DNA of 59,867 nt, taken from positions 1 through 59,867 of the forward strand of contig CANOCU010000018.1 in the NCBI GenBank assembly GCA_947564645.1. The letters are read 5' to 3'. Of this stretch, positions 1 to 59,867 are shown in pieces. The notes under the pieces are model-generated. The model searched no databases. It was not told the DNA's origin and saw only the letters and a list, made by a program, of their open reading frames with translations. Numbering within the stretch: the stretch's first letter is position 1; each line of letters starts with the position of its first letter. The position numbers were made by a program, and so were the translations under genes. Source of the stretch: an uncultured Lachnospiraceae bacterium (GTDB lineage: Bacteria > Bacillota > Clostridia > Lachnospirales > Lachnospiraceae).

Positions 1-258
1 GAGGTGGAGATCGATAAGATCGTGCTTTACACCAGATCGGATTTTCCGCATGACAACTGGTGCCAGCAGGTGACGCTTACATTCTCCGACACCACTTCCG
101 TGGAGTGGAAGCTTGAGAAGAGCAGCCTTCCGCACACACTGGCTTTCAAAGCCAAAAAAGTAAAATGGGTGAAGTTAGAGAAGCTGATCAAGGCGGACGA
201 TCCGTCTCCCTTCCCGGCCTTAAGTCAGATCGAAGTGTACGGCCGGGACGCAGGCTGA
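1..258 (+). CDS. Discoidin-like (F5/8 type C) domain protein, C-terminal fragment
   Basis: The reading frame is open from the first base of the window and ends at a TGA at 256-258, so only the C-terminal 85 residues are seen. The GTG at 4 is probably internal, because the preceding codon is also in frame and no ribosome binding site is visible. The residues alternate hydrophobic and polar as in a beta-sandwich, with a W-C-Q-Q-V-T-L-T-F-S stretch and a terminal I-E-V-Y-G-R-D strand. That ending is typical of discoidin / DUF7402-type carbohydrate-binding domains in extracellular clostridial proteins. The identity of the upstream catalytic or anchoring part is unknown. Confidence 0.55.
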   Translation, partial: EVEIDKIVLYTRSDFPHDNWCQQVTLTFSDTTSVEWKLEKSSLPHTLAFKAKKVKWVKLEKLIKADDPSPFPALSQIEVYGRDAG

Positions 259-282
259 TGGCCGCCGATTCAGTACAAAGTA

Positions 283-906
283 CTAGACATCTACGCTGGG
301 CAGCGTCAGATAATTAAGCGTTCCTTCCGGTACCCCTGTCCCCCTCTCCAACAGTGCTACCAGACCGCGGATCGTATCTTCCGAATCCTCGGCGGTGGCG
401 GAGAGGAAGGTGTTGTTCAACTTGACGGCTAGCACGATCAGTACGATCTCTGCGAGGGCCGCCGGGTATTCGAAATGGATCTCGCCGGCTTCGATGCCCT
501 GTCTGATGATCTCTGTCAGACTGGGCTTCAGTTCGGCGATCAAATGGTTCATATACTTCTGATGCAGAAAGGCGCTCTCCTGCGCGTTCGCCCTAACGGT
601 GTTGTCCTGGCTCAGAAAGGCATCGGAAGAGTTGCGGCACGCCTGCAGGATCATGGCCATGCGCGTGAAGGGTGAGACTTCCGTCTGACTGGCAAGATTC
701 TTCGCCGTCTTCAGCGGCTTCTCATAGTTTCTTTCGATCAGGGCATCGAGGATCGCTTCCTTGGAAGGAAAGTAGTAGTAGATGCTTCCCTTGCCGATTC
801 CGGCCTTCCTTGCAATATCGCTGACGGAAATATTCTGGATGGTCTCATCTTCCAGAAGCTGTTGCAGCGCGTCTAAGATTCTGTCATATTTCTTCAGGTC
901 CGGCAT
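283..906 (-). CDS. TetR/AcrR family transcriptional repressor
   Basis: The product is a one-domain DNA-binding repressor of about 207 residues, normal for TetR. The N-terminal helix-turn-helix is clear: I-S-V-S-D-I-A-R-K-A-G-I-G-K-G-S-I-Y-Y-Y-F is the classic TetR recognition signature, at about residues 27-47. The C-terminal part is helical and would bind an unknown ligand. The start at 906 (M-P-D-L-K-K) is chosen because a GGAGGTGGAGG ribosome binding site lies just before it. A longer TTG start would put that site inside the coding region. Two palindromes at 1069-1084 and 1112-1127 are its probable operators. This suggests divergent control of itself and of the SCP2 / hydrolase genes at 1268-2758. 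Confidence 0.9.
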   Translation of the reverse strand: MPDLKKYDRILDALQQLLEDETIQNISVSDIARKAGIGKGSIYYYFPSKEAILDALIERNYEKPLKTAKNLASQTEVSPFTRMAMILQACRNSSDAFLSQDNTVRANAQESAFLHQKYMNHLIAELKPSLTEIIRQGIEAGEIHFEYPAALAEIVLIVLAVKLNNTFLSATAEDSEDTIRGLVALLERGTGVPEGTLNYLTLPSVDV

Positions 907-1068
907 AGTAAACCTCCACCTCCGTATCAAATTTGAGTATGATCAGCATGAGCAAAAAATATTTTCTGAATATTATAAGCAATCATATCACAAACTGTAT
1001 TCCCGGACAATTATAAATAATGCCACAAAAAGAGAAAAAACTTCTGCACAAATTAGCTAAAAATATAG

Positions 1069-1084
1069 TTGACCATTGGTCGAA
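1069..1084. promoter_or_regulatory. Probable TetR operator 1
   Basis: TTGACCATTGGTCGAA is an inverted repeat with arms GACC and GGTC around ATT. It shares the G-A-C-C-N3-G-G-T-C core with the second site. Its first six bases match a -35 hexamer, so bound repressor would block the rightward promoter. Confidence 0.65.
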
Positions 1085-1111
1085 GAATGTGGTACTGTTT
1101 CTTTAGCAACA

Positions 1112-1127
1112 TTCGACCGATGGTCGA
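1112..1127. promoter_or_regulatory. Probable TetR operator 2
   Basis: TTCGACCGATGGTCGA is a second copy of the palindrome, with arms TCGACC and GGTCGA around a 3-4 base centre. Its centre is 43 bases from that of operator 1, close to four helical turns, so two dimers would sit on the same face of the DNA. Confidence 0.65.
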
Positions 1128-1267
1128 TACGCTGGCTATATTGGAAATGCGAAGGTACATGCATCATGTCAGACATAACGGCGCATTCTATTAAAACAGG
1201 CAGATAGACAGGATACATCGATAACAGACGGGACCCGGATGGGAGAAGGGAAGAAGGAGGATTTAGT

Positions 1268-1711
1268 ATGACGTATGCAGATCTGTTCTATGAGATCAAA
1301 GGGAAATTTATGGGAGCCGATGTGAGTGACATTCAGGAACATCTTGCATTCCAGTTTAACATCGAGGATGAGGAAGCGGGCGGCGCCTTCTATGTGGAAG
1401 TGAAGGACGGCGAACTGCATGTGGAGCCTTATGAGTATTATGACAGAGACGCCATGTTCATCTGTGCGCCGGATGTGCTTTTTGGCATTGCCGACGGGAC
1501 GATCGATCCGGTAGCCGCATTTACGGAGCAGAAACTGCGTGTGGAAGGCAATATCGAGAAGGCGCTGCGGCTGAAAGAGATCATCGAGATGAAGAAGGCG
1601 GCGCAGGAGAAGAGCCTGGCGAAGAAGGCGGCGGATAAAGTGGTGGATACGGTTGTAAAGACGGTAGCTAAGAAGGTAGTGGAGAAAGAAAACAAGAAGA
1701 GTAAGAAATAG
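1268..1711 (+). CDS. SCP2 sterol-binding-domain protein
   Basis: The product has 147 residues. Residues 1-110 match the sterol carrier protein 2 (SCP2) fold: an amphipathic start, the strand F-Y-V-E-V-K-D-G-E-L-H-V-E, and the signature D-V-L-F-G-I-A-D-G-T-I-D-P-V-A-A-F near residues 75-92, followed by L-R-V-E-G-N. Such proteins bind lipids or fatty acyl chains in a hydrophobic tunnel. The last 35 residues are lysine- and valine-rich and amphipathic, which suggests contact with the inner face of the membrane. It has a strong AAGGAGG site before the ATG. It lies 57 bases before a membrane-anchored hydrolase and behind the TetR operators, so a repressed two-gene lipid-handling operon is likely. 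Confidence 0.85.
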   Translation: MTYADLFYEIKGKFMGADVSDIQEHLAFQFNIEDEEAGGAFYVEVKDGELHVEPYEYYDRDAMFICAPDVLFGIADGTIDPVAAFTEQKLRVEGNIEKALRLKEIIEMKKAAQEKSLAKKAADKVVDTVVKTVAKKVVEKENKKSKK

Positions 1712-1768
1712 GCAGAACGAAAAGGAACAGGAGTATATATAAAAAAGAAGAAAGAAGATGATGAAACG

Positions 1769-2758
1769 ATGGGAGCATTGAAGAACATCGTTGCGGCAGC
1801 CGGGATTCTGGCCGCGGCAGGGGTAGGAGAGACGGTATATTTTTACAACAGGACCATGAAGCGGGGGAATGCGAAGACGGAGCGGACGACGAAGATGTCC
1901 GGTACGGACTGGCAGAAGTACTTTCCGCTGATGGAGGAGAGAAAAGGGTTCGTGATGGCGCAGCCGCACAGTGACGAATATGTGACATCGTTTGACGGGC
2001 TGCGGCTTCATGCCACCTATTTTCCGGCGCTTGTGAATGAAGAAAGTGCAGAGAAGGAGAGTGGGGAAGCCGGGAAGACGGCAAAGGTTAAGAAAGCCGT
2101 GATCTGTTTCCATGGCTACACGGGCGAGGGTCTGAGCAACCACATAGCGATCGCCGACTATTTTTTAAAGCATGGATATGCCATGCTGCTGCCGGATGCC
2201 AGGGCCCACGGTGAGAGTGAGGGCGAGTACATCGGCTTCGGATGTCTGGACAGGAAGGATGCGCTTGCATGGATCGACTGGATGATCGGAGAGTGCGGCG
2301 AGGACGTGGAGATCATGCTTTTCGGCACTTCCATGGGCGGCGCTACGGTGCTGATGACGAGCGGTCTCGAACTGCCGGTTAATGTCAAGGGCATTGTGTC
2401 CGACTGCGGGTTCACTTCTCCCAAGGAGGTGTTCACCCATGTATTAAACAATATGTATCATCTGCCGGCGTTTCCGGCCATCCAGGGAGCAGATCTGATC
2501 AACAGGAAACTGGCGGGATATGGGATGGATGAGTGCAATGCCAAATATGAGGTGCAGAAGGCCCAGGTGCCGATTCTTTTCATACACGGCTCGGCGGATA
2601 CCTTCGTACCCTGCAGTATGTGTGATGAGATCTATGAAAACTGCCGGTCCAGGAAACGCAAGCTGATCGTGGAAGGGGCAGCCCATGCGGAGAGCTACTA
2701 TAAGGATATGGCGACTTATGAGAAGACGCTGGATGAGTTCGCGGAGGAGATCTTCTGA
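1769..2758 (+). CDS. Membrane-anchored alpha/beta hydrolase
   Basis: This 329-residue serine hydrolase begins with a short hydrophobic anchor (residues 5-20, Ala/Gly/Val-rich) and then carries a full alpha/beta-hydrolase domain. The oxyanion motif is F-H-G-Y (about residues 114-117). The nucleophile elbow is F-G-T-S-M-G-G with Ser188. The acid is Asp277 in H-G-S-A-D-T-F-V-P, and the base is His306 in G-A-A-H-A-E-S. The family includes esterases and dipeptidyl-peptidase-like enzymes, and the substrate cannot be read from sequence. It follows the SCP2 gene closely and is probably co-transcribed with it under the TetR repressor. Confidence 0.85.
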   Translation: MGALKNIVAAAGILAAAGVGETVYFYNRTMKRGNAKTERTTKMSGTDWQKYFPLMEERKGFVMAQPHSDEYVTSFDGLRLHATYFPALVNEESAEKESGEAGKTAKVKKAVICFHGYTGEGLSNHIAIADYFLKHGYAMLLPDARAHGESEGEYIGFGCLDRKDALAWIDWMIGECGEDVEIMLFGTSMGGATVLMTSGLELPVNVKGIVSDCGFTSPKEVFTHVLNNMYHLPAFPAIQGADLINRKLAGYGMDECNAKYEVQKAQVPILFIHGSADTFVPCSMCDEIYENCRSRKRKLIVEGAAHAESYYKDMATYEKTLDEFAEEIF

Positions 2759-2859
2759 GAACAGGCGACTTTGTGTAGAAATTTATTGGCACCATATTTT
2801 TCACAGAACATATGTGTCTGGAAAAACGTGAGGTGCGAGTGTGAGAGGGATAGAATAAA

Positions 2860-4263
2860 ATGAAGACAAGAAAAGGCTATAAGACATACCCGTTGACGGT
2901 GGCACAGAAATTTCATAACTATTATGCGCAGTACTGTCCCGGGAAAGAGATCCTGAACGTAGGCACGAGCCTGACGATCGAGTTTGAACTGAATATTGAC
3001 GAGCTTCGGAAAGCCATCTATAAGGCATACGAGCGGTGTGAGTCCATGCGGGCGCGGCTTGCCTATGACAGGAAGGAGCAGGAGTGGTATCAGTATATCG
3101 CGGAAAAGGAAGACCGGGAGATCGAGTTTGTGGATTTTACGGATAAGACCATGGAGGAGGCGGAGGCTGAGATGACGGCCTGGACGCGGGTGCCTTTTGA
3201 CAAGGAAGACGAGCCGATGAACAGGGTTGTTATTATCAAGACGCCGGACGGCTTCGAGGGTATGTTCCTTGTGGGTGATCACAGATTCCTGGATGCGCAG
3301 TCGCTGATCGGCTTCATGAAAGACGTGATCGAGTTGTACTGCAATGCGAATTTCGAGAACATTCCTTATCCGGCCGATATGCGTTCTTATATCGAGCAGG
3401 TAGAGAAGGATCTGGCTTATGAGAACGGCAGTAAGGCGCAGGCCAGGGACCGGGCTTATTTCCGGAAGCTGATCGAGGAGTCGGAGCCGATCTACAACGG
3501 AATCGAAGGGCCGGGGAAACTGGAGGCGGCAAGGGCAGCCACAGGCAATCCGAACCTGCGGGCGGCGCCTACCGGATCGGACAGCTTCGCGGCGGCTATC
3601 GATATCTTCCATCTGGAGGAGGAACCGACGAGAAGGCTGATGACCTTCTGCGAGCAGCAGCATATTTCGCTGCAGTGCCTGCTGATCATGGGTATCCGTA
3701 CCTACCTGCAGAAGATCAATGCGTGTGACGACGTGTCCATGCAGGTGGCATATGCACGCCGGGCGACCCTGCAGGAGAAGAAGTCGGGCGGCACCAGGAT
3801 CCACTGCTTCCCGTTCCGGACGATCATTCCGGAGGAAAAGACCTTTTTGCAGGGAATCTTCGAGATCCGGGATAAGCAGAATGAGGTGTTCCGGTATGTG
3901 AATTACAATCCGGCGGAATATCTTGGTTACAGGAAGGAGCTCTATAATCCGCCGCAGGGCATGGGATACGAGACGGTGTCGCTCACCTATCAGCCGGCGA
4001 CTCTGCGGGAAAAAGGCCTGACGGACTTAGGCGGTATCCGGTATAAGACGAAGCGGTACTGCAACGGGTATTATTCGGACGGTCTGTATCTTACGGTGAT
4101 GCACCGGTCGGAGGATAACGGGCTGGATTTCAGCTTCGAGCACCAGACGAAGGCGTACAGTAAGGAGCAGCTGGAATATTTCTATTATTATATCTGCAAG
4201 ATCATGTTTAAGGGGATCGAGAATCCGGATCTGAAGATCGGAGAGATCATCAAACTTGTGTAA
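2860..4263 (+). CDS. Free-standing NRPS-type condensation-domain acyltransferase
   Basis: The 467-residue product has the length and layout of a single condensation domain. Near residues 138-146 it reads V-G-D-H-R-F-L-D-A, a variant of the H-H-x-x-x-D-G motif in which the second, catalytic His (His141) and the Asp (Asp145) are kept but the first His is Asp. The C-terminal half has the usual second lobe. Condensation domains join an acyl or aminoacyl group held on a carrier protein to an amine or alcohol. An acyl carrier protein starts 36 bases downstream and an AMP-forming ligase follows. The three genes therefore look like a dissociated assembly line. The acceptor is unknown. Confidence 0.8.
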   Translation: MKTRKGYKTYPLTVAQKFHNYYAQYCPGKEILNVGTSLTIEFELNIDELRKAIYKAYERCESMRARLAYDRKEQEWYQYIAEKEDREIEFVDFTDKTMEEAEAEMTAWTRVPFDKEDEPMNRVVIIKTPDGFEGMFLVGDHRFLDAQSLIGFMKDVIELYCNANFENIPYPADMRSYIEQVEKDLAYENGSKAQARDRAYFRKLIEESEPIYNGIEGPGKLEAARAATGNPNLRAAPTGSDSFAAAIDIFHLEEEPTRRLMTFCEQQHISLQCLLIMGIRTYLQKINACDDVSMQVAYARRATLQEKKSGGTRIHCFPFRTIIPEEKTFLQGIFEIRDKQNEVFRYVNYNPAEYLGYRKELYNPPQGMGYETVSLTYQPATLREKGLTDLGGIRYKTKRYCNGYYSDGLYLTVMHRSEDNGLDFSFEHQTKAYSKEQLEYFYYYICKIMFKGIENPDLKIGEIIKLV

Positions 4264-4299
4264 AAGTTTGGAAGTAAAAATAGGAAAGGATGAGAGAAA

Positions 4300-4524
4300 A
4301 TGTTAGAGCAGTTAAAGGATATTATCGTAAATTATGTGGAAGTGAAGAAGGAGGATATCAAGCCGGAATCCCGCTTTATTGAGGATCTGGGCTTTACCTC
4401 ATTTGACTTTATGAGTATGCTTGGCGAGATCGAGGACGTGATGGATATCGAGATCGACCAGGAGGAAGTGGTGGATATCCGTACCGTGCAGGAGGCGGTG
4501 GAGTATCTGGAGAAGCTGGCGTAG
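4300..4524 (+). CDS. Acyl carrier protein
   Basis: The product is a 74-residue acidic four-helix carrier protein. Ser34 in D-L-G-F-T-S-F-D is the expected 4'-phosphopantetheine attachment site; the usual D-S-L is replaced by T-S-F, which is seen in specialised carriers. The start follows a GGAAAGGATG ribosome binding region. It sits between the condensation-domain gene and the AMP-ligase gene and probably carries the acyl group activated by the ligase. It is not the housekeeping fatty-acid ACP, judging from context and the altered motif. Confidence 0.88.
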   Translation: MLEQLKDIIVNYVEVKKEDIKPESRFIEDLGFTSFDFMSMLGEIEDVMDIEIDQEEVVDIRTVQEAVEYLEKLA

Positions 4525-4623
4525 CCTAAGACGCCTCATTCTGAGGGGCGGATGACAGGAAAGAGCGCTGACTGTAGTGTGACCGGTATTTCGGTGCGTG
4601 CGGGACACGCGGAGGGAGAATTT

Positions 4624-6162
4624 ATGAACGAATTGCGCAGTACGATTTATGAGTTGCTTGTAAAGGCACAGGAGGCTTACGGTTCGCAGGATGCCATCCG
4701 GTATAAGGTGAAGGAAGCAGGAGAGGGCGGTAAGAAGGAGACAAAGGTAGCGGCCAGGACGTATACCCAGCTGCGGCAGGACAGCGAGCATTTCTCGGCG
4801 GCGCTTAAAGATCTGGGAGAACAGGGAAAGCATATCGCGCTTATAGGGGCGACCTCCTATTCTTGGATCACGGGCTATTACGGGATTGTTGGCGGCGGCA
4901 GTGTGGCGGTGCCCCTGGATGCGAACCTGCCTGCGGAAGATCTCTGTGAGCTGCTCGACAGGGCGGATGTGACTACATTCCTCTATGATGCATCGAAGGA
5001 GAATGTGGCGCTTATGGCAGCGGAGAAATGTCCGAAGTTAGTCAATTTCATTGCCATGGAAGAGGGGACTACGGTTCCGAATGCCCTCTCCATGTGGAAG
5101 CTGATCGAAAAAGCACCGGAAAGAGATGACTTCCGGCCGCAGCCGGAGGATCTGGCGACGATCATGTTTACATCGGGAACGACGGGGAAGAGCAAGGGCG
5201 TCATGCTCACGCACAGGAATCTGGCGGAGAATGCGACGGCTCTTGATATGGGCTATGAGCCGGGAACGGTGCTGATGAGCGTATTGCCGATCCACCACGC
5301 TTACTGCCTGAGTATGGATATTCTGAAAGGCACTTCCGTAGGGGCGATTATCTGCATCAATGATTCCCTGCTGCGGGTGGCCAAGAATATCAAGCTTTTT
5401 GAGCCCAATATGATCCTGATGGTGCCGCTTATGGTGGAGACACTGGCCAAGAAGCTGGAGGAAGCGTCTCTGATCCCGGCGCCTCTGGTGAAGATCAAGG
5501 TTTTCGGCAAACAGTTCCACACCATATGCAGCGGCGGTGCATATCTGAATCCGGCTTATATCGATCTGTTTAAAAAGTACGGCATCAGGATTCTGCAGGG
5601 CTACGGCATGACGGAGTGCGCGCCGGTCATCAGCACCAACTGCAACAATGCGTCCAAGGCAGGCTCCATCGGTAAATGTATGCCCAACTGCGAGGTGAAG
5701 ATCGTGGACGAGGAGATCTGGGTAAAAGGCACAAGTGTGATGCAGGGCTATTATCAGATGCCGGAGGAGACGGCGCAGACTCTGGAGGACGGCTGGTTAA
5801 AGACGGGAGACTTAGGTTACATAGACGAGGAAGGTTTCCTGTTCCTGACCGGGCGTAAGAAGAATCTGATCATCACGCCCAACGGCGAGAATGTGTCGCC
5901 GGAAGAGATCGAGAACAAGCTGGGTGAAAACCGCCTTGTACAGGAAGTGCTGGTGCGTGACAGTGAGGGCGTGATCGAGGCGGAGATCTTCCCGGATTAC
6001 GAGTACGCGGCCAAGAAGAAGATCAAGGATCTGCAGGCACAGCTGCAGGCGCTCATCGACGATTATAACAAGACGGCGCCGCTCTATAAGCGGGTCTTTA
6101 AGTTGAAGGTTCGTGACGTGGAATTTGAGAAGAACACAACAAAGAAGATCAAGAGATTCTGA
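4624..6162 (+). CDS. AMP-forming acyl-ACP/acyl-CoA synthetase
   Basis: This adenylate-forming ligase has about 512 residues. Visible motifs are M-F-T-S-G-T-T-G-K-S-K-G (about residues 181-192, the P-loop), G-Y-G-M-T-E-C-A-P (A5) and T-G-D-L-G-Y plus G-R-K-K-N-L-I-I at the hinge. A Lys-rich end (N-T-T-K-K-I-K-R) carries the catalytic Lys region. The start at 4624 is preferred to an in-frame ATG at 4552, because CGGAGGGAG lies directly before it. It resembles long-chain fatty acid ligases more than amino-acid adenylation domains. It would activate a carboxylic acid and load the ACP encoded just upstream. A terminator follows at once, closing the operon. Confidence 0.85.
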   Translation: MNELRSTIYELLVKAQEAYGSQDAIRYKVKEAGEGGKKETKVAARTYTQLRQDSEHFSAALKDLGEQGKHIALIGATSYSWITGYYGIVGGGSVAVPLDANLPAEDLCELLDRADVTTFLYDASKENVALMAAEKCPKLVNFIAMEEGTTVPNALSMWKLIEKAPERDDFRPQPEDLATIMFTSGTTGKSKGVMLTHRNLAENATALDMGYEPGTVLMSVLPIHHAYCLSMDILKGTSVGAIICINDSLLRVAKNIKLFEPNMILMVPLMVETLAKKLEEASLIPAPLVKIKVFGKQFHTICSGGAYLNPAYIDLFKKYGIRILQGYGMTECAPVISTNCNNASKAGSIGKCMPNCEVKIVDEEIWVKGTSVMQGYYQMPEETAQTLEDGWLKTGDLGYIDEEGFLFLTGRKKNLIITPNGENVSPEEIENKLGENRLVQEVLVRDSEGVIEAEIFPDYEYAAKKKIKDLQAQLQALIDDYNKTAPLYKRVFKLKVRDVEFEKNTTKKIKRF

Positions 6163-6173
6163 TCCGGACAATA

Positions 6174-6200
6174 AAAACTCGCACCAATGGTGCGAGTTTT
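6174..6200. terminator. Bidirectional Rho-independent terminator
   Basis: AAAACTCGCACC-AAT-GGTGCGAGTTTT is a perfect 12-base stem with A and T flanks. It closes the condensation/ACP/ligase operon and also ends the minus-strand gene at 6241-6837. Confidence 0.9.
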
Positions 6201-6240
6201 GGAAGTGGGAGGCGCACAGGCCTCCCTTTATGAAACGCTG

Positions 6241-6837
6241 TTATTTGATCGCTTCTTGCAAAATCCTGACACATCTGTCAATTCCGAGATCGCCGGCGTT
6301 CAGGAACAGGTCGTAATATTCGGGTGCGCCCCATTCCCAGTTGGTAACGGAATTGTAGAAGCCGCCTCTTCGCTTGTCGTGCCGCTTCAGGGCATTCTCT
6401 GCCTCTGACTGCTGGATTCCTTCTCGCTCGATCGCTCTCTGGATCCGCTTCTGTTTGTCTGCATAGACGAATACCCGCAGCGCATTCTCATGTTCCCGCA
6501 GGATATAACCGGAAGCTCTGCCGACGATGACGCAGTTGCCTTTCTCGGCAGCCTCTTCTATGATCCGTTCTTCCTCCAGGAACAGCTTGTCTGCCAGGGG
6601 CAGTTCCCGGTTGCCGGAGAGTCCGCCAAGTCCTGTCTTTGCCAGATTCATCAGAATGCCGCCAGAAGTGCTCTCGTCCAGATTCTCGATCTGAAAATAA
6701 GGAATCTCAAGGTTCTTGGCCGCTTTGATGAGAATGTTTCTGTCGTAGAGTTTATAGCCGAGTGCGTCCGCCAGCTTCTTGCCGATCTCATTTCCGCCAC
6801 TGGCATATCGCCGTTCGATCGTTACGATATTATACAT
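6241..6837 (-). CDS. Cytidylate-kinase-like family protein
   Basis: The 198-residue product matches the cytidylate kinase-like (AAK6-type) family common in Clostridia. The N-terminal nucleotide-binding region reads R-R-Y-A-S-G-G-N-E-I-G-K-K-L-A, a variant P-loop, followed by G-Y-K-L-Y-D-R. The central G-N-C-V-I-V-G-R-A-S-G-Y-I-L strand-loop and a late R-x-x-F-Y-N segment are also typical. The family is annotated by similarity to CMP kinase, but its substrate is not proven. A GGGGGA ribosome binding site precedes the ATG at 6837. It is a single-gene unit, convergent with the ligase gene. Confidence 0.85.
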   Translation of the reverse strand: MYNIVTIERRYASGGNEIGKKLADALGYKLYDRNILIKAAKNLEIPYFQIENLDESTSGGILMNLAKTGLGGLSGNRELPLADKLFLEEERIIEEAAEKGNCVIVGRASGYILREHENALRVFVYADKQKRIQRAIEREGIQQSEAENALKRHDKRRGGFYNSVTNWEWGAPEYYDLFLNAGDLGIDRCVRILQEAIK

Positions 6838-6958
6838 AAATATATCCCCCTTTTTCTGTTTTTATCCTCTTAAGTCTATTATAAACACTCTTTTTGGATA
6901 TCTCAATTCCTTTTTTCAGAAAATTTCCAACCTGCGCGGCCGCAAATTTTACATTGCG

Positions 6959-7061
6959 TTCTACGTTTCTTTCACTATAATTATAGTAAACGATATGAAG
7001 TAGGAATCATGGATTTCGTAACAGGGAAGCCGAAGGCAGAACCGTTACAAAGAACGTAGAA
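6959..7061. promoter_or_regulatory. Inverted-repeat region upstream of vanR
   Basis: TTCTACGTTTCTTT (6959-6972) faces AAAGAACGTAGAA (7049-7061); apart from one extra T the arms are complementary. Between them lie a perfect palindrome, ACTATAATTATAGT (6974-6987), and a copy of the dispersed TATAGTAAACGA repeat start. The arms contain ACGTAGAA, similar to proposed VanR half-sites, so this may be the vanR control region. Alternatively it is a small inserted element with terminal inverted repeats. Confidence 0.4.
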
Positions 7062-7113
7062 TTTTCATTACTATTTGTGCCGACAACCGGAAGGCGGCTG
7101 AATGGAGAGTTGT

Positions 7114-7815
7114 ATGAACGAAAAAATTCTGATCGTGGATGATGAAAAAGAAATAGCGGATTTGATCGAGGTCTACCTGAAAAATGACGGTTATACGGTC
7201 TATAAATTCTATAATGGGACGGATGCCCTGAAATGCATTCATGAAACAGAACTGGATTTGGCGATCATAGATGTGATGCTGCCCGACACAGACGGTTTTC
7301 GCATCTGCCAGAAGATCAGGGAACGGTTTTACTATCCGATCATCATGCTTACAGCCAAAACAGAGGATCAGGATAAGATTATGGGACTGACGATCGGTGC
7401 CGACGATTATATCACAAAGCCGTTTAATCCATTAGAAGTGGCAGCCAGAGTCAAAACGCAGCTGAGACGGTATGTACGTTATAACAATCTTGCGGGAAGA
7501 AAAGCGGAGGAGACGGAGGAGTACGATATCAGGGGACTGTTGATCAACAAACACACCCATAAATGTTTTCTGTATGGAAAAGAGCTGCAATTAACACCGA
7601 TCGAGTTTTCGATTCTCTGGTATTTATGTGAGAATCAGGGAAAAGCAGTGCCGTCAGAGGAATTATTTGAGGCAGTATGGGGTGAAAAATATCTGAATAA
7701 CAATAACACAGTAATGGCGCATATTGGCCGTTTGCGGGAAAAGATGAATGATTCGGCAAAAAAGGCGAAATTTATCGTAAATATATGGGGAGTAGGGTAC
7801 ACCATTGAAAAATAA
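7114..7815 (+). CDS. vanR: VanR-type response regulator (OmpR family)
   Basis: The product has 233 residues: a receiver domain (about 1-120) with acidic pocket D9-D10-E11, phosphoacceptor Asp53 (I-I-D-V-M-L-P) and a T-K-P-F loop. A winged-helix OmpR-type DNA-binding domain follows at about 130-230. The opening M-N-E-K-I-L-I-V-D-D-E-K-E-I-A-D-L is close to known VanR proteins. The start at 7114 is preferred to an ATG at 7102, because GGAG is correctly spaced before it. It overlaps vanS by 11 bases. Its probable targets are the CGTAAG direct repeats at 8972-8994 before vanW. It would switch on vanW, the ligase and the racemase when VanS senses a glycopeptide. Confidence 0.88.
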   Translation: MNEKILIVDDEKEIADLIEVYLKNDGYTVYKFYNGTDALKCIHETELDLAIIDVMLPDTDGFRICQKIRERFYYPIIMLTAKTEDQDKIMGLTIGADDYITKPFNPLEVAARVKTQLRRYVRYNNLAGRKAEETEEYDIRGLLINKHTHKCFLYGKELQLTPIEFSILWYLCENQGKAVPSEELFEAVWGEKYLNNNNTVMAHIGRLREKMNDSAKKAKFIVNIWGVGYTIEK

Positions 7816-8938
7816 AAAAACAATATTCAAGAAAGAATTCCAGACATTTTATACCAGGGTCTTTATCCGGTTGACTGCAATGTTTTTCGTGGCGGTGCTG
7901 TCGGTTTATTTTCTGCGCTTTATGGTTTTACGAGGCCGTTTTGCTGATTTTGTGGTTGATATCTTACAGAATACTTTCCGGATGGAGTATGATACGGCAC
8001 GTAATTTCTATACGCAATTATTCCGCAATCATATGGATATGCTAATGATAGCAGCATTAGTGATCGCATTTCTTATTATATTCCGCATCTTTCTGAGGTG
8101 GTTTACAAAATATTTTGAGGAAATTGAAAAGGGAATGGACAGCCTGATAGAGGACGGCGCGGCGGAGGTATCCCTGTCGCCTGAACTTTTACCCATGGAG
8201 CGAAAATTAAATGCAATCAAGCATATCATTGAAAAACAAAGAAGAGATATGACGGCGGCAGAACAGCGGAAAAATGATCTGATCATGTATCTTGCCCATG
8301 ACTTGAAAACACCCCTGGCCTCTGTGACCGGTTATCTGAATTTATTGCGCGATGAAGGGAAAATTTCGGATGAGCTAAGAGAAAAATATCTTTCCGTTTC
8401 ATTGGATAAAGCAGAACGGCTGGAGGATCTGATCAATGAATTTTTTGAAATATCAAAATATAATCTGACGACAATCACGCTGCAATATCGTAAGATCAAT
8501 TTAGGGCGTTTGCTCGAAATGCTTTTATATGAATTTCAGCCAATGTTGAAAGAGAAGGATCTGAAGTGTGATCTTCGTGTTCCGGAGGATATGATTCTGA
8601 AATGCGATGCAGACAAAATGCAGCGCGTATTTGACAATCTGTTAAGAAATGCCGTTATTTACAGTTTTAACGGTACGGATATTGTCATTGCAGTTACCAG
8701 ACAGGAAGAAAATGTAAGGATCCGTTTTACCAATCATGGAGATACCATTCCGGCGGAAAAACTGGAGCGGATCTTTGAACAGTTTTACAGGCTTGACGCT
8801 TCGCGAAGTACGAGCAGCGGAGGAGCAGGTCTGGGACTGGCTATCGCAAGGCAGATTGTGGAGCTTCATCATGGTAACATTCAAGCGAGAAGCCAGGATG
8901 AAGTAACCGAATTTGAAGTCGTATTGCCGGTTTTGTAG
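7805..8938 (+). CDS. vanS: VanS-type sensor histidine kinase
   Basis: This membrane sensor kinase has 377 residues. There are two membrane segments, at about 20-42 and 76-98, enclosing a short outer loop of roughly 35 residues as in VanS. The phosphoacceptor His165 lies in Y-L-A-H-D-L-K-T-P-L. Later come an N-box (N-L-L-R-N-A-V) and glycine boxes ending G-G-A-G-L-G-L-A-I-A. The start codon is TTG inside the end of vanR, so the two are translationally coupled. It would detect vancomycin-type drugs or wall damage and phosphorylate VanR. The dispersed repeat copy at 8942 follows the stop almost directly. Confidence 0.87.
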   Translation: MKNKKTIFKKEFQTFYTRVFIRLTAMFFVAVLSVYFLRFMVLRGRFADFVVDILQNTFRMEYDTARNFYTQLFRNHMDMLMIAALVIAFLIIFRIFLRWFTKYFEEIEKGMDSLIEDGAAEVSLSPELLPMERKLNAIKHIIEKQRRDMTAAEQRKNDLIMYLAHDLKTPLASVTGYLNLLRDEGKISDELREKYLSVSLDKAERLEDLINEFFEISKYNLTTITLQYRKINLGRLLEMLLYEFQPMLKEKDLKCDLRVPEDMILKCDADKMQRVFDNLLRNAVIYSFNGTDIVIAVTRQEENVRIRFTNHGDTIPAEKLERIFEQFYRLDASRSTSSGGAGLGLAIARQIVELHHGNIQARSQDEVTEFEVVLPVL

Positions 8939-8941
8939 AGT

Positions 8942-8973
8942 TATGGTAAACGACATAACAAATTTCGTTTAAC
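8942..8973. repeat. Dispersed palindromic repeat, copy 1
   Basis: The sequence TATGGTAAACGACATAAC plus AAATTTCGTTTAAC is a diverged copy of the 35-base family also seen at 11037, 13540-13642 and 17653. It lies 3 bases after the vanS stop. Confidence 0.7.
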
Positions 8974-8994
8974 GTAAGTAATTCGTAAGAAAGT
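8972..8994 (+). promoter_or_regulatory. Probable VanR binding site before vanW
   Basis: Two direct copies, ACGTAAGTAATT and TCGTAAGAAAGT, are spaced exactly 11 bases apart, as expected for a tandem OmpR-family dimer. The second matches my recollection of the VanR box (T-Y-G-T-A-R-G-A-A-A-W-T) at 11 of 12 positions. The site fits an inducible promoter for the vanW-ligase-racemase genes. Confidence 0.6.
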
Positions 8995-9039
8995 CTATTG
9001 TAAATCAGTTGTATTTCTTAAGCATAAACAAATAAACCA

Positions 9040-9090
9040 CACTCTTGTTTCTGGTAGGATAACGGTACCGGAACAAGGGTGTTTTGTTTT
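9040..9090 (+). terminator. Terminator-like hairpin in the vanW leader
   Basis: CACTCTTGTT...GGTA at 9040-9056 pairs with TACCGGAACAAGGGTG at 9066-9081 and is followed by TTTTGTTTT. It may end the vanRS transcript. If the VanR-driven promoter lies upstream of it, it would act as an attenuator. Confidence 0.65.
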
Positions 9091-9117
9091 GCGCAAAATA
9101 GAGGAAGGAGGATTTTG

Positions 9118-9942
9118 ATGACAAGAAAAAGACTGACACAGATCTTTCCTTTTTTGCTTCCTTTCCGCAAATGGCAAAGAAAAAAAGTCTTTTATTTGAA
9201 AATGTATTTAGACAGGAACAGGTATGCACAAAAGAGATCTGAAAAAACACTTTCCAATCTGGTATATCAGACTTCCGTTCCCATGCTGAATGGAAACAGT
9301 GGATTCGATATGAAATATCAGTTTAATAAAGTATACAATTTAAAACTGGCGGCTGAAACAATTGATAAGATCATGATAGAGCCGGGAGAAACTTTTTCCT
9401 TTTGGCAGCTTGTCCGGTGGGCAGACCGCTATCAAAAATATAAAGCCGGACTGAATGTGATCGATGGGAAAACCGTTCCATCTTATGGCGGGGGATTATG
9501 TATGCTGAGCGATATGCTGTTCTGGATGTTTTTGCACACGCCATTGACCGTGACCGAACGGCATGGACATGCCGCGTTATCTTTTCCGTCCACAACAGAA
9601 GATCTTCCAAAAGGAACGGACGCGACAGTGAATGAGGGCTGGTTGGATTTAAAAGTCTGCAATAAGACGGAGAACACATTTCAGATTGAGATTGATTTTG
9701 ATGATGCTGCCATGTATGGACGCATTCTGGCGAAAGACGCCGTAAACATGGAGTATTCCGTGTTCAATCCTTCGGTAACTTACAGAAAAGCAGGGGGAAA
9801 AATCTATCAGATCGCCTCTGTCTGCCGTATGGAGACAGACAAGGATTCCGGCAGTAAAACGGAAAGGAAATTGTATGTCAATCGGTGTCAGATAGGGTAT
9901 CGGCTCCCTGATAATCTGATAGTGGAAGAAGGCAGTGTATAG
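9118..9942 (+). CDS. vanW: VanW family protein
   Basis: The product has about 274 residues and carries the VanW domain. Diagnostic features are I-x-P-G-E-T-F-S-F-W (about residues 85-95) and Y-G-G-G-L-C-M-L-S-D-M-L-F-W (about 125-138), then R-H-G-H-A. VanW occurs in vanB and vanG clusters and in many Firmicutes wall loci; its biochemical role is unknown. The start at 9118 follows GGAAGGAGG with good spacing; an upstream in-frame GTG (9079) lies inside the leader hairpin. A basic N-terminus without a clear signal peptide suggests that it works inside the cell or at the membrane face. Confidence 0.88.
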   Translation: MTRKRLTQIFPFLLPFRKWQRKKVFYLKMYLDRNRYAQKRSEKTLSNLVYQTSVPMLNGNSGFDMKYQFNKVYNLKLAAETIDKIMIEPGETFSFWQLVRWADRYQKYKAGLNVIDGKTVPSYGGGLCMLSDMLFWMFLHTPLTVTERHGHAALSFPSTTEDLPKGTDATVNEGWLDLKVCNKTENTFQIEIDFDDAAMYGRILAKDAVNMEYSVFNPSVTYRKAGGKIYQIASVCRMETDKDSGSKTERKLYVNRCQIGYRLPDNLIVEEGSV

Positions 9943-9997
9943 GATTTTCTATTTAAGCAGTGTCGCAGGCAAGGCTTGCGATAGGTATGGAGGTAAT

Positions 9998-11041
9998 ATG
10001 AAAAAAAGAGTAGCGGTTATTTTTGGCGGTCATTCAACAGAGTATGATGTATCGTTGCAATCGGCATGTTCCGTTTTGCAGAATATCAACAGAAACCGTT
10101 TTGAGATTGTGCCTGTCGGTATTACCAGGGATGGAGAATGGTATCACTATACAGGAAAAATTGAAAATATCAGCAGCAATGCATGGTTTGAAGACGAGGA
10201 AAATTTAAATCCGGTCATGGTTTCCCAAAGCCGTCTCGAACAGGGATTTGCAGAGCTTCATGGGAATCAGTTCAGAAGGATTCCGATTGATCTGGTATTC
10301 CCGATATTACATGGCAAAAATGGGGAGGATGGCACTTTGCAGGGGTTATTTGAACTGGCAGGAATCCCGGTTGTGGGATGTAATACGCTTTCGTCGGCGA
10401 TCTGTATGGACAAGGACAGGGCGCACAAACTTGTCAGCCTTGCAGGCATCGCGGTCCCGGAATCGGTAACTTTTAAACGTTCTGAAAAAGAAATGGCTTA
10501 CAGGGAAATAAAGAAAAGATTATGCTGTCCGTTGTTTGTAAAGCCTGTACGGTCGGGCTCTTCTTTTGGCATCACAAGAATAACTGAGATGCAGCAGCTT
10601 GATGCGGCGGCAGAGTCTGCCTTTCAACACGATACGGAAGTTATTGTTGAAAAAGCTGTCAATGGATTTGAAGTCGGCTGCGCGATACTTGGCAAGGATA
10701 CCCTGACTGTCGGCAGAATTGATGAAATAGAATTATCGGGAAGTTTTTTTGATTATACGGAAAAGTATACCTTGCACTCTTCAAAAATTTATATGCCGGC
10801 AAGAGTGGACTGCGATACGGAAAAAAGGATACAGGAAACGGCTAAGATCATATACAGAGTTTTGGGATGTTCGGGCTATGCAAGGGTGGATCTGTTCTAT
10901 ACATCGTCCGGTGAGATCGTATTTAATGAAGTAAATACCATTCCCGGATTTACTGCCCATAGCCGGTATCCCAATATGATGAAAGGCATTGGTTTATCTT
11001 TTACGGAAGTATTGGATCGGTTAATAGGCCTGTATTTATAG
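9998..11041 (+). CDS. vanG: D-alanine--D-serine ligase, VanG type
   Basis: The 347-residue enzyme is an ATP-grasp D-Ala-D-X ligase. Recognisable parts are V-I-F-G-G-H-S-T-E-Y-D-V-S (residues 6-18), L-H-G-K-N-G-E-D-G (ATP-grasp entry), the omega-loop region F-D-Y-T-E-K-Y-T-L-H-S-S, and F-N-E-V-N-T-I-P-G-F-T. The E-K-Y omega-loop and overall similarity point to the VanG/VanE/VanC D-Ala-D-Ser group and away from VanA/VanB D-Lac ligases. That assignment is inferred. The start at 9998 follows ATGGAGGTAAT. The stop codon TAG lies inside the first bases of a dispersed repeat copy. The racemase that would supply D-Ser is two genes downstream. Confidence 0.85.
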   Translation: MKKRVAVIFGGHSTEYDVSLQSACSVLQNINRNRFEIVPVGITRDGEWYHYTGKIENISSNAWFEDEENLNPVMVSQSRLEQGFAELHGNQFRRIPIDLVFPILHGKNGEDGTLQGLFELAGIPVVGCNTLSSAICMDKDRAHKLVSLAGIAVPESVTFKRSEKEMAYREIKKRLCCPLFVKPVRSGSSFGITRITEMQQLDAAAESAFQHDTEVIVEKAVNGFEVGCAILGKDTLTVGRIDEIELSGSFFDYTEKYTLHSSKIYMPARVDCDTEKRIQETAKIIYRVLGCSGYARVDLFYTSSGEIVFNEVNTIPGFTAHSRYPNMMKGIGLSFTEVLDRLIGLYL

Positions 11042-11071
11042 TAAACGAAATTTCTAATGTCATTAACTATA
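11037..11071. repeat. Dispersed palindromic repeat, copy 2
   Basis: A 35-base imperfect palindrome begins TATAGTAAACGAAATTTC and ends TAATGTCATTAACTATA. Its TATAG supplies the TAG stop of the D-Ala-D-Ser ligase gene. The copy at 17653 is nearly identical. Confidence 0.8.
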
Positions 11072-11151
11072 TAGGAAGCGGAATTTCCAGGATATAAGGG
11101 ATATTGATCATAAATCTATTGCAGCAGGCGATTTTGTATAAGGAGGTCATC

Positions 11152-11613
11152 ATGAAGATCAGAAGAAGAATCATCGATTATGCAAGAGGAAATGATCTGC
11201 ATCATTTCTGGCGTCTTTACAGGCTTCAGAAAAAGGCAGGGAGAGAAGGAATGACACATGATATTCTGACTTTTTTACTGAGCAGATGTGCGCACCGGCA
11301 TGGAGGGTACATCGGTTCGGATACGATCATAAAGAACAATTTGTCACTCCCACACGGACTGCATGGTGTTTTTATTTCCCGCTATGCAACAATAGGGGAA
11401 AACTGCTGCATTTATCAAAATGTAACAATCGGAGAAGTGGACAGAAAAGCGCCGGTCATTGGGGATCATTGTCTGATCGGTGCAGGCGCGGTCGTTATCG
11501 GGGATATCAAAATAGGGGATCATGTAAAAATAGGCGCAGGTGCGGTAGTAAGTACAAATGTGCCGGACAATTGTACCGTTGTTTCACAGCCCATGCGTTT
11601 ACTATATTTATAG
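11152..11613 (+). CDS. Serine O-acetyltransferase-like hexapeptide-repeat protein
   Basis: The 153-residue product has a helical start (1-60) and then a left-handed beta-helix with repeats such as I-G-E-N-C-C-I-Y-Q-N-V-T-I-G, I-G-D-H-C-L-I-G-A-G-A-V-V and I-G-D-H-V-K-I-G-A-G-A-V-V. This matches the C-terminal catalytic half of serine acetyltransferase (CysE), but the protein is shorter than CysE. AAGGAGGTC precedes the ATG at 11152, while the in-frame TTG at 11104 has no such site. It lies between the ligase and the racemase with short gaps, so it is part of the van unit. No known van operon that I recall carries such a gene. It could acetylate serine or a wall or drug group. Confidence 0.8.
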   Translation: MKIRRRIIDYARGNDLHHFWRLYRLQKKAGREGMTHDILTFLLSRCAHRHGGYIGSDTIIKNNLSLPHGLHGVFISRYATIGENCCIYQNVTIGEVDRKAPVIGDHCLIGAGAVVIGDIKIGDHVKIGAGAVVSTNVPDNCTVVSQPMRLLYL

Positions 11614-11625
11614 GAGAAGGGTAAG

Positions 11626-12765
11626 GTGGAAAATACACAGGCAGGAACGGAGCGTTCCTGGATCGAACTGAAGATAGAAAATCTGAAGCATAATGTAAAA
11701 GTATTAACAGAAGCAATGCCGCCTGCATGTGAATTAATGGCTGTTGTGAAAGCGGAAGCATACGGGCATGGGGCTTGCAGAATAGCCACAATTCTGAATG
11801 AGATGGGGATCAAGGCGTTTGCGGTCGCTACAATTGAGGAAGGCATACAGCTTAGAAAAAATGGCATTCGCGGGGAAGTCCTTATTCTGGGATATACCAG
11901 TGTGAAACGCGCGTCCGATTTGGAAAAATATGATCTGATACAGACATTGATAGATTTCGATTACGCAAAAGCGTTAAACAGCCAGAACTTCGCACTAAAA
12001 GTCCATATTAAAATAGATACAGGGATGCACAGGCTTGGATTTCCCTGCAAAGAAGTTATGGCAGTAAAAAAGGTTTTCGAGATGAAACATCTGAAAATAG
12101 GCGGGATCTATACGCATTTGTGCTGTGCAGACAGTCTGCAGGCGGATGATATGGCATTTACCGGAAGACAGATTGACCGTTTTTATCAGTTGCTGGACAC
12201 TTTGAAGAAAGAGAAAATAAAGATTCCCAAGGTACATATTCAAAGCAGTTACGGCTTATTAAACTATCCGGATCTTACCTGTCATTACGTAAGAGCAGGA
12301 ATAGCGCTATATGGAGTGTTAAGCGCTCCGAATGATGAAACGAACTTAAAACTTGACCTGCGTCCTGTCCTTTCCTTAAAAAGCCGGGTGGTGTCGATCA
12401 GGCGGGTAAAGAAAGGGGACAGTGTCGGATATGGCAGGGATTTCGTAGCGGAACGGGATAGCAGAATTGCGATCGTACCGATCGGGTATGGTGATGGATT
12501 TCCGCGTAATCTTTCCAATGGAAACGGCAGGGCGGCAGTAAACGGCCATATCGTACCAATTGTCGGCCGCATTTGTATGGATCAGCTTTCCATCGACATA
12601 ACGGATGTGCAAGGGGTGTCCACAGGCAATATTGTGACGCTGATAGGCGCGGAAGAATGCGACGATTTATCCGCTTCTGCCGTTGCATACCGTTCCGGCA
12701 GTATCAGTAACGAATTGCTGTGCAGAATGGGGGCCAGGCTGCCGGTTATCATTTTGCGGAGGTAA
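11626..12765 (+). CDS. vanT: PLP-dependent alanine/serine racemase (VanT catalytic-domain type)
   Basis: The 379-residue soluble enzyme is a fold-III racemase. The PLP lysine is Lys42 in V-V-K-A-E-A-Y-G-H-G. The second catalytic residue, Tyr269, sits in S-V-G-Y-G-R-D-F. The I-C-M-D-Q motif near the end is also present. Classical VanT has a large N-terminal membrane domain fused to this racemase; here that domain is absent and the start is a GTG right after GGAGAAGGGTAAG. It may provide D-Ser for the VanG-type ligase or simply be an alanine racemase; the operon favours the first. The gene ends the AT-richer van island. Confidence 0.82.
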   Translation: MENTQAGTERSWIELKIENLKHNVKVLTEAMPPACELMAVVKAEAYGHGACRIATILNEMGIKAFAVATIEEGIQLRKNGIRGEVLILGYTSVKRASDLEKYDLIQTLIDFDYAKALNSQNFALKVHIKIDTGMHRLGFPCKEVMAVKKVFEMKHLKIGGIYTHLCCADSLQADDMAFTGRQIDRFYQLLDTLKKEKIKIPKVHIQSSYGLLNYPDLTCHYVRAGIALYGVLSAPNDETNLKLDLRPVLSLKSRVVSIRRVKKGDSVGYGRDFVAERDSRIAIVPIGYGDGFPRNLSNGNGRAAVNGHIVPIVGRICMDQLSIDITDVQGVSTGNIVTLIGAEECDDLSASAVAYRSGSISNELLCRMGARLPVIILRR

Positions 12766-12840
12766 ACAGGCAGCATTTGTATTGCGTTTTGCGTCACTTT
12801 TGCGATACTATATAAATGATGTTGTAAATTATGTTGTTGG

Positions 12841-12990
12841 AAAGATGGTATTAAACAGGTAAAGGATAAGGATTCCTTTGATATGGATGCGGTCTTTGAT
12901 GAATTGGCGCGGGAGGATTAACTTACACCAGATGCGGCAAGAAATACAATGGCGGCACAGTTGGAAGCGATGGAGCGGAATGAAGGATGA
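12841..12990 (+). pseudogene. Remnant of a small unidentified gene
   Basis: From 12841 one frame reads K-D-G-I-K-Q-V-K-D-K-D-S-F-D-M-D-A-V-F-D-E-L-A-R-E-D, then a TAA at 12919. It continues in the same frame L-T-P-D-A-A-R-N-T-M-A-A-Q-L-E-A-M-E-R-N to a TGA at 12988. The composition is protein-like on both sides of the stop, and no start codon with a ribosome binding site is visible. This suggests a decayed gene at the edge of the van island. Its family is not recognised. Confidence 0.3.
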
Positions 12991-13011
12991 AAACGGAGTT
13001 GGAGGAAAGCG

Positions 13012-13548
13012 ATGACATACTACGATGACCATGGCATTTTGGTACGGAATCTGGAAGCGCGGGATGTAGAGACGATCGTGCGGGAGGAAAGAGCGCAGGG
13101 CTGGCATGCGACCGCGGACAAATATCTGACCCGGCTGCAGGATCAGGAAGCGGGGCGCTGCACTGCACTGATGGCGGAATATGAGGAAAATATTGCGGGG
13201 TATATCAATGTCTATCCGGATTCCAAATGGGGAGCCTTCGGTGATCGGGGTTATGCGGAGATCGTGGATTTCGGTGTTTTGGAGAAGTACCGCAGGCGTG
13301 GGATCGGCAGCAGACTGATGGATGTGGCGGAGGAGATCGCCTTTGGCTGCTCGGATGTGATCTATCTTGGCGTGGGACTGCACAGCGGGTATGGCAGCGC
13401 CCAGAGGATGTATGTCAAGCGGGGTTATGTCCCGGACGGTTCCGGTGTCTGGTACGGGGAGAAGGTATGTGAGCCGTATGCGGCGTGCAGCAACGATGAT
13501 GATCTGGTGCTGTATCTGTCGAAGACGGCTGTCTGCTGCTATAGTTAA
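13012..13548 (+). CDS. GNAT family N-acetyltransferase
   Basis: The 178-residue product has the GNAT fold. It has strand I-A-G-Y-I-N-V-Y-P, then I-V-D-F-G-V-L-E-K-Y-R-R-R-G-I-G-S-R-L-M-D (motif A, acetyl-CoA pyrophosphate loop R-R-R-G-I-G-S, about residues 91-97), and later Y-L-G-V-G-L-H and A-Q-R-M-Y-V-K-R-G-Y (motif B). The substrate is unknown. GTTGGAGGAAAGCG precedes the ATG. The last codons and the stop TAA (13546-13548) lie inside the left arm of the MITE-like element at 13540. The original C-terminus may therefore have been replaced on insertion. Confidence 0.87.
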   Translation: MTYYDDHGILVRNLEARDVETIVREERAQGWHATADKYLTRLQDQEAGRCTALMAEYEENIAGYINVYPDSKWGAFGDRGYAEIVDFGVLEKYRRRGIGSRLMDVAEEIAFGCSDVIYLGVGLHSGYGSAQRMYVKRGYVPDGSGVWYGEKVCEPYAACSNDDDLVLYLSKTAVCCYS

Positions 13549-13642
13549 CGACATTAGAAATTTCGTTTTCGGCCTTGCAGGTGCTTCCGTATATGGCTCC
13601 TGCAAGAACCGGAAACAGAAATTTGTTATGTCGTTTACTATA
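13540..13642. mobile_element. MITE-like hairpin element
   Basis: The 103-base element starts TATAGTTAACGACATTAG and ends CTAT-type bases TATGTCGTTTACTATA. The outer arms (about 33 bases) are inverted repeats with few mismatches. An inner perfect arm pair, CTTGCAGG and CCTGCAAG, closes around 19 bases. The outer arms are copies of the 35-base repeat seen singly at 8942, 11037 and 17653. No transposase is in the window, so it would move in trans. Confidence 0.7.
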
Positions 13643-13691
13643 ACATGCACCGGACAGAAGCATACAAACCGCAGATTGGTAAGATTGCCTA

Positions 13692-14357
13692 CTATCTCAG
13701 GCGGATATAGCCGTCCAGGGAATCCTGGATTTCCGGCACCGTCATGGACTCGCACTGCCACAGGCTGTTGTTGTAACCCGTGGGGGCTAACAGAAAGTCG
13801 TCTTTGCGGTCCTGATCGACGACGAAGAGCAGGGTGTATCGCAGCGTCTCGCCTTTCTTTACCTGTTGGTAGAAGAAGGACTTGCGCTCTTCGCCCTGGG
13901 TGTGGACGGCCGTGTCGAGATAGACGGCGCTGTTGTCCATCTGCAGGTAATATTCTTCGGCGGGGACGGCGTCGTAGGAATCCTCAGCCCAGGTACAGGA
14001 ACCGTCCGGTCTTTTCTCGATATATGTCAGATCAAAGGCCAGCGGGGCTTCGAAGGCGGCCGCTTCGTCGTCGTAACAGGTCACTTCCACATCCACACGC
14101 AGGATCTCCTGTTCGGTACTTTCCTCTGCCAACAGCTGCCCGTTCTTGTCATAGTGCTGTCTTGTGTAGGGCTTAAGCGTCTTATCCGGGTTCAGCCATC
14201 CGTCGAATCTGCTGTAGTCGAAGAAATCGTTCTCATCAAATCCCGCAAGGCTGTCAAGAAATGCATAGTCCGTGATCGTGTAGCCGAAAGAGCCGTCATA
14301 CAGGCGCAGCTCTTCTCCAAGAGGATGGATCTTTTCCTGAGGGATGCCCTGCTGCAT
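13692..14357 (-). CDS. Third protein of the ECF-sigma operon, unrecognised
   Basis: The product has 221 residues, is acidic and aromatic-rich, and is predicted mostly beta (for example L-R-V-D-V-E-V-T-C-Y and A-P-L-A-F-D-L-T-Y-I-E-K). It resembles the DUF5027-type proteins that often follow sigma/anti-sigma pairs in Clostridia, but only weakly. Its ATG overlaps the anti-sigma stop (TGATG), so it is translated by coupling. Unlike relatives it has no signal peptide or lipobox. The N-terminus may therefore be lost through a frameshift that separated it from its secretion signal. It is the last gene of the operon. Confidence 0.55.
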   Translation of the reverse strand: MQQGIPQEKIHPLGEELRLYDGSFGYTITDYAFLDSLAGFDENDFFDYSRFDGWLNPDKTLKPYTRQHYDKNGQLLAEESTEQEILRVDVEVTCYDDEAAAFEAPLAFDLTYIEKRPDGSCTWAEDSYDAVPAEEYYLQMDNSAVYLDTAVHTQGEERKSFFYQQVKKGETLRYTLLFVVDQDRKDDFLLAPTGYNNSLWQCESMTVPEIQDSLDGYIRLR

Positions 14358-15097
14358 CAGATCGGCCCATCTGCCTGTGTGGCTGCAGCCGCGGCCTCTT
14401 CTTTTTCCCGGAGTTCTTTGTCTTCCATGGTTTCATAGCTGCCGTCGCCGGTCCGCTCGATCCGCAGGGCTTCGGCGAATTTCAGCAGTTCCTCCCGGGA
14501 GACGGAGTAGTCGGCCCGGATGTCGAGGACATAGCCTGCATGTTCGTTGAAGAGGAAGAGCCAGGTGGCGGTACGGTACTTTTCGGATTCCTGAAAGGTG
14601 ATCACATCTGCCGCCATACCGCCTATCTGGGTATGCTCCACATCCTCTATGTGTTCCACTGTGATCTGTCCGTTGATCCGCTCTAACTCTGCCATGGTGT
14701 AGACCGGCATGACGGTGATCCAGCGGTCGTCCGTCTGGCTCCTGTACTGACCGGAACCGCCGTCGGTCATGCCCTCCGGCAGATAATCCGCCGTTACCTG
14801 ATATTCTCCGGGAACCAGGTCATAGTTCAGTTTAAATTCATAAGTGAGGCTGTCGGCCTCCTCCTGCACACTTTTCTGAAAATAAGAGACTGCGGCGTAC
14901 ACGCCTGACGGCACGGCCACTGCCAGTGCAACGGCTGCTGCTGCACCCAGCCATCTTCTGTAGGTTTTTGCCTGTTTCCTCACGGATTTTCTTTTGGTCA
15001 TCTTTCTTTCTTCCTCTCTGCGAATGATATCGTATGCTTCCTGCAGACGGTCTTCCACCACCTGCGGCAGTCGTTCTTCCCTGTTTCTATTGTTCAT
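14357..15097 (-). CDS. Membrane anti-sigma factor-like protein (DUF4367-type)
   Basis: The product has about 246 residues. Residues 1-45 are charged and cytoplasmic, and one membrane segment follows at about 50-72 (W-L-G-A-A-A-A-V-A-L-A-V-A-V-P). The rest is extracytoplasmic, including G-M-A-A-D-V-I-T-F and a L-F-N-E-H-A-G-Y-V-L-D-I strand typical of DUF4367 sensor domains. Its ATG overlaps the sigma factor stop (ATGA). It would hold the ECF sigma factor at the membrane until a wall or envelope signal is sensed. The C-terminus ends in a low-complexity E-E-A-A-A-A-A run. Confidence 0.75.
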   Translation of the reverse strand: MNNRNREERLPQVVEDRLQEAYDIIRREEERKMTKRKSVRKQAKTYRRWLGAAAAVALAVAVPSGVYAAVSYFQKSVQEEADSLTYEFKLNYDLVPGEYQVTADYLPEGMTDGGSGQYRSQTDDRWITVMPVYTMAELERINGQITVEHIEDVEHTQIGGMAADVITFQESEKYRTATWLFLFNEHAGYVLDIRADYSVSREELLKFAEALRIERTGDGSYETMEDKELREKEEAAAAATQADGPI

Positions 15098-15612
15098 CGT
15101 TGCCCTCCCTTTACATGATTGGCAGTCAGCTCGTCCCGCAGCGTTTCCCGTCCGCGTTTTAAGCGGGTGGCTACGGTATTTTCCTTCATTTCCATACAGG
15201 CTGCGATCTCTTTGACCTTCAGGCCGTAGACATAATATAAGGTAAAAATGCTGCGGTCCTGTTCCCTGAGCGGTTCGATCAGTTCCCGGAATTTCCGGTC
15301 GCCGTTGCCTGCCGTCTGGGGCTCGGCTTCCGGTATGTCTTCCACGGAAATGCTGCGCTTTTGCTTTTTCAGGATATCCTTGCAGTGATTGATCAGAATG
15401 CGGATCATCCATGTCTTAAAGTAGGTATCCTGCCGCAGTGCGCCGATCTTCTCATAGCAGGTGAGGACGGTCTCCGACATGGCGTCCGCCACATCCTCTT
15501 CCTCCCTGAGAAAACCGTGAGCAACCCGGTACATGCTTAATTTGTTTTGCTCGATCAGTTCTATGAAGGCTTTGGCATCACCCCTTTTTGCCCTCTTTAC
15601 AAGAAGTTCCAC
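15094..15612 (-). CDS. ECF RNA polymerase sigma factor
   Basis: The product has about 172 residues, with sigma-70 region 2 at about 10-80 (F-L-R-E-E-E-D-V-A-D-A-M-S-E-T-V and Y-F-K-T-W-M-I-R-I-L-I-N) and region 4 at about 105-160. The latter holds L-R-E-Q-D-R-S-I-F-T-L-Y-Y-V-Y-G-L-K-V and E-I-A. The GTG start at 15612 is preferred because AAAGGAG sits before it; a TTG 14 codons earlier has none. The stop overlaps the anti-sigma start by four bases. Control by its own promoter in the 15613-15720 region is likely for this class, but no clear site was read. Confidence 0.88.
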   Translation of the reverse strand: MELLVKRAKRGDAKAFIELIEQNKLSMYRVAHGFLREEEDVADAMSETVLTCYEKIGALRQDTYFKTWMIRILINHCKDILKKQKRSISVEDIPEAEPQTAGNGDRKFRELIEPLREQDRSIFTLYYVYGLKVKEIAACMEMKENTVATRLKRGRETLRDELTANHVKGGQR

Positions 15613-15879
15613 CTGTTTTGTCTCCTTTCCGGTAAATGTTCGGCTTTTGGCCAAACGGTTTTCGTTTCTGGTCAGTTGGTTTGCTATGGCACAGCGCCGG
15701 CCGGGCAGTTACTATAGTTTACACCTATTAGACTGCCGTCAGACGGAGAAAATTGCATGGAAAAAAATTTTGTTATGGTTTGGGATCTGTTCCGCATTTA
15801 TCTGCAGAGACTTGATATCGGATGGCAGGAAGATTTGATCATAAAAAAGTAAGAGAGAGGAACACTGCATTCCTCCCGC

Positions 15880-16062
15880 TTATTCTTTGATTTTATCCAA
15901 TTCTGTAAGGTTGATGCCGGAAGCCGTCAAAATGACCTTTAACTCTATATAACGTTCCCGCATTTCGCTGTATGCTTCCGAATTTTTATCGGATAATCTC
16001 ATATAGCGTTGAATCCGTGAAAACTCTTCAACGGATATTTTAAGCATTTCGTGTTCGGTCAT
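15880..16062 (-). CDS. Small hypothetical helical protein
   Basis: The 60-residue product is strongly helical and charged (E-E-F-S-R-I-Q-R-Y-M-R-L and S-E-M-R-E-R-Y-I-E-L-K-V-I-L). It is soluble and has no recognised domain. A weak GCAGGTG lies before the ATG. It is a single-gene unit next to a half-copy of the dispersed repeat (CGTTTACTATA at 16099-16109). It could be a regulator fragment or a genuine small protein. Confidence 0.5.
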   Translation of the reverse strand: MTEHEMLKISVEEFSRIQRYMRLSDKNSEAYSEMRERYIELKVILTASGINLTELDKIKE

Positions 16063-16224
16063 AGGTTCACCTGCTTTCCCTGTGTCTGTCAGTAAGATCG
16101 TTTACTATATATTATAACAAACGGTATATACAGTGTAAAGGAGGCGGGGGAAGAATTTTCTTATACAATTGTCAGAAAAAGGCGCAATTTACGGGCAAAA
16201 TTAAAATTTGGAAGAACGGTTGGA

Positions 16225-16253
16225 TTGAAAAAAAGGCGAAAGTCTGGTAAGAT
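16225..16253 (+). promoter_or_regulatory. Sigma-A promoter of the M23/bactofilin operon
   Basis: TTGAAA (16225-16230) and TAAGAT (16248-16253) are separated by 17 bases, with a TGG just before the -10. The site lies 40 bases before the chosen start and rules out the longer in-frame start at 16225. Confidence 0.65.
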
Positions 16254-16293
16254 AGGGAGGTGCCGCAAAGAAAGCGGCGGAATGGAGAGGAAG

Positions 16294-17061
16294 ATGAGAC
16301 GACAAAGGCCAAGACATATACATAAGGAAACCTTTTCCGTGCTTCTGATTCCGAACACGGGAGGAAAGAGCAGACAGTTTCACGTGACGCGGTTTTCTTT
16401 CCGGCTGTGCGTGAGCGTGTTTATCCTGGTGCTGCTGGCAGTCGCAGGGGCGGCGGCCTGGACGGGATATCAGTTTACCCGGCAGGAGAATGTGCGTGGG
16501 CAGCTGGCGGAGCAGAGAGAGAAGATCGAGACGTTAGAGGAAGAGAAACAGGCGCTGGAACAGGAGAAGGAAACGCTTCTGACCGAGGTGGAGACGCTGC
16601 AGCAGGAGAAAACAGCGGCTGTGGCTGCGGAGGCGGAGAGCGCCGCAGATGCAGGCGGGGAAGCGCAGGAGGAGAGCGTACCGGAGAAGGATACGTCTGT
16701 GCCGCGGCGGTATCCTTACACGGGGATCAGTACGGTGCTGTCGGATTATTCCGAGGAGCAGCCTTACCTTTCTCTGAATACCAGCTCGGACGGCAATGTG
16801 GTCGCCACGGGAGACGGCATGGTGGTGGCAGTGGATTCGGACGATACGTATGCGCATATCATCGAGGTGGAACATAACAATGGCTATAAGACGCGTTACA
16901 TGTGCCGGCAGGAGGCGCAGACCCAGATGCAGGTTGGCGCCCAGGTACAGGCAGGCGATATCCTGCTGACGGTGTTGACGGACGATACGCAGCTGGATTA
17001 TCAGATTCTTTTTGAGGATGAGGCGATCGATCCGCTGACGGTATTTGAAGCGAAAGGATAA
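16294..17061 (+). CDS. Membrane-anchored M23/LytM-family protein, probably inactive
   Basis: The product has about 255 residues: a basic N-terminus, one membrane segment (about 37-57), a coiled coil (about 66-105, L-E-E-E-K-Q-A-L-E-Q-E-K), an Ala-rich linker, and a LytM fold at about 150-250. The late G-D-G-M-V-V and H-N-N-G-Y-K-T-R-Y segments fit LytM. The zinc ligands do not: the usual H-x-x-x-D is absent and the H-x-H after the T-x-Y strand reads M-C-R. It is therefore more likely a structural or activating partner, like EnvC or SpoIIQ, than a peptidase. It precedes the bactofilin gene by 15 bases. Confidence 0.8.
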   Translation: MRRQRPRHIHKETFSVLLIPNTGGKSRQFHVTRFSFRLCVSVFILVLLAVAGAAAWTGYQFTRQENVRGQLAEQREKIETLEEEKQALEQEKETLLTEVETLQQEKTAAVAAEAESAADAGGEAQEESVPEKDTSVPRRYPYTGISTVLSDYSEEQPYLSLNTSSDGNVVATGDGMVVAVDSDDTYAHIIEVEHNNGYKTRYMCRQEAQTQMQVGAQVQAGDILLTVLTDDTQLDYQILFEDEAIDPLTVFEAKG

Positions 17062-17076
17062 AAGGAGGAAGAATAC

Positions 17077-17517
17077 ATGTTGGGCAAGAATAAGAGTAGT
17101 GTTTCCGATATGGAGACGAAAGTGAAAGTGGGCACCATACTGGGGGACGGCGCGGTGTTTGAGGGGGATCTGAAGGCGCCGGAAGCCGTGCGGATCGACG
17201 GTACCGTCAACGGTAACTGTACCTGCGAGAAGGAACTGATCCTGGGGAAGAACGGGCATGTGAAGGGCAATATTTCGGCGCAGCACGTGATCGTTTCCGG
17301 CAGAGTGGACGGTGATATCGCGGCGCAGGGGAAACTGGAGCTTCTCTCTACCGGTAAGATCGTGGGCAATATCTCCGCCAGATCGCTTGTGATCGATGAG
17401 GATGCAAGCTTTGACGGCAGATGTACGATGACGGCTTCCCAGGGAGAAGGATTGGGGAAGAAGAGCAGCGACAGTCAGCCGGCGGCAGCAGCCGAGAATA
17501 GTTCCGATAAGAAATAA
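17077..17517 (+). CDS. Bactofilin
   Basis: The 146-residue product has the bactofilin beta-helix core (about residues 15-115), with repeating strands such as A-V-F-E-G-D-L-K-A-P-E-A-V-R-I-D-G-T-V-N-G-N and V-I-V-S-G-R-V-D-G-D-I-A-A-Q-G. It has short disordered ends. Bactofilins form nucleotide-free filaments at the membrane and often recruit M23 enzymes for local wall shaping. The M23-like gene just upstream fits that pairing. The start follows AAAGGAGGAAG. The two genes share the promoter at 16225. Confidence 0.9.
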   Translation: MLGKNKSSVSDMETKVKVGTILGDGAVFEGDLKAPEAVRIDGTVNGNCTCEKELILGKNGHVKGNISAQHVIVSGRVDGDIAAQGKLELLSTGKIVGNISARSLVIDEDASFDGRCTMTASQGEGLGKKSSDSQPAAAAENSSDKK

Positions 17518-17652
17518 CGGACGGTGACCAGACAGTGCCGCCTGTGAGCGGTGTTCAATTTTTGTAAAGAATCGTTAACATAGATTCAATTGTGCGTGTC
17601 ACGATCCTCTGCTACGATAATACTGTCATGACAATCGGTACTTTCATGGAAT

Positions 17653-17687
17653 TATAGTAAACGAAATTTCTAATGTCGTTAACGATA
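17653..17687. repeat. Dispersed palindromic repeat, copy 4
   Basis: The 35-base copy begins TATAGTAAACGAAATTTC and ends TAATGTCGTTAACGATA. It differs from the 11037 copy at only a few positions. It lies in the intergenic region before the XRE regulator, and nothing else is seen in 17518-17759. Confidence 0.8.
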
Positions 17688-17759
17688 AGAAACGCCGTGC
17701 GGTTCTTTGGTTATTGAAGGTATCAGGAACAAAATACAGGATGAGCAGGAGGATGTGAC

Positions 17760-18821
17760 ATGCAGATTGGTCAGGTGATCAGGAAATACAGAAAAAGCAA
17801 GGACATGACGCAGGAAGAAATGGCGAACCGCCTCGGGGTGACGGCGCCTGCGGTCAATAAGTGGGAGCGGGGTAATTCCCTGCCGGATATTACGATGCTG
17901 GCGCCGATCGCGCGCCTGCTTGGCATTTCCCTGGATACGCTGCTGACATTCCGGGGTGATCTGACGGACGAGGAAGTGAACGGGCTGATCGGCGTATTAA
18001 ATGAGAAGCTGAAGACGGAGGGATTTGAAGCTGCCTTCCGGTGGGCGAAAGGGCAGATGGAGCAGTATCCGGACTGCGAACATCTGCTTTTGTGGATGTC
18101 GATCCAGCTGATGGGATATCGTCTCAACGGGCTTCATGCACAGGAGCATGAGGCGTATTTTCTGTCTGTCTTCCGGAGATTACTGGGAAGCAGCGAGGAG
18201 TATGTCAGAACCACCGCGGCGGAGTGTCTGTATACTTATTCTATACAGCAGGAGCAGTATGACAGGGCGGAAGAGTATCTGGATTATTTTTCCACGCAGA
18301 ATCCCGAGAGGAAGAGGAAACAGGCATTTCTTTGTGAACGAATGGGACGCAGGGAGGAAGCCTGTAAGCTTTATGAGGAACTGTTGTTTTCCGGGTTCCA
18401 GATTCTGCATACGGTATTGCAGAGCATGTTATCCATGGAATTAAAGGCGCATAACCTGGAGAAGGCGGATTATCTGGCCGGGAAGACAGTGCAGCTGATC
18501 AGGCTGTTTGAGATGGGGCCTTATCAGGAGGCGGTCGTCATGATGGAACTGGCGCGGGCAAAGGAGGACAGGGAAGAGACGCTTCGCTGTGCGGAAAAGC
18601 TGCGGGCCAGTGTGGGCGAGACCTCTTCGTTTCGTGATGCGCCTCTGTATGAGCATCTGTCATTTCGTGAGATTTCCGGCGAGTTTCAGGAGGAGATGAA
18701 GGAAACGGTAGATGCGCTTTTCCGGGAGGAAGAGGGCTTTGGCTATATGAGAGGCAGTGAGCGCTGGGAAAGCTTCCTGAGAGGGCTGACGGATGCGGCG
18801 CAACGGACAGCGGACGAATAA
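17760..18821 (+). CDS. XRE-family transcriptional regulator with helical repeat domain
   Basis: The 353-residue protein has an N-terminal Cro/C1 helix-turn-helix (residues 5-60, M-T-Q-E-E-M-A-N-R-L-G-V-T-A-P-A-V-N-K-W-E-R-G). A long helical C-terminal region resembles TPR-type peptide- or protein-binding repeats (about 100-300). This architecture is common in Clostridia for regulators that sense peptides or stress; the signal here is unknown. It has a GGAGGATG site before the ATG. The DNA-deoxyinosine glycosylase gene follows 33 bases later and may be co-transcribed. Confidence 0.85.
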   Translation: MQIGQVIRKYRKSKDMTQEEMANRLGVTAPAVNKWERGNSLPDITMLAPIARLLGISLDTLLTFRGDLTDEEVNGLIGVLNEKLKTEGFEAAFRWAKGQMEQYPDCEHLLLWMSIQLMGYRLNGLHAQEHEAYFLSVFRRLLGSSEEYVRTTAAECLYTYSIQQEQYDRAEEYLDYFSTQNPERKRKQAFLCERMGRREEACKLYEELLFSGFQILHTVLQSMLSMELKAHNLEKADYLAGKTVQLIRLFEMGPYQEAVVMMELARAKEDREETLRCAEKLRASVGETSSFRDAPLYEHLSFREISGEFQEEMKETVDALFREEEGFGYMRGSERWESFLRGLTDAAQRTADE

Positions 18822-18854
18822 AGGGCAGGAGTAGGAACGAAGGAGAGGACAGGC

Positions 18855-19334
18855 ATGGTACACACGATCAATCCGGTTTATGATGAGCAGTCCAGAATAC
18901 TGATCCTGGGGAGCTTTCCTTCCGTGAAATCAAGAGAGCAGCAGTTTTTCTACGGGCATAAGCAGAACCGCTTCTGGAAGGTTCTGGCGCAGGTGCTGGG
19001 ATGCGGCGTGCCGGAGGACATCCCGCAGAAGAGGGCCATGCTGATAAAACATCATATCGCGGTCTGGGACGTGATCGCCAGCTGCGAGATCACGGGTTCT
19101 TCTGACGCCAGTATCCGGGACGTGAAGCCCAACGATCTGTCGTCGATCCTGTCGGCCGCGGATATCCGGGCGGTCTATACAAACGGCGGCAAGGCCTACC
19201 AGCTGTATCAGAAATATATCTTTCCGGTCACCGGGCGGGAGGCGTATCTGCTGCCTTCCACCAGTCCGGCCAATGCGGGTTACTCTCTGGAACGGCTGGT
19301 GGAGGCGTGGAAAGTGATACGGAATAACGATTGA
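18855..19334 (+). CDS. DNA-deoxyinosine glycosylase (UDG superfamily)
   Basis: The 159-residue protein belongs to the hypoxanthine-DNA glycosylase branch of the uracil-DNA glycosylase superfamily. Motif 1 is I-L-G-S-F-P-S-V-K-S-R, then F-F-Y-G-H-K-Q-N-R-F-W. The terminal S-T-S-P-A-N-A-G-Y is the second DNA-binding motif. It would remove deaminated adenine (hypoxanthine) from DNA. It is small, as is normal for the family, and starts after GGAGAGGACAGG. No link with the surface genes around it is apparent. Confidence 0.85.
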   Translation: MVHTINPVYDEQSRILILGSFPSVKSREQQFFYGHKQNRFWKVLAQVLGCGVPEDIPQKRAMLIKHHIAVWDVIASCEITGSSDASIRDVKPNDLSSILSAADIRAVYTNGGKAYQLYQKYIFPVTGREAYLLPSTSPANAGYSLERLVEAWKVIRNND

Positions 19335-19378
19335 AATAGGATCAGGGCTTTGGGCAAACAATACAGCAGGAGGCTTTC

Positions 19379-21166
19379 ATGAAAGAGTTGGAATATCCTT
19401 TTGACAGTGAATCTGTCTTAAAAAAGTCAAAAAAGTTCAGGCGGCAGCTGTTGGAGGGCAGGACGGATTTCCTTTCCAAAAAGATCGCGGTACTGGGAGG
19501 CAGTACGACGCACGATATTGTCAGGATACTGGAAGTGTTCCTGCTAAACCAGGGAATCCGCCCGCAGTTCTATGAATCGGAATATGCGCAGTACTGGCAG
19601 GATGTTATGTTTGACAATCCGGAGCTTGTGGAGTTTGCGCCGGATCTGATCTATATCCATACGTCGAACCGGAATGTGACGGCTTATCCGGCAGTTACGG
19701 ATACGGTACAACAAGTTGAGGCGGCTCTGGAAGAGCAGTATGAGCACTTTCATGTCATGTGGGAGAAGATCGCGGAGAAATACCATTGTCCCGTGATCCA
19801 GAATAATTTTGAGTATCCCTTTTACCGGCTGTTGGGGAATCAGGAGGCTGTCTGTCTGCAGGGACGTATCAGTTTCTTAAACAGGCTCAACGAGAAATTC
19901 TATCAGTATGCGAGGACGCATACCGGATTCTATATTCATGATATCAACTATATGGCGGCGTCTTACGGACTGGACAAATGGGCGGATCCGTTCTACTGGC
20001 ATATGTATAAGTATGCCATGTGCATGTCGGCGATTCCGGAATTTGCCTATAATCTTTCCAACATGATCAAGGCGATCTTTGGGAAGAATAAGAAGGCACT
20101 GGTACTCGATCTGGATAATACGCTCTGGGGCGGGATCGTGGGGGATGACGGCGTGGAGAACCTGGAGATCGGTCAGGAGACTTCGATGGGACAGGTCTAT
20201 TCGGAATTTCAAAGCTATGTCAAGGCGCACAAAGAGATCGGCGTTATGCTCAACATTAATTCCAAGAATGAATATGACAATGCCATCGCCGGCTTAGAGC
20301 ATCCTGACGGTATTCTGAAACCCGATGATTTTATTCTGATCAAGGCAAACTGGGAGCCGAAGAGCAGGAATATTCAGGAGATTGCGGCCGAGTTGAATAT
20401 CTTGCCGGACAGTCTTGTATTTGTGGACGATAATCCTGCGGAGCGGGAGATCGTGGAGACACAGGTTCCGGGTGTGGCGGCGCCTGCGATCGGTGCGCCG
20501 GAGCAGTATATCAGGATTTTGGATCATGCCGGCTTTTTTGAGGTGACAGCACTGTCAGAAGATGACAGGAAGCGCAATGAAATGTATAAGGCGAATCTGG
20601 CCAGACAGAAGCAGCAGCTTAGTTTCGGTGATTACACGCAGTATTTGCTTTCTCTGGAAATGAAGGGCACGATCAAGCCGTTTGAACCGGTTTATATGGC
20701 GAGGATTGCCCAGCTTACCAATAAGAGCAACCAGTTTAATCTGACGACAAAGCGCTGTACCCAGAGTGATATTGAGCAGTTTGCGGCGGATGACGGCTAT
20801 ATCACGCGGTATGGTAAACTGGAAGACAAATTTGGTGACAATGGTGTCGTTTCTGTTGTGATCGGCAGGAAGGAAAGAGACAAAGATGCGCTTCATATCG
20901 ATCTGTGGCTGATGAGCTGCCGGGTACTGAAACGGGATATGGAGTATGCGATGATGGACAGTGTGGTGGAAGCCTGCAGGCAGTGCGAAATCCACACGAT
21001 CTTCGGTTACTATTATCCCACGGCCAAGAATGCGATGGTCAGGGAGTTCTACCGGACGCTTGGCTTTGCGAAGATCCAGGAAGACGCAGAAGGCGGCAGC
21101 ATATGGCGGTTTGACATTACGGAATCTTATGAGAAGAAGAATAAGGTGATCGAAGTGCAGGGATAG
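19379..21166 (+). CDS. FkbH-like HAD-family glyceryl/acyl-transfer protein
   Basis: The 595-residue protein has three parts. There is an N-terminal SGNH-like region (about 30-230, starting I-A-V-L-G-G-S-T-T-H-D). A HAD-IIIC domain carries the nucleophile in L-D-L-D-N-T-L-W-G-G (Asp244/Asp246, about 240-400). A C-terminal GNAT-like domain (about 430-580) follows. FkbH enzymes convert 1,3-bisphosphoglycerate to glyceryl-S-ACP. A dedicated acyl carrier protein is encoded next, which supports that role. The product would probably be a glycerate-derived decoration of a glycan or lipid rather than a polyketide, since no polyketide synthase is nearby. The start follows CAGGAGGC. Confidence 0.82.
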   Translation: MKELEYPFDSESVLKKSKKFRRQLLEGRTDFLSKKIAVLGGSTTHDIVRILEVFLLNQGIRPQFYESEYAQYWQDVMFDNPELVEFAPDLIYIHTSNRNVTAYPAVTDTVQQVEAALEEQYEHFHVMWEKIAEKYHCPVIQNNFEYPFYRLLGNQEAVCLQGRISFLNRLNEKFYQYARTHTGFYIHDINYMAASYGLDKWADPFYWHMYKYAMCMSAIPEFAYNLSNMIKAIFGKNKKALVLDLDNTLWGGIVGDDGVENLEIGQETSMGQVYSEFQSYVKAHKEIGVMLNINSKNEYDNAIAGLEHPDGILKPDDFILIKANWEPKSRNIQEIAAELNILPDSLVFVDDNPAEREIVETQVPGVAAPAIGAPEQYIRILDHAGFFEVTALSEDDRKRNEMYKANLARQKQQLSFGDYTQYLLSLEMKGTIKPFEPVYMARIAQLTNKSNQFNLTTKRCTQSDIEQFAADDGYITRYGKLEDKFGDNGVVSVVIGRKERDKDALHIDLWLMSCRVLKRDMEYAMMDSVVEACRQCEIHTIFGYYYPTAKNAMVREFYRTLGFAKIQEDAEGGSIWRFDITESYEKKNKVIEVQG

Positions 21167-21351
21167 CAGGGAAGGCGACCTGGAACAGGCGGATTCTACA
21201 ATAGGGAAGCCGGGGCCAGGCGGCGGCTGAAACGGTTTTCGGCGCGACGGTTGCCAGATCATGGAAATCATGTTAACATTTGAAGAAAACAGATACAGAG
21301 TGCGCGTTCCGGTTAAATCGGGAGGAAGGCTGCACGGAAATGGAGTAAGGC

Positions 21352-21591
21352 ATGAGCAGAGAAGAAGTGTTTGAAAAGTTAAATGAAGTGTTCCGGGATG
21401 TGTTTGACGATGAAGAGATCACCGTAACGGATGCAACGACGGCAGATGATATCGAGGATTGGGATTCACTGGAGCATATCAATCTTCTGGCTGCCGTGGA
21501 GCAGGAATTTGGTATGAAATTCAATATGGGACAGGTTGTCTCCATGAAGAATGTGGGTGAGATGGCAGACATTATCATCAGCCAGATATAG
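21352..21591 (+). CDS. Acyl carrier protein, FkbH partner
   Basis: The 79-residue acidic carrier protein has the attachment serine at about residue 39, in D-I-E-D-W-D-S-L-E-H. It follows the FkbH-like gene and has a GGAGTAAGGC ribosome binding region. The next gene (membrane protein) begins 9 bases after its stop, so they form one operon. It is a different sequence from the carrier protein at 4300-4524 and presumably holds a glyceryl group. Confidence 0.85.
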   Translation: MSREEVFEKLNEVFRDVFDDEEITVTDATTADDIEDWDSLEHINLLAAVEQEFGMKFNMGQVVSMKNVGEMADIIISQI

Positions 21592-21600
21592 GGTACGGAT

Positions 21601-23142
21601 ATGGCAGAGAGATTGATCGGAAGGGTACATGAGGTCTATGAACGCCTGGACCGGCTCGACAGGAGGAAAGAAGCAGCTCTGGTGTGGGTGTTCTTTGGGG
21701 CGTTGGTCTTCGGCGTTGTACTGGTTATGGGAACGCTTACCTCAGGATTTCATCTGGTGGATGACTGGGAGTTTGCCAAGTACATGGACTGGATGACGCT
21801 AGAGGGAAAGAGCCTCCCGGAATGTCTGCGGGAGGCGGTAGGATATGACCTGACGATGCGGTTTCGTCCGTTGTACTATATCAACCGCGTGCTGATGACA
21901 GCTGTGTTTGGTATTAATCTGACAGCAATGTCAGTTGTTAAAGCGCTGGAGATCGTGGCAGCCCTGGTGTTTCTTTATTACTGTGCGCGGCAGATGAAAT
22001 GCAACATGGTATATGCCGCGCTTTTTGCGCTGACGGTAATGGTTGGGTATCAGTCTCCGGTCTGGTGGAAACTGGGACCGCAGGAATCTTACGATATCAT
22101 GATGTTTGCTCTTGGATTTTATCTTTTGCTCAAATGGCTCCGGACAGGAAAAGGATGGTATGCTTTTGTAAGCGTGGGAGCCTTTTTTCTGATGTCGATC
22201 TATAAGGAGCCTTTTATTCTGCTGCTGCCTTTTGTGGGACTGTATGTGCTGTACGAGGAGATGCAGGGCCGGAAGATGACATTCTTATATTTGTGGGAAG
22301 CAGTCAGGAACAGACTTATGTATCTTCTGGCGATCGGCGGCATCTTCGTGGCGGAGATGTTCCTGATCGTATTCGTGATCGGTACGAATAATTATTCGTA
22401 TGTGGGATTGGACGAGAGCGTGACCATGGAGCAGTATGTGCAGGCATGGAGTCTGGCGGCGCATACTGATCTGAAGTGGTATGTGCGGTTCGGTATCATC
22501 CTTTGTCTGATCTTCCTGACATACTGGGAGCAGGCAAAGAAGCTTGGCTGGGAGATTTTGCTGACGGCGGCGGTGATCATTCCACAGTGCGTCACATACA
22601 GTAAGACTGCGATAGCGGAACGGTATCTGCTGCCCTGCGTGTTTGGGTTTGCCTTTTTCTTTGTGATCGTCGGCTGCAATTTCAAGCCATTGAGCGGTAA
22701 GCGCAGAGTGACATATATGTTGTGTCTGTTTCTGATGCTGGCGGCTCATGGCAGAGTGGTATTGCGGGAGGCGGCGTATTTTACGTATCGCGGCGAGAGC
22801 ATCAAAGCGATGATGGAGTCTACGCTTCAACTGGTGCAGGGAACGGATAAGAAGGTGCTCTCCTGCTTCGCGCCGAATCTGGAAGGGAACCGGACCATGT
22901 ATTACTGGTTCAGACTGCATGGTTATGATGAAGTTTTCTATTGGGAAGAAGAGGAGAAAAAGATAAACCGCTCGTTCGGTCCAAGGGAGGACGAACAGGC
23001 GGCATTTGAGGAGATCGATGTCATTGTCATGTACAATCAGGAAGACCGGCACTGGTGCTATGAGCCAAGTCTGGACCTGAGCGGCTTCCGGGAGATCAAC
23101 TGCGGTACGATCAACATGTACGTCAGACAGGACGGCTCCTAG
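21601..23142 (+). CDS. Multi-pass membrane protein (glycosyltransferase-C-like)
   Basis: The 513-residue protein has about ten predicted membrane segments, the first at about 28-52. A loop holds D-D-W-E-F-A-K-Y, similar to the catalytic acidic loop of GT-C enzymes, and R-F-R-P-L-Y-Y-I-N-R follows. A soluble C-terminal region (about 420-513) ends near the membrane. It resembles uncharacterised clostridial polytopic proteins (DUF6056-type) that use lipid-linked sugars. It directly follows the carrier protein. It overlaps the end of the minus-strand VOC gene by four bases. Confidence 0.6.
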   Translation: MAERLIGRVHEVYERLDRLDRRKEAALVWVFFGALVFGVVLVMGTLTSGFHLVDDWEFAKYMDWMTLEGKSLPECLREAVGYDLTMRFRPLYYINRVLMTAVFGINLTAMSVVKALEIVAALVFLYYCARQMKCNMVYAALFALTVMVGYQSPVWWKLGPQESYDIMMFALGFYLLLKWLRTGKGWYAFVSVGAFFLMSIYKEPFILLLPFVGLYVLYEEMQGRKMTFLYLWEAVRNRLMYLLAIGGIFVAEMFLIVFVIGTNNYSYVGLDESVTMEQYVQAWSLAAHTDLKWYVRFGIILCLIFLTYWEQAKKLGWEILLTAAVIIPQCVTYSKTAIAERYLLPCVFGFAFFFVIVGCNFKPLSGKRRVTYMLCLFLMLAAHGRVVLREAAYFTYRGESIKAMMESTLQLVQGTDKKVLSCFAPNLEGNRTMYYWFRLHGYDEVFYWEEEEKKINRSFGPREDEQAAFEEIDVIVMYNQEDRHWCYEPSLDLSGFREINCGTINMYVRQDGS

Positions 23143-23549
23143 GACAGAGTATTGTTCTCAAGCAGTTCGATCATGCCGGCAAAGGCGCTTGTCAGGAATA
23201 CGACCCGGCGGTTTCCTAAGGCGGGCGCCGGTGTGGGGGTATCGATGGCGATAAAGCCGTTTGTGGTCAGATCATTTGCGGCCGTCTCGATATCCGCGGT
23301 TTCATAACAGATATGGTAGGGGCTGTTCTTATACTTCTTAAGCAGCCCGGCTACGACGGAATCTTCCGTAGCGGGGGATACCAGTTCGATGCGGTAACCG
23401 TCTTTGGTCAGAAAGCAGATATTTACTTTGCGGATGTCGTCATAGACGATATCCTTTTCGATATGGTAACCGAGAGCCAGAAAGGTCTGCCTGGCTTTTT
23501 CTATTTTTTTGACTAAATAGCCGATATGGTGTACGCTTAATGTTGGCAT
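23139..23549 (-). CDS. VOC (glyoxalase/epimerase) family protein
   Basis: The 136-residue product is a single vicinal-oxygen-chelate domain with paired metal ligand positions: H7-H8 in S-V-H-H-I-G-Y, Glu in R-I-E-L-V-S-P, His in Y-H-I-C-Y, and Glu near the end in I-E-L-L-E. It is closest in shape to methylmalonyl-CoA epimerase or lactoylglutathione lyase. Its substrate is unknown. It is convergent with the preceding membrane protein and starts after AAGGAGTCC. Confidence 0.8.
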   Translation of the reverse strand: MPTLSVHHIGYLVKKIEKARQTFLALGYHIEKDIVYDDIRKVNICFLTKDGYRIELVSPATEDSVVAGLLKKYKNSPYHICYETADIETAANDLTTNGFIAIDTPTPAPALGNRRVVFLTSAFAGMIELLENNTLS

Positions 23550-23650
23550 GTTGGACTCCTTATCTGTGTTATGTCTTTTACTACAGGTTAGTGTTTATTT
23601 TAACACAGACTGACGTATATGAAAATGGGAAGTAAGAGGAAACAGCGGAA

Positions 23651-24094
23651 ATGAAGACAGTGAAGGCATTGTTTGACAGATACAAAGATTTTATCATGGA
23701 AGTGATCCACTTCGGTATGGTGGGGGTGATCAATACCCTGATGGGCTGGGTGATCATGGCGATACTCTATAACCTGATTCATATGAATTACTGGCTGTCC
23801 AGCGGGATCTCATACTTGATCGGCAGTGTCTTCTCGTATCATGCCAACAGCAAGGTGACTTTCAAGGTGGAAAATAAGGATAAGTGGCTGCCGTGGCGCT
23901 TTGCCATCAACATAATCGTCTGTTATCTGGTGGCGTTCGGTGTGGCACAGCCCCTTGTGGAAAGGATTCTGGCAGCGCAGCCGAAGGTGATTGTGGACAA
24001 TGTGGCGATGATCCTGGGAATGGGTATCTTCATTGTCATGAATTTCTTCGGGCAGAAGCTGTTTGTATTCAGGAAGACACGAGGCAGAGTATGA
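23651..24094 (+). CDS. GtrA family membrane protein
   Basis: The 147-residue protein has four membrane segments and the GtrA family opening (F-G-M-V-G-V-I-N-T-L) with Y-H-A-N-S-K-V-T-F-K in the loop. GtrA-type proteins flip or handle undecaprenyl-linked sugars. The stop overlaps the next start (ATGA), so it is coupled to the large membrane protein at 24091. This places both in lipid-linked sugar transfer. Confidence 0.88.
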   Translation: MKTVKALFDRYKDFIMEVIHFGMVGVINTLMGWVIMAILYNLIHMNYWLSSGISYLIGSVFSYHANSKVTFKVENKDKWLPWRFAINIIVCYLVAFGVAQPLVERILAAQPKVIVDNVAMILGMGIFIVMNFFGQKLFVFRKTRGRV

Positions 24095-25902
24095 AAAGAA
24101 AACCTTTGCAACAGCAGAAGTGGTTTCTGTGGATAACAAAATACTGGTTTCTGTTTCCGATCGTCGGATTCCTCCTTCTGGCAGCCGGAGTCTTTTTTGG
24201 TTATGGAGAACGCAGTTATATTGCGGTGCATGACAATATGGATCTGTTTCTGGCCCAGTTTCAGATGATGAAGAATACCGGCAGTTTCTTAAAGCATGGG
24301 GTGGAAGTGCCGTTCCTTGGCGGTATCAGCAGGGATAACCTTCCTTCCGAGTTGTCACTGTATACGATATTGTATATGCTTTTTCCGACTTACACGGCGT
24401 ATGTGCTAGGGATTTTGGGTAAAATACTGCTGGGAATGTTTTCGTTTCGTCTGTTGGCGGGGGAACTCTATCCTGACAAGTGTGTCAGTTACAGGCCGGT
24501 GATTTATATGACCGGATTTGCCTATGGCATTATCTGGTTTTTTCCGGCGTTTGGCTTTGCCTTTGCCTCGATCCCGCTTTGTGTTTATCTGTTGGTCAGA
24601 ATATACAGGCGTCCCGGGAAATGGCTGTATTTCGGGCTGTTTGTCTACCCGCTGGTCTCCTATTTCTCGTATCATGGACTCTTTATTCTGGGGTATCTGG
24701 TGATCGCGGTTATCTGGCTGTCGATCAGGGACAGGAAGCCGGTCTGGTCTTTGATGGGAGCGCTTGTCGTTTTGGCTTTTGGGTATGTCGGATGTGAGTA
24801 CCGGCTGTTTGGACAGATGCTTTTGGGCGGCGAGGTGACGATTCGTTCTTCGATCGTCAATGCGGATCTTTCCTGGCCGGAGATCCTGCGGGAAATCGGC
24901 ATGGTCTGGCGGGACGGGATCTTTCACGCGGACGGCGTTCATGGCAAGGCAGCTCTGCCTGTCTGCGTCGTATATTTTCTGTTCCTGAACGGCAGATATC
25001 TGTACAGGAAACAGTGGCGGGCCATTTTTCGTGATCCGTTCAATTTCGTTATGGCTTTTATTCTTTTTAACAGCATTGTTTATGGGCTGTATGACTTTGG
25101 ACCGTTACGCAGGCTTGTGGAGACGCTCCTGCCGCCGCTTAAAGGCTGGCAGTTTAACAGGACGATCTTTTTTAATCCGTTTCTCTGGTATGCGGCGCTC
25201 TTTATCGTGTTGATCCGGCTTTATGACAGGGGGATCGGAACCGCATGGATCGCCAATGGGATCATCTGTGCGGCGGTCCTTGCAGTGATCCTGACGCCGA
25301 ACAGGTACAATGATCTGTATTTTACATGCTATAACAGGGCGTATGAATATTTTCACGGAACCGAAGTAGACGATTTGGATTATGAACAATTCTATGCACA
25401 AGAACTGTTCGAGCAGATTAAGGACAGGATCGGCTACCAGGGAGAGTGGTCGGCGGCTTACGGCCTCCATCCGGCGGTTCTGGAGTACAACGGCATTGCC
25501 ACGCTGGACGGCTATCTGGGATTCTATTCCCAACAGTATAAGGAAGACTTCCGCAGGATCATCGCACCGGCACTGGAACGGGTGGAGCAGACCAGGATCT
25601 ACTATGATGACTGGGGTGCAAGGGCTTATCTGTATTCCGGAACGGACTTAAGCATTGTCAATGCGACGAAAACGGTGTATGCTACAGATTATGATATTTA
25701 TATTGATGGGGATGCTTTCCGGGAACTGGGCGGGGAGTATATCTTTTCCAGACTGGAGCTGACGAACGCTAAGGAGGTCGGCCTGGAACTGGTGGAGAGT
25801 GATACGGCTCAGGACGGCAGCTGTACGATCTACGTATATAAGTGTGAAAAAGAGATTAAAACCATGCGCGGGGAATCTGCGCGGAAACGGAGAAAGACAT
25901 GA
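24091..25902 (+). CDS. Large multi-pass membrane protein (YfhO / DUF6044-type)
   Basis: The 603-residue protein has about ten membrane segments. The first is at about 15-35, and the outer loop after it reads V-H-D-N-M-D-L-F-L-A-Q-F. It has a long soluble C-terminal part (about 450-600). It matches the YfhO-like / DUF6044 family, GT-C-type enzymes thought to glycosylate wall polymers using lipid-linked sugars. The start at 24091 overlaps gtrA by four bases, and its own stop overlaps the radical SAM start by four bases. The three genes are tightly coupled. Confidence 0.7.
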   Translation: MKRKPLQQQKWFLWITKYWFLFPIVGFLLLAAGVFFGYGERSYIAVHDNMDLFLAQFQMMKNTGSFLKHGVEVPFLGGISRDNLPSELSLYTILYMLFPTYTAYVLGILGKILLGMFSFRLLAGELYPDKCVSYRPVIYMTGFAYGIIWFFPAFGFAFASIPLCVYLLVRIYRRPGKWLYFGLFVYPLVSYFSYHGLFILGYLVIAVIWLSIRDRKPVWSLMGALVVLAFGYVGCEYRLFGQMLLGGEVTIRSSIVNADLSWPEILREIGMVWRDGIFHADGVHGKAALPVCVVYFLFLNGRYLYRKQWRAIFRDPFNFVMAFILFNSIVYGLYDFGPLRRLVETLLPPLKGWQFNRTIFFNPFLWYAALFIVLIRLYDRGIGTAWIANGIICAAVLAVILTPNRYNDLYFTCYNRAYEYFHGTEVDDLDYEQFYAQELFEQIKDRIGYQGEWSAAYGLHPAVLEYNGIATLDGYLGFYSQQYKEDFRRIIAPALERVEQTRIYYDDWGARAYLYSGTDLSIVNATKTVYATDYDIYIDGDAFRELGGEYIFSRLELTNAKEVGLELVESDTAQDGSCTIYVYKCEKEIKTMRGESARKRRKT

Positions 25903-26882
25903 CGATAAGAGTACACAACTTTGCAGGCGTGCTGGGTTGGAATGCCAGAAAATATCTGCCCAGGTTATCGAGCGAGAGTTATCTGAAGCTGCAGTTTATG
26001 GCAAGAAGACGGCAGCAGCGCAAGTATATCGATTATTTCTATAGCCAGAAGGAGACGCCCCATCCGGTGGTCGTCAATCTGGAGACGGTGAACCGCTGCA
26101 ACAGTACATGCGAATTTTGCACGGCCAACATCAATGCGGAGAAGCGTCCCTACAAGAAGATCGATGAGGATCTGTATTACTCTATCATCGACCAGCTGCG
26201 TGACTGGGGCTATAAAGGGCATCTGACACTGTACGGAAATAACGAGCCGTGGTTAGACAAGCGTATCGTGGAATTTCATCAATATGCCAGGAAACAGCTG
26301 CCGGATGCTTTTATCTTCATGTCCACCAACGGGCTGCTGTTGGATGTGGACAAAGTGAAGGCGATCGTGTCGTATCTGGATCAGCTGATCATCAATAATT
26401 ATTGCCTGAACATGAAGATGCACGACAATGTACAGGTTATATATGAATATGTGAAGGCGCATCCCCAGGAGTTCGGGGATGTGGATATCCTGATCCAGAT
26501 CCGGTACTTAAAAGAGGTATTGACGAACCGCGCCGGCAGTGCACCGAATAAACAGTCCAAGGGCAAGATCATTAAGGAGACCTGCCTGATGCCCTACACG
26601 GACATGTGGATCATGCCTAACGGTAAGATGGGAATCTGCTGCTGTGACAATTTCGAGACCACGGAACTGGCAGACTTGAATCAGGTTTCTCTTAAAGAGG
26701 GATGGAACAGCGTTAAGTACCGGGAACTGCGGGACGCGGTGCGGGATGGCAGGCAGAACTATCCGTTCTGCAAGTATTGCGATTTCATAGATGCGGGTCT
26801 GCGCATGGATGCGGTGAACGATGTGCTGAAGCATCATGATAAAATGCATGGGGCCAGACAGTCCATGTTCAGGAAGGACTAG
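25899..26882 (+). CDS. Radical SAM/SPASM domain protein
   Basis: The 327-residue protein has the radical SAM cluster C-N-S-T-C-E-F-C (Cys67, Cys71, Cys74), a variant with Cx3Cx2C spacing. A C-terminal SPASM-type region follows, with C-L-M-P-Y-T-D-M-W-I-M-P-N-G-K-M, then C-C-C-D and F-C-K-Y-C. It thus binds at least two iron-sulfur clusters. No precursor peptide gene is visible next to it. Related SPASM proteins in surface-glycan loci act on sugars or modify lipid-linked substrates. The four-base overlap with the YfhO-like gene favours such a role here. Confidence 0.85.
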   Translation: MTIRVHNFAGVLGWNARKYLPRLSSESYLKLQFMARRRQQRKYIDYFYSQKETPHPVVVNLETVNRCNSTCEFCTANINAEKRPYKKIDEDLYYSIIDQLRDWGYKGHLTLYGNNEPWLDKRIVEFHQYARKQLPDAFIFMSTNGLLLDVDKVKAIVSYLDQLIINNYCLNMKMHDNVQVIYEYVKAHPQEFGDVDILIQIRYLKEVLTNRAGSAPNKQSKGKIIKETCLMPYTDMWIMPNGKMGICCCDNFETTELADLNQVSLKEGWNSVKYRELRDAVRDGRQNYPFCKYCDFIDAGLRMDAVNDVLKHHDKMHGARQSMFRKD

Positions 26883-26935
26883 CAAAACGTGCTTTTCATG
26901 GGAATATGTGTTAAAGATGACATGGAGGTGCAAGC

Positions 26936-27934
26936 ATGAAACATAAAGGGCAGATAGGGGCATTGGTATGTCTGGCCATGCTGGCATTGACTGCGTGCAG
27001 CCGGATCCAGAAGCCGGAGGAGGCCGGTTCGCAGCCGGATCCGGAACCGGGAGCAGATCGTGTGGAACTTCACGAGTCAGAGCCTGATGCGGGAGCGGCA
27101 GGCCAGGATGCAGCTGTGACAGGCCAGGATGCGGGAGCGGCGGGTCAGGATGCGGCTGTGACAGGCCAGGATGCGGGAGTGGCGAAGCAGCCGGCAGAGG
27201 GCGATGTGACGATACGATATGCGAAGAGCGGTATGAAGGTTTCCATATTGGGAGACAGTATTTCCACCTTTGAAGGATGGATTCCGGAAGGAAACAGCGT
27301 CTTTTTTCCACATAATGGAGCCGTACAGGACGTATCGCAGACTTGGTGGAAGATCGTACTTGACGAATTGGATCTTACCTTGTGCACCAATGCGTCCAGT
27401 TCGGGAAGCGCCTGCTATGGGGATTCCGTCAGTGAGGATGTAAAGGTTGGATGCAGCGATCACCGGATTGCCCAACTGACCGGAAGCGATGGCGAAGTCC
27501 CGGATCTTATCATTGTATATATGGGTACCAATGATCTGGTAGAGAGTGTCGAGATCGGTGACAACGACGGGACAAGGCCGGTGGAGGAAGGCATGGTGGA
27601 TCGGTTCAGCGATGCCTACTGTCTGATCCTGGATAAACTGAAAAGACAGTATCCCGAGGCGCAGATTTATTGCTGTACACTGCTGCCGGCAGGCGATTGG
27701 GGGACAGAGGATCAGCCGTTTGTCACATTTGTCAACGGGCTGGGACTGACTGCGGAGGACTATTCGAAGCAGATCGAGACGATCGCGCGGGGCAGGGGGA
27801 TACCGGTGATAGATCTGTATCACTGCGGTATCAGTCTGGAGAATATGGCACAGATGACTTCGGACGGCGTGCATCTTACGCCGGACGGGATGCGGTGCGT
27901 GGCGGATGAAGTACTGAGAAGCATAGTGAAATAG
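26936..27934 (+). CDS. SGNH/GDSL-family hydrolase lipoprotein
   Basis: The 332-residue precursor has a lipoprotein signal with lipobox L-A-L-T-A-C (Cys21). A low-complexity spacer with 14-residue repeats (D-A-G-A-A-G-Q-D-A-A-V-T-G-Q) precedes an SGNH domain. Block I is L-G-D-S-I-S, block III is G-T-N-D, and block V is S-D-G-V-H-L-T-P-D-G, so the catalytic residues are intact. It would be an extracellular esterase tethered on the membrane, acting on acylated wall polymer or carbohydrate. The start follows ATGGAGGTGC. A strong terminator lies downstream. Confidence 0.86.
   Translation: MKHKGQIGALVCLAMLALTACSRIQKPEEAGSQPDPEPGADRVELHESEPDAGAAGQDAAVTGQDAGAAGQDAAVTGQDAGVAKQPAEGDVTIRYAKSGMKVSILGDSISTFEGWIPEGNSVFFPHNGAVQDVSQTWWKIVLDELDLTLCTNASSSGSACYGDSVSEDVKVGCSDHRIAQLTGSDGEVPDLIIVYMGTNDLVESVEIGDNDGTRPVEEGMVDRFSDAYCLILDKLKRQYPEAQIYCCTLLPAGDWGTEDQPFVTFVNGLGLTAEDYSKQIETIARGRGIPVIDLYHCGISLENMAQMTSDGVHLTPDGMRCVADEVLRSIVK
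27086..27181 (+). repeat. 42-base tandem repeat inside the lipoprotein gene
   Basis: Two copies of a 42-base unit starting GATGCGGGAGCGGC (27086-27127 and 27128-27169), plus a partial third. They encode the hydrophilic linker between the lipid anchor and the catalytic domain. Confidence 0.85.
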
Positions 27935-28284
27935 AGTTTGTGAAAAGCGAGCATAACAGATAGATATTCTGCAAAAGAAATTCGGAAGAATTAATTCGGA
28001 GGAATCTTTTGCGGGATATCTTTTTTTTTCGTAAGAAACAGGAAAATAAACTTTTCCATTAAAATAGGGGTTTATAAGGGGGAGCGGGTTAAGGAAGCGG
28101 AAAGCCTTTTTAAGAATATCTTAATAAAAACTTGAAGAAAACTGGAAGTTTTTATCGTTATGATAAATATAAACAGGAAAGGATATCACAGTGCGCACGT
28201 GATAAACACAGGATTTATAACTGGAAGATACACAAGAAGGTATCTGAAAAAACGAAAACGACTGCATGAATATGGAGGTAAGCT
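27935..28284. other. Intergenic region with terminator and candidate promoter
   Basis: The 350-base gap holds no supported gene. The left part has the terminator at 27971-28029. The right part is AT-rich, with TATGATAAA near 28160 that could be a -10 for the glycosyltransferase gene; a matching -35 is not convincing. A TATGGAGG ribosome binding site ends the region. Confidence 0.45.
27971..28029 (+). terminator. Rho-independent terminator
   Basis: GCAAAAGA (27971-27978) pairs with TCTTTTGC (28005-28012), with an inner AATTC/GAATT pairing. A run of nine T follows near 28021-28029. It closes the 19379-27934 group. Confidence 0.8.
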
Positions 28285-29325
28285 ATGAAATACATAACAT
28301 TTACGGTTCCCTGCTATAACTCACAGGATTATATGAAGCGATGCATCGACTCCCTGCTTCCGGGCGGAGACGATGTGGAGATCATCATTGTGGACGACGG
28401 TTCTACGGATGCCACGGGAAAGATCGCGGATGAGTATGAAGCATGCTATCCCGGTATCGTCAGGGCGGTCCATAAGAGAAACGGCGGACATGGTTCCGGG
28501 GTCAATGCCGGGCTGCGGTTGGCAACAGGCACCTATTTCAAGGTGGTGGATTCGGACGACTGGCTGGAGGAGGGCGCTTACGCCAGGCTGCTTGGAAGGA
28601 TCAAGGGATTGTGTATGAAGAAGGAAGCACGGCTGATCGGGGAAGTGCCGGATCTGTTCGTGTGCAATTATATCTATGATCATCTGGAAGAAGGAACGAG
28701 CCGGGTTATGAAGTACGTCAATGTTTTTCCGGTGGAGGAGATGTGTGACTGGAACGATATCGGAAGGTTCCATGCATCGCAGTACCTGATTATGCATGCG
28801 CTGATCTTCCGCACGGAAGTACTGCAAAGAAGCGGCGTTATCCTGCCGGAGCATACTTTCTATGTGGATAATATCTTTGCTTATCAGCCGCTGCCTTATG
28901 TAGCGCATATCTATTATATGAATATCGATCTGTATCATTACTATATCGGCAGGGAGGACCAGTCGGTCAATGAAAAGGTATTGATGAGCCGCATCGACCA
29001 GCAGATCATGGTGACGGAGATCGTCTCTAAATGTGTCGATCTGAATGAGGTGAAGGAGATCTATCCAAAGCTGGCGGAATATATGTGCCGCAATATTTCG
29101 ATCATGATGGCGATCTCCTCGATCCATCTGCTTCTGATCAACTCGCAGGAGGCATACGATAAGAGGAAACTGCTCTGGAGAGGGATCAAGGAAGAGAACA
29201 GCAGGCTATACTACAGACTGAAATATACGACGCTCAGCGGACTGACCTATCTTCCCGGGAAGGTGGGCGGTATGCTGACCAAGAGCGGGTATCGGGCGGC
29301 GAGGAAGATCTATCAGTTCCAATAA
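28285..29325 (+). CDS. GT2 family glycosyltransferase
   Basis: The 346-residue enzyme has a GT-A fold. The start is T-V-P-C-Y-N-S-Q-D-Y, then V-E-I-I-I-V-D-D-G-S-T-D, and the metal-binding motif is V-D-S-D-D-W-L at about residues 91-97. A C-terminal helical extension follows. It would transfer a sugar from a nucleotide or lipid donor to a growing surface glycan. It starts after TATGGAGG and heads a group with the two genes downstream. Confidence 0.88.
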   Translation: MKYITFTVPCYNSQDYMKRCIDSLLPGGDDVEIIIVDDGSTDATGKIADEYEACYPGIVRAVHKRNGGHGSGVNAGLRLATGTYFKVVDSDDWLEEGAYARLLGRIKGLCMKKEARLIGEVPDLFVCNYIYDHLEEGTSRVMKYVNVFPVEEMCDWNDIGRFHASQYLIMHALIFRTEVLQRSGVILPEHTFYVDNIFAYQPLPYVAHIYYMNIDLYHYYIGREDQSVNEKVLMSRIDQQIMVTEIVSKCVDLNEVKEIYPKLAEYMCRNISIMMAISSIHLLLINSQEAYDKRKLLWRGIKEENSRLYYRLKYTTLSGLTYLPGKVGGMLTKSGYRAARKIYQFQ

Positions 29326-29355
29326 TAAGACATGAAGTGTAGAAGGGATGGTTGG

Positions 29356-30036
29356 ATGGAGCATATTTATATTGCCATGGTGGATACGCCGGGGATCTTT
29401 GCGGCGGTGATCAGGCGGTTTCTGAGGCAGAGATATATTCATGTGGTGCTTGGGATGGACGCGGGGCTGGAGGAGGCTTACAGCTTCGGGCGGCGTAATC
29501 CGCGGGTACCCTGGTTTGCCGGGTTTGAGAGAGAGGATAAGCATAAGATCCTGCGGGCCTTCCCGACGGCAGTCTACAGGGTCTGTGAACTGGAATGCAG
29601 CGCGGCGCAGAAAGAAGCGATCAGGGAGAGGCTGCGGCAGGATTATAAGAGGAGATTCCGTTATCATTATGCGGTGCCGGGGCTGCCGTTCATCGTCCTC
29701 GGACGGCCCTTTTATCTGAAAGATCAGTACACCTGCTCTTCCTATATTGCGCGGCTTCTGGAGGAGTATAAGATCAGGATCGCGGAGAAACATTTTTCAC
29801 TGGTAACGCCGAAGGACTTTTGCCTGTATCCTTATAAAAGGGTGCTCTATGAGGGAAGCCTGGCCGGATTTGTGAAGGCTCATGAAACAGAATTGCAGAC
29901 AGATCCGGCGCAGGAGAGGGCACCGGTGCCGGTATTGCAGACTGAGAGTACAGGAAAGGAAAAGGAAATGCAAAGAAGACTGCGGGAGATGTATGGCAAA
30001 GGGACGCCGGAAAGGGCGGTGGCATATGGAAGTTAG
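29356..30036 (+). CDS. Permuted papain-like (NlpC/P60-YiiX type) protein
   Basis: The product has about 226 residues. A His-containing strand (I-H-V-V-L-G-M-D, about residues 28-35) comes first and the Cys-helix (Y-T-C-S-S-Y-I-A-R-L-L, about 125-135) later. This is the circularly permuted order of YiiX/YycO cysteine enzymes, and not that of classic NlpC. It has no signal peptide. The last 45 residues are charged and may be a linker. Its role is unknown; an amide or ester cleavage or transfer in the cytoplasm is possible. It overlaps the flippase-like gene by 11 bases. Confidence 0.55.
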   Translation: MEHIYIAMVDTPGIFAAVIRRFLRQRYIHVVLGMDAGLEEAYSFGRRNPRVPWFAGFEREDKHKILRAFPTAVYRVCELECSAAQKEAIRERLRQDYKRRFRYHYAVPGLPFIVLGRPFYLKDQYTCSSYIARLLEEYKIRIAEKHFSLVTPKDFCLYPYKRVLYEGSLAGFVKAHETELQTDPAQERAPVPVLQTESTGKEKEMQRRLREMYGKGTPERAVAYGS

Positions 30037-31108
30037 CCGGAACCGGACAAAGGGGCTGGCGGTCAACCGGAAAAGGGTCCTGGAGGGGGCTTTTTTCCTG
30101 GCAGTGATGGCCTTGTCCTTCTATACGATCTTTCACGGACAGGATATGGGACGGATCCGTCATGCGCTTGGAAGGCTGTCACCGCTGTCGTTGTGTGCGG
30201 CGACGGCGGTGGCGATCTTCTTCGTCAGTGCGGAGGGGATCATGATTTTCTATCTGCTGCGCTCTCTGAATGGACGCAGCAGCCTGGGACGATGTATCTG
30301 TTATTCTTTTATCGGGTTTTTCTATTCGGGGATCACGCCGTCGGCTACGGGCGGTCAGCCGATGCAGCTTTACTATATGAGTAAGGACGGCAATCGTCTG
30401 TCGGAGTCGTCAGTGGTATTAATGACGGTGGCACTGCTCTATAAGCTAGTGCTGGTGGTGATCGGCATCGGGACGCTTGTATTCTGGCACAGGCCGCTGC
30501 GGGGGTATCTGGAAGAATATTTTCCGCTTTTCCTGCTGGGACTTGCTCTGAATACGCTCCTGGTAGCGATCCTGCTGGCGGTGATGCTGGCGCCGGAGAC
30601 CATGAAGCGGATCCTTTCGGGGATCGGAAACCTGCTTGTGGGTATGCGGATCCTGAAGCGGTCTGATACAAGGCAGGGGAAGATCGGGCAGTTCATAGAC
30701 GGGTATCAGGGTGCGGTGCGCTTCCTGCTGCAGCATAAGGGGAAGGTGTTTATGGTCTGCCTCTTTACGTTTGTGCAGAGAGCCAGCGTGTTTGTGCTGA
30801 CGTGGATCATTTACAGGGGATTTTCCCTGGAAGGAAAAGATGCTCTGACGATCATGCTGCTGCAGGCTTCGGTCTATATCGCCGTGGATATGCTGCCGGT
30901 GCCCGGGGCGCAGGGCATTACGGAAGTCATGTATCGGAGTGTGTTTGGCAGTGTCTTTACGGGGGAATATCTGATGCCGTCGCTGTATGTGACCAGAGGG
31001 ATCAATTTCTATTTCGTGCTGCTGGTCAGTCTGGCGGTGGTGGCGGCGAATCACTTGTATGTGCGGCGCAGGGCGCGGAACGAACTTTACACGACACGGT
31101 CCTTTTGA
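30026..31108 (+). CDS. Lysylphosphatidylglycerol-synthase TM-region / flippase-like protein
   Basis: The 360-residue protein has about eight membrane segments and matches the UPF0104/LPG-synthase transmembrane family. G-V-x-P-S-A-T-G-G-Q-P-M-Q-type motif (here I-T-P-S-A-T-G-G-Q-P-M-Q) and P-V-P-G-A-Q-G-I-T-E are its hallmarks. It lacks the soluble transferase domain of MprF, so it is probably a lipid or lipid-linked-precursor flippase. The start at 30026 lies inside the previous gene and after GGGCGGTGG. Confidence 0.83.
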   Translation: MEVSRNRTKGLAVNRKRVLEGAFFLAVMALSFYTIFHGQDMGRIRHALGRLSPLSLCAATAVAIFFVSAEGIMIFYLLRSLNGRSSLGRCICYSFIGFFYSGITPSATGGQPMQLYYMSKDGNRLSESSVVLMTVALLYKLVLVVIGIGTLVFWHRPLRGYLEEYFPLFLLGLALNTLLVAILLAVMLAPETMKRILSGIGNLLVGMRILKRSDTRQGKIGQFIDGYQGAVRFLLQHKGKVFMVCLFTFVQRASVFVLTWIIYRGFSLEGKDALTIMLLQASVYIAVDMLPVPGAQGITEVMYRSVFGSVFTGEYLMPSLYVTRGINFYFVLLVSLAVVAANHLYVRRRARNELYTTRSF

Positions 31109-31185
31109 TATAATACCAATATAAGGTTACTATCAATAAGTACAGCGATGCATCTGTACAGGAGTCACAGAAAGCAGGTGATCAT

Positions 31186-31335
31186 ATGCCAAACAGTGCG
31201 GAGACGATTGAAAATCTGGCAAGGAAACTGGAAAGAGTGCGGATCCTGAACGATTTGAAAGAGTGCAGAACGCTTGAAGAGTACCAGGAGCTTACTAAGA
31301 AATACGAAGTATTGTGCAATGACGATAAGGAATAA
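31186..31335 (+). CDS. Small 49-residue helical protein
   Basis: An ATG after AGCAGGTGATC opens a 49-codon frame that starts M-P-N-S-A-E-T-I-E-N-L and ends C-N-D-D-K-E. It is highly charged and likely forms two helices. It lies between the flippase-like gene and a strong terminator. The family is not recognised. The ribosome binding site and amphipathic pattern favour a real gene. Confidence 0.6.
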   Translation: MPNSAETIENLARKLERVRILNDLKECRTLEEYQELTKKYEVLCNDDKE

Positions 31336-31338
31336 ACC

Positions 31339-31394
31339 AAATACCTTCCATATGAAGCCATCGTTCTACAGGTTTCCATATGGAAGGTATTTTC
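31339..31394. terminator. Bidirectional terminator
   Basis: AAATACCTTCCATATG (31339-31354) and CATATGGAAGGTATTT (31377-31392) are perfect 16-base arms. The site lies between convergent genes and serves both. Confidence 0.9.
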
Positions 31395-31406
31395 GTGAAA
31401 AGAGCG

Positions 31407-32963
31407 TTAGGCTTTCGTTTCGTGATACACCTTCTCCGTATTGACATTCCAGATATTATCCTTGCTCTGAATACCGTTCAGGATATTCCTAACGGTCTCG
31501 AAAGAGGTGACCATGGAGTGATCGATATTGTTGTAGCGGTGCTGGCCGTTACGGCCCACGCAGTAGAGGTTGTCGATGGTCTTCAAGTAATCCACCAGCG
31601 TATCGATATCCTTATAGGTGTCAAAGTAGGCGGGATAGGCCTTCTTGACGCGCTCCACATGGGAATCCATCACGTCTGCGGGGGAGTCGATCAGCCCCAT
31701 GCGGACGATCTCCTCAACCGCGAATTTCGTAAAGTCCTCGTCGGACATGGTCCAGTACTTGTCCCCTTCAAAGCAGAAATATTCCAGGCCGATCCACACG
31801 GTATGCTCCAGATCCTTGATCATATAAGGGGACCAGTTGTTGTAGATCTGGAAACGGCCCAGCATCACGTCGCGGTCATGCACATAGACCCAGCAGTCGG
31901 GAACGATATTGCCGATGGTCTTTAGTTTCGTCTTGTTCTTCAGGTTCAGCTTCGGCAGCAGCAGCCCTACGGTCATGTAATCGCGGTAGGGCAGTCCGGC
32001 GGCGATCTTAGCCGGCCGCTCCGGTACGTCGTTCATGCCGGCTACCAGGTCCTTAACGGGCATGGAGGAGATGAAGATATCGCCCTCCACGGTAACTTCC
32101 TGTCCGTCATTGACGTACGTCAGAGAGGTGATATGGTTGTCCGCATCCTTGTGCAGTCCGGTCACGAGACAATCGGTTAAGATCGTACCGCCCAGTTTGC
32201 GGATCTCATCCGCGGTCACATCCCACAGCTGGCCGGGGCCGAGCTTAGGATAGCTGAACTCTTCGATTAAGGAGGTCTCCACGGTCCGGTTCTTCCTGCC
32301 GGGTATCATCTTGGAAAAGATATCCTTCATGATCGCGGCAATGGACAGGCCCTTGACGCGCTGATTGCCCCAGTCCGGGGCAATATCGCGTGGGTGGCGC
32401 CCCCACAGGTTCTGTGTGTAGTATTCGAAGAACATGGAGTACAGCTTGCGGCCGAAGCGGTTGATATAGAAATCCTCCAGAGAGTTCTCTTTGCGCTTGT
32501 GAATCACGGAGGCGATATAACTGCATCCGGCCTGGATCGTGTTGACAAATCCCATGTTAATGAAGGTTTCCGGTTTAAAGGAGATGGGATAGTCAAAGAA
32601 TTTCTGTTTAAAATAAATACGGGATACTCTGTGCCGGCGCAGCATCACCCGGTCTTCCTTCTCCGGGTCGGGCCCGCCGGGGGCAAGCGTCATCTCGCGG
32701 TGCAGCACGATATCGTCGTAGGTGGGAGCACCCTGCAGGGGCAGCATATGGTTCCACCATTCGTTTACCTCCGGTACCTTGGAGAAGAAACGGTGGCCGC
32801 CCATATCCATGCGGTTGCCCTTGTAATTGACGGTCTTGGAGATACCGCCCATATACTTGCTCTCTTCCAGGACGGTAACCTCATAGTCTTTACTTTGCCT
32901 TAACAGTTCGTAAGCGGCGGTCAGTCCCGCGGGACCGGCGCCGATAACGTATACTTTTTTCAT
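31407..32963 (-). CDS. FAD-dependent oxidoreductase, UDP-galactopyranose-mutase-like
   Basis: The 518-residue flavoprotein begins [15 protein letters not shown] (FAD-binding Rossmann motif), then M-G-G-H-R-F-F-S-K. The central Y-T-Q-N-L-W-G-R segment resembles the Y-T-x-K-Q-W-G motif of UDP-galactopyranose mutase, but the protein is longer (about 518 against 370-390). It could make a furanose or another modified sugar for the glycan. The start at 32963 has GAGG at the right distance. It is divergent from the membrane gene at 33216. Confidence 0.78.
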
Positions 32964-33018
32964 GGAATACCTCACGTTTGTATTACTAAGATCAGCTTTT
33001 CAAAAAACACGCAGCCAG

Positions 33019-33159
33019 TGCGCATTCCTGACCCGTAAATAGTAACATCAGTTTACCATATTCAGGCAGGATTGTACAGTGACATCTTGCCCCATTCCTG
33101 ATCAGATGATATACTGTGATTATTGTTTATGGTCACTGTTTATGGATCAGGAATGCGCA
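33019..33159. promoter_or_regulatory. Inverted sites in a divergent promoter region
   Basis: TGCGCATTCCTGA (33019-33031) is exactly complementary to TCAGGAATGCGCA (33147-33159). A third related CATTCCTGATCAG lies near 33094. TGTTTATGG is also directly repeated at about 33125 and 33138. The sites flank the promoters of two divergent genes, so a shared regulator is likely. Confidence 0.55.
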
Positions 33160-33215
33160 TTTCGTGAGAACATGATTCACACTATGGTTACATATATGAA
33201 AGGGAGAGGTTGCAG

Positions 33216-34403
33216 ATGGTTCAAGCAGCAGGTATACTTTTCTGGCTGATTATCATACCGTATTGCATCGGACTGGCGCCGGTCAGTTTTATGGCAAAGG
33301 AGAAGCGCAATCCTGGCGTTATTCTTCTGGCGGGCTATTTTACCATGTGGGCGCTGTTTGGTCTGGTGACGATCCCGGTGGTATTATTTGTAAGATATGA
33401 TAATTTTATTTTGGCATCCAATTGTTTTATGGCGCTCAGTCTTCTTTGCGCTGCGGCAGGCACGTGGCTTACGTACCGGCGAAGGAAGTTTGGGCAGCAG
33501 GGAAAGCGGTATTCCTTTATGGATTGTATCCGGCGCATGTCCCGGGCAGAGAGGATTGAATGGATCGTGTTTCTGCTTTTGCTGGGATTCCAACTGTATA
33601 AAGCGGCAGCTTATGCTTCTTTTGACGGGGACGATGCCTATTATGTGACCGCTTCGCTGATCGCACAGCAGGCGGATACGATGTATACGATCCTGCCTTT
33701 GACAGGCAGGCATACGGGTCTGGATATCAGACATGCGATGGCGGTCTTTCCGATGTGGGTTGCCTTCGTGGCGAAGAAGAGCCATATCCATGCGACGATC
33801 CTGTCGCATACGATCCTGCCGTTTGTGCTGATCCCGCTGACTTATCTTGTCTATTATGAGATCGGCAGGATCTTGTTTGGCGGGCGGGAGGAGTCTGTAC
33901 AGACAACGGATTCTGATCAGCGGCAGCAGGAGTGGAATTGCAGGGAGAATCTACCTCTTTTCATGATCCTGATGGCGGTGTTTCAGATTTTTGGCAATGT
34001 GTCGATCTATACGAACGAAACCTTCTTCCTGACAAGAACCTGGCAGGGCAAGGCGGTGGCAGGCAGTCTGGTGATCCCTGCGCTGCTCTGGCTTTTCCTG
34101 CTGCTCTACAGCGGCATGGACAGAAGAAAGAAGGATGGTCGCGGCAGGATGGATGCAAAGCGGGAGCGTGCCGGGGCCGGGCCGGGATTGTGGTTTTTGC
34201 TGATCTGTGTTAACATCACTGCGGGTATCTGCAGTTCCATAGCCGTCTTCCTGGTGTTCATTCTGATGGCTCTGACGGCAGTGTGTCTGGCGTTTGTGGA
34301 GCGGGATTTTAAAGTGGTGATCAAAATGGGGGCAGTCTGCATCCCCAATGCATTCTATGTATTGGCGTATCTAATTATCGGATACAGTTATCTGCTTCCA
34401 TAA
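33216..34403 (+). CDS. Multi-pass membrane protein (DUF6077-like)
   Basis: The 395-residue protein has about nine membrane segments. An outer loop holds F-D-G-D-D-A-Y-Y-V (about residues 135-145), an acidic loop like those of GT-C enzymes. G-R-H-T-G-L-D-I-R-H and N-E-T-F-F-L-T-R-T-W-Q-G-K are other conserved-looking stretches. The start at 33216 follows GGGAGAGG; an in-frame TTG two codons earlier is less likely. It ends abruptly at S-Y-L-L-P, and the next gene begins 72 bases later with further membrane segments. The two may be halves of one ancestral gene. Confidence 0.6.
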   Translation: MVQAAGILFWLIIIPYCIGLAPVSFMAKEKRNPGVILLAGYFTMWALFGLVTIPVVLFVRYDNFILASNCFMALSLLCAAAGTWLTYRRRKFGQQGKRYSFMDCIRRMSRAERIEWIVFLLLLGFQLYKAAAYASFDGDDAYYVTASLIAQQADTMYTILPLTGRHTGLDIRHAMAVFPMWVAFVAKKSHIHATILSHTILPFVLIPLTYLVYYEIGRILFGGREESVQTTDSDQRQQEWNCRENLPLFMILMAVFQIFGNVSIYTNETFFLTRTWQGKAVAGSLVIPALLWLFLLLYSGMDRRKKDGRGRMDAKRERAGAGPGLWFLLICVNITAGICSSIAVFLVFILMALTAVCLAFVERDFKVVIKMGAVCIPNAFYVLAYLIIGYSYLLP

Positions 34404-34475
34404 AAAGTCTGCCATAGGCGCAGTGCAAGGCGGCGCCCGCTTTAGGGGTGTCTGTGTTGAAATCGGAGAACGGTT

Positions 34476-35237
34476 ATGTGGGGTATTTTTTTAGAGAGTG
34501 TTGTTATTTTCAAAAACTATATGGGATTTCATCAGCACAGATATCTGGCTTTTCTTTATCTGGGCATTCTGGCGTATCTGTGGTTTGCGGAGAAGGACAG
34601 GCATCGCAGGGCTGTTTTTGTCTATGCGCCGACGTTGTTGCTTTTGTTGTTTTTCTGTCCGTTGTTTCGCAAGCTGTTTGTGCGGCTGCTTGATGATTCG
34701 GAGACTTACTACCGTTTGCTGTGGCTGCTGCAGATGAGTTTGGTCAGCGCCTACGGTATGCTCAGATTGTGCAGGGGGCATCGCAGGATCGGTGTAGCCG
34801 CTGCGTGTGCGGTGGTCATACTGTGCGGTGATTATGTCTATGACAGTGAGAATATTTCGAAGGCGGAGAATGTCTGGCATCTTCCGCAGGAGACGATCGA
34901 TATCGTGGATCTGATCGAGCCTGAGGAGGGGCGTATCACGGTCCTGGTGCCGGCGGACCTGATCTATTATATCCGGCAGTACAGTACGAATATCGAACTG
35001 CCTTACGGGCGGGAAATGCTGATCGCCAGATGGGATTATCATCATCCGATGTATGAGGCGATGGAGCAGGCGGAAGTGATCGATACACCGGCCTTTGTAG
35101 AGCTGGCCAGAGAGTATCCCTGCGCTTATATTATATTGAAGGAGGACCGGGAGATCACGGAACCGCTGATAAAGTACGGCTATGAGAGGTTCGGGCAGGT
35201 CGGAGAGTTTGTGATCTATCGGGATAGGGAGATATAA
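34476..35237 (+). CDS. Membrane protein, possible second half of the DUF6077-like protein
   Basis: The 253-residue product starts with M-W-G-I-F-L-E-S-V, has about four membrane segments (20-120), and ends with a soluble 110-residue region with alternating strands (I-T-V-L-V-P-A-D-L-I-Y-Y). A stop codon lies six codons before the ATG in the same frame, and GGAG is present upstream. It might be a separate protein, or the C-terminal part of the preceding one after a split. The MBOAT gene begins right after its stop. Confidence 0.5.
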   Translation: MWGIFLESVVIFKNYMGFHQHRYLAFLYLGILAYLWFAEKDRHRRAVFVYAPTLLLLLFFCPLFRKLFVRLLDDSETYYRLLWLLQMSLVSAYGMLRLCRGHRRIGVAAACAVVILCGDYVYDSENISKAENVWHLPQETIDIVDLIEPEEGRITVLVPADLIYYIRQYSTNIELPYGREMLIARWDYHHPMYEAMEQAEVIDTPAFVELAREYPCAYIILKEDREITEPLIKYGYERFGQVGEFVIYRDREI

Positions 35238-35238
35238 T

Positions 35239-36756
35239 ATGCTGTTTAATTCCTATATTTTTATATTCCTGTTTTTCCCGGTATGCCTGTTTGGCTATTA
35301 CGGGCTTTTGCGTCTGCAGCGGGAGCAGACGGCCAAGGTGTTTCTGGTCGCCATGTCTTTCTGGTTTTACGGGTATTTCAACCTGTCTTACCTGCTGATC
35401 ATGATATGCAGCATTGCAGGCAATTATCTTTTTCACAGGCTATTGTCCGGCAGGCAGGACAGAAGACTTCTGGTCATGGCAGTGACGGCCAATCTGGGTG
35501 TGCTGTTCTATTTTAAGTATTTTGATTTTTTCCTGACAACGGTGAACGGAGTATTTGGCAGCTCGATCGCCCTGCGTAACATTCTTCTGCCGCTGGGAAT
35601 CAGTTTCTTTACCTTTCAGCAGATTTCCTTTGTGGTGGATACTTACAGGGGCGAGGTAAGAGACTGTTCGCTGATCGACTACGCCCTGTTCGTGGCCTTT
35701 TTTCCGCAGCTGATCGCCGGACCGATCGTCAATCATAACGAGATGCTGCCGCAGTTTGCTAAGATGGGAAGACAGGGTGTGCAGTGGGAGAAGATTGCGA
35801 ATGGCTGCGGCCTTTTTATTCTCGGACTGGCGAAGAAGGTGCTGCTTGCGGATACTTTCGGGGCGGGAGTAGATTACGGATATGCCAATATAGCCGCGCT
35901 TGGACGTGCGGATGCGGTGTTGGTTGCACTGTTCTATATTCTGCAGCTCTATTTTGATTTCAGCGGGTACTGTGACATGGCCAGAGGAATCGCCAGGATG
36001 CTTGGTATGGAGATTCCGGCCAATTTCCGCTCTCCCTATAAGGCAGTGAATATCGTTGATTTCTGGAAAAGGTGGCACATTACGCTGAGCCGTTTTTTCA
36101 CGAAATATGTGTATATACCGCTCGGGGGAAACCGCAGGGGACAGGCCAGAATGTATGGGAATCTGATGCTTGTGTTTCTTTTGAGCGGACTGTGGCATGG
36201 TGCAGGATGGCATTATCTGGCGTGGGCCCTGACACAGGGCGTGTTGTATGTGGCAACAAGATTCTGGCAAAGGGGCAGACAGCGGCGTAAAGCGGCCAGG
36301 AATCCGGTGCAGGAAACGGCAGCTTTGTCTGGGATCGTTCTGTTAAGACACAAAGTTATGACAATAGTGTCACGTGTGCTGCTGATCTTCTATGTGGCGG
36401 CGTCGGAGGTATATTTCCGGGCTGAAAGCGTGGCGCAGGCAAATCAGCTGTTACTCACTGCCGTGAGGGGGCCGGTGCAGAAAATATCCATGGAACTGGC
36501 AGACTGCTTCAGACTGGATGAATTTTGGTATGTGCTGAAGGTTCTTAAGCTGGATAATATGGCCTGGAGCAGGTATATCCTGATGTGGGCGATGCTGGCG
36601 CTTGGGCTTTATCTGACAATGATCGGCAAAGATGCGGCTGAGCGGATGGAGCGGGTGAGGTATCGTGTGGGATCCGTGGTCGTATTCGCCGTACTGGCTC
36701 TCTGGTGTGTGCTTACATTCTCGGAAGTGAGTACATTCCTGTATTATAATTTCTAA
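35239..36756 (+). CDS. MBOAT family O-acyltransferase (AlgI/DltB-like)
   Basis: The 505-residue integral membrane enzyme has the MBOAT hallmarks: R-W-H-I-T-L-S-R-F-F, then Y-V-Y-I-P-L-G-G-N-R-R-G, and the catalytic His at about residue 320 in S-G-L-W-H-G-A-G-W-H-Y. The family moves an acyl group from a cytoplasmic donor to an extracellular polymer, as AlgI does for alginate and DltB for teichoic acid. An SGNH partner follows. The start adjoins the previous stop, which suggests translational coupling. Confidence 0.9.
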   Translation: MLFNSYIFIFLFFPVCLFGYYGLLRLQREQTAKVFLVAMSFWFYGYFNLSYLLIMICSIAGNYLFHRLLSGRQDRRLLVMAVTANLGVLFYFKYFDFFLTTVNGVFGSSIALRNILLPLGISFFTFQQISFVVDTYRGEVRDCSLIDYALFVAFFPQLIAGPIVNHNEMLPQFAKMGRQGVQWEKIANGCGLFILGLAKKVLLADTFGAGVDYGYANIAALGRADAVLVALFYILQLYFDFSGYCDMARGIARMLGMEIPANFRSPYKAVNIVDFWKRWHITLSRFFTKYVYIPLGGNRRGQARMYGNLMLVFLLSGLWHGAGWHYLAWALTQGVLYVATRFWQRGRQRRKAARNPVQETAALSGIVLLRHKVMTIVSRVLLIFYVAASEVYFRAESVAQANQLLLTAVRGPVQKISMELADCFRLDEFWYVLKVLKLDNMAWSRYILMWAMLALGLYLTMIGKDAAERMERVRYRVGSVVVFAVLALWCVLTFSEVSTFLYYNF

Positions 36757-36789
36757 ATATCGAAATATAAGAAAGGCTATGCTGTCGCA

Positions 36790-37845
36790 ATGAATCAATA
36801 CAAGAAATGGGTCTTATCCGTAGTGTGTGTGATCGGTATGTTTTTTGTCCTGGTGGCGGCTCTCGTGATCTACGTGGATCCTTTTTTCCAGTATCATGAA
36901 CCGTTGGATGAATTTCCGTATCTGGTGGACAATCAGCTTTCCCAGAATCCCGGAATGGCGAAGAATATGGAGTATGACAGTGTGATTCTGGGGTCGTCGA
37001 TGACGGTCAATTTTAATACAAACTGGTTTGAGCAGCTGATGGGGCTTCACACGATTAAGCTCAATTACAGCGGCGCTTTTCCTAAGGATCAGTCTAATAT
37101 CATGGAACTGATCTTTGACAGTGATAATCAGGTGAGCACGGTCTTTCTGGGAATCGATGTATCGACCTGCACGGGAGGTGTGGAGGAGACCAAGTATCCG
37201 GTTCCTTATTATCTGTATGATGATAATCTGATCAATGACATACAGTATCTTTTTAACAAGGACGTGGTGTTGAATTACATCTTAAGACCGGTTGCGGATC
37301 CGGATAAGACGGATCTTGCCACGGTCTATCAGAGCTGGTGGACGGATGAATACTACAATATCCAGTGGGTCATGCACAATTATGAGCAGCCGGAGGCCGT
37401 AGAAGTCGAGACGCCTGCGAATGCTTATCTGGAAAGTACCGGCAGGAATCTTGATGTGAATATTTGTCCTTATATCGAGCAGAATCCGGATACCGTATTC
37501 TATGTCTTCTTTCCCCCGGGCAGTATTTTGTTCTGGAATGATGTTATGCGTGAGAATCATCTGGAGGCGACGCTTGCGGAATTTCAATATATTGCGGACA
37601 GGCTGCTTTCCTATGACAACGTGCGCATGTTTTTCTTTCCCAATCAGGAATGGATCGTGACGGATCTGAATAACTATGCCGATGAGATTCACTACCATAG
37701 CGATATCAATTATTATATGACGGAGTGCTTCGCAAACGGTGAATGTGAGGTGAAAGACAGCGGGCAGATGGAAGAAGAACTGGAACGGATGCGCGATGTG
37801 ATCGACCGGTTTGATTTCGAGGAACTGTTTTCGGTGGAGTATTGA
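36790..37845 (+). CDS. SGNH-like acyltransferase partner of MBOAT (DltD/AlgJ-like)
   Basis: The 351-residue product has an N-terminal membrane anchor (7-30) and an extracytoplasmic domain. The motif V-I-L-G-S-S-M-T carries the probable Ser nucleophile (about Ser71). A late Y-A-D-E-I-H-Y-H-S-D-I-N-Y-Y contains the Asp-His pair. It is thus like the DltD, AlgJ and AlgX family, which completes transfer of acyl groups delivered by MBOAT. It lies 33 bases after the MBOAT gene. A strong terminator follows. Confidence 0.72.
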   Translation: MNQYKKWVLSVVCVIGMFFVLVAALVIYVDPFFQYHEPLDEFPYLVDNQLSQNPGMAKNMEYDSVILGSSMTVNFNTNWFEQLMGLHTIKLNYSGAFPKDQSNIMELIFDSDNQVSTVFLGIDVSTCTGGVEETKYPVPYYLYDDNLINDIQYLFNKDVVLNYILRPVADPDKTDLATVYQSWWTDEYYNIQWVMHNYEQPEAVEVETPANAYLESTGRNLDVNICPYIEQNPDTVFYVFFPPGSILFWNDVMRENHLEATLAEFQYIADRLLSYDNVRMFFFPNQEWIVTDLNNYADEIHYHSDINYYMTECFANGECEVKDSGQMEEELERMRDVIDRFDFEELFSVEY

Positions 37846-37884
37846 TCGAAGAACATCCCCGCACAGTTGGAGAATATTTATAGA

Positions 37885-37929
37885 AAAAAGGCATACTGCA
37901 GTGTATGGCAAGCTGCGGTATGCCTTTCG
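37885..37929. terminator. Bidirectional terminator
   Basis: AAAAGGCATACTGCAG pairs with CTGCGGTATGCCTTT around a TGTATGGCAAG loop. It separates the plus-strand MBOAT group from the minus-strand SGNH gene. Confidence 0.88.
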
Positions 37930-37932
37930 CAT

Positions 37933-38940
37933 TTATTCGGATTCCTGCGAAGCGGGGAAGATACATTGCACGAATCTGTCTGCCAGGAGGTTGCGCCCGG
38001 CATCGTTGAAATGAATGTAATCCGTCATGTAGTCCAGATAATTGTCCTCATTGATGGCGCCATAGAAGTTATCGATAAAGGAAATTCCGCATTCACTGGA
38101 AGCATCCAGTTCTTTCTGTAGATAATGGCTTATCGTACCGTGGCCCAGATCGATTCTGTCTGCGTTCTCGAAGTTGCCCTCCTCATTGATGTTATGACAG
38201 AAAGTATGGGACATCACGACAATGCGGATATGAGGGTAGGCCTCCTGTATGGCGGTTACGCCGGCTCGCAGCGCGCCGGTATAGGTTATGATCGAATAAG
38301 GATCGTTGGGGTCGTCACACGGCCTTTTGTTGATGTAATCGCTGGCGTCGTACATGATGCAGATCAGGTCTATGGTGTTCATGTCCAGGGATGCCAGCAT
38401 GGCCGTATTCTCGGGGAAGGCTTCATCATAACTGTAGTTTGCGGCAGTCTTCATCAGCTCAAAGTCTCCGGATGCCAGACTCTTTGCAACGTAAGAAAAG
38501 GAGAAAGCATCCATAATGTAGCCGTCGTTATATTCGTCAAGCTGGGCGGCCATGGTGGTGCCGGTAAAAGAACCGTTATATACGGTGGCGCCTGTCTTGG
38601 CAGCGATCAGTTCCGAAAGCCCGTTATCTCCCCGATCCAGCGAGAAGGGATCATCGCCGAGGCAGAGGATCGTGGTCACGCCGTCATCCTCGTGGCCCTC
38701 CAGTTTATCCGGGGCCAGAGGGATGATATTGTCCATTGCCTCCGTATCAAAATCGGTGGTCTGGTAATTCGGATCATAATCCGACGGGACGCCCTTATTC
38801 CATATATATAATCTGTAAGCAGAAAAACCTGCGATCAGTACGATGGCAGCCAGAAGAACAAGATGGATACTGAAGTGGAAATGCTTTTGTTCCTCCGGAG
38901 CAGCTTTCTGTCTGTTTTCTGTTTTCTTATCCTGGTTCAT
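37933..38940 (-). CDS. Membrane-anchored SGNH-like protein with altered active site
   Basis: The 335-residue protein has one membrane anchor (about 25-47) and an extracytoplasmic SGNH fold. Block I reads C-L-G-D-D-P-F-S, where the usual G-D-S is G-D-D, and block III reads M-Y-D-A-S-D-Y instead of G-x-N-D. Block V is kept as D-Y-I-H-F-N-D-A-G. A conventional Ser hydrolase mechanism is doubtful. It may be a binding protein or use another residue. It converges on the MBOAT group, which supports a role in glycan acylation. Confidence 0.68.
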   Translation of the reverse strand: MNQDKKTENRQKAAPEEQKHFHFSIHLVLLAAIVLIAGFSAYRLYIWNKGVPSDYDPNYQTTDFDTEAMDNIIPLAPDKLEGHEDDGVTTILCLGDDPFSLDRGDNGLSELIAAKTGATVYNGSFTGTTMAAQLDEYNDGYIMDAFSFSYVAKSLASGDFELMKTAANYSYDEAFPENTAMLASLDMNTIDLICIMYDASDYINKRPCDDPNDPYSIITYTGALRAGVTAIQEAYPHIRIVVMSHTFCHNINEEGNFENADRIDLGHGTISHYLQKELDASSECGISFIDNFYGAINEDNYLDYMTDYIHFNDAGRNLLADRFVQCIFPASQESE

Positions 38941-39096
38941 AGCTTGTACCTCTTTCTTAAGATCTTATAGACCGGTGAAGTCGCTTACCATATCTACATG
39001 GTATCAGTTTACTATGAAATAGAATAAAAATCCATGTTTTCCATGTTTTTTAATAAAATCTTATAGAATTATGACCGTAAGATTACCATAGACGCG

Positions 39097-39141
39097 AAAA
39101 GAGCGCATCCAAAAAACAGGGAGCTTCTGGGCACGCTCTTT
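39097..39141 (-). terminator. Weak candidate terminator for the 39177 gene
   Basis: AAAAGAGCG (39097-39105) pairs with CGCTCTTT (39134-39141) around a long 28-base loop. It is placed to end the minus-strand zinc-ribbon gene. The rest of 38941-39176 shows nothing clear. Confidence 0.35.
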
Positions 39142-39176
39142 GATCAGCCGCTTGAGTCAGCTACACCGGACCAGAA

Positions 39177-39500
39177 TCATACCAGTGATATTTTCTTTGT
39201 CTGTGAAGTACGGTCGGTTAATGGGTAGGTGATGATCGTGGTCTGTGGCAGCTGGGTCTGCAATTCCTTGTACCATTTACTATATTTATACATACGATAT
39301 GTAGTGCTTAGCATTTGTAGTTGGTCATCATCAGCACAGCAGCTGCAAAACTGCTGTCTGGCTTCCTGATTCATAGTTACGTAATCCATGTAAGAGATTT
39401 TCAGTTCACTGATCCCTTTGCGGCATTTTGGACATTTCTGTTTATGTCCGTTAAGCATATAAACTCGTTGACAACTCTTACAGTAGTGCATATACATCAT
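39177..39500 (-). CDS. Small zinc-ribbon protein
   Basis: The 107-residue protein has two Cys pairs near the start, C-K-S-C and C-P-K-C (about residues 7-10 and 23-26), forming a zinc ribbon. A further C-S-C-C lies at about 52-55. The C-terminal half is basic and aromatic. It could bind nucleic acid or another protein. GGAAGGGAAG precedes the ATG. It is divergent from the giant GH25 gene. Confidence 0.65.
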   Translation of the reverse strand: MMYMHYCKSCQRVYMLNGHKQKCPKCRKGISELKISYMDYVTMNQEARQQFCSCCADDDQLQMLSTTYRMYKYSKWYKELQTQLPQTTIITYPLTDRTSQTKKISLV

Positions 39501-39913
39501 GATCTATCTTCCCTTCCTCAAAATAAAATGAACGTTGCAAATGATTGTGAATGTTGAAACTGTTGCAAATATTGAAATTGTAAGGTTGTTCTTGTATTGT
39601 GTCAGTTATGGTGGATAAAGTCAAGCGGATATAACGTAAAATGACGTATTTAGTGATGTAAACTATCGCGGAATACAAGAATATTATGTAAATCTCTTCA
39701 AAATAGTTGTAAAAACGGCACAAAGCCAAAAAATCTTGAATGTAATGCGGTTCTATGCTATAATGTTACAGGCTTATTTACGGAGAGAGTTTACATAAGA
39801 TATATTCTCGGAGGACGTGAAGTGAACTTGAAATCAGATCTGTGTTCGACGGTTTGACGACAAGACCGTCCAAAACAGGTATCATGACAGAAGAAGCTGA
39901 TAAGGGGTATGGA
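39501..39913. other. Leader and promoter region of the GH25 gene
   Basis: The 413-base region has no supported gene. It is AT-rich on the left. It holds the strong promoter at 39736-39764, giving an RNA leader of about 140 bases. In that leader GACGGT and ACCGTC (about 39848-39872) can form a hairpin. An in-frame GTG at 39842 and ATG at 39884 lack good ribosome binding sites. Confidence 0.5.
39736..39764 (+). promoter_or_regulatory. Strong sigma-A promoter of the GH25 gene
   Basis: TTGAAT (39736-39741) and TATAAT (39759-39764) are separated by exactly 17 bases, with TGC just before the -10 (extended -10). It is the best-matching promoter in the window. Confidence 0.85.
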
Positions 39914-42900
39914 ATGCAGAGAAAAAGAAATAACGAAAAAAAGAGAATACATAAAGCAAATCGGGAAGACGCTTTCATAGAAGAGTTTTTTGCTGAGGAA
40001 GACGAAGGATTTGACGAGGAAGATGAGGACAGCGTCACGGGAGATACGCTGGAGTTTCTGTGCCTGGATGACGAAACGATAGAGGCATATCAGAAAAAGA
40101 ACCGATCTGCCGGACCTGAACGGAGAAGATCTTCCGGCGGCAGATACGGAAACAACAGGTATGAGGATGAAGAGTACGAAGACGACGAGTACGAGGATGA
40201 AGAGTACGAAGACGATGAGTACGAGGATGAAGAGTACGAAGACGACGAGTACGAGGATGAAGAGTACGAAGACGATGAGTACGAGGATGAAGAGTACGAA
40301 GACGATGAGTACGAGGATGAGGAGTACGAAGACGACGAGTATGAGGATGAAGAGTACGAATATGGCGAGTATGCAGACGATGAGTATGAAGATGAAGAGT
40401 ATGAATATGATGCATATGAAGATGAAAGAGAGGGAATGATCACACGGATCAGGGATTTCCTGACGCATATGAGCACAATGGATATGATGGTAGCGATGCT
40501 TGGTATCGTGGTGCTGGCAGGTATTTTCCTGGCCGGCGGGCTTTATGTCAATGCCAGATCTGTTGCGAAACAGGTAGATGCCTTTGCGTCGGTAGGAGAG
40601 GAGATGGAGGGTATCTCCGTGATCGGGGAGAGCGGCCTTCTTGCCGTGTCGGAATCCGCCAGACTGGCGAACATGGTGGAACTGGAGGAGGAAGAGGAGA
40701 AAGAGACGGAAGAAGTGAAGGAAGAGCAGGATAAGAACGGTTCGATCGAGGTTGTTCTTAATCTTACCAGTATCAAGTCGGATCTGAAAATAAAATTTGT
40801 CAATAAGGCGACGGGCAAACTGATCGGCAGCGTACCTTTTGAAGTAGAGGTGTCAGGCAGCCAGAAGACCTTCGGGCTGAAGGATGAGGACAGGGACGGA
40901 ATCATTTACCAGACAGACGTTGCAGCGGGGAACTACAATGTGAAGATCAAGCCTCTTGCGGATAGTAAATATGCAGAGTATAAACTTCCTTCTTCCGCCA
41001 GCAGCGTGAAGGTCACGGATACGATCACCTACAAGAAAGTGGACGTGGCGGATGAGGTTAAGACCGAAGCGGAGGTAAATGCGGCGGCGGAGGATACGGC
41101 TATACAGAATACGGTGGTGGAGTCCGCCTTGAAGGATACGGTGGAATGGGTGGAATCTACCAAAACGCCGGTCGGTGAAGGACAGACTGTTTACACGGAA
41201 GTCGATAAGAAGAATATCCCGGATCCGTGGACGGTCAGCAGCGCCTACAGAAAACTGGTGGAGTCCGGGGACGTAACCATGCTGTCCGCCGAGACGCCAT
41301 TGACAGAGGATAACACGGGAACGGATCAGCCTGCGGTGGAATTTGCGGTCGCTCTCGACAACAGCAGCCTTACGCTCAAGCAGGGTGAGACCACTGCCCT
41401 TAGCGTATATATCAGCGGCAGTGACGCTTATCCGGATGTTGTCTGGATCAGCAATGCGCCGAGCATTGCTTCGGTGGACGGCAACGGGAATATCACGGCT
41501 GTCAGCGAGGGAGAGACGACGATCACTGCGGAGGCCACGATAGAAGGGGTAACGGAGCGGGCGTCCTGCAGCGTCAAGGTGACAGCGTCAGGAGAGCAGC
41601 CTTCCGAGCCGGATCAACCGGAGAACCCGGGGAATCCTGAAACCCCCGTGAAAACAAAAGTTACCCTGAACAGTACGAGTCTGACCCTGAAAAAGGGAGC
41701 GGCGGCTTCTCTTATGGTACAGGTTACGGCCGGAGAGGTGCAGTCGGTCGATTGGGTGAGCAGCAATACATCCGTAGTGACAGTTAAGGGAGGAAGCGTC
41801 ACGGCTGTCGGTGTGGGCAGTGCGACGATCACGGCGAAGGTGAAGGCTGCAGACGGCAATCAGGATCTGGTCTGCAATGTGACGGTACAGGATACGGATC
41901 AGAATACGTATACGAAGATCGAGATCAGCGGTGACAAGGAAGTGGCAGTCGGCAAGACGATCACGCTTACGGCCAGGACGGAGCCGAAAGACGGGAAGGT
42001 GACATGGACAAGCGCCAATACGGCGGTCGCGACCGTGGATGATAAAGGTGTGGTCACCGGTGTGGCGGAAGGAACCGTAGAGATCAGGGCGGTATGCGCC
42101 GAAGCGACGAATATTTCTGCCGGCTATAAGATTACCGTGAAGAAAAGCGCAACAGTGGACGGGAAGGCCAAACTGAAAGATAAAGACGGGAACCAGATGT
42201 ATTATCTGGACGCTGCCGGGGCATATCAGGAAGCTGTTTACGATGATTACAAAAAGTACGATAAATTCTATAAGAAATCATCCGAGGCATCCGCCTACAG
42301 ATATACCGGTTGGCAGACGATCGACGGCAGTGTATATTTTTACGATAAAAACGGAAATTATGTGACGGGAGAACAGGTGATCCAGGGAGCCAAATACAGT
42401 TTCGGCAGCGACGGAAGGATGTCCTCCAACTCGGGCAGTATGGGAATCGACGTATCGAAATGGAACGGCAATATTGACTGGAATGCGGTGAAAAATTCCG
42501 GGGTATCCTATGTTATTATCCGGTGCGGATACCGGGGTTCTTCGACGGGCGTGCTGGTGGAAGATCCGAAATTCAGAAGCAATATCAAAGGCGCGAAAGC
42601 GGCAGGGCTGAAAGTAGGCGTGTACTTCTTCAGCCAGGCGGTCAATGAAGTGGAGGCTGTCGAAGAAGCATCAATGGCATTAAGCCTGGTTAGCGGCTAT
42701 GGATTGAATTATCCTGTTTTCCTGGATGTGGAAGCCAGTGGCGGCCGGGGCGACGGGATCAGCAGGGAAGCCAGAACCGCAGTGTGTAAAGCATTTTGTG
42801 CGACCATACAAAATTCCGGTTATGCTGCGGGAATTTATGCAAATAAGACCTGGTTTAGCGAGAAGATCAATACAGGCAGCCTGACAGGCTATAAGATCTG

Positions 42901-43030
42901 GCTGGCGCAGTATGCCAGTGCGCCGACTTACACGGCTACGCGATATGATATGTGGCAGTACTCTTCCAGGGGGAAAGTCAGCGGGATCAGCGGTGATGTG
43001 GATATGAATATCAGCTATCTGCACTATTAG
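39914..43030 (+). CDS. Membrane-anchored GH25 lysozyme with acidic repeats and Ig-like domains
   Basis: The 1038-residue protein has a cytoplasmic N-terminal part (1-180) dominated by 10-residue acidic repeats (E-D-E-E-Y-E-D-D-E-Y). One membrane segment follows at about 190-212. Next come a SpaA-like domain (about 275-375, L-K-I-K-F-V-N-K-A-T-G), three Ig-like BIG2-type domains (about 476-740), and cell-wall-binding-like repeats (about 755-840). A C-terminal GH25 muramidase domain (843-1038) starts G-I-D-V-S-K-W-N-G and carries acidic residues in F-L-D-V-E-A-S. The start at 39914 is chosen because AAGGGG lies just upstream. It would cleave peptidoglycan while anchored in the membrane. Confidence 0.87.
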   Translation: MQRKRNNEKKRIHKANREDAFIEEFFAEEDEGFDEEDEDSVTGDTLEFLCLDDETIEAYQKKNRSAGPERRRSSGGRYGNNRYEDEEYEDDEYEDEEYEDDEYEDEEYEDDEYEDEEYEDDEYEDEEYEDDEYEDEEYEDDEYEDEEYEYGEYADDEYEDEEYEYDAYEDEREGMITRIRDFLTHMSTMDMMVAMLGIVVLAGIFLAGGLYVNARSVAKQVDAFASVGEEMEGISVIGESGLLAVSESARLANMVELEEEEEKETEEVKEEQDKNGSIEVVLNLTSIKSDLKIKFVNKATGKLIGSVPFEVEVSGSQKTFGLKDEDRDGIIYQTDVAAGNYNVKIKPLADSKYAEYKLPSSASSVKVTDTITYKKVDVADEVKTEAEVNAAAEDTAIQNTVVESALKDTVEWVESTKTPVGEGQTVYTEVDKKNIPDPWTVSSAYRKLVESGDVTMLSAETPLTEDNTGTDQPAVEFAVALDNSSLTLKQGETTALSVYISGSDAYPDVVWISNAPSIASVDGNGNITAVSEGETTITAEATIEGVTERASCSVKVTASGEQPSEPDQPENPGNPETPVKTKVTLNSTSLTLKKGAAASLMVQVTAGEVQSVDWVSSNTSVVTVKGGSVTAVGVGSATITAKVKAADGNQDLVCNVTVQDTDQNTYTKIEISGDKEVAVGKTITLTARTEPKDGKVTWTSANTAVATVDDKGVVTGVAEGTVEIRAVCAEATNISAGYKITVKKSATVDGKAKLKDKDGNQMYYLDAAGAYQEAVYDDYKKYDKFYKKSSEASAYRYTGWQTIDGSVYFYDKNGNYVTGEQVIQGAKYSFGSDGRMSSNSGSMGIDVSKWNGNIDWNAVKNSGVSYVIIRCGYRGSSTGVLVEDPKFRSNIKGAKAAGLKVGVYFFSQAVNEVEAVEEASMALSLVSGYGLNYPVFLDVEASGGRGDGISREARTAVCKAFCATIQNSGYAAGIYANKTWFSEKINTGSLTGYKIWLAQYASAPTYTATRYDMWQYSSRGKVSGISGDVDMNISYLHY
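40163..40372 (+). repeat. 30-base tandem repeat encoding an acidic tract
   Basis: Seven units of GAGGATGAAGAGTACGAAGA + CGACGAGTAC (six nearly identical, the seventh diverged), with decayed units to about 40431. Each encodes ten residues, eight of them acidic. The copy number is likely to vary between strains. Confidence 0.92.
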
Positions 43031-43091
43031 GAGTTGCAATTTGGGGTGAAGTGGCGGTATCATAGTGTGAGAAGTTTGTTTTTGGAGTTTA

Positions 43092-43263
43092 GATTCCGCT
43101 GAGCGGAATCATGGAGGTTAGCGTGAGAAGAACTTCTAATCACTCGCAGCAATGGCTGCTTCGCGAAGAAGTTCTAAGTCTCACGCAGGAGAATGCCCAA
43201 AAGCAAGGCATTCTCCGCACAGATTTGAGCATCTGCAGAGCAGATGAATGGAGGTTAGTGTAA
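43092..43263 (+). promoter_or_regulatory. Hairpin-rich leader before the rfb operon
   Basis: Four inverted repeats lie in 155 bases: GATTCCGC/GCGGAATC (43092-43110), GCGTGAGA...GAACTTC with GAAGTTC...TCTCACGC (43121-43186), GGAGAATGCC/GGCATTCTCC (43188-43216) and CATCTGC/GCAGATG (43230-43246). Hairpins one and four are each followed by ATGGAGGTTAG. None has a T-tract. A 50-codon frame (43111-43263) crosses it but lacks a ribosome binding site. The element may be an RNA leader for the long operon or a REP-like repeat. Confidence 0.6.
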
Positions 43264-43324
43264 AGAGAAGTTCATCTGAAGACTGCGGCATGGGACGATT
43301 TGCTATTAGAAAAAGGAGGCAGAT

Positions 43325-44404
43325 ATGAGAACGTATCTTGTAACGGGAGGAGCCGGATTTATCGGATCCAATTATATTCACTATATGTTTCGCAAGTATG
43401 GCAGGGAGATTCGGATCATTAACGTGGATGCTCTGACTTATGCGGGAAATCTGGAGAATCTGAAGGAATTTGAAGATTGGGACAATTATACCTTTGTGAA
43501 GGCGGATATCTGTGATAAAGATTTGATCGCAGCTATCTTTGCAGAGAATGAGATCGACAGGGTCGTACATTTTGCGGCGGAGACTCATGTGGACAGGAGC
43601 ATCAGGAATCCGGAAGTGTTTGTACAGACCAATGTGCTTGGTACGGCGGTGATGCTTAACTGTGCCAAGGCGGCGTGGGAGCTGCCGGACGGCAGTTTTA
43701 AGGAAGGGAAGCGGTTCCTGCATGTCTCTACGGATGAGGTATACGGATCCCTGGAGGAGGACGGCGGCTACTTCTATGAGACGACGCCCTATGCGCCGCA
43801 CAGTCCTTATTCGGCAAGCAAGGCAGGCTCGGACATGTTGGTGAGATCCTATATGGATACCTATCATTTTCCGGCCAATATTACCAACTGTTCCAATAAT
43901 TACGGACCATATCAATTTCCGGAGAAACTGATCCCGCTGATCATCAACAATGCGCTGCAGGGGAAGAAGCTGCCGGTCTACGGTGACGGTAAGAATGTGC
44001 GTGACTGGCTGTATGTGGAGGATCATGCCAAGGCGATCGACATGGTGCAGGAGCGGGGCCGGCTGTTTGAGACGTATAATGTGGGCGGTCATAACGAGAA
44101 GCAGAATATCGAGATCATCAAGATCATCATCAGGACTTTGCAGGAGATGCTGCCGGATGACGATCCGAGAAGGGAACTTGTCAACGAGCAGCTGATCACT
44201 TATGTGGAGGACCGCAAGGGACATGACAGAAGATACGCCATAGCGCCGGATAAGATCAGACAGGAGATCGGCTGGGAGCCGGAGACCATGTTTGAGGAAG
44301 GAATACGCCGCACGATCCAGTGGTTCTTTGAGAATGAAGAGTGGATGAAGAACGTGACGAGCGGCGATTATCAGAAGTATTATTCGGAGATGTATCAGGT
44401 ATAG
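43325..44404 (+). CDS. rfbB: dTDP-glucose 4,6-dehydratase
   Basis: The 359-residue enzyme is a short-chain dehydrogenase fold with G-G-A-G-F-I-G-S-N-Y (NAD site, residues 8-17). The catalytic T-D-E-V-Y-G and Y-S-A-S-K (Tyr about residue 161) are present, and E-T-H-V-D-R-S-I-R-N is the RmlB signature. It converts dTDP-glucose to dTDP-4-keto-6-deoxyglucose. It starts after AAAAAGGAGG and opens the long operon. The hairpin-rich leader precedes it. Confidence 0.95.
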   Translation: MRTYLVTGGAGFIGSNYIHYMFRKYGREIRIINVDALTYAGNLENLKEFEDWDNYTFVKADICDKDLIAAIFAENEIDRVVHFAAETHVDRSIRNPEVFVQTNVLGTAVMLNCAKAAWELPDGSFKEGKRFLHVSTDEVYGSLEEDGGYFYETTPYAPHSPYSASKAGSDMLVRSYMDTYHFPANITNCSNNYGPYQFPEKLIPLIINNALQGKKLPVYGDGKNVRDWLYVEDHAKAIDMVQERGRLFETYNVGGHNEKQNIEIIKIIIRTLQEMLPDDDPRRELVNEQLITYVEDRKGHDRRYAIAPDKIRQEIGWEPETMFEEGIRRTIQWFFENEEWMKNVTSGDYQKYYSEMYQV

Positions 44405-44452
44405 AGAGAAGAAGATCCAAACGGATGGAAGAGGAAGGACAAGGCAGATTCA

Positions 44453-45322
44453 ATGAAGGGAATTATTCTTGCGGGAGGCTCGGGTACCAGGCTGTATCCG
44501 TTGACCAAGGCTGTTTCGAAACAGATCATGCCGATCTATGATAAGCCGATGATCTATTATCCCCTGTCCACTTTAATGCTGGCAGGGATCAGGGAGATCC
44601 TGATCATATCAACACCGAGAGACCTTCCGTCTTTTCGGGAGCTGTTCGGCACCGGTGAGCAGTTGGGACTGCGGATGGAGTATGCGGTGCAGGAACATCC
44701 GCGGGGACTGGCGGATGCTTTCATCATAGGCGCAGACTTTATTGGCAGCGACAGGGTCGCGCTTGTGTTGGGCGATAATATTTTCTACGGGCAGAGCTTT
44801 TCCAAAGTGCTCAGGGAAGTGGCAGCGAGAGAGAATGGCGCGACTATTTTCGGATACTATGTCAGAGACCCGAGGGAATATGGCGTAGTGGAGTTTGATG
44901 AGACGGGCAGAGCCTTGTCCATCGAGGAGAAGCCAGAGCATCCGAAGAGTAATTATGCAGTTCCGGGACTGTATTTCTATGACAATGACGTTGTGGAGAT
45001 CGCGGCTAATGTGAAGCCTTCGGCCCGGGGGGAGATTGAGATCACAAGCATTAACAATGAGTATCTGCGCAGAGGGGATCTGCGGGTGGAGACGCTGGGT
45101 CGTGGTTTTGCCTGGTTGGATACGGGGAACCATGATTCTCTGCTCGATGCGGCGGATTTTGTGGCGGCGTTCCAGAAGCGGCAGGGCCTGTATATTTCCT
45201 GCATAGAAGAAATTGCCTATAAGAGAGGATTTATCACCAGGGAACAGCTGTTACAGCTGGCGGAACCATTGATGAAGACAAATTATGGGCATTATATGAT
45301 TGAGGTTGCGAATGGGCTCTAA
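44453..45322 (+). CDS. rfbA: Glucose-1-phosphate thymidylyltransferase
   Basis: The 289-residue enzyme begins [16 protein letters not shown] (residues 3-18). It has [16 protein letters not shown] and the D-N-I-F-Y-G motif. It makes dTDP-glucose from dTTP and glucose-1-phosphate, the first step of dTDP-rhamnose synthesis. The glucose-1-phosphate would come from the phosphoglucomutase at 56499. Its 3' end overlaps the GH25 gene by 11 bases. Confidence 0.95.
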
Positions 45323-46670
45323 GAAAATGAAAAGAATGCTGATTGCGATCGTGTTTTTGTTCGTGGTGTTGACGGGAGCGCTCGCGGCAGCAAATCTTGA
45401 TCAGGTGAAACAGAAACTGGGCATCACGGCCAAGGAGCAGACCGAAGCGGCGGTGATGCTGGACGGGGGAGAGGAAGATGGCAGGCAGAGAGGCAGCAAT
45501 CTTTCCGCTTTTCTCCAGGATGAGACTTTTTTTGATCCAGAAGTCAAATTTAAGAGTATTGAGAGTTATTCCGGACGAAGTGTGTTTCTGATGATGAGTT
45601 CGGTAGCAAAAGATCTTCGTATTATGATCGTGGACAGCACGGGCAGTCTGGTGACCGGAACTCCTTTTGTAGTCGAGCTGCGGGATGTGGGAGAATATAC
45701 TGACAATGATGAGGACGGTATCGTCTATATTGATGGACTGCGGGCCGGAGAGTACAATGTTTCCTTAAAAGAGACAGAAGGGTATCAGGTTCCGAATACG
45801 ATCACCTCGATCCAGATCAAGCAGGAGATCGAGTATCAGGTACTGGATGACATAGAGTATTTGATCATGACGGAAGACGATATAGACGCCGAGAAAGAGG
45901 ATAAAGGTGTAAACGGGGCGGCAGAGGATGCGGACGGCACTGAGGATACAGGCCTGAAACTAGCGGAAGGAAGTGCGAAACTGGGCATTGACGTCTCCAA
46001 GTGGAATAAGACGATCGATTGGGAAGAGGTCAAGGATGCCGGTGTGGAATTTGCGATCATACGATGCGGGTATCGCGGTGCATCCAGTGGTGCGCTTGTC
46101 CTGGATCCCTTGTATGAGCAGAATATCAGGGGCGCCATAGCGGCGGATATTCCCGTGGGCGTGTACTTCTTTACGCAGGCTGTAGATGAGGTGGAGGCCG
46201 TGGAAGAGGCCAGCATGGTGATCCGGCTGATCGAGGAGTATGATGTGGATTATCCGGTCTTCTTAGACAGTGAGAGCGCGGGCGGCAGCGGCCGGGCGGA
46301 CTGGCTAGAGACCGGTGAGAGGACGAAGATACACAAGGCGTTCCTGGAAACGATAAGCGCTGCCGGCTATGAAACCGGTATATACGGTTCCAGAAACTGG
46401 CTCAACGAGCAGGTCGATATGAAGGAGTTGTCCGACTACAAGACCTGGCTTGCCGAATATACGGATATTCCTGCCTATGAAGAGTATTATCATATGTGGC
46501 AGTATACCTCCAGGGGAACGGTAGACGGCATCGAGACGAATGTGGATCTGAATCTGTGTTATATGAATATCGATACTTCCATCGACCATTCCAGGGGGGC
46601 GGCCGGCTATTCCGGGGTGATCAACGGGGACAGCGGTAACGTGCCCGTCGGTGGCGATGAGGATCAGTAG
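45312..46670 (+). CDS. Second membrane-anchored GH25 lysozyme
   Basis: The 452-residue protein has an N-terminal membrane anchor (about 8-28), a SpaA-like domain (about 95-180, with T-P-F-V-V-E-L and D-N-D-E-D-G-I-V-Y), an acidic linker, and a GH25 domain from about 225. The GH25 part starts [10 protein letters not shown] and has F-L-D-S-E-S-A. It is a shorter relative of the GH25 at 39914, lacking the acidic repeats and Ig domains. It overlaps rfbA, so it is part of the glycan operon. Its start follows GAGGTTGCGA. Confidence 0.88.
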
Positions 46671-46760
46671 AGAGCAGGCAGAAAGCGGAGAAGATCTCAG
46701 GATGCTTTACGTGATTCAGAGGTAGAATGGGACAAGAAGCAGAAAGGATAATCGGATATT

Positions 46761-47324
46761 ATGGGTAAAATAACAGTAGAGATTTGTGAGATAGAGGGAC
46801 TTAAGGTGATCACGCCGACCGTATTCGGAGATGCCCGCGGCTATTTTATGGAGACCTATAATTATAATGACTTTAAGGAAGCGGGGATCGATCAGATCTT
46901 TGTACAGGATAATCAGTCAGCATCGACGAAGAACGTACTTCGCGGTTTGCATTTTCAGATCAATTTTCCGCAGGATAAGCTGGTCCGGGTTGTGAGCGGT
47001 GAGGTTTTTGATGTGGCAGTGGATCTGCGGCCAGGCTCTGCAACCTATGGGAAGTGGCATGGTGTAGTGCTCTCGGCGCAGAACCGAAAGCAGTTTTTCA
47101 TTCCCAAGAATTTCGCACATGGATTTCTTGTATTGTCTGATTATGCGGAGTTTGCCTACAAATGTACGGATTTTTATCATCCGAATGATGAAGGCGGCAT
47201 TATCTGGAACGATCCGGACATTGGTATATCATGGCCGATCCCGGAAGGCACGCAGCTGATCATGTCCGAGAAGGATCCGAAGTGGGGCGGACTTGCCGAG
47301 TATACGGAGAAATATCGTAAATGA
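46761..47324 (+). CDS. rfbC: dTDP-4-dehydrorhamnose 3,5-epimerase
   Basis: The 187-residue cupin-fold enzyme has D-A-R-G-Y-F-M-E-T-Y, the N-Q-S-x-S-x-x-x-V-L-R-G-L-H-F-Q signature (His about residue 60) and F-F-I-P-K-N-F-A-H-G-F. It epimerises dTDP-4-keto-6-deoxyglucose to the L-rhamnose configuration. The final reductase gene rfbD is absent from the window. It overlaps the ABC permease gene by four bases (ATGA). Confidence 0.94.
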   Translation: MGKITVEICEIEGLKVITPTVFGDARGYFMETYNYNDFKEAGIDQIFVQDNQSASTKNVLRGLHFQINFPQDKLVRVVSGEVFDVAVDLRPGSATYGKWHGVVLSAQNRKQFFIPKNFAHGFLVLSDYAEFAYKCTDFYHPNDEGGIIWNDPDIGISWPIPEGTQLIMSEKDPKWGGLAEYTEKYRK

Positions 47325-48367
47325 GAAATTCGAATGTGGAAAAAACAGAGTATATCAATCATTCTACGAAGAAGGTAAAAACGCCTAAGAAGTCGGTCGG
47401 TGTTGCCATATTCTGGGCGCTTGGTCTGATCCTGGCGGCTGTGCTCGTACATCATCACAACCCGTTGGCGGATCAGGTGACGGAGCAGATGAAGAAAGTC
47501 AGCGGCTGCGTTCTGATCGCCTTTACCTGCATTATCTTTACGATTTATTACGAGAGGATACTGACCATTCCGGCAGAGCTTTTTCAGAGCAGGAAACTGA
47601 TCTGGAAGCTGGCGAAGAATGATTTCAAGAATCGATACGCCGGTTCTTATCTCGGCATTATCTGGGCAACGGCACAGCCGGTCGTCACCGTGTTAATGTA
47701 TTGGATCGTTTTTGACAAGGTTTTTGACACGAGGAGCCAGTTGGTGGCGAGCGGGCTGGAGGTGCCTTATGTACTGTATCTGACCGCCGGTCTGGTACCC
47801 TGGTTCTATTTTTCTGAGGCGATCACGCAGGGCACCATGGCTTTGATCGAATATAATTATCTGGTTAAGAAGGTGGTGTTCAATATCAGCATTCTGCCGA
47901 TCATCAAGGTGATCGCGGCTACGTTTATCCATGTTTTCTTTGTAGTAGTATTGCTATGCGTATCGATAGGATACGGTTATTATCCCAATCTGTATACGCT
48001 GCAGCTGATTTACTACAGTTTCTGCCTGTTCCTGCTTGTGCTCGGCATGAGCTATCTTACCTGTGCGCTTGTGGTCTTCATCAGGGACTTACAGCAGGTT
48101 ATTGCCATAGCGCTGCAGATCGGTATGTGGGCGACGCCCATCCTGTGGAGCATTACGATGTTGAAGACGGATAATATGAAGATGCTGTTTAAGCTGAATC
48201 CACTGGTGTATATTGTCAATGGCTACAGAAGCGCTATCTATGAGGAAGTATGGTTCTGGGAGCATTTTTATTCGTCTACTTACTTTTGGATTTTTACGAT
48301 CAGCCTGTTTTGTATCGGGACGTTGGTCTTCAGAAGGATGCGGGTGCATTTTGCGGATGTACTCTGA
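47321..48367 (+). CDS. ABC-2 type polysaccharide exporter permease (Wzm-like)
   Basis: The 348-residue membrane protein has six segments of the ABC-2 family in residues 115-345. The motif L-A-K-N-D-F-K-N-R-Y-A-G-S-Y-L-G-I-I-W-A is the Wzm/TagG signature. An extra N-terminal part (1-85) with two more membrane segments precedes it and is unusual. With the ATPase that follows it would export the completed glycan. The stop lies 13 bases before the ATPase start. Confidence 0.9.
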   Translation: MRNSNVEKTEYINHSTKKVKTPKKSVGVAIFWALGLILAAVLVHHHNPLADQVTEQMKKVSGCVLIAFTCIIFTIYYERILTIPAELFQSRKLIWKLAKNDFKNRYAGSYLGIIWATAQPVVTVLMYWIVFDKVFDTRSQLVASGLEVPYVLYLTAGLVPWFYFSEAITQGTMALIEYNYLVKKVVFNISILPIIKVIAATFIHVFFVVVLLCVSIGYGYYPNLYTLQLIYYSFCLFLLVLGMSYLTCALVVFIRDLQQVIAIALQIGMWATPILWSITMLKTDNMKMLFKLNPLVYIVNGYRSAIYEEVWFWEHFYSSTYFWIFTISLFCIGTLVFRRMRVHFADVL

Positions 48368-48380
48368 CTAAGAGGTAATT

Positions 48381-49754
48381 ATGGATAATATTGCGATACA
48401 GGTGACGGATGTCGAAAAAGTTTATAAGTTGTATGACAAGCCCTCGGACCGTCTGAAAGAAGCGCTCGGGATAGGGCGCGGGAAGCATCACAGAGAACAT
48501 CATGCCCTGAAGGGGATTAACCTGACAATCAGGCAGGGGGAGTGTGTCGGCATCATCGGAACGAACGGATCCGGCAAGTCCACGCTCTTAAAGATCATTA
48601 CCGGAGTCCTGAACCCGACCAGGGGCAATGTGACGGTAAACGGACGGATCTCTGCACTGTTGGAGCTCGGTGCAGGGTTTAACAATGAGTACAACGGCAT
48701 CGAGAATATCTATCTGAACGGGACCATGATCGGTTTCACGAAGAAAGAGATCGATGAGAAGCTGGATTCTATTCTTGAATTTGCAGATATCGGAGACTAT
48801 GTGTATCAGCCCGTAAAGACTTATTCCAGCGGCATGTTTGTCCGCCTTGCCTTTGCGGTGGCGATCAATATCGATCCGGAGATCCTGATCGTGGACGAAG
48901 CATTGTCGGTGGGAGATGTTTTCTTCCAGGCGAAATGTTATCATAAATTCGAGGAATTTAAGGAGATGGGTAAGACCATCGTTTTTGTCAGTCATGATCT
49001 GAGCAGCATCAGTAAATACTGTGACAGGGTAGTACTCTTAAACCAGGGAACGAAGCTGGGAGAGGGGTCGGCGAAAGAAATGATCGACACCTATAAGCAG
49101 GTGCTTGTAGGGCAGTATGTCGTACCGGAAACAGAGCAGGCGCAGGAGCGACTGGTTGACGATGAGCAGCTGCGAAATGCCGTGAAGGCCAAAGGGGGCG
49201 CGACGTCCCGGAAGGTGGCGGAAGCGGCGCAGGACGCTGATCCTTCCGGTCAGAATGGCTCCGGTGCATCGGCAGGCGGCGGTATTGCGGAGAATCCTGA
49301 ACTGTTGGAATATGGTTCGAAGAAAGCCGTGATCACAGAGTACTATATCTATGACGATAAGGGGATTACAACCTCCGCGATCTTAAAGGGGAATCCGTTC
49401 ACGATCCATATGAAGGTGCAGATGATGGAAGATCTCCAGGCGCCTATTTTTGCTTTTACGATCAAGAATGTGCGTGGGACGGAGATCACGGGTACCAATA
49501 CCATGTTTGAGAAGGCCTTTCTCGATCCGGTGAAGGCGAAAGAAGTCTATGAGGTGAATTTTACACAACAGATGGATCTGCAAGGGGGAGAATATCTGCT
49601 TTCCCTGGGCGTGACCGGTTACGAGGAGGATGATTTTACCGTCTATCACAGGCTGTATGATGTGCTAAATCTGACGGTTATTTCAGATAAAAATACAGTT
49701 GGCTTTTATGATATGAATTCTAAGATAGAGGTAAAAAGGGATGGCGGAAAGTAG
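48381..49754 (+). CDS. ABC exporter ATPase with C-terminal glycan-binding domain (Wzt-like)
   Basis: The 457-residue protein has an ABC domain (1-240): Walker A is G-T-N-G-S-G-K-S-T (about residues 60-68), the signature is Y-S-S-G-M-F-V-R-L-A, and Walker B is I-L-I-V-D-E-A. A low-complexity linker follows (about 255-300). The C-terminal beta-sandwich (about 310-457, G-N-P-F-T-I-H-M-K-V and Y-L-L-S-L-G-V-T) resembles Wzt carbohydrate-binding domains, which read the capped end of a polymer. The following gene, a methyltransferase-kinase, overlaps by 14 bases. Confidence 0.9.
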   Translation: MDNIAIQVTDVEKVYKLYDKPSDRLKEALGIGRGKHHREHHALKGINLTIRQGECVGIIGTNGSGKSTLLKIITGVLNPTRGNVTVNGRISALLELGAGFNNEYNGIENIYLNGTMIGFTKKEIDEKLDSILEFADIGDYVYQPVKTYSSGMFVRLAFAVAINIDPEILIVDEALSVGDVFFQAKCYHKFEEFKEMGKTIVFVSHDLSSISKYCDRVVLLNQGTKLGEGSAKEMIDTYKQVLVGQYVVPETEQAQERLVDDEQLRNAVKAKGGATSRKVAEAAQDADPSGQNGSGASAGGGIAENPELLEYGSKKAVITEYYIYDDKGITTSAILKGNPFTIHMKVQMMEDLQAPIFAFTIKNVRGTEITGTNTMFEKAFLDPVKAKEVYEVNFTQQMDLQGGEYLLSLGVTGYEEDDFTVYHRLYDVLNLTVISDKNTVGFYDMNSKIEVKRDGGK

Positions 49755-51852
49755 GATAGAAGAGATCGGTAAGATCAGGCTGGATCTGACACATTATCCG
49801 GGGGAAGACTATTACTGTGACGGTGAGGTGGAAGATGAGCTTCTGCAGATTGCCCGCAATTATTCCACGGTGGAATATCAGCGTATCATTGAGGAGAAGC
49901 AAAGCTGGCCGATCCTCTATCATCTGTCTGCTCTGCGCGAGAATATCGTAGAGTGGCTGCCGGTCACGAAGGATATGAAGGTATTGGAGGTCGGGGCAGG
50001 CTGTGGGGCGATCACGGGTGCGCTTGCCAGAAAGGCAGGAGAGGTGACATGTATCGATCTGTCGGGTAAGCGTAGCAGGATCAATGCCTATCGCCACATG
50101 GATGCTGACAATGTGACGATCCATGTGGGAAATTTTCAGGATATCGAACCGGATCTTGCCACGGATTATGATTATGTCTGCCTGATCGGCGTGTTTGAAT
50201 ATGCACAGGCGTATATTCAGTCCGACAAGCCCTATGAGAGCTTCCTGAATATCCTCAAGAGGCATGTAAAGCCGGAGGGACATATCGCGATTGCCATAGA
50301 GAATAAATTTGGCCTGAAATACTGGGCAGGGTGCAGGGAAGACCATCTGGGGACCTATTTTGCCGGATTGGAGAACTATCCTGACGGCGGTGTGGTGAGG
50401 ACGTTTACGAGGGACGGACTGCTTGAGATTGCCAGGAAATGTGGATTTGCAGAGGCACAGATGTACTATCCCTATCCGGATTATAAGTTTATGACAAGCC
50501 TGTATTCTGATGAGAGGCTGCCGCAAGTGGGAGAACTATCCTTAAATCTGCGCAATTTTGACAGAGACAGGCTGCAGCTGTTTGATGAGAAGAAGGTATT
50601 TGATACCATCATACAGGAGAAACAGTTTCCGCTGTTCTCCAATTCTTATATGCTCTTGCTGGGACCCAGGCTGGAAGAGCAGTATGTGAAGTATTCGAAT
50701 GACAGAAAAGAGGAATTTTGCATTAAGACCGTTCAGCGGGAGAGCGGACAGGGAAAAATGATCGAGAAACATCCGTTATCCAGGGCGGCCTGGCAGCATA
50801 TCGGGAATACGGCTGATATGGCGGACAAATTATCTGCGCGCTATGAAGGAAGCGGCTTATCCATCAATCGGTGCAATCTGGTGAAAACAGGGGATGGGAC
50901 GCCTTGTCTGCAGCTTGCGTATGTGGAAGGAGTCAGGCTGGAGGAGCTGTTGGATGAATGTCTGGAGAAGAACGATGTGGACGGATTTCAGGGTCTGTTT
51001 GATGAGTATCTGAGGCGGATTTCCCAGGGAGAAGACCAGAAGAGGGCCGACTATGATCTGATCTTTGCGAATATTATCATTCCGGGTGATATTCGTGACG
51101 ACTGGACGGTGATCGATTATGAATGGAGTTTTGAGAAGCGTATCGAGACGAGAGAGATCGCTTTTCGTGCAATCTACTGTTATTTATTAGAAAATGAGAA
51201 GCGCAACAAGCTAAATCTGGATTTGATTATGGAGAAACTGGGTATTACGCAGGCTGAGGCGGAGCAGTACCGCAGGCAGGAGATGACCTTCCAGCAGTAT
51301 GTGACCGGCAGACATATGTCTATGGCGCAGATCCGTGAGGCGATCGGTTATCCTGTCTATACGATAGAGGATATTTGTCTTGAACAGAGGCGGCCGGATG
51401 ACAGTGAAAGAATCCAGATCTATGAAGATACCGGCAAGGGGTTTCGGGAAGAACAGTCGTTTTTTCTGGATGCGGCCATGGAAGAACAGGTGCGGGTGAC
51501 TGCGGAAGGCATGACGGAATTGGAAGTGGTTATCGGCAGGGGCAGAAGCGCCCTGCGGATCGATCCTGGCAGTGAGCAATGTCTGGTCTACCTTCAGACT
51601 GTGAAATGGAACGGCACGGTGATTTCTCTGAAAGGCAGACAGGTACGGAACAACGGATGTAAGGCAGGAGAGAATACTTATGTCTTTCCGACTAAGGATC
51701 CCAATATTATTATTTCGCTGGAAGGACTGCACAGTGAGGAGCGTAACCTGCTTCAGGTGAGTATGGCAGTGACCAGGCTGCCCGCAGAGACGGCGGAGCA
51801 TATGCAGAAAAGAGGTTTTTTGGCGTATGAGCAGAGGAGCAGAAAAGTATAA
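49741..51852 (+). CDS. Methyltransferase-kinase fusion, WbdD-like chain terminator
   Basis: The 703-residue protein has an N-terminal SAM methyltransferase (about 50-240) with V-L-E-V-G-A-G-C-G-A-I-T-G (about 80-92). A kinase-like domain follows (about 310-500). It contains Lys329 in F-C-I-K-T-V, an Asp439/Asn444 pair in D-L-I-F-A-N and Asp459 in V-I-D-Y-E-W, as in aminoglycoside-phosphotransferase-type kinases. A beta-rich domain ends it (about 560-690). This order and its place next to a Wzt with a glycan-binding tail mirror E. coli WbdD, which caps O9a/O8 chains. Function here is inferred. Confidence 0.72.
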   Translation: MAESRIEEIGKIRLDLTHYPGEDYYCDGEVEDELLQIARNYSTVEYQRIIEEKQSWPILYHLSALRENIVEWLPVTKDMKVLEVGAGCGAITGALARKAGEVTCIDLSGKRSRINAYRHMDADNVTIHVGNFQDIEPDLATDYDYVCLIGVFEYAQAYIQSDKPYESFLNILKRHVKPEGHIAIAIENKFGLKYWAGCREDHLGTYFAGLENYPDGGVVRTFTRDGLLEIARKCGFAEAQMYYPYPDYKFMTSLYSDERLPQVGELSLNLRNFDRDRLQLFDEKKVFDTIIQEKQFPLFSNSYMLLLGPRLEEQYVKYSNDRKEEFCIKTVQRESGQGKMIEKHPLSRAAWQHIGNTADMADKLSARYEGSGLSINRCNLVKTGDGTPCLQLAYVEGVRLEELLDECLEKNDVDGFQGLFDEYLRRISQGEDQKRADYDLIFANIIIPGDIRDDWTVIDYEWSFEKRIETREIAFRAIYCYLLENEKRNKLNLDLIMEKLGITQAEAEQYRRQEMTFQQYVTGRHMSMAQIREAIGYPVYTIEDICLEQRRPDDSERIQIYEDTGKGFREEQSFFLDAAMEEQVRVTAEGMTELEVVIGRGRSALRIDPGSEQCLVYLQTVKWNGTVISLKGRQVRNNGCKAGENTYVFPTKDPNIIISLEGLHSEERNLLQVSMAVTRLPAETAEHMQKRGFLAYEQRSRKV

Positions 51853-54274
51853 TTGGGCGGCCTATTATGCGGCGGCTTACGAGAAAGAGCGTAAACAGAA
51901 TATCGTACTGGCGGAGCAAATTGCAGATGCGGAGAGAAGGCAGGCAGATCTGAGCGATAATCTGGAGCGGATCTGTGCGACTCCGTTCTGGAAAGCAACG
52001 GTACCCTTTCGGAAACTGCAGCAGGACAGAAGGGATCGTCTGCAAAAGAATAAGGAGAAAGACAGGTGTTCTGAAAAGAACGCCTGTCTTCTGCGTTATA
52101 CGAAGGAGGTACAGCGTCAGAAACAGCCATACGGAGAATGGCTGTCCGAGAGAAATAGCTGTAGTTATGGATGTGATGAACTAAGTGGGGAGATGAGCGA
52201 CTGGCAGGCTGTCCGGATACCGGAATCGGATATCGTACTGTTGACTTATGGCGGTGGTGCGCTCAGTTCCTGCGCATTTAAGGAAATCAAATCTTATTTT
52301 GACAATCATAAATCATGTGTTATAGCTTATACGGATGAGGATTTTTACTGGCAGGATCTGTCGCAGCGTATGCAGCCATGGTTTAAGCCCTGTTACTCTC
52401 CGGACACCCTGTTATCTTATAATTACTGGGGCCATCTTGTTGCGGTCCGGGAGAGCTTTCTGATGGATGTGCTGCAGGAGGATGGAGTCCGCAACAGTCA
52501 TTTTCAGGATGAGGACACCGGACAGGCTGCAAGATTCTATAATCTCTGTCTGTATCTGGAAGAAGCAGTGATGCGGCAGGAACAGCTGCGGGGTGTGCCG
52601 GCGGCGGAGGCGGTCGGTCACATTCCGGCAGTGCTTTTTCATCAGCTGTATGTACCTGACAGCAGGGAGAGTGAATCGATTGAGGCGTGTGATACGAAGG
52701 AGGAGCGCTTTATCCGGGCAGAACAGGGGTTAGTCCGGGAACTGGAGGCGGGGCTGCATCTGACAGGCGCCGGGAAAGAATATACAGGCGTCAGGGAAGC
52801 GGCGCTGTACAGACGCGGGAGAAGGGGGAGTCTGCAATGCGGCCCGGAGCCGGATGTTTATCATATTGTTTACGATACTTCCATATCAGGCAGAGACCGC
52901 TGCGTCCGCGCGCAGAGCGCCGACAGACATATCCATCCGCATCCGCTTGTATCTGTGGTGATTCCGTCAAAGGATCATCCGGAGGTTTTGGAACAGTGCC
53001 TTAAATCGTTTCGTAATAAGACGCAATACGGCTGTTATGAATGGATCGTGGTGGACAATGGCAGTACCGGCGAGAACCGGGACAGGGTCCTGAAACTGCA
53101 GCAGGAATATGGATTTAGGTATCTTTACGAAAAGATGCCCTTTAATTTTTCCAGAATGTGCAATATGGGAGCGGCAAAGGCGCAGGGGGATCTGTTGCTG
53201 TTTCTGAATGACGATATGGAAATTCTGGAAAAAAGCTGGCTTGCACGAATGGTAGGGCAGGCGATTCAGCCACATACGGGAGCAGTGGGAGCGAAGTTGT
53301 GGTATGCCGGTACGAGACGGATCCAACATGCCGGTATCACGAATCTGAAGATCGGGCCGTCCCATAAACTAATCACGTTTGAGGATGACAGAGATTACTA
53401 TTATGGCCGTAACCGGGTGGCTTACAATATGATCGGGGTGACGGCGGCCTGTCTGTTGGTGGCGAAGTCAAAATATGAGCAGGTGGGCGGTTTTGATGAG
53501 GAGATGGCCGTTGCCTACAATGATGTCGACTTTTGTTTTAAACTGGCAGAGGCCGGATATTATAATGTGCTAAGAAACGATGCGGTGCTGTATCATCATG
53601 AATCATTGAGCCGCGGCCTGGATGAGTTTGATGAGAATAAGTGGGAAAGGCTGCTTGGGGAAAAGAAACATCTTTATGCCAGACATCCGCAGATGGAAGG
53701 GAGGGATCCGTTCTATCATGAGGATTTGATCGATAATGCATCTGATTACAGGTGTAACTATAAGTTTGCCCATGAAGATTCGCTTTGTACGATGGAGGTG
53801 GCACCGCTGCATGACGAGGCGTCCGGACGGATCCGGGAAGAGAGTCTGTACCTGATCGTAGACAGGGCGGAAATGCAGCATAAGATATGGGAGGAAGATC
53901 CGGATATCTTGTGGATCATGGGATGGTGTTATGTGCCGGGTGAGGACAATGCGCTCTATGACAAGATGCTGCTTCTGCGGAGAAAGGAGCAGAAAGATAC
54001 CTGCGAAGCGGAGCCGGGATCTTGCCGTGCCAGGACAGACCGGGGGGACATGGGCGGTCCGGGTTACCGGGCAGTTCCGGCAGACTGGAGCCGCAGGGAC
54101 GTGGTGGAAAGTCTGCGCGGGGAGGAGCATATCGAGCTTGCCGGATTCGTGCTGCGTGTTTTGAAAAAGGATCTGGAGGCCGGGACCTACCGGGTCGGGA
54201 TGGTATGTACGAACCAGGTGACGGGGGAGAAGGCACTTGCGTGGAGTGAGAAGGAGATAACGGTCGGCGTTTAG
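51827..54274 (+). CDS. Double-GT2 glycosyltransferase, first domain degenerate
   Basis: The 815-residue protein has an N-terminal coiled-coil-like part with F-W-K-A-T-V-P-F-R-K. A first GT2-type half (about 110-270) follows in which the metal-binding loop D-H-D-D of relatives reads T-Y-G-G, so it is probably inactive. A second, intact GT2 domain (about 370-620) has S-V-V-I-P-S-K-D-H, I-V-V-D-N-G-S-T and F-L-N-D-D-M. A C-terminal beta-rich tail (about 680-815) is present. The gene overlaps the methyltransferase-kinase by 26 bases. It would extend the polymer. Confidence 0.82.
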   Translation: MSRGAEKYNWAAYYAAAYEKERKQNIVLAEQIADAERRQADLSDNLERICATPFWKATVPFRKLQQDRRDRLQKNKEKDRCSEKNACLLRYTKEVQRQKQPYGEWLSERNSCSYGCDELSGEMSDWQAVRIPESDIVLLTYGGGALSSCAFKEIKSYFDNHKSCVIAYTDEDFYWQDLSQRMQPWFKPCYSPDTLLSYNYWGHLVAVRESFLMDVLQEDGVRNSHFQDEDTGQAARFYNLCLYLEEAVMRQEQLRGVPAAEAVGHIPAVLFHQLYVPDSRESESIEACDTKEERFIRAEQGLVRELEAGLHLTGAGKEYTGVREAALYRRGRRGSLQCGPEPDVYHIVYDTSISGRDRCVRAQSADRHIHPHPLVSVVIPSKDHPEVLEQCLKSFRNKTQYGCYEWIVVDNGSTGENRDRVLKLQQEYGFRYLYEKMPFNFSRMCNMGAAKAQGDLLLFLNDDMEILEKSWLARMVGQAIQPHTGAVGAKLWYAGTRRIQHAGITNLKIGPSHKLITFEDDRDYYYGRNRVAYNMIGVTAACLLVAKSKYEQVGGFDEEMAVAYNDVDFCFKLAEAGYYNVLRNDAVLYHHESLSRGLDEFDENKWERLLGEKKHLYARHPQMEGRDPFYHEDLIDNASDYRCNYKFAHEDSLCTMEVAPLHDEASGRIREESLYLIVDRAEMQHKIWEEDPDILWIMGWCYVPGEDNALYDKMLLLRRKEQKDTCEAEPGSCRARTDRGDMGGPGYRAVPADWSRRDVVESLRGEEHIELAGFVLRVLKKDLEAGTYRVGMVCTNQVTGEKALAWSEKEITVGV

Positions 54275-54297
54275 GTGAAAGTCTGACGTGTCTGGCA

Positions 54298-54325
54298 TTG
54301 TACATTAGATATTGTACATTAGATA
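54298..54325. repeat. 14-base direct repeat
   Basis: TTGTACATTAGATA occurs twice in tandem without a gap, just before the next glycosyltransferase gene. It may be a slip product or a regulatory duplication. Confidence 0.75.
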
Positions 54326-54359
54326 AGGAAAAGCATGTTGAGAAAGGAAATACGATAGT

Positions 54360-56354
54360 ATGGAACAAAAGGAACAGGCTCAGATGACGGAGGAAGAGGC
54401 CCTGCGCTTTTACAGGGACGCTTATGAGCGGGAACGGAAGAAGAACCGGTTCTTAAGCGGCCGCCTGGCGGATGAGGAATATAAGAACAGGGAGCTGGAG
54501 AAGAAACTGGCGGACATCAAGGGAACGTTACTCTGGCGTCTGTCCAAGCCGTTGCGGAGTCTGGTGCACTGGGTACACCGCACGAAGGAGCGGGTCGGCA
54601 GATACGGGGATCTGAAAGGGATCCTGCGTAAGCTGAATGCCAAGGGGATAGAGCGTAAGGCCAGGATCCAGCATGGGACGGCCAGTTTTCCGAATGAGGA
54701 GGAGGCCAGGAGACAGCGGGAGACCAGATTTGACGGAAATGTCAGATTTAGTATTCTGGTGCCGTTGTACAATACACCGGAGAAATTCCTAAGGCAGGCG
54801 ATCGAGTCGGTGACGGCGCAGACTTATCCGAATTGGGAATTGTGCCTGGCGGACGGTTCCGATGCGGGACATCCCGAGGTGGAGCGGATCTGCAGGGAAT
54901 ATGGGGCGAAGGACGAAAGGATCCGGTATCGGAAACTGGCTAAGAATGAGGGAATCTCCGGCAACACCAATGCCTGCCTGGATATGGCGACCGGTGAGTA
55001 CATTGCGCTGTTTGACCATGATGACGTGCTGCATCCCAGCGTGCTCTATGAATACAGGAAGGTGATCAGTGAGCAGGGGGCCGATTATATTTACTGTGAC
55101 GAGGCTACTTTTCAGGGGAATAAGACCATCGACGATATGATCACCCTGCATTTTAAACCGGATTTTGCCCCGGACAATCTGCGGGCGAATAATTACATCT
55201 GTCATTTCAGCGCATTTGACCGGAAACTATTAGAGTGTATGCCCCTGTTCCGATCGGAATTTGACGGCAGTCAGGACCATGACATGATCTTACGTCTGAC
55301 CGCCAAAGCAAAATGTGTGGTGCATGTGCCGAAACTGCTCTATTACTGGCGTTCCCATGCGGGCAGCGTGGCTTCCGATATCAACGCCAAGACTTATGCC
55401 ATCGAGGCGGCCAAGGGGGCTGTGGCGGCAAGTCTGAGACAGCAGGGCTTTGATAATTTCGAGATCACTTCGACCAAAGCTTTCGAGACGATCTTCCGGA
55501 TCAAATATGAGATACTGGGGAACCCCAAGGTGAGCATTGTGATCCCCAACAAGGATCATCAGGAGGATCTGCAGCGGTGTATCACGTCGATTCTGGATAA
55601 GAGTACTTACGACAATTTCGAGATCATCGTGGTGGAGAACAACAGCACGACTGATGAGATCTATGCGTATTATCAGAAGATTCAGGAGAGCGCCAATATC
55701 CGGGTGATCACGTATGAAGGAGATTTCAATTATTCCAGGATCAATAACCTGGGCGTGGAGAATGCTCAGGGTGACTATGTCCTGCTGCTCAACAATGACA
55801 CGAAGGTGATCACGCTGGACTGGATCGAGGAACTGCTGATGTATGCCCAGCGTAAAGACGTGGGGGCGGTGGGCGCAAAGCTCTACTATGAGGACAAGAC
55901 GATCCAGCACGCAGGCGTGGTGCTGGGCCTGGGAGCGCACAGGACGGCGGGACACAGCCATTATCGTGTCAGCAGCAACAATCTGGGCTATATGGGCAGG
56001 CTCTGCTACGCGCAGAATGTGATGGCGGTAACGGGCGCATGTCTGATGATGAGGAAGACATTGTTTACAGAGCTTGGAGGTTTGGATGAGAATTTTGCCG
56101 TTTCTCTAAATGATGTGGATCTTTGTGTGCGGGCATGGCAGGCAGGGTATGTCAATGTGTTCACGCCCTTTGCGGAGCTGTATCATTTCGAGTCCGTTTC
56201 CCGCGGCCTGGATAACGCCGGGGAGAAGGCGGCGCGGTATGACAGAGAGTCGGAGGAGTTCCGGACGAAATGGAAGGACGTACTGGAGAAGGGAGATCCC
56301 TATTATAATGTGAATTTCTCACTGGATCGGAGCGATTTTGCGTTGAAGATCTGA
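54360..56354 (+). CDS. Double-GT2 glycosyltransferase, both domains intact
   Basis: The 664-residue protein has an N-terminal helical part ending L-L-W-R-L-S-K-P-L-R. The first GT2 domain (about 125-360) has S-I-L-V-P-L-Y-N-T and L-F-D-H-D-D-V-L. The second GT2 domain (about 390-640) has S-I-V-I-P-N-K-D-H, I-V-V-E-N-N-S-T and L-L-N-N-D-T-K. Both keep their metal-binding acids, so the protein could add two sugars or form a repeat. It is the central member of three related proteins in the operon. GAAAGGAAA precedes the ATG. Confidence 0.86.
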   Translation: MEQKEQAQMTEEEALRFYRDAYERERKKNRFLSGRLADEEYKNRELEKKLADIKGTLLWRLSKPLRSLVHWVHRTKERVGRYGDLKGILRKLNAKGIERKARIQHGTASFPNEEEARRQRETRFDGNVRFSILVPLYNTPEKFLRQAIESVTAQTYPNWELCLADGSDAGHPEVERICREYGAKDERIRYRKLAKNEGISGNTNACLDMATGEYIALFDHDDVLHPSVLYEYRKVISEQGADYIYCDEATFQGNKTIDDMITLHFKPDFAPDNLRANNYICHFSAFDRKLLECMPLFRSEFDGSQDHDMILRLTAKAKCVVHVPKLLYYWRSHAGSVASDINAKTYAIEAAKGAVAASLRQQGFDNFEITSTKAFETIFRIKYEILGNPKVSIVIPNKDHQEDLQRCITSILDKSTYDNFEIIVVENNSTTDEIYAYYQKIQESANIRVITYEGDFNYSRINNLGVENAQGDYVLLLNNDTKVITLDWIEELLMYAQRKDVGAVGAKLYYEDKTIQHAGVVLGLGAHRTAGHSHYRVSSNNLGYMGRLCYAQNVMAVTGACLMMRKTLFTELGGLDENFAVSLNDVDLCVRAWQAGYVNVFTPFAELYHFESVSRGLDNAGEKAARYDRESEEFRTKWKDVLEKGDPYYNVNFSLDRSDFALKI

Positions 56355-56398
56355 CAGGCGCCTGTAATGGGGAAGCCGGCAAGAATTTCCAAAATAGG

Positions 56399-56428
56399 TT
56401 TACTCCTGGAACAAGCTTGTGTTAAAAT
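56399..56428 (+). promoter_or_regulatory. Candidate promoter of the phosphoglucomutase gene
   Basis: TTTACT (56399-56404) and TAAAAT (56423-56428) are separated by 18 bases. Just before lies a palindrome ACAGGCGCCTGT (56354-56365) without a T-tract. An internal promoter would separate the mutase from the glycan operon. Confidence 0.4.
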
Positions 56429-56498
56429 AATAGTGTTGATTTATTTGTGTAGGAGCGTAGTGGAAGAGAACGGGAACGCTTCGGAAATGGAGGAAAAA

Positions 56499-58220
56499 AT
56501 GGGATATCAGGAACAATTTAATTTTTGGGTGGAGGACTCTTATTTCGATGATGCGACGAAGCAGGAGCTTCTGGCGATCAGGAATGACGAGAAAGAGATC
56601 GAAGAGCGCTTTTACAAGGATCTTGAGTTCGGTACCGGGGGTCTGCGCGGCGTGATCGGCGCGGGCACGAACCGTATGAATATCTATACGGTCCGTAAGG
56701 CGACTCAGGGACTTGCGAATTACATAAAGAAGCAGGGCGGCGAGGAGAAGGGCGTGGCGATTGCTTACGATTCCAGAAGAATGTCTCCCGAGTTTGCGGA
56801 TGAGGCGGCGCTTTGCCTGGCTGCTAACGGAATCAGGGCATACGTATTTGACGCACTGCGGCCGACGCCGGAATTGTCCTTTGCGCTGCGTGAGCTGGGC
56901 TGTATCTCCGGTATCGTGATCACGGCTAGCCATAATCCGCCGGAGTACAACGGTTACAAGTGTTATTGGGAGGACGGTGCACAGGTAGCGGCGCCCAGAG
57001 ACAAGGAGATCATCACGGAAGTGAACAATGTGACCGACTACCATACGGTGAAGACCATGGACAAGGAGGAGGCGAAGAAGGCCGGCCTCTATGTGGTGAT
57101 CGGTAAGGAGATCGACGACAAGTACATGGCTGAGCTGAAGAAGCAGATCATCCATCCGGAAGTGATCCAGGAGATGGCCGAGGATATGAAGATCGTTTAC
57201 TCTCCTTTCAACGGCACCGGCAACGTACCGGTGAGAAGGATCCTTTCGGAGCTGGGCTTTAAGAATGTATATGTGGTGCCCGAGCAGGAGATGCCGGATC
57301 CCGACTTTACCACGCTGGATTATCCGAACCCGGAAGATCCCAAGGCATTTACACTGGCTCTTAAGCTGGCGAAGGAGAAGAATGCGGATATCGTGCTGGC
57401 GACAGACCCGGATGCGGACAGACTGGGCATCTATGCGCTGGATACGAAGTCCGGCGAGTATGTGCCTTTTACCGGGAATATGTCCGGTATGCTGATCGCG
57501 GAATATATCCTGAGAGAGAGAACGGCCACAGGGAAGATGCCCGAGAACCCGGCGCTTGTGACGACCATCGTTACCACGAATATGACGCGTGCCATCGCGG
57601 AAGATTATAAGGTGAAGTTTATCGAGGTCCTGACAGGATTTAAGTACATCGGCGAGCAGATCAAGCTGTTCGAGCGCAGCGGCTCCAACAACTACGTATT
57701 TGGTCTGGAAGAGAGCTACGGCTGTCTGGCAGGTACCCATGCGAGAGACAAGGATGCCATCGTTGCGGTTATGTGTCTGTGTGAGATGGCTGCATGGTGC
57801 AAGAAGAACGGGAAGACCGTCTGGGATCAGATGATCACCCTGTATGAGAAATACGGTTACTTCAAGGAGAGCCAGTATGCGATCACCATGAAGGGGATTG
57901 ACGGCGCGAAGCAGATCGCCGAGATCATGGATAAGCTCAGGAACGATCCGCCTAAGAACTTCGGCGACCTGAAGGTGAAGGAGTTCAGAGATTACAATAC
58001 GGGTAAGACGCTGAATCTGGAGACCGGGGAAGCGGGCGAGACAGGTTTGCCGCAGTCTAACGTACTGTATTTCGATCTGACCAATGATTCCTGGTGCTGT
58101 GCGCGTCCGTCCGGCACGGAGCCGAAGATCAAGTTCTATATGGGCGTGAAGGGAACCAGCTTAGAGGATGCGCAGGCGAGACTGGAGAAGCTGACAGAGG
58201 ATCTGAAGGCGCATCTTTAA
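56499..58220 (+). CDS. Phosphoglucomutase / phosphomannomutase
   Basis: The 573-residue enzyme is an alpha-D-phosphohexomutase. It has the phosphoserine loop T-A-S-H-N-P-P-E-Y-N-G-Y-K, the metal loop D-P-D-A-D-R, the sugar-binding G-L-E-E-S-Y-G and the phosphate-binding R-P-S-G-T-E-P-K. It interconverts glucose-6- and glucose-1-phosphate and so supplies RfbA and other nucleotide-sugar routes. The start at 56499 follows GGAGGAAAAA. A longer in-frame ATG at 56367 has no site and would lie within the promoter region. It is PgcA-like in layout. Confidence 0.93.
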   Translation: MGYQEQFNFWVEDSYFDDATKQELLAIRNDEKEIEERFYKDLEFGTGGLRGVIGAGTNRMNIYTVRKATQGLANYIKKQGGEEKGVAIAYDSRRMSPEFADEAALCLAANGIRAYVFDALRPTPELSFALRELGCISGIVITASHNPPEYNGYKCYWEDGAQVAAPRDKEIITEVNNVTDYHTVKTMDKEEAKKAGLYVVIGKEIDDKYMAELKKQIIHPEVIQEMAEDMKIVYSPFNGTGNVPVRRILSELGFKNVYVVPEQEMPDPDFTTLDYPNPEDPKAFTLALKLAKEKNADIVLATDPDADRLGIYALDTKSGEYVPFTGNMSGMLIAEYILRERTATGKMPENPALVTTIVTTNMTRAIAEDYKVKFIEVLTGFKYIGEQIKLFERSGSNNYVFGLEESYGCLAGTHARDKDAIVAVMCLCEMAAWCKKNGKTVWDQMITLYEKYGYFKESQYAITMKGIDGAKQIAEIMDKLRNDPPKNFGDLKVKEFRDYNTGKTLNLETGEAGETGLPQSNVLYFDLTNDSWCCARPSGTEPKIKFYMGVKGTSLEDAQARLEKLTEDLKAHL

Positions 58221-58295
58221 GGGCGTAGAAGAAATACATGGATTTTCAACGTTATCCATAAGTAATGTAAGTTTATAAGTTGATAAGAGCAGCAT

Positions 58296-58332
58296 ATCGC
58301 CCTGTGTTGATGCAGGGCGATGGTTGTTTTTT
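58296..58332 (+). terminator. Rho-independent terminator
   Basis: ATCGCCCTG (58296-58304) and CAGGGCGAT (58313-58321) form a perfect 9-base stem with a GTTGTTTTTT tail. It ends the mutase transcript. The glycosyltransferase start lies 48 bases later, so that gene needs its own promoter or read-through. Confidence 0.88.
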
Positions 58333-58379
58333 ACTCAAAAGTTTTAGCTTTGGGGAAAGAAGAGCTTGGGAGTGTGGCG

Positions 58380-59810
58380 ATGGGCAGGCAGATCATCAGT
58401 GTGGATAATTTCAACAAAACCGTGCGTTATTTCAGGAAAAACGGAATTCGACATGCCTATTATGCGGCAAAGGAACGGATTGAGGAGAAGAAAAGAGACT
58501 GCTATTGCTACAGGGAGCCGTCCGCCGCAGTTTTGGAGAAGCAGAGAGAGGAGACGGCGGATAGCCGTGATCTGTTCAGCATTGTTGTACCGGCTTATGA
58601 GACCAGGGAAGTGTTTTTACATGAGATGATCGATTCCGTGCGAGGACAGAGCTATGGAAAGTGGGAATTGATCATAGTTGATGCAAGCAGCAGCTCGTCG
58701 GTAGAGAAAGCCGTTGGACAAATCCTTGAGGAGACGGCGGATGAACGTATTAAGTATCAGCATTTGAGAGAAAATAAGGGCATCTCGGGAAATACGAATG
58801 CAGGAATCGAGACGGCCAGGGGAGATTATATCGCGTTGCTCGACCACGATGACCTGCTTGCTCCGGATGCCCTGTATCATATGGCAAAGGCTCTGCAAAG
58901 GTGCAGGGAGAAGGGAGAGCAGCCGGCGCTGCTCTATTCGGATGAAGATAAGTTTGAAAATAGAGATGACGATAACGGCAGTTATACGTCTGCGCATAGA
59001 AAATCGGAGTTTAATCTGGATTTGATCTTATCCAATAATTATGTGTGTCATTTCATGGCAGTGGAAGCGGGGCTTATGAAAAGGTTGAAACTGCGGGAGG
59101 AATATGACGGTGCACAGGACTATGATCTGGTATTGAGAGTAGTGGATCATGTGTACAGGACGACGATTTTGCAGGATTTTATGCAAAAATTTGTGCATAT
59201 TCCGGAAATTCTTTATCATTGGCGCTGTCATGCAGGATCTACGGCGCAAAATACGGCCAGTAAGACCTATGCCTATGAGGCAGGTAAAGCGGCGCTGGAA
59301 GACTTCTGCCACAGACGGGGGTGGGAGGTGAAGGTTGCGCACAGCCTGCATCTTGGATTCTATGAGATCACTTATCTGCCGGATCTTTTGTCAGTGCGCA
59401 AAGAGATAGGAATCGTGGGCGGCAGGATCCTGGATGCGGACAAAAAGATCCGTGCCGGCGCTTATGACAAGGATGGCGCCTGTATGTATGAGGGGCTTCA
59501 CAGGGAATACAGTGGCGGGAGTACGCACCGGGCAGTGTTGAAACAGGATGTCTATGCCGTGGATATCCGTTGTATGCAGGTAACACCGGCGTTATGGAAA
59601 GTCTATGAGGAGATTACCGGACTGCCGTACCGTGAAAGAGTGATACGGTATGGGAGAGGAAAGGGTAAGTCGGAACGATCCATTGCGGATCTTTCAGGAC
59701 TTGGCTGCGATGAGGCAGGATACAGGAAACTCAGCATGGAGCTTGGAGCAGCCGCTGCCAGGCTGGGCTATCTGGTGGTTTGGGATCCTTCCATAACATG
59801 CAGTATTTGA
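58380..59810 (+). CDS. Double-GT2 glycosyltransferase, second domain degenerate
   Basis: The 476-residue protein has an intact first GT2 domain (about 65-300), with S-I-V-V-P-A-Y-E-T, I-I-V-D-A-S-S-S, L-L-D-H-D-D-L-L and a late Y-H-W-R-C-H-A-G-S. The rest (about 330-476) aligns by eye with the back half of a second GT2 domain (I-G-I-V-G-G-R-I-L-D) but has lost the nucleotide-binding start and the metal acids. The start at 58380 follows GGGAG. An in-frame ATG at 58320 lies in the terminator and is rejected. It is the third member of the double-GT2 set. The 57 bases after it show nothing. Confidence 0.84.
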   Translation: MGRQIISVDNFNKTVRYFRKNGIRHAYYAAKERIEEKKRDCYCYREPSAAVLEKQREETADSRDLFSIVVPAYETREVFLHEMIDSVRGQSYGKWELIIVDASSSSSVEKAVGQILEETADERIKYQHLRENKGISGNTNAGIETARGDYIALLDHDDLLAPDALYHMAKALQRCREKGEQPALLYSDEDKFENRDDDNGSYTSAHRKSEFNLDLILSNNYVCHFMAVEAGLMKRLKLREEYDGAQDYDLVLRVVDHVYRTTILQDFMQKFVHIPEILYHWRCHAGSTAQNTASKTYAYEAGKAALEDFCHRRGWEVKVAHSLHLGFYEITYLPDLLSVRKEIGIVGGRILDADKKIRAGAYDKDGACMYEGLHREYSGGSTHRAVLKQDVYAVDIRCMQVTPALWKVYEEITGLPYRERVIRYGRGKGKSERSIADLSGLGCDEAGYRKLSMELGAAAARLGYLVVWDPSITCSI

Positions 59811-59867
59811 TAATATTAGGTAATTGCTAAATGTTGTTAGTCTTTGATGTGGATAATTATCCGTATA

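What the first reader, a model, noticed from the sequence alone, without database searches (positions are those of the whole stretch)
48381..51852. WbdD-like methyltransferase-kinase with a glycan-reading Wzt in a Gram-positive
In E. coli O8/O9a a methyltransferase-kinase (WbdD) caps the chain, and the Wzt C-terminal domain recognises the cap to license export. Here a fused SAM methyltransferase and APH-type kinase-like domain directly overlaps a Wzt with a C-terminal beta-sandwich. A cap-and-export mechanism in a Clostridia wall glycan would extend this logic beyond Gram-negative O antigens. The kinase residues K329, D439/N444 and D459 are visible.
Basis: partly seen in the sequence, partly recalled or inferred. 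Interest (0 to 1): 0.7.

Follow-up and report, generated by a model that had tools for sequence, protein, structure and literature searches.

The report
Gram-positive glycan cap-and-export gene pair
A bacterium of a Gram-positive gut family carries an enzyme that probably puts a methyl-phosphate cap on the end of a finished cell-wall sugar chain, next to an exporter subunit whose tail looks built to recognise that cap; such cap-gated export has so far been shown for Gram-negative O antigens.

Summary

It is not WbdD by descent: its kinase shows no significant sequence match to WbdD. The closest characterised enzyme in layout is the methyltransferase-kinase terminator ORF6 of Klebsiella O7; a Pseudomonas protein of that layout aligns at 27% identity. 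Wzt was found beside the gene in 79 of 80 named loci.

New here: where Aquifex Wzt stacks Trp362 on a methyl cap, E. coli O8 and O60 have Trp, but kinase-linked Wzts (E. coli O9, O99, Pseudomonas, Citrobacter, and 76 of 76 tails of this class in the window's family) have Arg in R-x-Y; other tails of that family have it in 1 of 37. Best reading: a methyl-phosphate-capped, rhamnose-containing wall glycan whose cap licenses export. The cap itself is untested.

The parts
43325..44404 (+). rmlB-like dTDP-glucose 4,6-dehydratase (rhamnose donor pathway)
   Evidence: Pfam (GDP_Man_Dehyd/Epimerase); RmlB label inferred from operon context
44453..45322 (+). rmlA-like glucose-1-phosphate thymidylyltransferase
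   Evidence: Pfam NTP_transferase E 1.7e-77; RmlA label inferred from operon context
46761..47324 (+). rmlC, dTDP-4-dehydrorhamnose 3,5-epimerase
   Evidence: PF00908 E 2.9e-72
47321..48367 (+). wzm-like ABC permease
   Evidence: PF01061 E 4.4e-16; overlaps rmlC by 4 nt
48381..49754 (+). wzt: ABC ATPase with cap-binding-type C-terminal domain
   Evidence: PF00005 and PF14524; 37% identity to E. coli O9 Wzt; best PDB match A. aeolicus Wzt
49308..49715 (+). Wzt_C domain (residues 310-445)
   Evidence: PF14524
49650..49661 (+). R424-L-Y-D427 motif of Wzt_C; R424 aligns with A. aeolicus Trp362 (methyl-cap stacking residue)
   Evidence: Trp362 role from PMC9445017 (passages)
49741..51852 (+). methyltransferase-kinase, proposed chain terminator
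49741..50661 (+). class I SAM methyltransferase domain (about residues 1-307)
50662..51399 (+). protein-kinase-like domain (about residues 308-553); D439, N444, D459 invariant in the family alignments
   Evidence: model; fold matches; PDB profile search; conservation
51406..51810 (+). beta-rich third domain (about residues 556-690), at the place of the Ig-like CBM reported in Klebsiella O7 ORF6
   Evidence: secondary structure of model; fold not searched alone
51827..54274 (+). GT2-family glycosyltransferase, 815 aa (overlaps the terminator by 26 nt)
   Evidence: PF00535; homologue is the next matched gene within 300 nt in 70 of 73 named loci with at least 3 kb downstream
54360..56354 (+). two-module GT2 protein, 664 aa, homologous to the C-terminal GT pair of the fused Pseudomonas protein
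   Evidence: PF00535, two stretches; 34% identity E 5e-120 to P0005
56367..58220 (+). phosphoglucomutase/phosphomannomutase
58320..59810 (+). GT2-family glycosyltransferase, 496 aa
   Evidence: PF00535

Best explanation
The 703-aa protein is a chain terminator of the Klebsiella O7 ORF6 type. After a rhamnose-containing glycan has been built in the cytoplasm on a lipid carrier (inferred), its kinase domain phosphorylates the non-reducing terminal sugar and its methyltransferase domain methylates that phosphate (inferred from the characterised enzyme of the same layout). [quoted passage not shown] The exported glycan is then attached to the wall, probably by an LCP ligase encoded elsewhere in the genome (inferred). 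Shown here: the two enzyme folds, invariant catalytic residues, close linkage to one class of Wzt tail, fusions with glycosyltransferases in relatives, homology to Gram-negative proteins beside wzm-wzt, and the cap-pocket signature.
For: Kinase fold and active site: (90 PDB sequences at E up to 10, the 60 shown all protein kinases, best E 1.1e-4). Methyltransferase. Gram-negative homologue: Pseudomonas asturiensis 1457-aa protein after the ABC permease and ATPase genes, 27% identity, E 2e-45, with D439, N444, D459, E461 and W462 aligned to identical residues. Klebsiella ORF6 O7 has the same order; its D441A variant loses kinase activity and export (PMC11231755, section 11 read). Linkage: 66 of 76 high-scoring Wzt_C places lie within 1.5 kb upstream of a match to the fusion on the same strand, against 0 of 37 lower-scoring ones. 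Cap pocket: R-x-Y in 76 of 76 of that class and in E. coli O9, E. coli O99 (its next gene is 44% identical to WbdD), P. asturiensis and C. braakii; W in A. aeolicus and E. coli O8 and O60; R-x-Y in 1 of 37 others. A tree of tails joins the kinase-linked tails of both cell types, support 96/87 and 93/84. Fusions: kinase and GT pair in one chain (L134, L140, L146).
Against: No glycan structure, enzyme assay or binding datum exists for this organism. ORF6 O7 itself was not available, so homology rests on a Pseudomonas protein of the same layout. In that protein the residue aligned with K343 is His, and Citrobacter has Arg there and Glu in place of D459, so the kinase active site is not uniform across the wider family. 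The window terminator lacks the coiled-coil ruler of WbdD and ORF6, so length control must differ. The Legionella relative is reported to lack helix alphaC (PMC9758233), while this model has one. No WecA/TagO-type initiating enzyme was found; the single PF00953 match is MraY by its neighbours, although four WbaP-type transferases are present. Related genomes are not independent, so the motif counts overstate the number of events. The Wzt class boundary (130 bits) was set after seeing the scores. The caps of O99, O60, P. asturiensis and C. braakii are not known to me.
Confidence: 0.73

Rival explanations
1. The enzyme decorates internal residues (each repeat unit, or a side sugar) with phosphate or methyl-phosphate; it does not cap the chain end, and Wzt_C binds the decorated backbone.
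For: In several relatives the kinase is fused to glycosyltransferase modules, which could suit decoration during synthesis; no coiled-coil ruler was found in the window protein.
Against: The same kind of fusion in Klebsiella ORF6 O7 is a terminator acting at the chain end (PMC11231755). The Wzt tail is of the cap-binding family and its changed residue sits in the cap pocket.
Confidence: 0.13
2. Only one of the two activities caps the chain: phosphate alone or methyl alone is the signal, and the other domain does something else (for example modifies the lipid-linked primer).
For: In some relatives methyltransferase and kinase are separate ORFs; E. coli O8 uses a methyltransferase without kinase (PMC3482155; gene order).
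Against: Both active sites are conserved together and the Wzt pocket has the kinase-linked Arg form, not the Trp form of O8 and A. aeolicus.
Confidence: 0.09
3. The kinase domain is catalytically dead or serves another substrate (a protein or nucleotide sugar), and Wzt simply exports the glycan without reading a cap.
For: Sequence similarity to known kinases is weak (best E 1.1e-4); other members of this fold phosphorylate proteins and antibiotics; the candidate lysine is not kept in the Gram-negative relatives.
Against: D439, N444 and D459 are invariant in 50 of 50; linkage is to one Wzt_C class.
Confidence: 0.05

Closest known systems
ORF6 N-terminal half, Klebsiella pneumoniae O7 (methyltransferase-kinase terminator; PMC11231755)
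   Same: Order methyltransferase, unannotated kinase domain, then a beta-rich (here) or Ig-like (there) domain; APH-like kinase; dTDP-rhamnose genes and Wzm/Wzt beside it; GT2 pair in the same system
   Different: Here no ruler coil was found and the GT2 pair lies in a separate gene; Gram-positive family; orthologs named in the paper are alpha- and gammaproteobacteria and cyanobacteria
Lcin_0519 kinase-methyltransferase family (PMC9758233)
   Same: Kinase plus methyltransferase in one chain; Wzm, Wzt and a glycosyltransferase as neighbours in part of the genomes; stated to differ from WbdD
   Different: Groups named in the main text are proteobacterial (a category of others is not itemised there); reported to lack helix alphaC; not studied experimentally according to that paper
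WbdD, E. coli O9/O9a (PMC3482155)
   Same: Methyltransferase then kinase; order wzm, wzt, terminator, GT; partner Wzt tail has Arg at the same place
   Different: No significant kinase sequence match; WbdD has a coiled coil and a C-terminal membrane region, not found here
WsaE with Wzm/Wzt, Geobacillus stearothermophilus S-layer glycan (PMC2943079)
   Same: Gram-positive; N-terminal methyltransferase caps a rhamnan; Wzt predicted to read the cap
   Different: 2-O-methyl cap, no kinase mentioned in the passages seen; methyltransferase fused to rhamnosyltransferases
Aquifex aeolicus Wzt cap-binding domain (PMC9445017)
   Same: Same transporter and tail family; best PDB match to the window Wzt
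   Different: Reads 3-O-methyl sugar with Trp362, which aligns with Arg424 here

Membership tests
WbdD (E. coli O9/O9a) | N-terminal class I SAM methyltransferase | tested here: met
   Pfam; fold matches
WbdD (E. coli O9/O9a) | Kinase domain homologous to the WbdD kinase by sequence | tested here: not met
   hmmsearch gave a 40-residue stretch at i-E 0.1 and hhalign 19 columns at probability 1.1%; the whole-chain profile aligned the methyltransferase only
WbdD (E. coli O9/O9a) | Long coiled-coil ruler after the kinase in the same chain | tested here: not met
   Crude heptad scan of my own: positive in WbdD (the one known positive), P0005 and P0006, none in the window protein; no trained predictor was available
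WbdD (E. coli O9/O9a) | Follows wzm-wzt and precedes polymerase GT genes | tested here: met
   Window order matches E. coli HS O9; polymerase role of the window GTs is inferred
O7-type methyltransferase-kinase terminator (ORF6 N / Lcin_0519 type) | Order methyltransferase, kinase, then an Ig-like domain | tested here: inconclusive
   Methyltransferase and kinase shown in that order; third domain seen only as a beta-rich segment, its fold not searched
O7-type methyltransferase-kinase terminator (ORF6 N / Lcin_0519 type) | Sequence homology through the kinase to a protein of O7 layout | tested here: met
   P. asturiensis protein, 27% identity over query 25-628, E 2e-45; kinase HMM domain E 3.7e-5 on it
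O7-type methyltransferase-kinase terminator (ORF6 N / Lcin_0519 type) | Direct homology to Klebsiella ORF6 O7 | not tested
   That sequence was not obtained
O7-type methyltransferase-kinase terminator (ORF6 N / Lcin_0519 type) | Coiled coil in the same chain (common in the family) | tested here: not met
   crude heptad scan of the window protein; one relative, L020, has a long charged C-terminal helix-like extension by eye
O7-type methyltransferase-kinase terminator (ORF6 N / Lcin_0519 type) | Places methyl-phosphate on the terminal rhamnose | not testable with these tools
   Needs enzyme assay and NMR
Protein-kinase-like/APH fold | Two-lobed kinase fold with D-x4-N catalytic loop and DFG-type Asp | tested here: met
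Cap-reading Wzt (Wzt_C family) | NBD plus C-terminal Wzt_C domain | tested here: met
   E 3e-42
Cap-reading Wzt (Wzt_C family) | Tail binds the chain cap | not testable with these tools
   Needs a binding assay; residue signature only

The most novel reading that the evidence does not exclude
Lachnospiraceae make a methyl-phosphate-capped wall glycan whose export is gated by the cap, and the Wzt tail carries a readable chemical code across cell types: Trp at the Trp362 position for a methyl cap, Arg in R-x-Y for a methyl-phosphate cap. The code follows cap chemistry and not the ancestry of the kinase, since WbdD-type (E. coli O9, O99) and O7-type kinases pair with the same kind of tail. In the window's branch the ruler has been uncoupled from the terminator.
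Probability: 0.55. Interest if true: 0.76.

Novelty: new variant of a known kind. Interest (0 to 1): 0.63.

Why it matters
If true, chain-end quality control by a phosphate-type cap is not a peculiarity of LPS O antigens but a general device that also governs wall glycans in a widespread family of gut bacteria; 76 of 150 sampled genomes of the window's family carry the matching Wzt tail. It gives those genomes a testable function for a gene that Pfam recognises only as a methyltransferase, predicts the cap chemistry from one residue of Wzt, and would let the chain end of unstudied glycans be predicted from sequence. It also raises the question of how chain length is set without a ruler on the terminator.

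Tried and rejected
Whole-model fold searches listed methyltransferases in every row shown, so the kinase domain was predicted and searched alone. WbdD structures did not appear among the 50 rows shown; that is inconclusive and not counted against membership. A search of the E. coli collection with the Citrobacter terminator DNA found nothing. Pfam on the 50 single kinase domains gave mostly chance families; Pkinase matched 4 of 50 (best E 4.6e-6) and APH 1 of 50. I first suspected a coiled-coil ruler on the N-termini of the two downstream glycosyltransferases; the heptad scan did not support it (its only hit there, GT664 residues 617-644, lies elsewhere and looks false), so it is not claimed. 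I first took the single PF00953 match in the genome for a WecA/TagO enzyme; its neighbours (a penicillin-binding protein and a MurD-like ORF, read by eye) make it MraY, so that claim was dropped and WbaP-type transferases were sought (four). The Lani_1194 kinase-methyltransferase family of PMC9758233, which has Clostridium members, was set aside: its lysine equivalent is R38, so its kinase comes first (inference; sequences not compared). The one-ORF Wzt-terminator reading in L038 is not used as evidence: a neighbouring protein there carries X residues. The A. aeolicus residue numbers printed are off by one (residue = index minus 1, recognised from I299, M353 and D354); searches use P0002 numbering. 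The alignment of the six or so most divergent low-class tails (L192-L197, five of them under Pfam's cut-off) is unsure at the motif. The tail tree left out 6 of 37 low-class rows; one search left out 11 of 37 and used 19 of 75 high-class rows: the joint clade stayed, support 93/84.

Searches of print: (open-licence PMC library only; listings seen, selected papers opened) showed no report of a methyltransferase-kinase terminator in Gram-positives; paywalled work was not searched.
Full report
The finding and its coordinates check out. The Wzt ORF runs 48381-49754 and the fusion ORF 49741-51852, overlapping by 14 nt. The fusion overlaps the next gene, an 815-aa GT2 glycosyltransferase, by 26 nt. 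The cluster reads rmlB, rmlA, a GH25 lysozyme-type gene, rmlC, wzm, wzt, fusion, GT2 (815 aa), GT2-GT2 (664 aa), phosphoglucomutase, GT2. Elsewhere in the same genome lie a strong RmlD match (E 4.1e-96), two LCP-family ligases and four WbaP-type initiating transferases, one of them on the same contig as an LCP gene. The only PF00953 match is MraY by its neighbours, so no WecA/TagO enzyme was found; the assembly is 91% complete. A WbaP-type start with Wzm/Wzt export is also reported for Geobacillus (PMC2943079). The fusion occurs once in the genome. That the product is a wall glycan, and that the host belongs to Lachnospiraceae, are inferences; the latter rests on the closest named relatives (77% identity in L032).

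It is not WbdD. The whole profile aligned to E. coli O9 WbdD (strain HS) only in the methyltransferase, and the kinase profile gave nothing significant. The closest characterised enzyme in layout is ORF6 of Klebsiella O7 (PMC11231755; section 11 read, passages): methyltransferase, an unannotated 223-residue kinase, an Ig-like domain, a coiled coil and two GT2 modules. It adds methyl-phosphate to a terminal rhamnose; the D441A variant lost kinase activity and export. I could not obtain that sequence. A plasmid-borne Pseudomonas protein that follows an ABC permease and ATPase has methyltransferase and two GT2 stretches and aligns with the window protein at 27% identity (E 2e-45, query 25-628), with D439, N444, D459, E461 and W462 matched; its GT pair aligns with the window's 664-aa protein at 34% (E 5e-120). 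These two records, Pseudomonas and Citrobacter, were the only matches among 72,556 plasmid records. A survey of Legionella kinases describes the Lcin_0519 family, partly beside Wzm and Wzt, and calls it distinct from WbdD (PMC9758233; section 9 read, passages). The groups named for that family and in the O7 paper do not include Gram-positives.

Linkage. Of 30 loci from the first family search, 29 have the Wzt as the preceding ORF of at least 200 aa; in the thirtieth (L028) a Wzt_C lies about 1.6 kb upstream. Of 80 named loci, 79 hold the Wzt: 78 as an upstream ORF (76 within 600 nt) and one in the same ORF; the other contig starts 134 bases before the gene. Of 73 named loci with at least 3 kb downstream, 70 have the 815-aa GT homologue next within 300 nt. 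In relatives the kinase is fused with the GT pair in one chain (L134, L140, L146) or with at least one GT2-like module (L136-L139, L144, L145), and in some the methyltransferase is a separate ORF. In the family sample of 150 genomes, 93 have some match to the fusion (E up to 1e-3; weak ones may be plain methyltransferases). Across the phylum it is 16 of 398 at E 1e-10, only 2 of the 16 over the full length in one piece, the window included. The kinase profile hits 11 of 291 genomes of the class, 9 of them in this family.

The Wzt tail. In the 150 genomes Wzt_C domains fall in two score classes: 76 places above 130 bits, each in its own genome, and 37 at 121 bits or less. Of the first, 66 of 76 lie within 1.5 kb upstream of a fusion match, and all 76 genomes have a match to it, some only partial; of the second, 0 of 37. 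The cut was chosen after seeing the gap in scores. In A. aeolicus Wzt, Trp362 stacks on the 3-O-methyl cap and its replacement by Leu essentially abolishes LPS binding (PMC9445017, passages). That position is Trp in E. coli O8, followed by a methyltransferase without kinase, and in O60, whose cap I do not know. It is Arg in E. coli O9 (phospho-methyl cap) and O99 (next gene 44% identical to WbdD), and in Pseudomonas and Citrobacter. It is Arg in 78 of 78 usable named loci (80 less L038 and L088), and R-x-Y in 76 of 76 of the high class, 75 fetched plus the window. Of the 37 low-class tails, 18 have Tyr, 7 Phe, 5 Trp, 2 Arg and 5 others; R-x-Y occurs in 1 of 37, and that one has a fusion match 1.8 kb away on the same contig and strand. 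A tree of tails places the kinase-linked tails of Gram-negatives and of the window's family together, apart from A. aeolicus, O8 and O60 (96/87; 93/84). As WbdD and the O7-type enzymes have unlike kinases, the tail appears to follow cap chemistry. These rows are related, so the counts are not independent events, and R424 has not been shown to touch a phosphate.

Most likely mechanism. The glycan is polymerised on a lipid carrier; the fusion phosphorylates the non-reducing terminal sugar and methylates the phosphate; the Wzt tail binds that cap, and Wzm/Wzt exports only capped chains. The folds, active sites, linkage and signature are shown; the cap, its position and the gating are inferred from ORF6 O7 and WbdD. 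The main mechanical difference is that no coiled-coil ruler was found in the window terminator (crude heptad scan, positive in WbdD and in the two Gram-negative relatives), so chain length may depend on the relative rates of capping and polymerisation.

Novelty. Cap-gated export in Gram-positives had been proposed for methyl-capped S-layer glycan (PMC2943079, passages) and, with an unknown terminator, for L. lactis rhamnan (PMC5596347, passages). The methyltransferase-kinase terminator is known from Gram-negatives, with orthologs reported in cyanobacteria. A phosphate-type version in Clostridia with a matching Wzt tail was not found in the searches listed under Tried and rejected; I rate it a new variant of a known kind.

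Noticed in passing
window 45300-46670: A GH25 lysozyme-type protein sits inside the rhamnose/export operon between rmlA and rmlC; a homologue lies upstream in 71 of 80 named loci (contig ends not corrected). Why a wall hydrolase should travel with glycan export genes is not explained.
   Followed up: partly
window 39842-43030: Large GH25 protein with bacterial Ig-like domains and a long acidic EYEDDEYEDE repeat near its N-terminus.
   Followed up: no
L038 8600-12112: Wzt and the methyltransferase-kinase read as one 1170-aa ORF; a real fusion or an assembly error, since a neighbouring protein in this locus carries X residues.
   Followed up: no
L161 (G023): A lower-scoring Wzt_C with RRYD whose contig carries a fusion match 1.8 kb away on its upstream side: the gene order is reversed but the signature is kept.
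   Followed up: partly
L200 5039-5908: In E. coli O60 a 289-aa hypothetical protein follows wzt where O8 and O9 have the terminator; the Wzt tail has the Trp form, so this could be an unrecognised methyl-type terminator.
   Followed up: no
L135 6371-12043: An 1890-aa protein with methyltransferase and kinase at its N-terminus and about 1370 further residues not matched by the window glycosyltransferases.
   Followed up: no
G000 contig C98, 2048-3690 (own genome, outside the window): A WbaP-type initiating transferase match lies about 0.6 kb before an LCP-ligase match, a possible start and end of the same glycan pathway.
   Followed up: no
window 23884-37845: A second group of surface-type genes: DUF6044, radical SAM/SPASM, GDSL hydrolase, GT2, DUF6077, MBOAT acyltransferase, perhaps another glycan or its acylation.
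   Followed up: no
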